From Clostridiales bacterium (GTDB lineage Bacteria; Bacillota; Clostridia; Christensenellales; Pumilibacteraceae): a stretch of DNA of 33,966 nt. This document shows, piece by piece, positions 1-33,966 of the stretch. The translations under genes and the position numbers were made by a program. The stretch spans positions 138,442-172,407 of the forward strand of contig JAIEFT010000044.1 of NCBI GenBank assembly GCA_029066805.1, in the 5' to 3' direction. Within the stretch, counting starts at the first letter, position 1. Each line of letters starts with the position of its first letter. The notes under the pieces were generated by a model. The model ran no database searches and was not told where the DNA came from. It saw only the letters and a list, made by a program, of their open reading frames with translations.

Positions 1-1
1 G

Positions 2-2161
2 TGGTCGGACGGCGTAACGGAAGCGTTGCGAACGGATAATAATGTGCAAGCGGATATAACCGTCAGTGCAATTTTCGCTAAGAAAAAGTATAACGTAACG
101 TATGCTACCGACGATAACGGCGCGTTATCGGGTGAGGCTAAACAAGTAGTTGAATACGGTAACGACGCAACAGAGGTAACGGCGATACCGAACGAGGGAT
201 ATGAGTTTGTTAAGTGGTCGGACGGCGTAACGGAAGCGACTCGAACGGATAATAATGTGCAAGCGGATATAACCGTCAGTGCAATTTTCGGCAAGAAGAA
301 GTATAGTGTTATGTATGTTACCGATGGAAACGGTCATATACAAGGTGAATCCTTTCAAAATGTAGAGCAAGGCGAAACCGCAGCAGAAGTAACGGCGATA
401 CCGAACGAGGGATACGAGTTTAAAGAGTGGTCGGACGGCGTAAACACGGCGACGCGGCAGGACGACAGGATTTTTTCGGAGTTGACAGTAAAAGCAGAGT
501 TTCGAAAAAAGACGTATTATAAATTGCAATATCTTGTTAACGGTGAGGGCGGATCTATCCAAGGCTACACTATACAGTACGTTGCACACGGCGAGAGCGG
601 AAGCACGGTCATAGCCGTGCCGGACGAAGGCTATGAGTTTGCGTATTGGAGCGGATTCGGCATTTTCAATATAGCGGCACGAACGGATAACAATATCACT
701 CAGGATACAACTATTGTTGCAATTTTTCGGCGTAAGGAGGTGCAAGTAGAGTATAAAGGGGCTAATGGCGGGAGTATCTACTATATTAAAAATGTTCACA
801 CAATATATTACGGCGAACAAAGCTCTGTAGTGCGCGCCAACCCGTATAAGGGCTACGTATTTTTATACTGGTCGGACGGACTTAAATCAGCCGAGCGCAC
901 AGAGTATAATGTAACGAGCGATATGGTGCTGACCGCGTATTTCGGTTACAGTGCAGAATATAAGGTGAATGGGCACGGCAGAATAAAAGGCGAAATCTAT
1001 CAGGCGGTATTGCCCGACGATGATTTTTCGCAAGTGGAGGCAGTGCCCGACGAAGGGTATGCATTCGGCGGCTGGTCGGATCTGCAAGTGCAGAATTTAC
1101 GTAAAGACACAAATGCGGAACGGTGTATCGAGCATATTGCGTACTTTGAGCCTATTGTAAAAACGTTTAGCTTTGATTACGGCATAGCAAGCGGTGTACC
1201 GATGGAAAGCGCCGTTACTATCAGCAGAGAAAATATCGTACTTGAAGGATATCCTACGCCCACATTATCCGGCTATACTTTTGAGGGCTGGTACGCCGAC
1301 AGTGACTACAAATTAAAGGTGATCAACGGCGACGGCAGATACATGCTCGGGTATTACGGTTTTTCTTTGGATACGGACACTCTGTATGCGCGGTGGAAGC
1401 CGTCGGACGATAGCAGGCGCGTGTTCAAAATATTGCTCGTGTTTGTTAATGAAGTTAAAGCTAAGATATATCCCTCCCCTAAATATGGCGACGGTGTGCT
1501 ACGCGACGTTCATCACCTAATGACAACTATAGATAGGGAGTATTGCATAATTTTGCATGACTATGCAATCTACTATTTGCGCGATTGGCTGTCAGAATTA
1601 ACGGACGTAGAGATCGACGCTTATTTTACTATTGATCCGATAAGTGAGGAAAACATAAGAACCTTCCCCGATTTTTATTCGTTGATACCGGAGTCTATAT
1701 CCGAAACCAAGCCGCTATATACGTCGTATAACAGTGTTTTGTTTGGATGGAGTCTGAATAATTACGACGGGGCATTGGCAGTCAGAAATATAACAGGTTC
1801 TGCTACGGAAAAGTTCGGTAATATCCATTTAGATCATCTGTATTATTGTATAATGATTCACTACAGTAGACTTCAAGATTACTTGATAAAAATAAAAACA
1901 AATAGAATGGAAGAAGACCCATTTATTAATACATTTATTCATGAATTCATCCATACATGTGAAGCGACGTATGACTACAGTGAAATAGTAGAGTTTCATG
2001 ATTCATTTTATAATGCATACTTAAGAGAAGGCGTAGCAGCAATGGAGGCGTATAGGCTGTATCTTGTGGGACAACTGGAATATTGTGGGCAATTTTGCGG
2101 TATACCAAAAGATTTTTGGACAAACAAATGCGATAAAATGCTGTCTATAACGCATTATTGA
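2..2161 (+). CDS. Large repeat surface protein with C-terminal HExxH domain (5' truncated)
   Basis: The reading frame is open from base 2, so the gene begins upstream of the window; the TTG at base 26 is an internal leucine codon. The visible 720 residues start inside a series of about six units of roughly 71 residues with the pattern EGYEFxxWSDG...RTDNN...D.TV.AxF, typical of the divergent InlB B-repeat (Flg_new_2) family. One Listeria-Bacteroides (Flg_new) unit follows (about nt 1155-1400, GYTFEGWYADS). The C-terminal 240 residues are unlike the repeats and contain HEFIH (nt 1940-1954), an HExxH zinc-peptidase signature. An extracellular metallopeptidase presented on a repeat stalk is the inference; no third zinc ligand can be assigned by eye. 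The next gene starts 49 nt downstream and is probably co-transcribed. No anchor motif is seen at the C-terminus. Confidence 0.85.
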   Translation, partial: WSDGVTEALRTDNNVQADITVSAIFAKKKYNVTYATDDNGALSGEAKQVVEYGNDATEVTAIPNEGYEFVKWSDGVTEATRTDNNVQADITVSAIFGKKKYSVMYVTDGNGHIQGESFQNVEQGETAAEVTAIPNEGYEFKEWSDGVNTATRQDDRIFSELTVKAEFRKKTYYKLQYLVNGEGGSIQGYTIQYVAHGESGSTVIAVPDEGYEFAYWSGFGIFNIAARTDNNITQDTTIVAIFRRKEVQVEYKGANGGSIYYIKNVHTIYYGEQSSVVRANPYKGYVFLYWSDGLKSAERTEYNVTSDMVLTAYFGYSAEYKVNGHGRIKGEIYQAVLPDDDFSQVEAVPDEGYAFGGWSDLQVQNLRKDTNAERCIEHIAYFEPIVKTFSFDYGIASGVPMESAVTISRENIVLEGYPTPTLSGYTFEGWYADSDYKLKVINGDGRYMLGYYGFSLDTDTLYARWKPSDDSRRVFKILLVFVNEVKAKIYPSPKYGDGVLRDVHHLMTTIDREYCIILHDYAIYYLRDWLSELTDVEIDAYFTIDPISEENIRTFPDFYSLIPESISETKPLYTSYNSVLFGWSLNNYDGALAVRNITGSATEKFGNIHLDHLYYCIMIHYSRLQDYLIKIKTNRMEEDPFINTFIHEFIHTCEATYDYSEIVEFHDSFYNAYLREGVAAMEAYRLYLVGQLEYCGQFCGIPKDFWTNKCDKMLSITHY

Positions 2162-2210
2162 TAGTGCGTTTGATATGATTGATATTATTTTACCAAGGAG
2201 GGTTTAAGTA

Positions 2211-5200
2211 ATGAAAACAAGGACAAAAACGAGTATTTTACTTGCGTTGGTAATGGCGGTTGCCGTGGCTATCGCCCTACTGTGCACACAAGTAAAAACC
2301 AACAAGGCATTTGCCGACGAAGTGGATGCGGAGCTTTCCGCCGAATTCAGTGTATCTGATGAAATCGAGCGCGTTGATGCAGAATATGAATTTATTGTGC
2401 TAAACGACACCGAATGCAGTGTGAGAATCACTAATTGCGGTGATGTAACAATAGCGCTCATTCCGGATTATACGGAAATCGACGGCAAACAGTATACGGT
2501 AACCGAAATCGACGACAACGGATTTATGTCGTCTCCTAATCTGATTCGAGTCGATTTGCGTAATACGATCAAGCGAATCGGGTACGGCGCTTTTGCCGAT
2601 TGTGCAAAGCTTAAAAGAATCAACCTGGCAAATGTGCAGGAAATCGATGACTGCGCTTTTGAGGAATGTCCCGAATTGGCAGAAATATTAATACCTGCAT
2701 CCGTCAAGAAAATCGGTACATACATTTTTCGTGGTAATAATACGAAGGTGATGGTGCGTGCGGAGGCTGTGGGCGAGCAATGGTCGGCTTCGTGGAATAA
2801 GAGGAATGACAATCAAGATGTGGAGTTTAGCAGTAAATATAAACATCCGATGGAATTGAAGACTGTTTACGATACTACCGCACGTTCTGCACAGCCTATT
2901 GGATACGCTATTGCCGAAGGACAGCCGCGTAATGAAGATTATTATGACCCGATAACAGAAGATAATTATGAAGATAAAACCCATAAATTTGAAGAAAGCA
3001 TATTTATTCCTGCGGAGTATAATGGCAAACCTATAATGAAAATAGCCGATGACGCGTTTTACGACGTATCGTTTAGTCAATTGATTGTAGAATATGCGCA
3101 AGAACCGTTGACGATAGGGAATAGGGCCTTTACAAATACCAAAGGGGAAAGTATTGTAATAAATCGCCCTGTACGCTTTTGTAATGATAATAATGTAGAA
3201 ACTAAAAATATATTCAGTCGTTCGTCTGCACGATCAATCGTGTTGCCTAATAGTGTAACTAAGCTTGTTGATTCTATGTTTGCGGGCTGTTCAAGATTGA
3301 GTAATATCTTTTTTGCAGAGCCTGTTAACATAAATTTTTCTTACACAGATTTAGACTCTTATTTGGACGCACAAAATAAAGAAGATTTAGACGTATATTT
3401 GCAAAACAAGGTTAACGGCGATGACGATTTAGGTTATGAGCAAAAAGTAACGCGCCTAAGAGAGCTATGTATTATTAAGAAATTAACTAGAGATTGTGAA
3501 TCTGGCGTCGTTGATATACCCGGCTCGTCAGGCGTTATTGCAATCGGAAATAACGTATTTCAAGGAACGACTGCAATATCGGAGCTGCATTTGTACGATA
3601 CCATTCAATCGGTCGGTTCTACTATTTTGTCCGGGTGGGATAATGACAAACAAATCGTATATGTGTATATTGATAACAATGATGAAGATGCCGAAAGTAA
3701 TTATGATAACTGGCACACTAAGTGGCAAAGCAGTTTTACAAATGTTAAAGTGATCAAAACTTATTATACCGTTACTTTTGATCCCGATGGCGGGAAATTT
3801 GTGGATAGCGATAAAGCTACTATCCATAAACTCATCAAATACGGAAATCGGATAGGTGACCTGCCGGAGGTCGAAAAGTTAGGCTATCAGTTTATTGGAT
3901 GGAAGTCGGAAGACGGAACGGAATATAAGTCTTCGACTATTTATCAAGAATACAAGGATATAACGTTAAAGGCGAAATGGGAGCGTATTATATATACTAT
4001 AACATTTGACCCGGAAGGCGGGGAGGGCGGTACGAAAATCGGTTATGCATTTATGAACGGACCGTTGCCCGACGCGGTCGCTCCTACAAAGTTGGGGTCT
4101 ACGTTTAGAGGCTATTATACGGAAAGGAATGGCAATGGAAAAATATATTACCATTACAATATGGATAAGGCATGCATTTGGACGCATGACGGGGATTTAA
4201 CCTTATATGCAGACTGGGAGATAAACGCGTATACTGTAAATCTACATAGCGGATATGACAAAAATGAAGTGCTTGTAAAAATACCCGTAACTTATGATCA
4301 AGGGATGCCGCTTTATCTGCAAGCGCCCCAACGGCTTGGATACACATTTATGGGTTATTATGACGAAATGAACGGCGCGGGCAATAAGTATTACAATGCA
4401 GATATGACCAGCGCTAAAGAATGGAATAAAGCAGATAACGGTGATTTGTATGCGGATTGGAAGTTGATTGACTATAAAATTAACTATGAATTGAACGGTG
4501 GTACAAATAAAGGAAATAACCCCGACACATTCAATATTGAGAATGCGGGAATATTAAACGACGCAACTCACGAAACGCTGTACTTTGACGGCTGGATATG
4601 TGAAGGGGAAAAGATAACGAGCTTAGTCGGCATAACAAAAGATATAACCTTAACGGCAACTTGGACGGATGTAAAAACTATTCGCGTTACTAAGGCTTTT
4701 TCTACTCTGACGGTTGACGTTCCCAAGGCAAGCATTATTATGGATTGTGCTTTTTCCGATAATTGCAACATCGTATTTACTTCCAAAGTTGTTACGGCTA
4801 TGATTAGCGGAAACGGGCGCGTGTACAATATGTCTATTATCATCTCAAACAGAGATACGGATTTTGGATTGGTTTTGAATCATATCAGTGTTGTAGCTAC
4901 GTCATCATTCTGTGCTATTAATATGTCGTCTCAGCAAACGCTATACTTGATGACTGTCGGAGTGGTTACAATACATGGCTATTCGCCCACTAACGGGCAC
5001 GGGAAAGCTGCAATCTCTTGCCATAATCTTGTAATCGGTTCTCTGGCTAATTACGAGCATACCTTAACTGTTAACGGCGGCAATGGCTCTGACGGTAAGG
5101 ATGGTAAGGACGGTAAGGATGGTAATAATGGCGGCGTCGCCATCGAAGCCGAAACCGTTATAATTACTTGTGACAACGTGACTATAGTGGGCGGTTCGGG

Positions 5201-5504
5201 AGGAAAAGGCGGAAGTAGTGTTATGACAATGCCCGATGGTAAAAAAATCACTGGGACCGGATTTAAAGGATTTGGCGGATATGGCGTTAGTCCGGTAAGC
5301 GGCGAAGTTTATGTGACGGAAAATTTCAGTCATGTGAATCTTAAAAAAGGTCAAGATGGTAAAGATGGTAGCGGACAAGGCGGTCTAATAAGACCGCCGA
5401 GACCCGAAGATTTGAGTTACACTACACCGGTCGTAAAGCCGTGGAATCCAAATTTACCTATTACTCCGCCTATAGGAGGCATTATTCCCACATCTAATCC
5501 GTAA
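2211..5504 (+). CDS. Secreted BspA-type LRR / Flg_new repeat protein with collagen-like tract
   Basis: A 1097-residue secreted protein. AAGGAGG (2195-2201) precedes the ATG; residues 1-36 form a signal peptide (basic start, long hydrophobic core, A-F-A-D-E cleavage region). Order of parts: two stretches of BspA-type leucine-rich repeat (LRR_5; residues about 75-195 and 260-510, e.g. 'IKRIGYGAFADCAKLKRINL'), four Listeria-Bacteroides Flg_new repeats (about 520-825, each with YTVTFDPDGG-type starts and GYxFxGW), a serine/isoleucine-rich region that may be a beta-solenoid, a Gly-Asp-Lys collagen-like run (GKDGKDGKDG, around nt 5083-5130) in a glycine-rich zone, and a proline-rich tail. No LPXTG, GW or SLH anchor is visible, so attachment is unknown. 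The family is linked to adhesion or extracellular binding; no ligand can be named. It follows the truncated repeat protein by 49 nt, probably in one operon. Confidence 0.9.
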   Translation: MKTRTKTSILLALVMAVAVAIALLCTQVKTNKAFADEVDAELSAEFSVSDEIERVDAEYEFIVLNDTECSVRITNCGDVTIALIPDYTEIDGKQYTVTEIDDNGFMSSPNLIRVDLRNTIKRIGYGAFADCAKLKRINLANVQEIDDCAFEECPELAEILIPASVKKIGTYIFRGNNTKVMVRAEAVGEQWSASWNKRNDNQDVEFSSKYKHPMELKTVYDTTARSAQPIGYAIAEGQPRNEDYYDPITEDNYEDKTHKFEESIFIPAEYNGKPIMKIADDAFYDVSFSQLIVEYAQEPLTIGNRAFTNTKGESIVINRPVRFCNDNNVETKNIFSRSSARSIVLPNSVTKLVDSMFAGCSRLSNIFFAEPVNINFSYTDLDSYLDAQNKEDLDVYLQNKVNGDDDLGYEQKVTRLRELCIIKKLTRDCESGVVDIPGSSGVIAIGNNVFQGTTAISELHLYDTIQSVGSTILSGWDNDKQIVYVYIDNNDEDAESNYDNWHTKWQSSFTNVKVIKTYYTVTFDPDGGKFVDSDKATIHKLIKYGNRIGDLPEVEKLGYQFIGWKSEDGTEYKSSTIYQEYKDITLKAKWERIIYTITFDPEGGEGGTKIGYAFMNGPLPDAVAPTKLGSTFRGYYTERNGNGKIYYHYNMDKACIWTHDGDLTLYADWEINAYTVNLHSGYDKNEVLVKIPVTYDQGMPLYLQAPQRLGYTFMGYYDEMNGAGNKYYNADMTSAKEWNKADNGDLYADWKLIDYKINYELNGGTNKGNNPDTFNIENAGILNDATHETLYFDGWICEGEKITSLVGITKDITLTATWTDVKTIRVTKAFSTLTVDVPKASIIMDCAFSDNCNIVFTSKVVTAMISGNGRVYNMSIIISNRDTDFGLVLNHISVVATSSFCAINMSSQQTLYLMTVGVVTIHGYSPTNGHGKAAISCHNLVIGSLANYEHTLTVNGGNGSDGKDGKDGKDGNNGGVAIEAETVIITCDNVTIVGGSGGKGGSSVMTMPDGKKITGTGFKGFGGYGVSPVSGEVYVTENFSHVNLKKGQDGKDGSGQGGLIRPPRPEDLSYTTPVVKPWNPNLPITPPIGGIIPTSNP

Positions 5505-5539
5505 TTTCGCCTGTTACGGTGGTATAATCGATAGCAAAC

Positions 5540-5567
5540 AAAAAACCGCGGCGTTCCGCGGTTTTTT
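5540..5567. terminator. Bidirectional rho-independent terminator
   Basis: Perfect hairpin AACCGCGG-CGTT-CCGCGGTT flanked by A6 and T6. It lies between convergent genes (LRR protein and acyl carrier protein) and can end both transcripts. Confidence 0.9.
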
Positions 5568-5591
5568 GTTGTGTTCGTTTTTATATTCGGA

Positions 5592-5810
5592 TTAGCCTTC
5601 CAAAAGGTCGCAAAGGTCGCCGACGGTTACGATCTTGTCCATTACGTCGTCGTCGAGCGTTTTGCCCGTTTCCGATTCCAAGCTGAACATGAGCTCCATA
5701 AGCGCGAGCGAGTCGGCTTTGAGGTCGTTTGCGAAGGTCGTGTCGCGGGTGATTTTGCTTGCGTCTATTCCGAAGTATTCGGCAAGCTCCTGCTGGATTT
5801 TTTCAAACAT
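5592..5810 (-). CDS. acpP: Acyl carrier protein
   Basis: A 72-residue acyl carrier protein, which carries growing acyl chains on a 4'-phosphopantetheine arm in fatty acid synthesis (cytoplasm). The attachment motif D33-S34-L35 sits in 'LKADSLALMELMFSLE' at the start of helix 2, and the acidic composition and length are normal for AcpP. The minus-strand start ATG is preceded by AAGGAGAA at suitable spacing. It stands alone here, without fab genes, so it could serve a specialised acyl pathway; a general AcpP role is more likely. It is separated from the ilvD-like gene by a block of repeats. Confidence 0.93.
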   Translation of the reverse strand: MFEKIQQELAEYFGIDASKITRDTTFANDLKADSLALMELMFSLESETGKTLDDDVMDKIVTVGDLCDLLEG

Positions 5811-5837
5811 GATTGTTGTTCTCCTTGATTGATTTTA

Positions 5838-6029
5838 TTTTTCGAGCTATGCTCGATGATAGACTAATAAAAGGATGAGATTCCTCGCTGCGCTCGGAAT
5901 GACAAGAGAGGGGGGAGCTATGCTCGATGGTTGACTGATAAAAGGATGAGATTCCTCGGTGGGCAAAAAATGCTCGGAATGACAAAGAGTGGGGGAGTGA
6001 GCTATGCTCGTTGTTGATTGACTAAGAAT
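5838..6029. repeat. Cluster of short palindromic repeats
   Basis: Three copies of GAGCTATGCTCG (near 5843, 5915 and 6000) alternate with two copies of an imperfect palindrome beginning GAGATTCCTCG and ending GCTCGGAATGACA (5877-5904 and 5948-5984; the second has a longer loop). The same palindrome recurs at 23401 and 31422 and in variant form at 19613-19722. Translated, these repeats give the spurious peptide CHSERSEESH, well known from dispersed repeats in many bacterial genomes. No gene is supported between 5811 and 6103. Confidence 0.8.
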
Positions 6030-6030
6030 G

Positions 6031-6099
6031 ATAAGGTCGCCCCTCATCCGTCAGTCTTATGACTGACACCTTCCCTCACGGGGAAGGTAATAAGGTCGC
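6031..6099. repeat. Double-hairpin element flanked by 10-bp direct repeats
   Basis: ATAAGGTCGC occurs at 6031-6040 and again at 6090-6099. Between the copies are two hairpins: GTCAGTC-TTAT-GACTGAC (6050-6067) and CCTTCCC/GGGAAGG (6069-6087). The flanking repeats could be a target duplication of a small non-autonomous element. The second hairpin may also help end transcription, but no T-run follows for the minus-strand ilvD-like gene. Confidence 0.6.
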
Positions 6100-6103
6100 T
6101 TTT

Positions 6104-7759
6104 TTAAAACTTCTTTTTGAGCACTGCGCCTTCGGGGGCGGTGGTGACTAGGTTTTGGTATCTGAGCAGCCAGCCGATCGCGTTGGGGTCTTTGGGACGG
6201 AGTTTTTTCTGGCGGGCTTGCAGCTCCTTTGCGGGAACGTCCAAGTTGATCTTGCCCGTCGCTATATCTATCTTTATCGCGTCGCCGTCCTTGACGAGCG
6301 CAATCTTTCCGCCGTCTGCCGCTTCGGGGCTGACGTGACCTATGACCGTGCCGCGCGTCGCGCCGGATATCCTTCCGTCGGTAACGATCGGAACGTCGTT
6401 TTCGAGACCCATGCCGACTATTGCCGCGGCGGTCGTGAGCATTTCGCGCATGCCCGGTCCGCCCTTAGGACCTTCATAGCGAATGACTACCACGTCGCCT
6501 TTTTTGACTCTTCCGGAATATATGGCTTCCACTGCCTCGCTTTCGCGGTCGAAGCACTTGGCTTTGCCTGCTATCGTTTTGGTTTTGCCCATGCGCTTGA
6601 CAAGCGCGCCGAGCTCTGCGAGGCTGCCCTTAAGCACCGTTATGCCGCCGACGGGGGATATGGGACTGTCTATCTTGTGAATCACATTCTCGTCGGTTAC
6701 GTGTGCGTGCTCGTATGTCGTGGCGAGCGATTGTCCTGCGACGGTGCGAAGCGAACCGTCGATTAAGTTCTTTTTGGCTAACTCGTGCAATACCGCTTGA
6801 ACGCCGCCGGCGCGGTGGAAGTCCGCCATGTCGTAGTCGCTGTACGGTTGCAGAGCCGCAAGTACGGGCGTGCTGTCGGATATGCTTTGTATATAGTCTA
6901 ATGTGATCGGGATATTAAATTCCGCCGCTACTGCCGTTATGTGCAAAACGGTGTCGGAGCAGCCGCCAAGCGCCATGTCTAATCTGAGCGCGTTGGTCAA
7001 CGCACGTTTATTAAGTATCATCTTGGGCGTGTCGGCGTTGCGAACAAGCTCGCATATGCACAGCCCGCTGTTTTTGGCTATGCGTATACGCTCGCCGCCG
7101 AGCGCGGGCGCTGTGCCGCTATACGGCAACGCCATGCCCAAAGCTTCGAGCGCGCAACCGAGCGGGTTTGCGGCGAACATGCCGTTGCCGCTGCCTGCCG
7201 AGGGGCAAGCAACGTCTTCCGCTTGCGTAAGCTCGTCAAGGCTCATCGCACCGCGCTTGACCTTGCCCACGCCTTCGTACAGCGCAGAAAGCCCTATCTT
7301 TTTGCCGGCTTTATTTATTCCGCTTTCCATAGGTCCGCCGACCACGAATATCGACGGAATATTAACGCGCGCCGCGCCCATTAGCATGCCCGCAATCGCG
7401 CAGTCTGTATTGGGAACAAACACGACGCCGTCAAACCCGTGTGCCACTAACATGGTTTCCACACTGTCGGCTATAAGCTCGCGCGAGGGCAGGGCGTACT
7501 TTAGTCCCGCGCCGCCAGCCGCTATGCCGCCGGCAACGCTCGGCATGGGCAGCGTGACCGGCGTTCCTCCGCCCGCGTATATGCCCGCCTTGACCGCGTC
7601 TTCTATATCGTCCAAGTGAATGTGCCCGGGCACGATGTCCGAGCGCGAGGAAATAACGGCAATGAGCGGTTTATTAAGCTCGTTGTCGGTCAGTCCCAAA
7701 GCTTTAAGCGTGGCTCTGCCCGGAGTTTTTTCCATTCCTGTGTAAAGTTCCTGTGACAT
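6104..7759 (-). CDS. IlvD/Edd-family dehydratase-like protein lacking cluster ligands
   Basis: A 551-residue, full-length member of the dihydroxy-acid dehydratase / 6-phosphogluconate dehydratase family. Family landmarks are clear: [18 protein letters not shown], '[11 protein letters not shown]', [18 protein letters not shown]. Residues that bind the Fe-S cluster and Mg2+ in IlvD are changed: the NCDK motif reads N-T118-D-C120, the GSC motif reads G-S190-G191, and the VDDG/VCDG motif reads V-A76-G77. The catalytic-region serine in ISGAT is kept. The frame is intact, so this is not simple decay. It may act on another substrate with different chemistry, or be catalytically dead; dihydroxy-acid dehydratase activity should not be assumed. 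No other ilv gene is adjacent. Start ATG has AAAGGA upstream and its own promoter (7792-7820). Confidence 0.85.
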
Positions 7760-7791
7760 AAAGGCTTCCTTTCGTGTTTAGCTTATTGAAT

Positions 7792-7820
7792 ATTTTAGCA
7801 CTATTGCCGTCGTTTGTCAA
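7792..7820 (-). promoter_or_regulatory. Sigma-A-type promoter of the ilvD-like gene
   Basis: On the minus strand TTGACA (7815-7820) and TAAAAT (7792-7797) are 17 bp apart, about 30 nt before the start codon. Confidence 0.75.
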
Positions 7821-7827
7821 TTTTTAT

Positions 7828-7872
7828 GCACAAAAAAAGGACGAAAACAAAGCGTTTAAGTCCTTTTTGTGC
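7828..7872 (-). terminator. Terminator of the small membrane protein gene
   Basis: Inverted repeat GCACAAAAA..GGAC / GTCC..TTTTTGTGC with a 17-nt loop just after the minus-strand gene at 7900-8214. A/T runs lie on both arms, so it may work in both directions. Confidence 0.65.
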
Positions 7873-7899
7873 TGCAATTCAGCTAAATTGTGCCGATTT

Positions 7900-8214
7900 T
7901 TACACCATCAGCGGGATGTTATACTTGCCGAAAATGTAGCTGTATACCTCGGGTACTTGTATCGCGATCGCGCTGGCTATAAGGAACAGCGCAAGTCCTA
8001 TGAACACTATGCGCAAGATCCAGCTTTCCGTCCAGCCGAGCGCGTTGTACAGTACCACAAAGTACATAAGGCAAAGCACTACCGTGCGTGTGATCGCCAT
8101 GCCCGTGAGCACGCTCTCCGGAACGTTGTTGTACACCATTATCCAGGATATTACCCACAGCACAGCGTACGCGATTAGAATTATTACCGATAACGTCTTG
8201 TCAAGCTTTTTCAT
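7900..8214 (-). CDS. Small membrane protein, three helices
   Basis: A 104-residue protein with three predicted membrane segments (about residues 8-28, 40-60 and 68-88) and a short basic N-terminus (MKKLDK). GGAGGATATC lies directly before the ATG and a TTGACT-N16-TATAAT promoter is found upstream. It ends at its own terminator, so it is a single-gene unit. I do not recognise the family; no catalytic or binding motif is visible. Confidence 0.8.
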   Translation of the reverse strand: MKKLDKTLSVIILIAYAVLWVISWIMVYNNVPESVLTGMAITRTVVLCLMYFVVLYNALGWTESWILRIVFIGLALFLIASAIAIQVPEVYSYIFGKYNIPLMV

Positions 8215-8241
8215 GATATCCTCCTTGCTTGTTACAAGTGG

Positions 8242-8269
8242 ATTATAACACTTAATTCTTAAAAGTCAA
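8242..8269 (-). promoter_or_regulatory. Promoter of the small membrane protein gene
   Basis: Minus-strand TTGACT (8264-8269), 16-bp spacer, TATAAT (8242-8247), about 27 nt before the start codon. Confidence 0.7.
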
Positions 8270-8322
8270 TATGAATAAGATTAGAAATTCATTAGAAATG
8301 CCGATTGCGCGGGCGTCCGTGT

Positions 8323-8351
8323 TTGACAAAAGCTCGGTCAAGGTATATAAT
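8323..8351 (+). promoter_or_regulatory. Consensus promoter of the thioesterase gene
   Basis: TTGACA (8323-8328), 17-bp spacer, TATAAT (8346-8351). It lies inside the longest possible reading frame (from 8271) and so moves the real start to GTG 8385. Confidence 0.85.
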
Positions 8352-8384
8352 TGCCGTAAATATTTTTACAATAGAGGTGACGGC

Positions 8385-8876
8385 GTGAAAGTTGTTTCCA
8401 AGCAGAATAATTCACATATGTGTTTGATTTGCGGCATGGATAACACCGCGGGCGTGCATGCGCAGTTTTACAATATGGAAGACGGCTCGGTGGGCGGACT
8501 GTTTACGTTCCGCTCCGAACATCAGAGCTATCCGGGCAGAGTGCACGGCGGCATGCTCGCCACCATGGTGGACGAGCTTGCGGGTAGAGTGCTGTGGACG
8601 GATCATCCCGACAAAATCGGCGTGACTATGGATATTAACGTAAAGTACCGCAAACCCGTGCCGTACGACGTGCCGCTTAAGGGCAGGGGCGTATACCTGC
8701 AAAAGCTGTCCCGCGCGTACTCCGCCAAGTGCTACATAATGAATATGGACGGCGAGGTGCTGGCAGAGGGCGAAGCAAAGTATTTGATCATGCCCGCCGA
8801 AAAAATAACCGACGCGTCGCTGGGCGAGGAATTGGATATTTACGTTCCCGACAACGTGACCGAAATAGATTTTTAG
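8385..8876 (+). CDS. PaaI-type hotdog-fold thioesterase
   Basis: A 163-residue hotdog-fold protein of the 4HBT/PaaI thioesterase family, expected to hydrolyse acyl-CoA or a related thioester. The helix motif HGG (H54-G55-G56) followed by 'MLATMVDELAG' (D63, E64) is the typical active-site segment, and the 'VNVKYRKPVPYDVPL'-like strand region follows. The N-terminus has an extra CxxC (MCLICGMDN, C13 and C16), seen in some members. Start GTG 8385 is chosen because AGAGGTGA precedes it and a consensus promoter ends at 8351; the frame upstream to 8271 would precede the transcript. The real substrate cannot be read from the sequence. Confidence 0.88.
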   Translation: MKVVSKQNNSHMCLICGMDNTAGVHAQFYNMEDGSVGGLFTFRSEHQSYPGRVHGGMLATMVDELAGRVLWTDHPDKIGVTMDINVKYRKPVPYDVPLKGRGVYLQKLSRAYSAKCYIMNMDGEVLAEGEAKYLIMPAEKITDASLGEELDIYVPDNVTEIDF

Positions 8877-8901
8877 CTGCAATGGTATTTTAAGAATGGT
8901 A

Positions 8902-8930
8902 TTGACAAATAACTAATTATGGTGTATACT
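8902..8930 (+). promoter_or_regulatory. Promoter of the SHOCT membrane protein gene
   Basis: TTGACA (8902-8907), 17-bp spacer, TATACT (8925-8930), 37 nt before the ATG at 8968. Confidence 0.8.
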
Positions 8931-8967
8931 TTTTTCAACCCGCAATATAATTAAAAGGAATAGAAAG

Positions 8968-9909
8968 ATGGGGCTTTTTGACGGCAACTATACATCGTCC
9001 AATGACGATTTGGCGCTTGCGCCCAAGGCTGGCGACGGTAAGCTGTACAATATGATAAGGCTTGCGGCGATAACGGTTATTCTTATTGCCGCCGTGCTTT
9101 TAATACTGGAAATTCCTATTTTTGGTATATTGGAATTAGGCACTACCGCGAACGGAATTATTATTTCAATAGGCGTCGTGGGCGTGGGCGGATTTGTCGC
9201 TCTGCCGTGGGTGCGCGTGTTTGAAAGCTTTAAGGACAAGCGTTACAAGATTACCGCCATAGCGTTTTTGGCAATGGTCGGCGTGTGCGTTATTCTGTGG
9301 ATAGTTTGCGCATGGCTGATAGTTGGGCTTATAGATAAAGGCATGAGCGGTGCGAACGAAGATATACTCAAAGACCTTCTTAGCTCGCTCAATGTTATTC
9401 GTGTTGCGATTATTATATCATTGCAGTTTATTGTCGCGTCGTATATCGCCAAAAATATTATAAAGTACAACAAAACGCTTTTGCCGTATCAGGTTTTGGC
9501 GGGTGCGTCTCAGCTTTATATAGACTTTTATGTTTGCCTTTTGCTCACGGCAGTCACCATTACGGTTGACGGCGCAGAGCTCAGCAGTACGGCGGTCTTT
9601 CTTACAAACATGTGGGTGCACGCACTGCTTGCTATATTTATCGTTATAGCTATATTTCCCAATATGGTGTTCAGGCGCGTCGATAGGCGCAGACTGCTCG
9701 AAGCGAGAGCGGCGGCGCAAAACGGCGCTGCCGACGATAAGCCCGTCGCCGATAATGCTACAACCGATACAATTAAAGACAGTGCCGATAATGTCGATAA
9801 CGCGCCCGTAGACGAAAAGCTGAACAAGATAAAAGAGCTTCTCGATAAAGGCTTAATTACGCAAGAGGAGTATGACAAAAAACGCGAGGATATTTTGAAC
9901 AGCATTTAA
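8968..9909 (+). CDS. Membrane protein with C-terminal SHOCT domain
   Basis: A 313-residue integral membrane protein. About six hydrophobic segments lie between residues 30 and 235 (e.g. 'LAAITVILIAAVLLILEIPI'). A charged, alanine/aspartate-rich linker follows, then a SHOCT motif at the very end (LNKIKELLDKGLITQEEYD, residues about 285-313), a short helical hairpin often found at protein termini and thought to mediate oligomerisation. AAAAGGAATAGAAAG precedes the ATG. It has its own promoter and terminator. Transport or sensing function cannot be assigned. Confidence 0.82.
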   Translation: MGLFDGNYTSSNDDLALAPKAGDGKLYNMIRLAAITVILIAAVLLILEIPIFGILELGTTANGIIISIGVVGVGGFVALPWVRVFESFKDKRYKITAIAFLAMVGVCVILWIVCAWLIVGLIDKGMSGANEDILKDLLSSLNVIRVAIIISLQFIVASYIAKNIIKYNKTLLPYQVLAGASQLYIDFYVCLLLTAVTITVDGAELSSTAVFLTNMWVHALLAIFIVIAIFPNMVFRRVDRRRLLEARAAAQNGAADDKPVADNATTDTIKDSADNVDNAPVDEKLNKIKELLDKGLITQEEYDKKREDILNSI

Positions 9910-9930
9910 TTGATTGAGCAATCAATATAA

Positions 9931-9967
9931 AAGGACAGTGCGATTATTCGAACTGTCCTTAATTTTT
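9931..9967 (+). terminator. Rho-independent terminator
   Basis: AAGGACAGT / ACTGTCCTT stem (9931-9939, 9952-9960) with 12-nt loop, then AATTTTT. A separate 16-bp palindrome TTGATTG-AG-CAATCAA (9910-9925) lies between it and the stop codon. Confidence 0.8.
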
Positions 9968-9991
9968 AATGTTAGAAATGTCATCAAATGC

Positions 9992-10020
9992 TTGCAAATG
10001 TAATCAAAAGTGTGTATAAT
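9992..10020 (+). promoter_or_regulatory. Promoter of the RelB/PIN toxin-antitoxin operon
   Basis: TTGCAA (9992-9997), 17-bp spacer, TATAAT (10015-10020). The ribosome site follows after 5 nt, so the leader is very short. Confidence 0.75.
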
Positions 10021-10038
10021 ATATAAGAGGTGATTAAA

Positions 10039-10317
10039 ATGGCAAACAATATGATACAATTCAGGGCGGATGAAGATTTGAAATTACAGGCTTCTGTAAT
10101 TTGCGGTAAAATCGGGATCGACATTCCGTCGTATTTGCGCATGTGTTTGGCGCGCATGGTGAGCGAAAACGGCATTCCTTTTAGCATGTGCGTGAATGAA
10201 CCCGACAATATCGGTATTGCCGCAATGCGTAAGGCTCAGCGGATAGCCGAACGGCGTGGTATTTCCGACATGTCTTTAGATGAGATAAATGCAGAAATTG
10301 CAAAGGCGAGAAAATAA
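10039..10317 (+). CDS. RelB/DinJ-type antitoxin
   Basis: A 92-residue RelB/DinJ-like ribbon-helix-helix antitoxin. The N-terminal strand MIQFRADEDLKLQA and the helices 'ASVICGKIGIDIPSYLRMCL' match the DNA-binding part of the family; the tail (MSLDEINAEIAKAR) is the helical toxin-binding part. It should neutralise the following PIN toxin and repress their shared promoter. ATG 10039 is preferred to GTG 10030 because AAGAGGTG then lies at normal distance; with GTG it would overlap the start. The toxin gene begins 1 nt after its stop. Confidence 0.88.
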   Translation: MANNMIQFRADEDLKLQASVICGKIGIDIPSYLRMCLARMVSENGIPFSMCVNEPDNIGIAAMRKAQRIAERRGISDMSLDEINAEIAKARK

Positions 10318-10318
10318 T

Positions 10319-10732
10319 ATGAAGTATTTCGCCGTTATCGATACGAACGTTGTCGTATCGGCTTTTCTTAAAAGCAATTCCATTCCGGACACGTTGCTCG
10401 ACCTTGCGCTTGCGGGCGTGATCGTTCCGCTGTTGAACGATGAAATTGTAACCGAATATAAGGATGTTTTGTCGAGAGATAAATTCGCATTCGGTGATGA
10501 GCTTGTAAATGACTTTATAAAGCAAATACAAAACGTCGGGCTGTATATCAATGCCGAAAAATCCGATATAGAATTACCGGACACTAAAGATATAGTTTTT
10601 TATGAGGTCGTTATGGAAAAAAGAAAAACCGATGATGCGTATTTAGTTACAGGCAATATTAAGCATTTTACAGGGGAAGCGTTTATTGTTACACCTAGAG
10701 AAATGCTGGAGATTATCGCAAAGGATTATTAG
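10319..10732 (+). CDS. PIN-domain toxin (COG1569-type ribonuclease)
   Basis: A 137-residue PIN-domain protein of the TIGR00305/COG1569 putative toxin family; such proteins cut RNA with Mg2+. Acidic residues of the fold are present: D8 in VIDTNVVVSA, E46 in DEIVTEYKDVL, D91 in PDTKDIVF and D105/D106 in TDDAYLVTGN (N113). ATG 10319 follows the antitoxin stop by 1 nt with only a weak ribosome site, which implies translational coupling; the frame extends to 10289 inside the antitoxin but without a better start. The pairing of a RelB-type antitoxin with a PIN toxin is known in Firmicutes. The unit ends at the hairpin near 10767. Confidence 0.88.
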   Translation: MKYFAVIDTNVVVSAFLKSNSIPDTLLDLALAGVIVPLLNDEIVTEYKDVLSRDKFAFGDELVNDFIKQIQNVGLYINAEKSDIELPDTKDIVFYEVVMEKRKTDDAYLVTGNIKHFTGEAFIVTPREMLEIIAKDY

Positions 10733-10766
10733 ACAGGATACATAGTAGAATTGTAATAAAATAAGT

Positions 10767-10794
10767 AAGACGGCTCGAAATCGAACCGTCTTTT
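10767..10794. terminator. Terminator between convergent genes
   Basis: AAGACGG-TCG / CGA-CCGTCTT stem with one mismatch and a 4-nt loop, followed by TTTT. It serves the PIN gene and possibly the convergent phosphatase gene. Confidence 0.75.
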
Positions 10795-10825
10795 GTGTTG
10801 GTTACAATAAAACTTTTACTATTTA

Positions 10826-12253
10826 TTAAAGCAATTCGGTAAAGTCATTTATGCATAGCAGTGCACGAGTGTCTTTTATGCCGCCGACGGCAATTACTTT
10901 TGCTCCTGCATTGAGCGCGGCTTCTATCCCGGATGGCGCGTCTTCAAACACTAAGCAGTTTTCGTGTTTTGCGCCAAGCTTAGCCATTACCGTAGCAAAA
11001 ATATCGGGCGCGGGTTTTTGGGGTAAATCAGTTTGCCCGTCTATTACCGCGCCGAACATATCCGATAGTTCGAGGCTGTTAATAATGTTTGTCGTCGTTT
11101 TGGATGACGAACCTACGCCGACTTTTACGTAATTTCTTTTTAGGCTTTGCAAAAATTCGGTTGCTCCCGATATTATATCGCACTTGTTTATTTTTGTAAT
11201 TGCTTCGGCGAATGTTTGGTCTTTTATTTTGGCGATTTCCGCTTTTTGACTATCAGTAAATTTTGCGCCATGCTTGGTTTCCGCAAAAGCTATAATGTTG
11301 GCTTTTCCTGTGCTTTTTAGCGGAATATAGTCTTGGGGCGTTAAGTCAACGCCGACTGACTTAAAAGCTTTGTTCCAAGCGATGTAATGAAACTTTTCGG
11401 TATCGGCTATAACGCCGTCAAAGTCGAATATGCAAGCGTCAAACGAATACGTTTTGCCATCTATCGTTATGTTGTAGTTTTGAGCTAAGCTGTCGCGAAT
11501 GAGATTGGATAGAGAATCGTTTGCCGCTACAACAACGCCGTCATCACCGAGCTTGTACGGCGTGCCGTTCAGATTGGTAATTATTGCTCCGGCTTCTTTA
11601 CAAATTACTATTCCGGGCGCTATGTCCCAACTGTTTTTTGTAATGACGACCGTGCCGTGCGTTCTGCCTTGTGCAACGAATGAAAAATCCATGCACGCAG
11701 CGCCGAACATGCGTATTTTAGCTATTTTAGGATACAGCCTTTTAATTGCTGTATGTTGAATATCGGCTATGCGGTTGTCTTTAGTATGCGGATAATCACC
11801 AAAGCTCAATATTGCATTATTCAAAGTAATATTACTGTTGACGGTTATTCTTTCTCCGTTATAATAGCATCCGCCGCCCTTGGTTGCATATATCCATTCG
11901 TCAAGGTGGGGGAGATATACAATACCAAGTACGATTTCGTTATTAACAATCAGCGAGCATTGCATTCCGTAAAGCTTTGAACCACTAGCCATGTTGCAAG
12001 TCCCGTCGATAGGGTCAATAGTCCAAGTCCGGCCTACGATGTTCGCCGAAGCTGAAAATTCTTCGCCGTGGATGCGGTCGTTCGGGTAAGCTTTGCATAT
12101 AGCTTCGGTTAATTGCTTTTCGATGTTGATATCTATATCAGTAACCAAATCGAACGCGCTTTTCTGTGCGGTGTGTAGTTTGATATTGCCATGATTTTTG
12201 TATGCCGAGAGCATCTCTGCCTTGATGAATTCAAGTTCGTTTGAATAATTCAT
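10826..12253 (-). CDS. Fusion of inositol-monophosphatase-like and HAD phosphatase domains
   Basis: A 475-residue fusion. Residues 1-260 are an inositol monophosphatase-family domain (also includes CysQ-type 3',5'-nucleotide phosphatases): metal-site residues E64/E65, D80-P-I-D83-G-T and W209-D210-IAPG are all present. Residues 270-475 are a beta-phosphoglucomutase-like HAD domain: nucleophile motif DFDGVIADT (D277, D279), GVGSSSKT, KPAPDIF and VFEDAPSGIEAA. Both halves look catalytically complete, so it could be a two-step phosphatase on sugar, inositol or nucleotide phosphates. Its start lies 1 nt after the stop of the upstream TIR gene (12255), so the two are co-transcribed and probably work together. 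The substrate is unknown. Confidence 0.88.
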   Translation of the reverse strand: MNYSNELEFIKAEMLSAYKNHGNIKLHTAQKSAFDLVTDIDINIEKQLTEAICKAYPNDRIHGEEFSASANIVGRTWTIDPIDGTCNMASGSKLYGMQCSLIVNNEIVLGIVYLPHLDEWIYATKGGGCYYNGERITVNSNITLNNAILSFGDYPHTKDNRIADIQHTAIKRLYPKIAKIRMFGAACMDFSFVAQGRTHGTVVITKNSWDIAPGIVICKEAGAIITNLNGTPYKLGDDGVVVAANDSLSNLIRDSLAQNYNITIDGKTYSFDACIFDFDGVIADTEKFHYIAWNKAFKSVGVDLTPQDYIPLKSTGKANIIAFAETKHGAKFTDSQKAEIAKIKDQTFAEAITKINKCDIISGATEFLQSLKRNYVKVGVGSSSKTTTNIINSLELSDMFGAVIDGQTDLPQKPAPDIFATVMAKLGAKHENCLVFEDAPSGIEAALNAGAKVIAVGGIKDTRALLCINDFTELL

Positions 12254-12254
12254 G

Positions 12255-13289
12255 TCACGCCTCCAGAAGCGTTGATTCGCTTTTTAAGTATTCGTATGAT
12301 TTTTCGCAAAACTCATATACGGGTGATACCGCTTGTTTTTCTATGAAAAATGACGGATTGTTTATGCCTTGTATGTTGTTGGAATAATACTGTAAGATCA
12401 AATAATCGTCTACGAATATCATGTTCATACGTGGCGGCTTGTCGTACAGATATAAAGATATGTTTTCGCGGTTTTCCTGCAAGGAGTCTTGTATGTCGAG
12501 CGCCGTTTCGATATTGACGTTAGTGATATTTTTTATGCGGTTGGTGCGTAAACCTTCTTCTTGCTCGCGCAAAGGAGTGTACTTGCCGTTGGGGTCTAAA
12601 AACAGTATTTCTATTTTTCCACCGCGCGCTATACAGTTTCGTATGGCGCTTGGATTTATGCGTGCCGTAAGCTCCGAATTGGAAATACCAACAGCGCGTA
12701 TATGCTTTGCCGTTGCTACCAAATCGTCAAAATGACAACTCTGGTTCATGGACGCGCGTGTTGCAAATACTTCCTTGATTTCCGTGGTAATCTGCGTTTC
12801 ATTCCAAGAGCGCGTATCATGTAGGCTTTCGGTAATCCAGTTGTCAACGATTTCGAGCGTATTTTGTATGTTACCGTTATCGTAAAAATGCGTGCGCTTG
12901 GAAAAAAGCTCATGAAGGAACGCCTCGTCGCCTTTATGCCAATTCCCGCACGCAAGGATTTTTGCATCCTTTAATTTAGCGTCGCCGAGTTGGGTCAATG
13001 CGTAAAATGCGTCTATCTCTGTAGAAAGTTCGTAATGTATGCGCGAGTCTATATGCTTGTTCTCATCGGTGTGTATAGTAGGAGTGCACACCAGTAAGAA
13101 CAGTCTCGACTTCATTACTTCTATAATATTTGCTTTATATGTATCTTTTGCCGCACGCGGAAAAAAGAAACACTTTTTGCCGTGCTTAGTAAGATATTCG
13201 TAAATCTTATCGGCAAACTCGGCAGAGCTTCCTTGCTCGTAGCTTCCGTGGTATGCTATAAAAATGTCATATTCTTTCTTTAATTTCAT
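12255..13289 (-). CDS. TIR-domain protein with C-terminal PLD-like/DUF5919-like region
   Basis: A 344-residue protein. Residues 6-100 resemble a TIR domain: strand YDIFIAYHGS, helix, strand KKCFFFP, helix, strand RLFLLVCTP, then 'IHYELSTEIDAFYAL' with E87 at the place of the NADase glutamate. Residues about 185-335 (AVGISNSELTARINP, GGKIEILFLDPNG, MNMIFVDDYLILQYY) resemble phospholipase-D-like or DUF5919 folds without HKD motifs; such domains may bind nucleotides or act as sensors. The family is common in NAD-cleaving antiviral effectors and in signalling. It is the first gene of an operon with the IMPase-HAD fusion. GAGGGGC precedes the ATG and a TTGATT-N17-TACAAT promoter lies upstream. A defence role is inference; the C-terminal assignment is tentative. 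Confidence 0.75.
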   Translation of the reverse strand: MKLKKEYDIFIAYHGSYEQGSSAEFADKIYEYLTKHGKKCFFFPRAAKDTYKANIIEVMKSRLFLLVCTPTIHTDENKHIDSRIHYELSTEIDAFYALTQLGDAKLKDAKILACGNWHKGDEAFLHELFSKRTHFYDNGNIQNTLEIVDNWITESLHDTRSWNETQITTEIKEVFATRASMNQSCHFDDLVATAKHIRAVGISNSELTARINPSAIRNCIARGGKIEILFLDPNGKYTPLREQEEGLRTNRIKNITNVNIETALDIQDSLQENRENISLYLYDKPPRMNMIFVDDYLILQYYSNNIQGINNPSFFIEKQAVSPVYEFCEKSYEYLKSESTLLEA

Positions 13290-13315
13290 AATGCCCCTCT
13301 GTATTTGATATATCT

Positions 13316-13344
13316 ATTGTATAATATATCGTCATAAAAATCAA
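13316..13344 (-). promoter_or_regulatory. Promoter of the TIR / IMPase-HAD operon
   Basis: Minus-strand TTGATT (13339-13344), 17-bp spacer, TACAAT (13316-13321), about 27 nt before the TIR start codon. Confidence 0.6.
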
Positions 13345-13375
13345 TAGTTGTAATGCGTAAAATTTGAGTAAATAT

Positions 13376-13404
13376 TTGAGTGCTTGAACTTAAGCCTTTA
13401 TTAC
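13376..13404 (+). promoter_or_regulatory. Possible promoter of the short XRE gene
   Basis: TTGAGT (13376-13381), 17-bp spacer, TATTAC (13399-13404). It is divergent from the TIR operon promoter, only about 30 bp away. Confidence 0.45.
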
Positions 13405-13436
13405 AATAAGAAGAAGATAGGCGAGCGGAATACAAG

Positions 13437-13595
13437 ATGTCACAAGCCGATTTAGCAAAACGTCTTGGTGTAACTCAGCAATGCGTTAGCGAATGGGAAC
13501 TGAATAGAACAGAGCCTACGCTGACTTATCTTTGTATGATGGCGGATGTTTTTGAAATATCGCTCGACGTATTGTGCGGTAGGGTGGAATTGTAA
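13437..13595 (+). CDS. Short XRE helix-turn-helix protein, possibly 5'-truncated
   Basis: A 52-residue Cro/CI-type helix-turn-helix protein: 'SQADLAKRLGVTQQCVSEWE' is the DNA-binding core, followed by helices ending SLDVLCG. Most of helix 1 is missing. The frame continues upstream for nine codons (EEDRRAEYK) to a TAA but has no start codon, while another frame reads KKKIGER just before it, which hints at a frameshift in a once longer gene. No clear ribosome site precedes ATG 13437. It may therefore be a remnant or a genuine minimal regulator. It stands divergent from the TIR operon and could regulate it. Confidence 0.55.
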   Translation: MSQADLAKRLGVTQQCVSEWELNRTEPTLTYLCMMADVFEISLDVLCGRVEL

Positions 13596-13609
13596 AATAG
13601 TAAAATAAC

Positions 13610-13738
13610 AAGAAAGAGGATAGGCGAGTGTCTATCCTCTTTTGCGTTGCAAATACGGTGATTTCTATTCTATACGAAAACCTCCACATTTCAAGCAGAA
13701 AAGGGGAGGTTTTCGTGTCGCAACCATAGGAACGGTGT
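13610..13738 (-). ncRNA. Predicted short leftward RNA with two strong hairpins
   Basis: A consensus minus-strand promoter (13745-13773) would start RNA near 13738. The RNA would fold an 11-bp perfect stem CGAAAACCTCC / GGAGGTTTTCG (13675-13685 with 13705-13715, 19-nt loop) and end at a terminator-like hairpin (AAGAGGATAG / CTATCCTCTT, 13613-13642), giving about 125 nt. The only small frame inside (20 codons from 13727) lacks a ribosome site. The loop and arm CTCGCCTATC can pair over 10 nt with the leader of the short XRE mRNA (13416-13425), and a CCUCC stretch could pair with ribosome sites. This is inferred from sequence only. Confidence 0.45.
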
Positions 13739-13744
13739 GCATAA

Positions 13745-13795
13745 ATAATAACATAGAATATTCTATATGTCAAGCATATTCATAGAAAATTCTAT
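13745..13795. promoter_or_regulatory. Leftward promoter with XRE-type operator palindromes
   Basis: On the minus strand TTGACA (13768-13773) and TATTAT (13745-13750) are 17 bp apart. ATAGAATATTCTAT, a perfect 14-bp palindrome (13753-13766), fills the spacer. A second near-palindrome ATAGAAAATTCTAT (13782-13795) lies 29 bp to the right, just before the XRE gene at 13807. The arrangement fits a repressor that controls both the leftward RNA and itself. Confidence 0.7.
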
Positions 13796-13806
13796 AGAAT
13801 ATATGT

Positions 13807-14025
13807 ATGGATAATATTTCGTTTTCGGAGATTTTAGAAGAATTTTTGTTTGAGCATAGCCTTACGCAAACTGTATTTGCGCAAAGAATCGGGATAAAGC
13901 AAAGCCAGGTTAGCGAGTGGTTAAAGGGTAAGGCAAAGCCGGGATATGATATGTTAAAACGTATGTCCGTAGAATTTGGCGTGTCGGCAGATTATTTTTT
14001 GGGTATTACTGAAAAGGCTAAATAA
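13807..14025 (+). CDS. XRE-family transcriptional regulator
   Basis: A 72-residue Cro/CI-type repressor consisting almost only of the helix-turn-helix domain ('TVFAQRIGIKQSQVSEWLKG', then LKRMSVEFGVSADYFLG). No ribosome site precedes the ATG; the TATAGA-like -10 region lies only 8 nt upstream, so the mRNA may be leaderless. Operator-like palindromes ATAGAA-N2-TTCTAT sit directly upstream (13753 and 13782), which suggests autorepression and control of the leftward RNA. It ends at a strong terminator. Target genes beyond these are unknown. Confidence 0.85.
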   Translation: MDNISFSEILEEFLFEHSLTQTVFAQRIGIKQSQVSEWLKGKAKPGYDMLKRMSVEFGVSADYFLGITEKAK

Positions 14026-14040
14026 AAATCGTTCAACACA

Positions 14041-14080
14041 AAACGAGGCTGTCTTTAATTGAGACAGCCTCGTTTGCTTT
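14041..14080 (+). terminator. Rho-independent terminator
   Basis: Perfect 14-bp stem AAACGAGGCTGTCT / AGACAGCCTCGTTT (14041-14054, 14062-14075) with a 7-nt loop, followed by GCTTTT. Confidence 0.85.
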
Positions 14081-14148
14081 TGCAATTATTCGGGTGTAAT
14101 GCTTGATTACTTACAAACGTTTACACACGACATACGCGTAGCCTTTGG

Positions 14149-14673
14149 CTACTTTCCGAAGTAGCGTTTAAGCATGCCGGCAAAGCCTGCGCCGTGGCGC
14201 GCTTCGTCCTTAGCCATTTCGTGTACGGTGTCGTGGATAGCGTCGTAGCCAAGCTCTTTTGCGCGTTTTGCAAGCGCGAGCTTGCCTTCGCATGCGCCCG
14301 CTTCCGCAGCGGCGCGAAGCTCGAGGTTCTTTTTGGTGGAATCGGTCACGACCTCGCCCAAAAGCTCGGCGAATTTGCTTGCATGCTCGGCTTCCTCAAA
14401 AGCGTAGCGTTTGTAGGCTTCGGCAATTTCGGGATAGCCCTCGCGCTCGGCAACGCGCGCCATTGCAAGGTACATACCTACCTCGGTGCATTCGCCCATG
14501 AAGTTGGCTTTAAGTCCTTCGGTGACTTCCTTGTCCTCGACCTTGCCGTCGCCGACATGGTGCTCGCATGCGTACTTAGCTTCGGTTACGGGCACAAACT
14601 TTTTCGCCTTGCAAACGGGGCAGACGTCAACGCCGTCCTCTACGATCTCACCGCATACTGCGCATCTTTTCAT
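14149..14673 (-). CDS. Reverse rubrerythrin (NADH peroxidase-type)
   Basis: A 174-residue rubrerythrin with the rubredoxin-like domain first (CxxC at C4/C7 and C18/C21) and the ferritin-like di-iron domain after it ([31 protein letters not shown] supply the Glu/His ligands). This reversed order is typical of the 'reverse rubrerythrins' of clostridia, which reduce hydrogen peroxide and help anaerobes survive oxygen in the cytoplasm. The start at 14673 is chosen over the longer frame to 14742 because AAGGAGA lies just before it and the promoter occupies 14714-14742. Confidence 0.92.
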
Positions 14674-14713
14674 TGTTATGTATCTCCTTTTGTAAGAAAT
14701 TTTTGTTAGACTA

Positions 14714-14742
14714 CTTATAACATATATCTTTGTCTTTGTCAA
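14714..14742 (-). promoter_or_regulatory. Promoter of the rubrerythrin gene
   Basis: Minus-strand TTGACA (14737-14742), 17-bp spacer, TATAAG (14714-14719). Divergent from the MATE promoter 30 bp away. Confidence 0.8.
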
Positions 14743-14771
14743 TAGATTTTTGCGTTTTGTGCGGCAATGAT

Positions 14772-14800
14772 TTGACTTTTTCGGGGCTTGGTGATATGAT
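14772..14800 (+). promoter_or_regulatory. Promoter of the MATE-exonuclease operon
   Basis: TTGACT (14772-14777), 17-bp spacer, TATGAT (14795-14800). Transcription would begin near 14807, which excludes the upstream in-frame starts at 14730 and 14796. Confidence 0.7.
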
Positions 14801-14864
14801 TTTTTCAGTGGATACGATTGACGAATTTAACGCCGATAAACTCAAGCGCAAAGGGCGCAAACAG

Positions 14865-16262
14865 ATGGATATGCTTCACGGTCCTATGTTGAAAAATATC
14901 CTTATTTTTGCTTTGCCTTTGGCGCTTTGCGGAATACTTCAGCAGTTGTTTACGTCTGCCGACATGGCGGTAATAGGCTGGTACGAGGGCAGTGTGGCGC
15001 AGAGCGCGGTAAACAGCAACGGCGCGCTGGTGAATTTGCTAATCAACTTGTTTTCGGGACTGTCCGTCGGAGTAACCGTTTTGATTGCGGAATACGTAGG
15101 CAAGAAGTGTACGGACGATTTGCACAGTGTTGTTTTGACTTCGTTTGTTATTGCTGTTGTTTGCGGCGTGGTCCTGTTGGGCGTGGGTATAGGCGTATCC
15201 GCGCCGCTGCTCGAGCTTATGAATACGCCGCCGGAAACCCTTCCGCTCGCTACCGAGTACTTGCGCATTTACTTTATTGGCATGCCGTTCCTGATGGTGT
15301 ACAACTTTGGCGCGGCGGTGCTTCGCGGCGTGGGCGATACAAAAAAAGCGCTTATTATCCTTTTGGTGACGGGCGTGCTGAATATCGGATTGAATATGCT
15401 GTTTGTGGCGGTGTTCAAAATGAGTGTTGCGGGTGTAGCGCTTGCGACCGTTATTTGCAATGTTGCGTCCGCCGTGCTCGTGTGCGTGTTTATTATGAAG
15501 GACGGCATGTTCAAGGTGCGCCGCACTTCGCGCGTCAAAAAGAAATACATAAAGCGCATTATAGTAATAGGTTTGCCTGCCGGATTGCAAGGAGTGGTGT
15601 TTTCAATCGCTAACGTTCTTATCCAATCGGCGATTAACGGCTTCGGTTCGAGCGCGGTAGCTGGCAACGGCGACGCGGTCAACTTTGAATACTACGTCTA
15701 CTTTTTTATCAATGGGTTTGCACAATCCACAGTTACGTTCTTCGGTCAGAACTACGCGGCGGGCGAGTTGGAGCGTTGTAAAGCCGTGTTCAAAATAAAC
15801 ATGCTTGCGGCACTGGCTATATCCACCGTGCTGTGTGCGGTGTTCACGCTCGGCGCTAAAGTCTTTATTCGTATATACACAGACGACAGCGTGGCAATCG
15901 AGTTTGCCGTTTTGCGAATGTGGTGCGTACTGTCGGGGTCGATGATTCCATGTTTGTACGAAATAGCCGGCGGAGCTCTTCGCGGTATGGGACACTCCAT
16001 GCTTCCTGCTGTGTTTACCGTTATCGGGTCGTGTATACTTCGTATTATATGGATTTACACCGTGTATGCCGTATACAAGTATTATTGGCTGCTAATGATA
16101 GTATATCCGATCAGCTGGGTGGTGACAGGCGTTGCGCTAATGATTAGCTATTACATAATCTGCTATAAGGCGGGATTCTACGCCAAAAAGCAAAGCGCCG
16201 ATACTATCGATACGGCGAGCAGCCCGAAGCTTGAAGAGGCGGCAGATGGAACGGAGATTTAA
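14865..16262 (+). CDS. MATE-family multidrug/sodium antiporter
   Basis: A membrane exporter of the MATE family (proton- or sodium-driven efflux of drugs or metabolites). Twelve hydrophobic segments are evident, with family motifs near the start (LHGPMLKNILIFALPLALCGILQQ split as 'ALPLALCGILQQLFTSADMA') and in the repeated half (ALRGMGHSMLPA). ATG 14865 gives 465 residues, the usual size, with AAGGG 9 nt upstream; GTG 14808 would be a leaderless alternative. The downstream exonuclease gene overlaps its end by 17 bp. The substrate cannot be predicted. Confidence 0.88.
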   Translation: MDMLHGPMLKNILIFALPLALCGILQQLFTSADMAVIGWYEGSVAQSAVNSNGALVNLLINLFSGLSVGVTVLIAEYVGKKCTDDLHSVVLTSFVIAVVCGVVLLGVGIGVSAPLLELMNTPPETLPLATEYLRIYFIGMPFLMVYNFGAAVLRGVGDTKKALIILLVTGVLNIGLNMLFVAVFKMSVAGVALATVICNVASAVLVCVFIMKDGMFKVRRTSRVKKKYIKRIIVIGLPAGLQGVVFSIANVLIQSAINGFGSSAVAGNGDAVNFEYYVYFFINGFAQSTVTFFGQNYAAGELERCKAVFKINMLAALAISTVLCAVFTLGAKVFIRIYTDDSVAIEFAVLRMWCVLSGSMIPCLYEIAGGALRGMGHSMLPAVFTVIGSCILRIIWIYTVYAVYKYYWLLMIVYPISWVVTGVALMISYYIICYKAGFYAKKQSADTIDTASSPKLEEAADGTEI

Positions 16263-16797
16263 AGGCGCGAGTCTATTTGCATTTCCGTCAGACTATACCG
16301 TTGTGGATATAGAAACCAACGGGTTAAGCTCGGGCGGGTGCGAAATCATAGAAGTGTCGGCAATCAAGGTGCGCGGCGATGTGGTGCAGTCCACATTCTC
16401 GTCTCTTATCAAGCCTACAGAGCCCATAGGTTGGTTTATAACCAATTTGACCGGAATCACGGACGACATGGTAGAGGACGCGCCCGACGCCAAAGACGTT
16501 TTGGGACGGTTTTACGACTTTGTGGGCAAGGATATTATCGTGGGACACAACGTTAACTTTGACGTCAATTTTTTGTATGACAAGCTGTGGCTGCACAATG
16601 GGCTTGTGCTGGATAACTCATTTGTGGATACGCTAAAGCTCGCGCGAAAAGCCTTGCCGCATTTGTCCAATCACAAGCAAACGACTGTTGCCGAATACTA
16701 CGGCATTTCCACGCTGGGCGCGCACAGGGCGCTACGCGATTGCGAAATATGTAACGCATGCTATCTTAACATTAAAAAATTGTTGAAAGGGCAGTAG
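16246..16797 (+). CDS. DEDDh 3'-5' exonuclease (DnaQ/PolC epsilon-like)
   Basis: A 183-residue stand-alone DEDDh exonuclease of the kind fused in PolC or found as DnaQ. ExoI motif D21-I-E23-T, ExoII 'VGHNVNFDVNFLYD' and ExoIII HRALRDCEI (His and Asp) are all present. It should remove nucleotides from DNA or RNA 3' ends. ATG 16246 is preceded by AGAGGCGG and overlaps the MATE gene end, so translation is probably coupled; the frame extends to TTG 16231 without better support. It ends at a bidirectional terminator. Confidence 0.9.
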   Translation: MERRFKGASLFAFPSDYTVVDIETNGLSSGGCEIIEVSAIKVRGDVVQSTFSSLIKPTEPIGWFITNLTGITDDMVEDAPDAKDVLGRFYDFVGKDIIVGHNVNFDVNFLYDKLWLHNGLVLDNSFVDTLKLARKALPHLSNHKQTTVAEYYGISTLGAHRALRDCEICNACYLNIKKLLKGQ

Positions 16798-16840
16798 ACG
16801 ACAAAACCGACCGTTATTGATTGAGGTCGGTTTTATCGTC
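16798..16840. terminator. Bidirectional terminator
   Basis: AAAACCGACC / GGTCGGTTTT stem extended by GACGA/TCGTC with one mismatch, 12-nt loop, between convergent genes. Confidence 0.85.
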
Positions 16841-18297
16841 TAAATGTTTTCGGTTATACCGTATTTTAATTTTATTTTTTCTTGTTTGGCTATCATTTTT
16901 TCGTCGATTTTTTTGAAAACCCATTCTTTTTCGGTTTCATATAAATTGCCCATTTCAATCTTTAATTCACTGGTTTCATTAATTTTTTTTGTGCCGTATA
17001 AGATAAGTGCGAGTTTTGACGTTTGTCGGAATGTGATTATGGCAAGCACGAATGAAACCATGTAGAAGAATATTGCCGAATTAAAGAAAATAAAAAGTAA
17101 CATATTTTGCATCGCAGATGCGCAATAGGAGCTTGATAAGTATGCAAGAATAGATAAAAATATCATAGCTATATATATACGTCGATTTGTATATAATTTG
17201 TGAGGGTCATATTTCCATTTTGATTTAAGAAGGAATAGCAGTCCGAAAATGGTTGCAATCGATAGAAAAATAGCGAACATAAAAAAAGTGCAAACCGCCG
17301 ACAATTTAACATGTTTGTTTATTTTTTTGAGCGCGGATAATTGTTCTTGTTCTGTCAAATCGGTTTTTTCGCACACAGGTAAATTTTTAAGTGCAGCCGT
17401 TTTATTCTCGTAACGCTTGCGCTGTTTTTCCGCATTATCTGTGGCGCGCTTATATGCATATTCGCCATATAGCCGGTTGGCTTGATTTATGTAATCGTTT
17501 ATGCTTGCGTTTTCGGATTGGATTTCTGTTTGCGGGGCAAGTAGCTTCGGATGCTTTCGTACGAGCAAAATTTCAAGTGTGCCGATTGCCGCCTGAAAGA
17601 CTATAAAAATAATCGAAAATGCCAAAAGTAATTTTGGACACGCGCTTGCTTCGATTAATCCCATGCCGCCGTCGGCGCTGCTGATTTGTCCCAATAATAC
17701 GCTGCTTATTATCAAGAATATTAAATATATAATAACCGCGCCGCACGAGAACAAAAACGTAAACGAAAATTTTCCTTTATATCGCGGTAGCTTTTTGGAT
17801 TGGAAAAATACAATCGAATTTACCGCCGCGTAAGCAAGCACCGCCACCGAAACAATAATAATCGCTATTGAGAATGCTGCAAGGCTTCCGTATTTCGTGT
17901 TGCCGCATAGGGTGTAAATATTTCCGATTGATACCATTACGGGTTTTAGATTCTCGTCTAAATCGCCTATTATATTGGCAACTGGAGTCAGATAAAATAA
18001 AAACAGCAAAACGGCAAACAATGTAGACAATGCCCATGCGGCACATTTCAGCGCATTAAATATTGTCTTTATCTTTTGCGTGCTTTGGATTTTTGTTTTT
18101 GGCATGTTAAGATGGCTATTGTCGCTACGACTACTACAACCATCGGTAAATGAATAGCCGCACTCTACGCAATATTTAGAGTTCGGTTTAACTTCAGTGT
18201 TGCACTGAGGGCAATACTTACATTGTTCGGCTTTAGTTCCGCATTCGGGACAGAATTTGCCATCAAATTCAATCCCGCAATTTTTGCACTGATTCAT
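16840..18297 (-). CDS. Double zinc-ribbon polytopic membrane protein
   Basis: A 485-residue protein. Residues 1-50 carry two zinc ribbons (CKNCG...CPECG and CPQC...CVECG). Membrane helices follow (about 80-105, 130-155, 170-195, 215-240) and a second group (about 330-430); a charged region with lysine/glutamate-rich helices separates them. Small zinc-ribbon membrane proteins are widespread in Firmicutes but their function is mostly unknown. CAAAGGAG lies before the ATG. It is divergent from the XRE regulator at 18430, which may control it. Confidence 0.85.
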   Translation of the reverse strand: MNQCKNCGIEFDGKFCPECGTKAEQCKYCPQCNTEVKPNSKYCVECGYSFTDGCSSRSDNSHLNMPKTKIQSTQKIKTIFNALKCAAWALSTLFAVLLFLFYLTPVANIIGDLDENLKPVMVSIGNIYTLCGNTKYGSLAAFSIAIIIVSVAVLAYAAVNSIVFFQSKKLPRYKGKFSFTFLFSCGAVIIYLIFLIISSVLLGQISSADGGMGLIEASACPKLLLAFSIIFIVFQAAIGTLEILLVRKHPKLLAPQTEIQSENASINDYINQANRLYGEYAYKRATDNAEKQRKRYENKTAALKNLPVCEKTDLTEQEQLSALKKINKHVKLSAVCTFFMFAIFLSIATIFGLLFLLKSKWKYDPHKLYTNRRIYIAMIFLSILAYLSSSYCASAMQNMLLFIFFNSAIFFYMVSFVLAIITFRQTSKLALILYGTKKINETSELKIEMGNLYETEKEWVFKKIDEKMIAKQEKIKLKYGITENI

Positions 18298-18333
18298 TAC
18301 TATTCTCCTTTGTATTGTTTCTTTTGTAAATGC

Positions 18334-18363
18334 AGCATATCACATATGAAATATATTTGTCAA
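18334..18363 (-). promoter_or_regulatory. Promoter of the zinc-ribbon membrane protein
   Basis: Minus-strand TTGACA (18358-18363), 18-bp spacer, TATGCT (18334-18339). Confidence 0.6.
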
Positions 18364-18429
18364 TAGAAATGTGATGGTTAATTATTACATTTGTGTAGTA
18401 TGCTAATGAAAAATGTTAAGTGGTGGAAG

Positions 18430-18744
18430 ATGGAAGTATACGAAATAGCCGATAGAATAGACGCGTTGCGTTCCGATCGCGGGTGGAGCTTATATAAGCT
18501 TGCAGAAGAAGCGGGGCTTACACAGTCTACGCTGATTAACATGCGAACACGCGGAACGTTGCCGTCAATCACCACGCTAAGTGGAATATGTAATGCATTC
18601 GGAATTACGCTCTCTGAGTTCTTTGCCGATGATAGGGAGAGTGCGGTACTTTCTTTGGACGAAGCCGAGTTAATTGCCAAGTATAGAAAATTGACATATA
18701 AAAATAAGCGCGCAATTTGCACGCTTATAGATAGTTTAGAATAA
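18430..18744 (+). CDS. XRE-family transcriptional regulator
   Basis: A 104-residue Cro/CI-type regulator: 'MEVYEIADRIDALRSDRGWS' starts a five-helix DNA-binding domain (YKLAEEAGLTQSTLINMR, GICNAFGITLSEFF), followed by a 35-residue helical tail. It belongs to a type common in clostridial genomes. In-frame ATGs at 18400 and 18406 exist, but ATG 18430 best fits the family's usual start; its ribosome site (GGTGGA) is close and weak. It is divergent from the zinc-ribbon membrane gene. No target is identifiable. Confidence 0.82.
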   Translation: MEVYEIADRIDALRSDRGWSLYKLAEEAGLTQSTLINMRTRGTLPSITTLSGICNAFGITLSEFFADDRESAVLSLDEAELIAKYRKLTYKNKRAICTLIDSLE

Positions 18745-18793
18745 GCGATTGTAGGTTGCCTGACAAATATTTTTAAAAATTTTTTAAAAACAG

Positions 18794-18837
18794 TTGACAA
18801 GTGCTGTTTAATCGTATATACTACCGTTGAACAGTTG
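18794..18837 (+). promoter_or_regulatory. Promoter and operator of the SmtB-type repressor gene
   Basis: TTGACA (18794-18799), 17-bp spacer, TATACT (18817-18822). TGAACAGTTG (18828-18837) lies at the transcription start and matches the first ten bases of the operator at 19260. Confidence 0.8.
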
Positions 18838-18865
18838 AAAAAGCGTTCAAGTATCGGAGGTCGGT

Positions 18866-19210
18866 ATGGCGGAAAACGTCAAAAAAAATACGGATACGGC
18901 GGCGGCGCTTAGAGCTATGCTGCCGAGCGAGGACGTAATTTACGACCTTGCCGAGCTGTTCAAAATGTTTGGAGATCCGACGCGTGCAAAGATATTACAG
19001 TGCTTGCAAGTTAGAGATTTGTACGTGGGGGAGATAGCCGACGTTTTGGAAATGAGCATTTCGGCTGTTTCGCATCAGCTTCGCGTGCTTCGGGCGGCAA
19101 AGCTCGTTAAGGGCACTAAAGAGGGCAAGGAAGTTAAGTACTCGCTTGACGACGACCACGTTACCAAAATTTTGGAGTACGGCTTAACGCACGTCAACGA
19201 AAACAAGTAA
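18866..19210 (+). CDS. ArsR/SmtB-family zinc-responsive repressor
   Basis: A 114-residue winged-helix repressor that leaves DNA when it binds metal. The recognition region 'EMSISAVSHQLRVLRAAKLV' is typical. The alpha-5 zinc site of SmtB is fully kept with the right spacing: D96, H98, H109 and E112 (SmtB D104, H106, H117, E120). The alpha-3 cysteine motif of CadC (CxC) is absent (LQVRDLY), so zinc or cobalt sensing is likelier than cadmium/lead sensing. CGGAGG precedes the ATG. Operators before this gene and before the HMA/ATPase genes share TGAACAGTTG, so it probably controls itself and the pump. Confidence 0.93.
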   Translation: MAENVKKNTDTAAALRAMLPSEDVIYDLAELFKMFGDPTRAKILQCLQVRDLYVGEIADVLEMSISAVSHQLRVLRAAKLVKGTKEGKEVKYSLDDDHVTKILEYGLTHVNENK

Positions 19211-19223
19211 TATCGCTTAAACG

Positions 19224-19246
19224 ACAGAGTTGGAACTCTGTTTTTT
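19224..19246 (+). terminator. Terminator after the repressor gene
   Basis: ACAGAGT-TGGA-ACTCTGT hairpin followed by TTTTT. Confidence 0.85.
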
Positions 19247-19259
19247 AAGGGGTAATACT

Positions 19260-19273
19260 TGAACAGTTGCTCA
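19260..19273. promoter_or_regulatory. ArsR/SmtB operator before the metallochaperone gene
   Basis: TGAACAGTTGCTCA is a near-perfect palindrome (one mismatch) of the SmtB/ArsR TGAACA-N2-TGTTCA type. It lies 50 nt before the HMA gene and repeats the motif found before the repressor gene. Confidence 0.75.
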
Positions 19274-19323
19274 ATAATAGAAACGCTCAACAATTAATTA
19301 ACATACGACCTACGGAGGGTATT

Positions 19324-19542
19324 ATGAAAAAGGTATACAAGCTGCAAGACTTGGACTGCGCCAATTGCGCCGCTAAAATGGAACGGGCAATAGCCAAAAT
19401 CGACGGCGTGACTGCTGCCAACGTAAGCTTTATGTCGCAGCGTTTGACTATCGAAGCCGACGAGGACAAATTGGATGGCATTGTTAAAGAGGCTGTCAAG
19501 GTTTGCAAAAAAATCGAGCCCGATTGCAGGATTATTCTATAA
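19324..19542 (+). CDS. Stand-alone heavy-metal-associated (HMA) metallochaperone
   Basis: A 72-residue ferredoxin-like HMA domain with the metal-binding CxxC in LDCANCAAKME. GGAGGGTATT precedes the ATG; the frame back to 19267 overlaps the operator and is not used. In most zinc/cadmium pumps this domain is the N-terminal part of the ATPase; here the pump (19786) lacks it, so this protein probably delivers metal to the pump. The two genes are split by a 240-bp repeat element. Confidence 0.9.
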   Translation: MKKVYKLQDLDCANCAAKMERAIAKIDGVTAANVSFMSQRLTIEADEDKLDGIVKEAVKVCKKIEPDCRIIL

Positions 19543-19770
19543 TGCAGAATTAAGAATGCAGAATTATGGGTGATAATTGCTTGCTTTCTATGCGGCGGTT
19601 CGCCTATAAAATGTTGAGACTCTTCGTGGCGCGCTTAAAGCGCTTGCTCTGAGTGACAAAAGAAATTTTTGTAACTAATCTGCTATATTTTTGTCATTCC
19701 GAGTGTAACGAGGAGTCTCAACTTTAGTGCCACGTAAGCGGCTCATTCATAATTCATAATTCTGAATTAA
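19543..19770. repeat. Inverted-repeat element inserted in the metal-resistance operon
   Basis: Outer arms: GCAGAATTAAGAATGCAG (from 19544) against ATTCATAATTCTGAATT (ending 19768), imperfect inverted repeats. Inner arms: GTTGAGACTCTTCG (19613) against CGAGGAGTCTCAAC (19709-19722), together with TGAGTGACA / TGTCATTCC. The whole can fold into a long hairpin and resembles a small non-autonomous element; no protein-coding frame is supported. Confidence 0.7.
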
Positions 19771-19785
19771 CCAACGGAGTTTAAT

Positions 19786-21705
19786 ATGACGCGCAGACAA
19801 AAAAAGAATTTAATACGAATACTCGTAGCGCTGGGCGCGTTTTTGGCGATATTCATTACCGACAAGGTTATCGCGCTGGATAGCGTGTTCGGCGGCGCAT
19901 ACGGTTGGCTGTTTCCGTTTGCGCTGTACTTAGCCGTGTATATAGTAATTGGCTATGACGTGTTGTGGAAGGCGGTGCGCAACATTGCGCACGGGCAGGT
20001 GTTTGACGAAAATTTCCTGATGTGCGTGGCGACTATCGGCGCGTTTGCGCTCGCTATCTACCGCGGAGTTGCCGGACTGGAAATAGAGGGCTTTGACGAG
20101 GCTTGCGCCGTTCTTTTGTTCTATCAAGTGGGCGAGTGGTTTCAGTCCTACGCCACGGGTAAGTCGCGCAAATCCATTTCCTCGCTGATGGATATTCGCC
20201 CCGACTACGCTAATATTAAGCGTGGCGACAATGTGGAAACTGTTGATCCGAGCGAAGTTCAGGTCGGAGATATAATAGTTGTTAATCCGGGTGAGAAAGT
20301 TCCGCTTGACGGTATTGTCGTAAAAGGTGCGACAGCGCTCGATACAAAAGCGCTAACAGGCGAAAGCTTACCGCGCGACGTCGCCGAGGGCGGCGAGGTG
20401 ATAAGCGGTTGCGTAAACCTCACGTCGCAGATAGAAGTGCGGGTAACAAAAGAGTTTTACGACAGCACTGTGTCCAAAATTCTCGACCTTGTGGAAAACG
20501 CGTCATCGCAGAAATCCAAGGCGGAAAACTTTATAACCAAGTTCGCCAAATACTACACTCCTGCGGTTGTATCCGTGGCGTTGCTGCTTGCCGTCATTCC
20601 AGGACTGGTCACATCTGACTGGTCAACCTGGGTGTACCGTGCACTTAGCTTCCTTGTTGTGTCGTGTCCGTGCGCGCTTGTCATTTCGATCCCTTTGTCG
20701 TTCTTTGCGGGTATAGGCGCTGCGTCGCGTTACGGCATTCTAGTCAAAGGCTCTAACTATCTGGAAAAGTTCAGTAAGGCAAATGCGTTTGTTTTCGACA
20801 AAACGGGCACGCTCACCAAAGGAAATTTTGCGGTTACGGAGGTTTCACCCGAAAGCGAGAAGGATAAGATTTTGCGGCTTGCCGCTATTGCGGAGCAAGA
20901 CTCGAATCACCCGATTGCGCGCTCGATCGTTGCGGCTTACGGCAGAGATGTGCCAAGCGGTTATACGCTGACAAACGTTGCGGGTGCGGGCGTTGTGGCA
21001 ACAAACGGCGACGACAAAATCTTGTGCGGCAACGACAAGCTCATGAAGCAGAATAATATCGATTACGTCATGCAGGACGGACTTGGCACTATCGTGTACG
21101 TCGCGCATAATGGCGAGTTTGTCGGGTCACTCTTGATTGCCGACGAGATAAAGGACGAGAGCAAAAAGGTTATAGGCGAGCTTAACGGCATGGGCTGTAA
21201 AACCGTTATGTTAACGGGCGATAACGAGGCAATTGCGCGTAGCGTTGCCGACGAGATTGGGCTTACGGGCTACAAGGCGAGTTTGCTTCCGCAGAATAAG
21301 GTGGAGGAAGTGGAGCACATGCTCGCCGCAAAAGACAAAAACGACGTGCTGTGCTTTGTGGGCGACGGCATAAACGACGCGCCCGTGCTGATGCGCTCGG
21401 ATATAGGCATTGCCATGGGCGGCGTGGGCAGCGACGCGGCGATCGAGGCTTCGGACATCGTTTTGATGAAGGACGATTTGCGCGGAATATCGCTCGCAAA
21501 GCGCATTGCCAAAAAGACTATGGCGATAGTATTGGAAAATATTTGGTTCTCGCTTATCGTCAAGCTTGCAATACTCATACTGTCGGCTTTCGGCATAGCT
21601 AATATGTGGATTGCGGTATTCGGCGACGTCGGCGTTGCGGTGCTTGCCATACTCAACGCTATTCGCGTGAACACGAAGTACGTTAAAGAGCCTAAAACTA
21701 ATTGA
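19786..21705 (+). CDS. P1B-type zinc/cadmium/lead-exporting ATPase
   Basis: A 639-residue heavy-metal P-type ATPase that pumps Zn2+/Cd2+/Pb2+ out of the cytoplasm. Motifs: TGES (191-194), CPC metal site in the membrane (C294-P-C296), phosphorylation site D338-K-T-G-T, hinge GDGINDAP, and the C-terminal membrane aspartate in 'AVFGDVGVAVLAILNAIR', which together indicate subgroup P1B-2 (ZntA/CadA). The N-terminal HMA domain is missing and is encoded separately at 19324. CGGAG lies before the ATG. Whether it is transcribed through the inserted repeat from the 19260 operator region or from a new promoter cannot be read. Confidence 0.93.
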   Translation: MTRRQKKNLIRILVALGAFLAIFITDKVIALDSVFGGAYGWLFPFALYLAVYIVIGYDVLWKAVRNIAHGQVFDENFLMCVATIGAFALAIYRGVAGLEIEGFDEACAVLLFYQVGEWFQSYATGKSRKSISSLMDIRPDYANIKRGDNVETVDPSEVQVGDIIVVNPGEKVPLDGIVVKGATALDTKALTGESLPRDVAEGGEVISGCVNLTSQIEVRVTKEFYDSTVSKILDLVENASSQKSKAENFITKFAKYYTPAVVSVALLLAVIPGLVTSDWSTWVYRALSFLVVSCPCALVISIPLSFFAGIGAASRYGILVKGSNYLEKFSKANAFVFDKTGTLTKGNFAVTEVSPESEKDKILRLAAIAEQDSNHPIARSIVAAYGRDVPSGYTLTNVAGAGVVATNGDDKILCGNDKLMKQNNIDYVMQDGLGTIVYVAHNGEFVGSLLIADEIKDESKKVIGELNGMGCKTVMLTGDNEAIARSVADEIGLTGYKASLLPQNKVEEVEHMLAAKDKNDVLCFVGDGINDAPVLMRSDIGIAMGGVGSDAAIEASDIVLMKDDLRGISLAKRIAKKTMAIVLENIWFSLIVKLAILILSAFGIANMWIAVFGDVGVAVLAILNAIRVNTKYVKEPKTN

Positions 21706-21730
21706 CTTATTTGGCATAGTGTGGTAAACT
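21702..21730 (+). promoter_or_regulatory. Promoter of the ABC-F gene and its leader
   Basis: TTGACT (21702-21707), 17-bp spacer, TAAACT (21725-21730); it overlaps the stop codon of the ATPase gene. Confidence 0.7.
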
Positions 21731-21757
21731 GATTACAGTAAAACTTTGAGGTGCGAA

Positions 21758-21778
21758 GTGAAGAAATTTTCTTGCTAA
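21758..21778 (+). CDS. Six-residue leader peptide MKKFSC
   Basis: GTG followed by five sense codons and TAA, with GAGG (21749-21752) at proper distance upstream. The codons overlap the sequence TTTCTTGC that can pair with 21827-21834, so ribosome stalling here would change the folding of the leader. Such peptides precede many ABC-F resistance genes. Confidence 0.6.
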   Translation: MKKFSC

Positions 21779-21914
21779 GTGTATAGCATAGCCGAATGGA
21801 TAATATCTATTTTGGCTTGCGTATTTGCAAGAAAGTTTAATCATTGAAATTCTCAAACATATTTATTATGTCTTTTGAGCTATGGGAAACTTTCTCATAG
21901 CTCGTTTTGTTTTT
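21762..21914 (+). promoter_or_regulatory. Ribosome-mediated attenuator of the ABC-F gene
   Basis: Four elements are seen. Segment 1 TTTCTTGC (21768-21775, in the leader peptide) pairs with segment 2 GCAAGAAA (21827-21834). Segment 2/2' GAAAGTTT (21831-21838) can instead pair with AAACTTTC (21888-21895) in the terminator loop. The terminator itself is GAGCTATG / CATAGCTC (21877-21884, 21896-21903) followed by GTTTTGTTTTT. A stalled ribosome covering segment 1 would favour the antiterminator. Confidence 0.7.
21877..21914 (+). terminator. Attenuator terminator hairpin
   Basis: Perfect 8-bp stem GAGCTATG/CATAGCTC extended by wobble pairs, then a T-rich run, ending 1 nt before the GGAGGA ribosome site of the ABC-F gene. 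Confidence 0.85.
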
Positions 21915-21923
21915 GGAGGAAAT

Positions 21924-23390
21924 ATGGCTATTATAAAAGTTGATGATCTTACGTTTAGTTATCCGACGAGCGACGAGCACATTTTCGATAGCGTCAGCTT
22001 CAGTATAGACACCGATTGGAAGCTCGGGTTTGTGGGCAGAAACGGCAGGGGCAAAACCACGTTTCTGAATCTTTTGATGGGCAAGTACGAATACAGCGGC
22101 AAAATAACTTCGTCGGTGCGGTTCGACTATTTTCCGTATGACGTGAATGACAAGAACACTATGACCGAGGACGTTTTGCGCGAGGTCGCGCCGTCCGCCG
22201 TGGACTGGGAATTTATGCGCGAGCTGTCGTACCTTGACGTCGGTGCGGAAGTTCTGTCCCGTCCGTTTTGCACGCTGAGTAACGGCGAGCAGACTAAGGT
22301 ATTGCTTGCCGCGCTGTTCCTTAACGAAGGGCGGTTCTTGCTGATCGACGAGCCTACAAACCACTTGGACACGGCGGCGCGCGGCATTGTTGCGGCGTAT
22401 CTGCGCAAGAAAAAAGGGTTTATATTAGTTTCGCACGACCGCGAGTTTTTGGACGGTTGTGTCGATCATATTCTTTCGCTCAACCGCGCAAACATAGACG
22501 TAGTGAGCGGAAACTTTTCGTCGTTCATGACAGACTTCGAGCGGCAGCAGGATTACGAGCGCAGAGAGAATGCGCGGCTACAGACCGATATAAAGCGCTT
22601 ACGCATTGCAGCAAGGCAGACCGCGACGTGGGCGGATAAAGTGGAAGCGTCAAAAATCGGTGCAACCGATAAAGGATACGTAGGGCACATGGCGGCAAAA
22701 ATGATGAAGCGCGCAAAGGTCATAGAAACCCGTCAGCAAAAGGAAATAGAGCAGAAGTCCAAGCTATTAAAAAACGTGGAGTATACGCACAAGCTGAAGA
22801 TTTCGCCGCTCGAGTACCGCGCGGAAACGCTTGTCGTGTTCAGCGGCGTGGCGGCTAAGTATGACGGCAGGGAAGTTATGCGCTCTGTATCGTTTAGCAT
22901 TAAACGCGGCGATAGAATCGCCATAGAGGGCAAAAACGGCAGCGGCAAGAGCAGTCTGTTAAAGCTGCTGTGCGGGCAAAATATAGAGCATTCGGGCGAT
23001 ATTAAGATAGGCTCTAATCTTGTAATATCCTACGTGCCGCAAGACACTTCGTTTTTGCGCGGCACGCTGAAAGAGCTTGCCGTAGACAGCGGAATAGACG
23101 AGAGCTTGTTTAAGAGCATTCTTCAAAAAATGGGGTTTGATAAAAATCAGTTCGACAAGGACATTTCCGAATTTTCGGGCGGGCAAAAGAAAAAGACTCT
23201 TATTGCAAAAAGCCTTTGCAGTCGCGCACACTTATATGTTTGGGATGAGCCGCTCAACTTTATCGACGTTTTTTCGCGCATACAGATAGAGGAGTTGCTT
23301 ACCGAGTTCAGCCCGACCATGATTTTCGTCGAACACGATAAGGCGTTCCAAAACAAAATCGCAACAAGCGTGGAGATAATTCGGAATTAA
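21924..23390 (+). CDS. ABC-F ribosome-protection ATPase (Lsa/CplR-like)
   Basis: A 488-residue ABC-F protein with two ATPase domains and no membrane part; such proteins bind the ribosome exit site and dislodge lincosamide, pleuromutilin or streptogramin antibiotics. Walker A GRNGRGKTT and GKNGSGKSS; signatures LSNGEQ and FSGGQ; Walker B 'FLLIDEPTNHLD' and LYVWDEPLNFID. The inter-domain linker (about residues 190-280) is long and charged, as needed for drug-site access. Length and sequence resemble Lsa/CplR. ATG 21924 with GGAGGA is chosen because the earlier in-frame ATG 21882 lies in the terminator stem. Attenuated by the leader upstream. Confidence 0.9.
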   Translation: MAIIKVDDLTFSYPTSDEHIFDSVSFSIDTDWKLGFVGRNGRGKTTFLNLLMGKYEYSGKITSSVRFDYFPYDVNDKNTMTEDVLREVAPSAVDWEFMRELSYLDVGAEVLSRPFCTLSNGEQTKVLLAALFLNEGRFLLIDEPTNHLDTAARGIVAAYLRKKKGFILVSHDREFLDGCVDHILSLNRANIDVVSGNFSSFMTDFERQQDYERRENARLQTDIKRLRIAARQTATWADKVEASKIGATDKGYVGHMAAKMMKRAKVIETRQQKEIEQKSKLLKNVEYTHKLKISPLEYRAETLVVFSGVAAKYDGREVMRSVSFSIKRGDRIAIEGKNGSGKSSLLKLLCGQNIEHSGDIKIGSNLVISYVPQDTSFLRGTLKELAVDSGIDESLFKSILQKMGFDKNQFDKDISEFSGGQKKKTLIAKSLCSRAHLYVWDEPLNFIDVFSRIQIEELLTEFSPTMIFVEHDKAFQNKIATSVEIIRN

Positions 23391-23510
23391 GAATGAGGAT
23401 GAGATTCCTCGCTTCGCTCGGAATGACAAAAAGAAATGGTTGCAGTTGTTATGCCGCACCTCCTTTTGGCACTCAGAGACAAAGGCGAAGAGTCTCAACC
23501 GCTATCCGCT
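23391..23510. repeat. Dispersed palindromic repeat after the ABC-F gene
   Basis: GAATTAAGAATGAG followed by the GAGATTCCTCG...GCTCGGAATGACA palindrome (23401-23428) and, about 60 nt on, CACTCAGAGACAAAGG...GAGTCTCAAC, an inverted variant of the unit at 19613. Nothing coding is supported between 23391 and 23541. Confidence 0.7.
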
Positions 23511-23541
23511 ATGAATTTTGAAATTTATCACGTTACAACGC

Positions 23542-23570
23542 TTGACAAAATAAAATGTGTAGTCTATAAT
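23542..23570 (+). promoter_or_regulatory. tRNA-Arg promoter
   Basis: TTGACA (23542-23547), 17-bp spacer, TATAAT (23565-23570), a full consensus promoter, 11 nt before the broken tRNA copy and 97 nt before the intact tRNA. Confidence 0.85.
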
Positions 23571-23581
23571 ACTTAACGTAA

Positions 23582-23618
23582 GCACTCATAGCGCAATTGT
23601 CAGCGTCTGGCTACGGAC
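23582..23618 (+). pseudogene. Truncated copy of tRNA-Arg
   Basis: Matches the first 40 or so bases of the tRNA-Arg at 23668: 18 identical bases (GCACTCATAGCGCAATTG), then GGATAG is replaced by TC, then AGCGTCTGGCTACGGAC up to the anticodon loop, where similarity ends. A small GCGC-TTTA-GCGC hairpin follows. It cannot form a tRNA. Confidence 0.8.
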
Positions 23619-23667
23619 TGCGCTTTAGCGCAAAACGTACATTACTTACAGACAACTTAATAACTAT

Positions 23668-23744
23668 GCACTCATAGCGCAATTGGATAGAGCGTCTGGC
23701 TACGGACCAGAAGGTTGGGAGTTCGAGTCTCTTTGGGTGCACCA
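23668..23744 (+). tRNA. tRNA-Arg(ACG)
   Basis: 77 nt including an encoded CCA. Acceptor stem GCACTCA/TGGGTGC, anticodon stem TCTGG/CCAGA with loop CTACGGA (anticodon ACG), T-loop TTCGAGT. The D-stem GCGC/GAGC has one G-A mismatch and the acceptor and T-stems have G-T pairs, so the molecule is slightly weakened relative to the usual clostridial sequence. Confidence 0.93.
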
Positions 23745-23789
23745 CGATAAAAGGCACGTTTATTACGTGCCTTTTATCGTGGTGCACCC
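23735..23789. terminator. Perfect 25-bp inverted repeat including the tRNA 3' end
   Basis: 23735-23759 and 23765-23789 are exact reverse complements with a 5-nt loop. The left arm begins with the last ten bases of the tRNA (GGGTGCACCA), so the acceptor end is copied inverted. Without a T-run at its end it is an odd terminator; the central CCTTTT may serve. It may instead mark an old integration or duplication. Confidence 0.75.
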
Positions 23790-23817
23790 TAATGCACCCT
23801 AATGCACCCTAATGCAC
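23783..23817. repeat. Tandem 10-bp repeats
   Basis: TGCACCCTAA is repeated three times (23783, 23793, 23803), plus TGCAC at 23813. The unit contains the inverted tRNA end TGCACCC. Confidence 0.9.
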
Positions 23818-24011
23818 GCGAACATGCGCGAGCGAACAATTTGAATTAATATAAACAATTAATAGAACATTTATTATTTTTTTGTCGTTAACTTATTCTC
23901 GCGCAAGTTCGCTAACCGCTTGCGCGCAGCGCAAAGGTCGCGCCACATTTCGTGGCGCATTCTCTTTGGGGTGTGCAAATAAAGTTATATTATTATGGTC
24001 TTGACAAGGTG
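23818..24011. other. Gene-poor stretch with small hairpins
   Basis: AT-rich sequence followed by TTGCGC-GCA-GCGCAA (23920-23934) and GCGCCAC-ATTTC-GTGGCGC (23940-23958). No gene, tRNA or clear promoter is seen before 24012. Confidence 0.6.
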
Positions 24012-24020
24012 TGTTATACT
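24012..24020 (+). promoter_or_regulatory. Extended -10 promoter of the accessory operon
   Basis: TGTTATACT (TG-N-TATACT) is an extended -10 element; no good -35 is spaced 17 bp upstream. Transcription would begin near 24027, directly before a GAGGG ribosome site. Confidence 0.5.
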
Positions 24021-24038
24021 GTATGCGAGGGAAATATT

Positions 24039-24152
24039 ATGCCCTTAATGAACGGAATCTTTTGCGGTTTCCGTTTTTTGTTGCCAAAAAAGGAGGAATG
24101 TATGGGAACAAAAACAGTACACATTGACAAAGTAGAAGGAGGAATGGTATAA
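24039..24152 (+). CDS. Small leader/coupling ORF with internal terminator hairpin
   Basis: A 37-residue frame from ATG 24039, preceded by GAGGG. Inside it lies AACGGAA / TTCCGTT followed by T4 (24051-24079), a terminator-like hairpin. A second in-frame ATG (24102) has a strong AGGAGG and would give the 16-residue MGTKTVHIDKVEGGMV. Its TAA overlaps the ATG of the next gene (TAATG). The layout suggests leader-peptide attenuation plus translational coupling; neither peptide resembles a known protein to me. Confidence 0.4.
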   Translation: MPLMNGIFCGFRFLLPKKEECMGTKTVHIDKVEGGMV

Positions 24153-24469
24153 TGGGGGCAGGAGGAATTCCGAGCGGCGGCGTTTCTATAAAGGTAGGAA
24201 GAGTAGGTAGTCTACCGCGATTTGGAGCAAAACCTAATTCAAGAATGGACTTATATAACGAGAACGGAGTGCGTATTCAGAGTCGTTGGTACGATCACAA
24301 CGGAATAGCGTTTCGCAACAGGGATTATACCGAAACAAAGTACGGTGTTCATGATCATTTTTGGACTACATATAGTGAAACATATATTGATGATGATGGG
24401 TATATTGCGGCGTTTATTAATCGGATTAAAAAGCATGAGCCAACTGATTATATAAATTATCCAAGCTAA
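24152..24469 (+). CDS. Orphan 105-residue protein, toxin-domain-like
   Basis: A glycine-rich start (MGAGGIPSGG) is followed by a compact region with 'RMDLYNENGVRIQSRWYDHN', NRDY, HDHFW. The alternation of R-x-Y-D-xNG, DY and HxHxW recalls C-terminal domains of polymorphic toxins and some phage morphogenesis proteins, but I cannot name the family. GAAGGAGG precedes the ATG, which overlaps the stop of the leader frame. It is first in an operon with a zinc protein and a DUF4417 protein. Confidence 0.75.
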   Translation: MGAGGIPSGGVSIKVGRVGSLPRFGAKPNSRMDLYNENGVRIQSRWYDHNGIAFRNRDYTETKYGVHDHFWTTYSETYIDDDGYIAAFINRIKKHEPTDYINYPS

Positions 24470-24484
24470 TAAGAGGAGTCAATT

Positions 24485-24982
24485 ATGGAAAAGAAATATA
24501 ACCCTATGGAATATAATAATGTAAAAAAATGTCAGATATGCGGACATCTTACATTTATGGACGACTATGGAAATATAGATAAGTGTCCTAATTGTGGGTG
24601 GATTGGCTGCACGCAAAATACTTTAATGGAAAAATGGCACGGGATAAGTTATCCTATGCTTGTGCCGTTATCGCGTGCGCGCGAACAATACAAGTCAGGG
24701 CAAAAGTTCAAAGCAACATTCGAGGACTTTATAAATGGGCTGAATTGGTACAAGGAAATGCTGTTTTGGCATAACAACAAATATTTTGCCGTGTATTATC
24801 GGCAGGAAGGGATTTCTTTGGAAAGCAGAGATATGGAACAAATGTATAAAGATGTCGATGAGTTTTGTGACAAAGCAAATATCGAGGGACGGCTACTAAA
24901 AGACATTTGGGATGAGGTTGTTCACCCATGCTTTATGTATTGCGGTGAAGAGCACGATTACGATTTTCCGCCCGAAGATTAA
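24485..24982 (+). CDS. CPCC-type cysteine-rich zinc-ribbon protein
   Basis: A 165-residue protein. Residues 16-40 hold CQICG...CPNCGW, the two-knuckle pattern of the CPCC/zinc-ribbon family, which often occurs in immunity or accessory loci. The rest is predicted helical with a final acidic tail (EEHDYDFPPED). AAGAGGAG lies before the ATG, and the gap from the previous gene is 15 nt. A partner or antidote of the preceding protein is possible but unproven. Confidence 0.75.
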   Translation: MEKKYNPMEYNNVKKCQICGHLTFMDDYGNIDKCPNCGWIGCTQNTLMEKWHGISYPMLVPLSRAREQYKSGQKFKATFEDFINGLNWYKEMLFWHNNKYFAVYYRQEGISLESRDMEQMYKDVDEFCDKANIEGRLLKDIWDEVVHPCFMYCGEEHDYDFPPED

Positions 24983-25000
24983 AATATGGAGAAAAACCAT

Positions 25001-25705
25001 ATGAAAGAATTAACAGAATATGATATTCAGAAAGCCAAACACAAACGACTTTTGGTGCGCAACGAATATCGCGGAGTAGGTAAATACGATATACCGCTTG
25101 TACGCAAACAGCAAATCGACCTAAACAAAATCAAGTTTCTTGATTATACAAAAACAAAAATAGACGACAAAGAGAATGCACAGAAAACGGTGCATTTTTT
25201 CATGCACGATTGGAAGTTCGACAAAATATATGACAAACCGTATGACGAAATAGAAAAGCTAAAACAATACTACGCGCTTCTCTCGCCCGATTTCAGCTTG
25301 TTTACCGATATGCCGTTAGCGTTGCAAATCGAGAGCGTTTTCAAAAACCGTTGGTGCGGCGCATACTGGCAAAGTCAAGGCTTGCGCGTTATCCCTACCG
25401 TAGCGTGGGGTGACGAGCGCACGTTTGATTTTTGCTTTGACGGAATAGAGCAGGGCTCAGTCGTTGCTGTTTGCACGTATTATCGAGAGAACTGCGAGGA
25501 CGATTTTATGCTTGGATATAACGAAATGCTAAAGCGTATCAAGCCGAGCGCAGTAATCTGTTACGATGAGCCGTTTGAGGCAATGAAAGGCAATATAATA
25601 TCGTTTTTACCCACGCAATACGAATGGACTGAAAAGCTCGATTGGAAAGATAAAGCAAAATTCCAAGTTGAAAAGCATTCACGGTATATCTTGAATAATC
25701 AATAA
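25001..25705 (+). CDS. DUF4417-family protein
   Basis: A 234-residue protein of the DUF4417 family, recognisable from 'LLSPDFSLFTDMPLALQIES', RWCGAYWQSQGLRVIPTVAWGDERTF and FDGIEQGSVVAV (the longer stretch is described here in parts). The family occurs in phages and mobile elements; its biochemical role is unknown to me. ATG 25001 is chosen because GGAG lies 9 nt upstream; ATG 24986 is possible but has no ribosome site. It is the last gene of the three-gene operon next to tRNA-Arg, and a hairpin terminator follows. Confidence 0.85.
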   Translation: MKELTEYDIQKAKHKRLLVRNEYRGVGKYDIPLVRKQQIDLNKIKFLDYTKTKIDDKENAQKTVHFFMHDWKFDKIYDKPYDEIEKLKQYYALLSPDFSLFTDMPLALQIESVFKNRWCGAYWQSQGLRVIPTVAWGDERTFDFCFDGIEQGSVVAVCTYYRENCEDDFMLGYNEMLKRIKPSAVICYDEPFEAMKGNIISFLPTQYEWTEKLDWKDKAKFQVEKHSRYILNNQ

Positions 25706-25759
25706 GAGATATGTAAGTAAGATAAGGGTTCGGCATTCTGTAGCATAAATATGCACATG

Positions 25760-25797
25760 AAATCGGCAAAGCCATATGACTTTGTCGATTTAATTTT
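25760..25797 (+). terminator. Terminator of the accessory operon
   Basis: AAATCGGCAAAG / CTTTGTCGATTT (one G-T pair) with an 8-nt loop, then AATTTT. The rest of 25706-25933 shows no gene. Confidence 0.75.
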
Positions 25798-25933
25798 CCG
25801 AATTTTTGAGTGCCGGATTGTTAATCGGTCAAGAATAGACGCTGCAATGCAACATACTATGCGATAACCGCAACTTAACGGTTTGCTGTTCCATTCTGTG
25901 ATGAAATGTGATAATATGCTTACGGAGGCGACG

Positions 25934-26371
25934 ATGCGCATTATTTACGAAAAAGCGACACACGAAGAAGAGGAAGTCATAATAGTACGTTGTCGCAAAA
26001 TAACCGACGACTTGACGTACGTTGCGAATACTTTGAATGCAGTAGTAGACGGGATTGCCGCCACAAAGGACGGGGAGATATACAAGCTGCCGCTGAGAGA
26101 TATTTATTACTTTGAAGTCGTAGATAACAATTCCTTTATCTACTGCGAAAACGAGGTGTACGAAAGTAAGCTCAGGTTATACGAATTTGAGGCGCTTACC
26201 TACGGCACGCATTTTTTTCGCGCCACAAAATCGACTGTAATTAACGCCGACAAGATATCTTGCGTTTCGCCCGCGCTTTCGGGGCGATTTACCGCCAAGC
26301 TCGATAACGGCGAAAAGGTTGTTGTTTCACGGCAGTATGTTTCCGATCTTAAAAGGATAATGGGTTTATAA
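25934..26371 (+). CDS. LytTR-domain transcriptional regulator
   Basis: A 145-residue regulator with a C-terminal LytTR DNA-binding domain (about residues 45-145: LPLRDIYYFEVVDNNSFIY, FRATKSTVINADKI, VVVSRQYVSDLK). It lacks a receiver domain, as in the regulators encoded before DUF3021 genes. ACGGAGGCGACG lies before ATG 25934, and an extended -10 (TGTGATAAT, 25907-25915) is just upstream, which excludes the longer frame from 25883. It begins the operon and probably controls it. Confidence 0.92.
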   Translation: MRIIYEKATHEEEEVIIVRCRKITDDLTYVANTLNAVVDGIAATKDGEIYKLPLRDIYYFEVVDNNSFIYCENEVYESKLRLYEFEALTYGTHFFRATKSTVINADKISCVSPALSGRFTAKLDNGEKVVVSRQYVSDLKRIMGL

Positions 26372-26381
26372 GGAGGTCGAT

Positions 26382-26864
26382 ATGAACGCTAAACAGATAG
26401 CGAAAACTTTTTGTTTCCATTACGCATTGATTTACGGCTTGACAATGATCGTCAGCTATTTCTGGTGTCTTGCGTGCGGCGATGAAACTGTGACTGTTGA
26501 ATTTTTTGGGTACGCTATGCTTTTTGCGCTTGCTGCGGACGCGCCTATAGTCATATTCTGGTCGCGCAAGGAGCTGTCCTCGAAACAGATCCTTATTCGG
26601 ATGATAATACATTGCATAGTGCTGGAGATCTTGCTGCCGACGGTAGGTTGGTATATCGGCATGTGGCACGGGATGGGAGGATTCTTCGTGTTCTTCTTTG
26701 TCGTACTGCTTGTGGACGTCGGCGTATATGCGATTTCGTACCTGATACTGTCATTCGACGCGGTCAATATAAATTCCGTGCTGGAAAAGCGCAAGTGCGA
26801 AAAAACAATCAAGGAGGACGAAGACGGTGGCTTCGGACAAGATTATAGAAATACGCAATCTTAA
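26382..26864 (+). CDS. DUF3021 family membrane protein
   Basis: A 160-residue protein with four predicted membrane segments (about residues 12-32, 42-58, 70-92, 98-122) and a charged tail, matching DUF3021 proteins that go with LytTR regulators and may regulate them at the membrane. AAGGAGG precedes the ATG, 10 nt after the LytTR stop. Its end overlaps the ABC ATPase gene by 38 bp. Confidence 0.87.
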   Translation: MNAKQIAKTFCFHYALIYGLTMIVSYFWCLACGDETVTVEFFGYAMLFALAADAPIVIFWSRKELSSKQILIRMIIHCIVLEILLPTVGWYIGMWHGMGGFFVFFFVVLLVDVGVYAISYLILSFDAVNINSVLEKRKCEKTIKEDEDGGFGQDYRNTQS

Positions 26865-27744
26865 TAAATCGTTCAAGGACGTTAAAGCCGTGCGCGATTT
26901 GAGTTTTTCGGTGCGCAAGGGCGAGCTGTTCGCATTTTTGGGCATAAACGGTGCGGGCAAGAGTACGACGATTTCCATAATGTGCGGCATGCTTGCTTGC
27001 GATAGCGGCAGTGTGCTTATAAACGGTGTTAACGCGAACGAAGCGCCGGCGCAGGTCAAGCGCAGCCTCGGCGTTGTATTCCAGAACAGCGTGCTGGATA
27101 AGTTTTTGACCGTGTACGACAATCTGCAAAACCGTGCGGCAATGTACGGGATAACAGGCGACAGCTTTAAAGCGCGGTACAAGGAGCTTTCGGAGCTTCT
27201 CGACTTTCAAGATCTTTCAAAGAGGACTGTGGGTAAGCTGTCCGGCGGTCAGCGCAGGCGCATAGATATTGCACGGGCGCTGCTGCATAAGCCAGAAATT
27301 CTTGTTCTCGACGAACCGACTACAGGGCTCGACCCACAGACGCGAAAACGACTTTGGCAGGTCGTTTCCGATTTGCGTAAGCGCGAGGGGCTGACGGTTT
27401 TTCTGACCACGCATTATATGGAAGAGGCGGCGGACGCGGACTTTGTGGTCGTTATGGACAGTGGGCAAAAGGTGACGGAAGGTACGCCCTTGGAGCTGAA
27501 AAACGCTTACACCAACGACTACATAACAGTTTACGATCGGAACGCGTACGAGCTGTCCGGACTGGGCTATCCGTGCGTAGAAGTAAGCGGGGCGGTGCGC
27601 ATACGCGTGCCGAACACTGCGCAGGCGGCAGAGCTGATTTCCGCCCACAGGAAGCTTTTTACCGACTTTGAAATATCCAAGGGAAATATGGACGACATAT
27701 TTTTAGCGGTAACAGGCAAAGAACTTGCGGGAGGTGAACTGTAA
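26827..27744 (+). CDS. ABC transporter ATP-binding protein
   Basis: A 305-residue ATPase subunit for an ABC-2 exporter. Walker A GINGAGKST, signature KLSGGQRRR, Walker B ILVLDEPTTGLDP and the H-loop TTHYMEEA are intact; the C-terminal extension is of the drug/antibiotic exporter kind. GTG 26827 has AAGGAGGACGAAGAC upstream and starts inside the DUF3021 gene. The permease ATG overlaps its final TAA (TAATG). Confidence 0.92.
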   Translation: MASDKIIEIRNLNKSFKDVKAVRDLSFSVRKGELFAFLGINGAGKSTTISIMCGMLACDSGSVLINGVNANEAPAQVKRSLGVVFQNSVLDKFLTVYDNLQNRAAMYGITGDSFKARYKELSELLDFQDLSKRTVGKLSGGQRRRIDIARALLHKPEILVLDEPTTGLDPQTRKRLWQVVSDLRKREGLTVFLTTHYMEEAADADFVVVMDSGQKVTEGTPLELKNAYTNDYITVYDRNAYELSGLGYPCVEVSGAVRIRVPNTAQAAELISAHRKLFTDFEISKGNMDDIFLAVTGKELAGGEL

Positions 27745-28646
27745 TGACTCAATTTTTATATTCGATAAAGCGTAACGTGAAGCTGTTTCTGAAAGACAAA
27801 GGAATGGTGCTAACCTCGCTTATAACTCCGATAATTCTGCTCGTATTGTTTGCAACGTTTCTTGCGAACATATACCACGATTCGTTTTTGGAACATCTTC
27901 CGGAAGGCGTGGAAGTAAGCTCCGATATTATTTCGGGCTTTGTGGGCGGCGAGCTGTGTTCTTCGCTTATAGCTGTGTCATGTGTTACGGTCGCGTTTTG
28001 CGCAAACTTTTTGATGGTGCAGGATAAGGTGTGCGGTTCGCGGCGCGATCTTTTGATGACGCCGGTAAGGAGATCTACTCTCGCGCTCGGCTACTACGTT
28101 TCAACCGTTATCAGTACGCTTATTATTTGCCTTATTGCAACGGCATTGTGTTTTATCTATCTCGCTTGCGTCGGCTGGTTCTTGAGCTTTGCAGACGTCA
28201 TGCTCGTGATATCCGACGTTATTATCCTCACGCTGTTCGGAACGATTTTATCGGCGATAGTAAATAGCTTTCTCACTTCGCAGGGACAGATTTCGGCAGT
28301 GGGTATATTAGTTTCCGCGGGCTACGGCTTTATTTGCGGTGCGTATATGCCGCTGTCGCAGTTCGGCACAGGACTGCGCAACGCAATTATGTGTCTCCCC
28401 GGTACATACGGAACTTCGCTTGTGCGCAACCATTTTATGAGCGGAGTTCTTGAGGAATTGTCCGCACAGGGTTTTCCGAACGGCGTGACAGACGGGTTAA
28501 AGGATATGGTCGATTGCAACCTGCATTTTTTCGGCAGCAGCGTGAGCATTGGCGCTACGTACGCGGTTATTCTTATCACAATAGTCGCATTGGTCGGAAT
28601 ATACGTCGGAATAAACATTCTTTTCGGGAAAAAAGCCAACCGATAA
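27744..28646 (+). CDS. ABC-2 type transporter permease
   Basis: A 300-residue permease with six membrane segments: an N-terminal one (about 22-44), a large loop, then segments at about 72-92, 117-140, 150-172, 180-205 and 273-295. GGAGGTGAAC precedes the ATG. With the ATPase it forms the exporter of the LytTR operon; lipid, peptide or drug export are the likely roles. The terminator at 28722 closes the operon. Confidence 0.9.
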   Translation: MTQFLYSIKRNVKLFLKDKGMVLTSLITPIILLVLFATFLANIYHDSFLEHLPEGVEVSSDIISGFVGGELCSSLIAVSCVTVAFCANFLMVQDKVCGSRRDLLMTPVRRSTLALGYYVSTVISTLIICLIATALCFIYLACVGWFLSFADVMLVISDVIILTLFGTILSAIVNSFLTSQGQISAVGILVSAGYGFICGAYMPLSQFGTGLRNAIMCLPGTYGTSLVRNHFMSGVLEELSAQGFPNGVTDGLKDMVDCNLHFFGSSVSIGATYAVILITIVALVGIYVGINILFGKKANR

Positions 28647-28721
28647 CTACCGATTTTATTGGATATTTTAATGCCGAGTACGCCCCACAAAAAACACGCA
28701 TTACGAAGTCTCTCATAGTGG

Positions 28722-28757
28722 AAAAAGCAAGGATGAAAAGCCTTGCTTTTTTTATTA
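28722..28757 (+). terminator. Terminator of the LytTR-ABC operon
   Basis: AAAAAGCAAGG / CCTTGCTTTTT stem with an 8-nt loop and T-run. Confidence 0.9.
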
Positions 28758-28771
28758 AAATTTGATATAAT
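28743..28771 (+). promoter_or_regulatory. Promoter of the NUDIX gene
   Basis: TTGCTT (28743-28748), 17-bp spacer, TATAAT (28766-28771); the -35 element sits in the terminator arm. Confidence 0.65.
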
Positions 28772-28805
28772 TTCCGTCACACCGTAATTCGGAGGAGAGT
28801 TGTCT

Positions 28806-29294
28806 ATGGAAATATGGGACGCATATAATTCGCGTATGGAAAAGATAGAAAATAAAAAACTCATTCGCGGAGAGAAAATCGAGGACGGCTTGTTCCATCT
28901 TGTTTGCGAAATTTTGGTAAAACACATAGACGGAACGTACTTACTTATGCAAAGAGACCTGCGAAAATCATTCGGCGGGACTTGGGAGGCAACGGCAGGA
29001 GGCTCGGCGCTGGCGGGCGAAAACGCATTGCAGTGTGCCGTAAGAGAGCTTCGAGAAGAAACCGGAATAGTGGCGTCGGAATTGACGGAAGTGGGGTGCA
29101 TAGTAGATGATAAGATGCGCTCTATATACGTGGAATATCTATGCGTCACCGATTGGAATAAAGACAGCATAACCTTGCAGGAGGGTGAGACAATCGCTTA
29201 CAAATGGGTGAACCGTGATCAACTGTTAAGCATGTGCGACGATGAGCTTATTACATATAGAGTACAAAAGTTTATCGATGAGCTGAAGCATTAA
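28806..29294 (+). CDS. NUDIX hydrolase
   Basis: A 162-residue NUDIX pyrophosphohydrolase with a perfect box GX5EX7REUXEEXGU (from G at 'GGSALAGENALQ' to ETGI). Such enzymes split nucleoside diphosphate-linked compounds. An N-terminal segment 'MEIWDAYNSRMEKIENKKL' with DGLFHL resembles the isopentenyl-diphosphate-isomerase-like NUDIX subgroup, whose substrates are often unknown. GGAGGAG precedes the ATG; the TTG at 28800 is not needed. Confidence 0.9.
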   Translation: MEIWDAYNSRMEKIENKKLIRGEKIEDGLFHLVCEILVKHIDGTYLLMQRDLRKSFGGTWEATAGGSALAGENALQCAVRELREETGIVASELTEVGCIVDDKMRSIYVEYLCVTDWNKDSITLQEGETIAYKWVNRDQLLSMCDDELITYRVQKFIDELKH

Positions 29295-29318
29295 CACTTT
29301 GCGCTTCAACTGTATAAT
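29291..29318 (+). promoter_or_regulatory. Promoter of the ArsB-like transporter gene
   Basis: TTAACA (29291-29296), 16-bp spacer, TATAAT (29313-29318), ending 12 nt before the ATG. Confidence 0.6.
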
Positions 29319-29330
29319 TAACAATATACT

Positions 29331-30644
29331 ATGACGCTTTCCATTATTATTTGCAGTGTAACATGTGTCGCTATGATACTGAGTATACTGTTCTTCCCGA
29401 AAATACGAATAGGAAAAGTAAGTATCGATACATACTGGATCATCACGCTTTTGGGCGCGGCGATTCTGCTTGCTTGCGGACAGGCGAGCCTAAAGGCAGT
29501 GGGCAGCGCGCTGATTTCCTATACTGCAATTAATCCGATTAAAATCCTTGTGCTGTTTGTGTCGATGACCGTTTTGTCTATCTTTCTTGACGAGCTGGGA
29601 TTTTTCCGTTACCTTGCGGGCGTAGTCCTTAGAAAAGCCAAGACGCGCCAGACAAAGCTGTTTCTGTACTTGTACCTGACAGTATCGGTGCTTACGGTGT
29701 TCACGTCCAACGACGTAATTATTCTGTCGTTTACGCCGTTTATTTGCTACTTTGCCAAAAATGCGAAAATCGACCCCACGCCGTATCTTGCCGCCGAGTT
29801 TGTCGCGGCAAACACTTGGAGCATGGCGCTCATTATAGGTAACCCGACAAACATATACCTTGCGACCGCTTGCGGCATAGGCTTTTTTGAATATCTTAAA
29901 GTGAGTATTGTCCCGACAATAGCGGCGGGCATTGTCGCATTTCTTGCGCTGTACTTGCTGTTCCGCAAAAAGCTTGCCGCACCTATAGAAGGGGAGGCGG
30001 AAACGGTCGTAATTAAAGACCGGCTTTCGCTGTGGGTGGGAATTGCGCACCTCGGCGTATGTACAGTTCTTCTTGCTGTCGGCTCGTATATAAATCTAGA
30101 AATGTGGCTTGTTGCCGCTTGCGCCGTGGGGAGTTTGTTTATATTTTCGGGCATAATCGCCATTGTAAGGCGGCAAAAACCTGTTGCGCTGCTCGGCTGT
30201 GTAAAACGCGCGCCGTATCAATTAGTCCCGTTTGTGCTGTCTATGTTTGTTTTGATAGTGGTCCTTAGCGAGCAAGGCGTTACCGCCGCTATCGGCAATT
30301 TGTTCGGCGATGGTCTTTCCGTGCTAAAATACGGCGCGACATCATTCCTTGCGTCCAACTTGATAAACAACATACCCATGAGCGTGCTGTTCTCGTCCAT
30401 AATTCAATCAACCGGCGGAGCGGTGGGACTGCCTGCTGTTTTTGCTACTATAATCGGCTCGAATATAGGCGCGCTGTTTACGCCCATAGGCGCGCTTGCC
30501 GGAATTATGTGGAGCAATATTTTGAACAAGCACGACGTTAAGTTCGGTTATCTCGATTTTCTTAAAATAGGCGTTGCGGTAGCTATCCCCACGCTTGTTG
30601 CCGCGCTTGGTTCACTGTGGCTTATGCTTATGGCTGTAGCTTAA
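29331..30644 (+). CDS. ArsB/NhaD-type ion transporter
   Basis: A 437-residue membrane protein with about eleven segments, of the ion-transporter superfamily (ArsB, NhaD, citrate carriers). Family features: 'VFTSNDVIILSFTPFICYFA' and NLINNIPMSVLFSS, the two half-helix motifs with TSND and NNIP, and the GNPTN motif. It could export arsenite or exchange Na+/H+ or take up anions; no ars genes are near, so arsenite is not assured. There is no ribosome site and the promoter ends 12 nt upstream, so the mRNA is probably leaderless. Confidence 0.88.
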   Translation: MTLSIIICSVTCVAMILSILFFPKIRIGKVSIDTYWIITLLGAAILLACGQASLKAVGSALISYTAINPIKILVLFVSMTVLSIFLDELGFFRYLAGVVLRKAKTRQTKLFLYLYLTVSVLTVFTSNDVIILSFTPFICYFAKNAKIDPTPYLAAEFVAANTWSMALIIGNPTNIYLATACGIGFFEYLKVSIVPTIAAGIVAFLALYLLFRKKLAAPIEGEAETVVIKDRLSLWVGIAHLGVCTVLLAVGSYINLEMWLVAACAVGSLFIFSGIIAIVRRQKPVALLGCVKRAPYQLVPFVLSMFVLIVVLSEQGVTAAIGNLFGDGLSVLKYGATSFLASNLINNIPMSVLFSSIIQSTGGAVGLPAVFATIIGSNIGALFTPIGALAGIMWSNILNKHDVKFGYLDFLKIGVAVAIPTLVAALGSLWLMLMAVA

Positions 30645-30719
30645 AATCGATAAAGTACTGCGCTCTGTCGGCTTTTGCTTACATATTGCAATATGGCAAA
30701 ACCAAATTATACAAAACAC

Positions 30720-30748
30720 TTGATTTTGGCGGGGGTGTGTTGTATAAT
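30720..30748 (+). promoter_or_regulatory. Promoter of the orphan helical protein gene
   Basis: TTGATT (30720-30725), 17-bp spacer, TATAAT (30743-30748), 36 nt before the ATG. Confidence 0.8.
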
Positions 30749-30784
30749 TATTGTGTGAAATAATTTTTATTTTTGTGAGGATTT

Positions 30785-31378
30785 ATGAACGCTAAACAGA
30801 TAAAACGTTACGAGATTTTGAGTGAATTTTTCAACTCCGACATGATGAAGGCGGCGGCTGTCGATAAGTACTTCGGCGCTATGCTCAAGCTGGATTATTC
30901 GTTTGCCGAGGAGCTGTGGGAGTTCATGCTTATCCGCAACGACGCCGACCTTAAAAACCCTGTGTTTGCGGCGCTGTATGTAGACCGCATTTTAGGGATG
31001 TTCCTTAAAGCCAATGCGCCCAAAGCGCAAAAGACGCTTATCGACAACGCGGTCATAGCGCGCGCGGTGTTCGGATTTTCTCCCACTGCCGACAAAGGCG
31101 AGCTGTTTAACATGCCAATCAACCTTTTGGTCGCCAACAAGGTCGATACCGTTGACGGCATTTTTAAAAACGTCATGAAGAACGAGCTTATGAAGCGGTC
31201 GTTCGGTCAGTACATGCTCGAGTTTCTCGACAAGTTCTTTATAGAGGTCATGAAGAAGAACGCAGGGCGTAAGGTAGAGCTTAACCGCAAGCAGTCCACC
31301 ATGCTGATGTCTTACGCGCAAAAGGTGAAGGGCGACGAGAAGGCTATGCTTGTGCAACGTATAAAGGAAATCTTATAA
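30785..31378 (+). CDS. Orphan helical protein
   Basis: A 197-residue soluble protein, predicted almost wholly alpha-helical, with a positively charged C-terminal third. No signal peptide, membrane segment or motif is seen, and I do not recognise the family. GTGAGGATTT lies before the ATG and a good promoter upstream. Start MNAKQI equals that of the DUF3021 protein at 26382 by chance. It is followed by a repeat block and then the pyruvate kinase gene. Confidence 0.75.
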   Translation: MNAKQIKRYEILSEFFNSDMMKAAAVDKYFGAMLKLDYSFAEELWEFMLIRNDADLKNPVFAALYVDRILGMFLKANAPKAQKTLIDNAVIARAVFGFSPTADKGELFNMPINLLVANKVDTVDGIFKNVMKNELMKRSFGQYMLEFLDKFFIEVMKKNAGRKVELNRKQSTMLMSYAQKVKGDEKAMLVQRIKEIL

Positions 31379-31505
31379 ATTAAGAATTAAGAATGCAGAA
31401 TGCAGAATGAGGAATAAGGTTGAGATTCTTCGCTACGCTCAGAATGACAAATTATTTAATAAGGGCGCAAGCGCAGTCCGAAACTATTCACTTTTCACTA
31501 TTATC
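31379..31505. repeat. Dispersed repeat before the pyruvate kinase gene
   Basis: AATTAAGAATTAAGAATGCAG-type tandem pieces, then the GAGATTCTTCG...GCTCAGAATGACA palindrome (31422-31449) and three TTTCACT/TTCACT motifs (31486-31512). No gene is supported here. Confidence 0.75.
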
Positions 31506-31537
31506 TTTTCACTCTTGCTGACGGAGGAAGCAATATT

Positions 31538-32959
31538 ATGCGCAGAACCAAGATAGTTTGCACGCTCGGACCGGCTACCGACGATTACTCGGTGCTTAAA
31601 AACATGATTCGCGCGGGGCTTAACGTCGCACGACTCAACTTTTCGCACAGCACATACGACGAGCATAAGCGGCGTATGGATATGGTCAAAAAGGCGCGCA
31701 AGGAGCTTGGTGTGCCCGTTGCCATCCTGCTCGACACCAAAGGACCGGAAATACGTATAAAGACGTTTAAGAACGGCAAGGTCGAGCTGAAAAAGGGCGA
31801 TAAATTTACGCTTACAACCAGAGACGTCGAGGGCGACGAGAAGGCCGTGTCAGTGTCCTACGACGAGCTGCCTAACTATGTAAAAAAAGGCACGCGCATA
31901 CTTGTGAACGACGGGCTCATAGAGCTTACCGTTGACAGCGTTAACAAAACCGATATTGTCACGACAGTGATGAACGACGGATTCCTTTCCAATCGCAAGA
32001 GCATTAACATGCCCGACACGTTCATTGATATGCCGTACCTGTCCGACGGCGACCGTGCGGACATTGAGTTTGGTATTTCGCAAGACGTGGACTACATTGC
32101 AATGTCGTTTGTGCGTTCGGTCGAGGACGTGAGAATAGTCAAGCGCCTCTTAACCGAGCATGACGCGAACAATATTCAGCTGATTGCCAAAATAGAAAAC
32201 CGTTCGGGCGTAGACAACGTTATGTCTATACTTGCCGAGTGCGACGGCGTTATGGTCGCGCGCGGGGATATGGGCGTTGAAATCCCGTTCGAGGAGCTGC
32301 CCGGTATTCAAAAAGACATTATTTCTCGGTGCTACCGCAGCGGGAAAAAGGTAATTACCGCAACGCAGATGCTTGAATCCATGATTACCAATCCGCGTCC
32401 GACACGTGCGGAAATCTCCGACGTTGCCAACGCCGTGTACGACGGATCGTCCGCCATTATGCTTTCCGGTGAGACCGCCGCGGGGAATTATCCTGTCGAG
32501 GCTGTGCGCACTATGGCGTCCATTGCCGAGCGCACCGAGAGCAGCATACACTACAAAAAACGCTTCAATGCGCTCGACGCGGACATAAAATCGATCACGG
32601 ACGCTGTGTCGCACTCCGCTTGCGCCGCTGCGTTCGACCTGGACGCAAAGGCAATAATTGCCGTGTCGCAGTCGGGCTACACCGCGCGCAAAATTTCGCG
32701 TTTCCGTCCGTCTGCGCCCATCATCGCGCCCACGACCTCGCAGAAGGCATACAATCAGCTCGCAATGAACTGGGGCGTCGTGCCCGCGCTTAGCAAGATG
32801 CAAGAGTCGTCGGACGATTTGTTTAAGCACGTCGTCAACTGCGCGCTTAACACCGGAATCGTCACGGAAGGCGACCTTGTGGTTATTGCCGCAGGCGTGC
32901 CCGTAGGTGTTTCGGGCAATACCAATACGATGCGTATAGAAACCGTAAAAAGATTTTAA
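31538..32959 (+). CDS. pyk: Pyruvate kinase
   Basis: A 473-residue pyruvate kinase, which makes pyruvate and ATP from phosphoenolpyruvate in glycolysis. Seen: TKIVCTLGPAT start, ARLNFSHS (R32, N34, S36: nucleotide and K+ site), DTKGPEIR, catalytic-lysine segment 'LIAKIENRSGVDNV' and GDMGVEIPFEELPG. Complete A, B and C domains are present, but not the extra PEP-utiliser domain found in Bacillus-type enzymes. GGAGGAAG precedes the ATG. The response-regulator gene starts 1 nt after its stop. Confidence 0.96.
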   Translation: MRRTKIVCTLGPATDDYSVLKNMIRAGLNVARLNFSHSTYDEHKRRMDMVKKARKELGVPVAILLDTKGPEIRIKTFKNGKVELKKGDKFTLTTRDVEGDEKAVSVSYDELPNYVKKGTRILVNDGLIELTVDSVNKTDIVTTVMNDGFLSNRKSINMPDTFIDMPYLSDGDRADIEFGISQDVDYIAMSFVRSVEDVRIVKRLLTEHDANNIQLIAKIENRSGVDNVMSILAECDGVMVARGDMGVEIPFEELPGIQKDIISRCYRSGKKVITATQMLESMITNPRPTRAEISDVANAVYDGSSAIMLSGETAAGNYPVEAVRTMASIAERTESSIHYKKRFNALDADIKSITDAVSHSACAAAFDLDAKAIIAVSQSGYTARKISRFRPSAPIIAPTTSQKAYNQLAMNWGVVPALSKMQESSDDLFKHVVNCALNTGIVTEGDLVVIAAGVPVGVSGNTNTMRIETVKRF

Positions 32960-32960
32960 C

Positions 32961-33629
32961 ATGGAAAAAAAGAGCATACTTATAGTCGAGGACGAATCGC
33001 AGATTTCGCGGTTTTTGCAGCTTGAGCTGGAGCACGAAAACTACGCCTGCACTATCTGCGCGGACGGGCGAGAGGCGCTTAACGTCGCGCTCGAGACCGA
33101 CTTTGATTTGATTATTTTAGACGTGATGCTCCCGTCGCTCAACGGCATTGAGGTTTTGCGGCGGCTCAGACAGACAAAGCAGACTCCGGTCATTATCCTT
33201 ACAGCGCGCGATCAAGTTGTAGATAAGGTCACGGGACTGGATATCGGCGCAAACGATTATATGACTAAGCCGTTCGCCATAGAGGAGCTTTTGGCGCGCA
33301 TAAGATTGCATACCAAAAATTCCGTGCACGCCGCAAACAATATGACGTGCGGTGAGCTGTCCGTCAATCCCGACGCGCGCGTCGCATCCTACGCAGGACA
33401 CCCGATCGACCTGACCAAAAAAGAGTTTGACCTGTTGCTATACCTTATGCAACACCGTAACGTGGTTATATCTCGCGAAACCTTGCTTGACGAGGTTTGG
33501 GGATTTGACTTTTACGGCAGCACCAATGTAGTGGACGTGTACATAAGGTACTTGCGCGCCAAAATCGACAATACTTTCAAGGTGGAAATAATCGAGACCG
33601 TGCGCGGCTCGGGTTATGTTATAAGATGA
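32961..33629 (+). CDS. OmpR/PhoB-type response regulator
   Basis: A 222-residue response regulator. Receiver domain residues 1-115: acidic pair E10/D11, phosphorylated D54 in LIILDVMLP, T81 and K103 (MTKPF). Winged-helix domain residues 128-222: 'KEFDLLLYLMQHRNVVISRE', VWGFDFYGSTNVVDVYI, TVRGSGYVIR. It most resembles ArlR-type regulators. There is no ribosome site; it starts 1 nt after the pyruvate kinase stop, so it depends on translational coupling. Its TGA overlaps the kinase ATG. Confidence 0.95.
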   Translation: MEKKSILIVEDESQISRFLQLELEHENYACTICADGREALNVALETDFDLIILDVMLPSLNGIEVLRRLRQTKQTPVIILTARDQVVDKVTGLDIGANDYMTKPFAIEELLARIRLHTKNSVHAANNMTCGELSVNPDARVASYAGHPIDLTKKEFDLLLYLMQHRNVVISRETLLDEVWGFDFYGSTNVVDVYIRYLRAKIDNTFKVEIIETVRGSGYVIR

Positions 33630-33966
33630 AAATCGAGACCGATACGCATATCGCTTCCGATGACGAAAAACGGGAAGCAGTCAAGCAGACTATAAACGAG
33701 ATAAAGTCCGAAAACGCAGAGCGAGCGGGGCAGAAAACCACGCCGCGCTCTGTTTTGTTTAAGGCGATTTGTATTATTTTCTTTCCTGTCACGCTGTGCG
33801 TTATCGGGATAAGAGCGCTGTTTAAAAAACTCAGAATCGGCATTACTGCCAAAACCACCGTTGTGTTTACCGTCGTGTTCGGGCTGATGGTGATAGGCTA
33901 CGCCGCATTCGTGCTTGCGAGTATCGGCAGTCTTGTGGGCAGCGGGCAGGAAATATCGCAGGATTT
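33626..33966 (+). CDS. Sensor histidine kinase, N-terminal part (cut by window end)
   Basis: The ATG overlaps the response-regulator stop (ATGA). The visible 113 residues are a charged cytoplasmic start (to about residue 46), a membrane segment (about 48-66), a basic loop (LFKKLRIGITAK), and a second hydrophobic segment (about 77-100) that leads into the sensor part. Kinase domains lie beyond the window. It should phosphorylate the preceding regulator. Confidence 0.85.
   Translation, partial: MKIETDTHIASDDEKREAVKQTINEIKSENAERAGQKTTPRSVLFKAICIIFFPVTLCVIGIRALFKKLRIGITAKTTVVFTVVFGLMVIGYAAFVLASIGSLVGSGQEISQD

Follow-up and report, generated by a model that had tools for sequence, protein, structure and literature searches.

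Layout of the locus

The window, meaning the whole 33,966-nt stretch of DNA that was analysed and to which all coordinates refer, carries a pair of closely spaced genes on its minus strand. The first encodes a 344-residue protein (12255..13289) with a TIR domain in front of a DUF5919 domain, and the second a 475-residue phosphatase (10826..12253) in which an inositol-monophosphatase (IMPase) domain is fused to a HAD domain. The TIR-DUF5919 gene ends 1 nt before the phosphatase gene, which confirms the two-gene arrangement given in the preliminary description of this DNA. A weak promoter-like site lies upstream of the TIR gene (13316..13344, minus strand; 9/12 consensus matches) and a terminator-like hairpin of 11 pairs, six of them G-C, lies downstream of the phosphatase gene (10767..10792, minus strand).

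The pair sits in a variable accessory site, beside a toxin-antitoxin pair. It is absent, with the flanks close together, from all eight of the same-genus genomes examined that have both flanks on one contig (G001, G002, G003, G005, G010, G013, G014 and G015; in G011 the flanks lie on two contigs). The left flank includes the gene at 8968-9909 in G013, G014 and G015; in G001, G002, G003, G005 and G010 the left match ends at 8806-8875, and that gene is missing or diverged. Alignment to G013 and G015 breaks off at 9977 or 9908 and picks up again at a terminator-like hairpin (13591-13655), leaving ∼3.6 kb of extra DNA in the window relative to these two genomes. This accessory segment (9978..13590) contains a RelB antitoxin (10030-10317) and a PIN toxin (10289-10732) on the plus strand (10030..10732; Pfam RelB 2.4e-11, PIN_3 3.8e-14), the TIR/IMPase pair and one short XRE open reading frame (ORF). 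A different toxin-antitoxin-like pair, YefM/RelE-like by eye, occupies the same site in G013.

The TIR-DUF5919 protein

The TIR fold is present in residues 4-159 of the 344-residue protein (12813..13280, minus strand). The probable catalytic glutamate, assigned by its position after strand C, is E91 (codon 13017..13019, minus strand): it is invariant in the nine rows of alignment A2, and a glutamate stands opposite it in 7/7 distant TIR proteins whose tblastn alignment reaches this point, the alignments of the remaining three of the ten compared stopping at residue 75. The catalytic role itself is presumed from general knowledge of the TIR family. A catalytic-type glutamate had been expected and is indeed retained, as a different residue from the one proposed: E87, the original candidate, is lost in the diverged homologues L041 and L042 and is ruled out. 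The TIR protein would probably destroy the cofactor NAD.

Behind the TIR domain, residues 199-323 (12321..12695, minus strand) match DUF5919 (PF19319, E=2.6e-8) with 34.3 bits against the Pfam cut-off of 23.5; the diverged L042 falls just below it with 21.7 bits. A structure model of residues 160-344 (pTM 0.75) has a phospholipase-D-like fold, the full-length model being middling (pLDDT 69, pTM 0.46). The best solved-structure matches of the DUF5919 model are TrmBL2/TrmB, SauUSI, FAM83B and NucT, in which the TrmB matches, a hint of a metabolite sensor, tie with the SauUSI and NucT matches, a hint of a nuclease. Searched by sequence, solved structures gave no match for the TIR protein, and the profile of A2 found one chance-level match only, to a de novo designed barrel (E=6.5).

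Phospholipase D enzymes carry an HKD motif with the spacing HxKxxxxD. At this position the window protein has R287-x-N289-x4-D294 (12408..12431, minus strand; alignments A2 and A4), so that RxNxxxxD replaces the motif of the active enzymes while the fold itself matches. R287 and N289 are found in all rows of A2 and RxNxxxxD in 4/4 rows of A4; the variants are a glutamate for D294 in L042, as aligned, and a threonine for N289 in the actinobacterial protein L040. The suggestion that the C-terminal part is the sensor fits what was found, a sensor-like, phospholipase-D-like domain in which the catalytic HKD residues are absent. DUF5919 is described here as a putative sensor of a phosphorylated small molecule.

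The phosphatase

The IMPase domain (residues 14-252; 11498..12214, minus strand) scores 158 bits with PF00459 against a cut-off of 27. Its motifs DPIDGT, GEE and WD belong to the patterns [GS]EE, DP[IVL]DGT and WD, and it also carries two motifs typical of its group, GD[YF] and R[MH][FIL]G[AS]A; the active-site motifs are kept in 10/10 TIR-linked IMPases. In fold family and metal-site motifs the domain resembles SuhB, HisN and CysQ of the IMPase superfamily, but its scores do not reach the NCBIfam equivalog cut-off for any of these. An assignment to CysQ, as part of a CysQ/IMPase-type nucleotide phosphatase, had been put forward and is not upheld, with 62.1 bits for the CysQ model TIGR01331 against a cut-off of 228.8.

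The HAD domain (residues 274-456; 10886..11434, minus strand) is beta-phosphoglucomutase-like and has its DxD, yet it too stays below the cut-off of the named enzyme (TIGR01990, 150 bits against 189.4), and named phosphatases are ruled out by these scores for both domains. In PHROGs the phosphatase matches a HAD family, and the TIR protein has no match. A partner combining two phosphatase folds is what the window contains, but not what the family has as a rule: HAD is fused to the IMPase at 4/10 loci (the window, L014, L015 and L017, L015 ending inside HAD at a contig end), forms a separate, overlapping next gene at two (L016 and L019) and is absent at four (L018, L020, L041 and L042). HAD as an essential partner is thereby ruled out.

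Distribution and conservation of the pair

A scan of genome contigs found seven loci whose proteins are 58-85% identical to the TIR protein (alignment A1). Among 396 genomes from the order, eight gave a match, and a full-length protein was present in 7/396: five of the eight were the window or known loci, two were new, diverged full-length proteins (L041, 33% identity; L042, 30%) and one was a 953-residue protein of a different kind with only the TIR part in common (L043). In the class and phylum samples only the window's own genome matches (1/391 and 1/398), and PF19319 was found in 1/299 genomes at phylum level. The pair is carried by some gut-type bacteria.

The module is rare and patchy, and it is also constant in its build. 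Ten distinct TIR-DUF5919 loci were found, the window included, and at 10/10 the IMPase gene lies directly downstream, with a spacing of −8 to +3 nt; the pair is thus conserved among homologues, as had been anticipated. TIR-DUF5919 and IMPase form a conserved accessory two-gene module in which the HAD domain or gene is optional.

The reverse dependence is looser. Three IMPases without TIR-DUF5919 (L052, L086 and L087) group with the TIR-linked ones (tree support 80/86, not starred). L052, from genome G019 of the window's own genus, is a fused IMPase-HAD that is 60% identical and follows an EF-Tu gene. In the 74-genome family the fused IMPase-HAD occurs in four genomes, three of which have the TIR gene. 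As TIR-DUF5919 was never seen without IMPase and IMPase was sometimes seen without TIR, the TIR gene seems to depend on the IMPase and not the reverse.

The surroundings of the pair show no consistent defence-island pattern. The toxin-antitoxin pair and XRE ORF of the window had suggested such neighbours, but the other nine loci have differing, mostly housekeeping-like surroundings with no recurring defence genes, and a defence-island rule was not found there. For the 87 ORFs that the ten loci contain within 6 kb, PADLOC (threshold 1e-5) reported 25 families, each matched by one ORF, and 23 of these were traced (PDC-S33 and dCTPase left out): eight to an HTH protein (L017:11213-11935), six to a Fic protein (L019:12119-13009; PDC-S04, 1.3e-110), three to a DEDDh-type exonuclease (window:16231-16797), two each to a small Csa3-like regulator (window:18866-19210) and an ABC transporter (L020), and one each to a flavoprotein (L014) and an ORF of L041. 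The Fic protein is the only clear candidate defence protein among the 87. Pfam found 132 families in the neighbour ORFs, and the 25 of these that were listed are mostly housekeeping enzymes.

Constraint differs between the domains. Identities to the window, in the order TIR/DUF5919/IMPase/HAD and with three figures where HAD is lacking, are 81/87/68/54% for L014, 70/87/67/50% for L015 (HAD partial), 57/73/54/41% for L016, 60/75/56/44% for L017, 59/71/58% for L018, 58/63/57/45% for L019, 52/66/59% for L020, 31/38/53% for L041 and 37/28/37% for L042. DUF5919 is the most conserved domain in seven of these nine relatives, the exceptions being L041, where the IMPase (53%) exceeds it (38%), and L042, where TIR and IMPase (37% each) do so (28%). 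For comparison, IlvD is 61% identical to the window's in G033 (the L014 genome) and 60% in G054 (the L015 genome), and EF-G of G019 is 91% identical to that of G000, 81% to that of G033 and 78% to that of G054, the last over 376 residues. At near loci DUF5919 is therefore under a constraint like that on a core protein, which speaks against a viral ligand that evolves fast and fits an unchanging one; recent transfer could give rise to the same identity figures.

DUF5919 and IMPase in actinobacteria

With the TIR protein as query, four plasmid records match, in the DUF5919 part only; with the DUF5919 protein P0001 as query, five records match, all of them actinobacterial. In four of the five, a small sample, an IMPase directly follows a DUF5919 protein that lacks TIR (three annotated, the fourth by reading frames). 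These pairs, on Streptomyces and Nonomuraea replicons, share with the window the directly downstream IMPase and its GD[YF]. They differ in that the N-terminal ∼130 residues are something other than TIR (those of P0001 look XRE-like by eye and give no Pfam match above the cut-off), the IMPase has no HAD and a GntR gene lies upstream in the three annotated records.

The fifth record, L040, is a HEPN-DUF5919 fusion (PF18725 412 bits, PF19319 294 bits) of the SAV_2148 type. DUF5919 again stands behind a conflict-type domain, here HEPN in place of TIR, but N289 is replaced as noted above and no IMPase was found in the 8.6 kb examined around it. A SAV_2148-type protein appears in a listing within PMC3710099 as an inactive HEPN fused to a 'Phospholipase D Nuclease'.

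The front domain thus varies and DUF5919 is constant, which is what a sensor would be expected to show. The IMPase follows DUF5919 with or without TIR and so seems tied to DUF5919 more than to TIR. It had been proposed that the phosphatase acts on the TIR product or a related metabolite; since the IMPase also follows TIR-less DUF5919 proteins, a ligand of DUF5919 is a more likely substrate than the TIR product.

The IMPases themselves share sequence features across the two phyla. GD[YF] at residues 151-156 occurs in 23/23 group IMPases and in 0/21 comparison IMPases; R[MH][FIL]G[AS]A occurs in 23/23 and also in 1/21 (L053). The group comprises those of the ten TIR loci, the three solo IMPases, the four actinobacterial ones linked to DUF5919 and another six from actinobacterial plasmids, five of the six from a kinase/nucleotidyltransferase operon. 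These counts are to be read in the light of a group defined after the alignment and a first tree had been seen, so that the test is not independent, and of a small comparison set, some of whose branches are long. In the maximum-likelihood tree the IMPases of the two phyla stay apart; under the AU test a single clade is not rejected, with p 0.08 for the full set of rows and 0.10 once eight long rows are taken out. The motif suggests a single clade of GD[YF] IMPases, and the best tree separates the phyla.

Comparison with described systems

PADLOC has no match for either protein of the window pair, nor for seven further TIR-DUF5919 or DUF5919 proteins, except the candidate model PDC-M34B for L040. 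Phages gave no match for the TIR protein, a pattern scan of viral contigs found none, and the actinobacterial DUF5919 protein has no match in phages or viral contigs. SPARTA, in which TIR-APAZ is joined by a short Argonaute, differs in both components: the C-terminal domain here is DUF5919 and the partner is not an Argonaute. Identity with SPARTA is ruled out, neither protein having an APAZ or Argonaute match in Pfam or PADLOC.

No description of a TIR-DUF5919/IMPase pair was found in the literature searched, in which subscription journals are thinly covered, and nothing relevant was found there on DUF5919 or on inositol monophosphatase in phage defence. This agrees with the initial remark that no such described system was known.

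A proposed mechanism and its alternatives

The favoured reading, with a probability of roughly 0.4, is a module of sensor, output and ligand-removing enzyme. DUF5919, with its phospholipase-D-like fold without the catalytic HKD, would sense one of the cell's phosphorylated small molecules; the output would come from the TIR domain, cleaving NAD+ once the sensor is engaged; and the IMPase, with HAD where present, would dephosphorylate the sensed molecule or its precursor, so keeping TIR silent and resetting the system. A possible trigger would be, for example, a metabolic disturbance during phage infection. The module would then resemble a TIR effector that contains its own sensor and has a partner enzyme devoted to it.

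This model was reached because the IMPase occurs with DUF5919 regardless of TIR and the TIR protein is not found without IMPase, which is what one would expect of an effector that cannot do without its controller. The resemblance of the DUF5919 fold to TrmB/TrmBL2 regulators and FAM83 is in its favour, as are the TIR fold with conserved E91, the intact IMPase motifs at 10/10 loci, the strong conservation of DUF5919 at near loci and the accessory location. Against it stand the solo IMPases L052, L086 and L087, which show that the IMPase also exists independently, the IMPases of two phyla that are not shown as one clade, and L040 with no IMPase. The nuclease-type fold matches that tie with TrmB, the middling full-length model, the lack of recurring defence neighbours and the differing constraint in L041 and L042 also count against it.

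Thoeris offers a close parallel. Its layout is a TIR gene with one enzymatic partner, and the system of ThsB (TIR) with ThsA and variants resembles the window pair as a small operon of TIR and a second enzyme with an accessory distribution. Identity with Thoeris is ruled out: the partner is IMPase(-HAD) and not a ThsA-type effector, be it SIR2-SLOG, Macro or a membrane protein, and the window TIR bears its own C-terminal phospholipase-D-like domain. A Thoeris-like logic of forward signalling, in which infection is sensed by DUF5919, TIR turns NAD+ into an ADP-ribose-type signal and IMPase(-HAD) acts downstream, as processor or effector, on the signal or on nucleotides, is an unlikely but serious alternative. 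It would suit the TIR fold with its conserved glutamate, and PMC9503650 describes phosphatases that are coupled to immune genes handling ADP-ribose; it accords poorly with IMPases that also follow TIR-less DUF5919 proteins, where that protein yields no TIR product, and with a partner that is not SIR2, SLOG or Macro in a pair that PADLOC does not match.

It is improbable that the pair is a toxin-antitoxin system working by contact, with the IMPase binding and silencing TIR-DUF5919 and its phosphatase activity secondary. The tight, partly overlapping genes, the effector gene never seen apart from its partner and the toxin-antitoxin pairs held by the site would be as expected, but the effector gene comes first, the partner has kept its active-site motifs at 10/10 loci and IMPases persist without TIR. 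Least probable is metabolic regulation without conflict, in which the pair would regulate a pool of phosphorylated sugar, polyol or nucleotide and TIR would be an ordinary nucleotide enzyme: the beta-phosphoglucomutase-like HAD, the core-like conservation of DUF5919 in near relatives, the housekeeping-like neighbours at most loci and the related actinobacterial IMPases in kinase/nucleotidyltransferase operons are in keeping with it, but the rare, patchy occurrence, the lack of the pair at the same site in 8/8 same-genus genomes and the company of TIR, HEPN and toxin-antitoxin genes are not.

Implications

TIR systems are usually explained by the product of the TIR domain. Here the genomic evidence points to a sensor-like domain that travels with a phosphatase, whether TIR is attached or not. 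The model of sensor, TIR output and ligand-removing IMPase can be extended, speculatively and with rather less likelihood, to a new kind of conflict module. In it DUF5919, as a pseudo-phospholipase-D, would guard the level of a phosphorylated metabolite, and the IMPase, with or without HAD, would continuously erase this ligand. If erasure failed, the front domain, which can be exchanged, would be released: TIR, causing NAD loss, or elsewhere HEPN or a part that resembles a DNA-binding domain. The phosphatase would thereby serve as an antitoxin that clears a metabolite, and DUF5919 with its IMPase would be a plug-in control unit in Bacillota and Actinomycetota. If this is true, the substrate of the IMPase would reveal the trigger and assign a function to DUF5919, and the ways in which bacteria restrain suicidal NADases would include the clearing of a small molecule by a phosphatase.

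Genomic surroundings of the pair

The TIR-DUF5919 and IMPase-HAD genes lie within a variable site (window 8968-14149, the same site as in compared loci L105 and L106) that is flanked by a thioesterase gene and a rubrerythrin gene. In the window this site holds a SHOCT-domain gene, the RelB/PIN toxin-antitoxin pair and the TIR-IMPase pair. Among same-genus genomes, G013 has the SHOCT-domain gene adjoined by a pair that by eye is YefM/RelE-like, G015 has only the SHOCT-domain gene, and in five others this gene is absent or diverged as well.

Elsewhere in the window, positions 26-5504 encode two large proteins of surface type that carry leucine-rich repeats and Listeria-Bacteroides repeats. Short dispersed sequences (5873-5905, 6031-6087, 19540-19564, 23397-23431 and 31361-31451) match stretches of same-genus genomes and are perhaps a repeated hairpin element. 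The ABC-F protein of 21882-23390, near the Lsa family at 702 bits (under the cut-off of 750), is a possible ribosomal protection protein.

Related domains at other loci

A Streptomyces replicon (L040, 3335-4615) encodes a fusion of HEPN (SAV2148-like) and DUF5919, with no IMPase adjoining it. An operon conserved on actinobacterial plasmids (L033, 1-6504; also L034, L035, L036, L038 and L039) runs from HAD through two unknown proteins, a nucleotidyltransferase (NTP_transf_5 in L033), an AAA-type kinase and an IMPase to, in most records, dTMP kinase and APH, at which end L038 has a phosphotransferase. The operon looks like a phosphometabolite pathway.

At L086 (1604-3916), an IMPase of the same group as the TIR-linked enzymes occurs without TIR, between two genes that by eye are flavin-nucleotide-binding (PNPOx-like) and cysK-like; these neighbours possibly hint at the substrate of this IMPase group.
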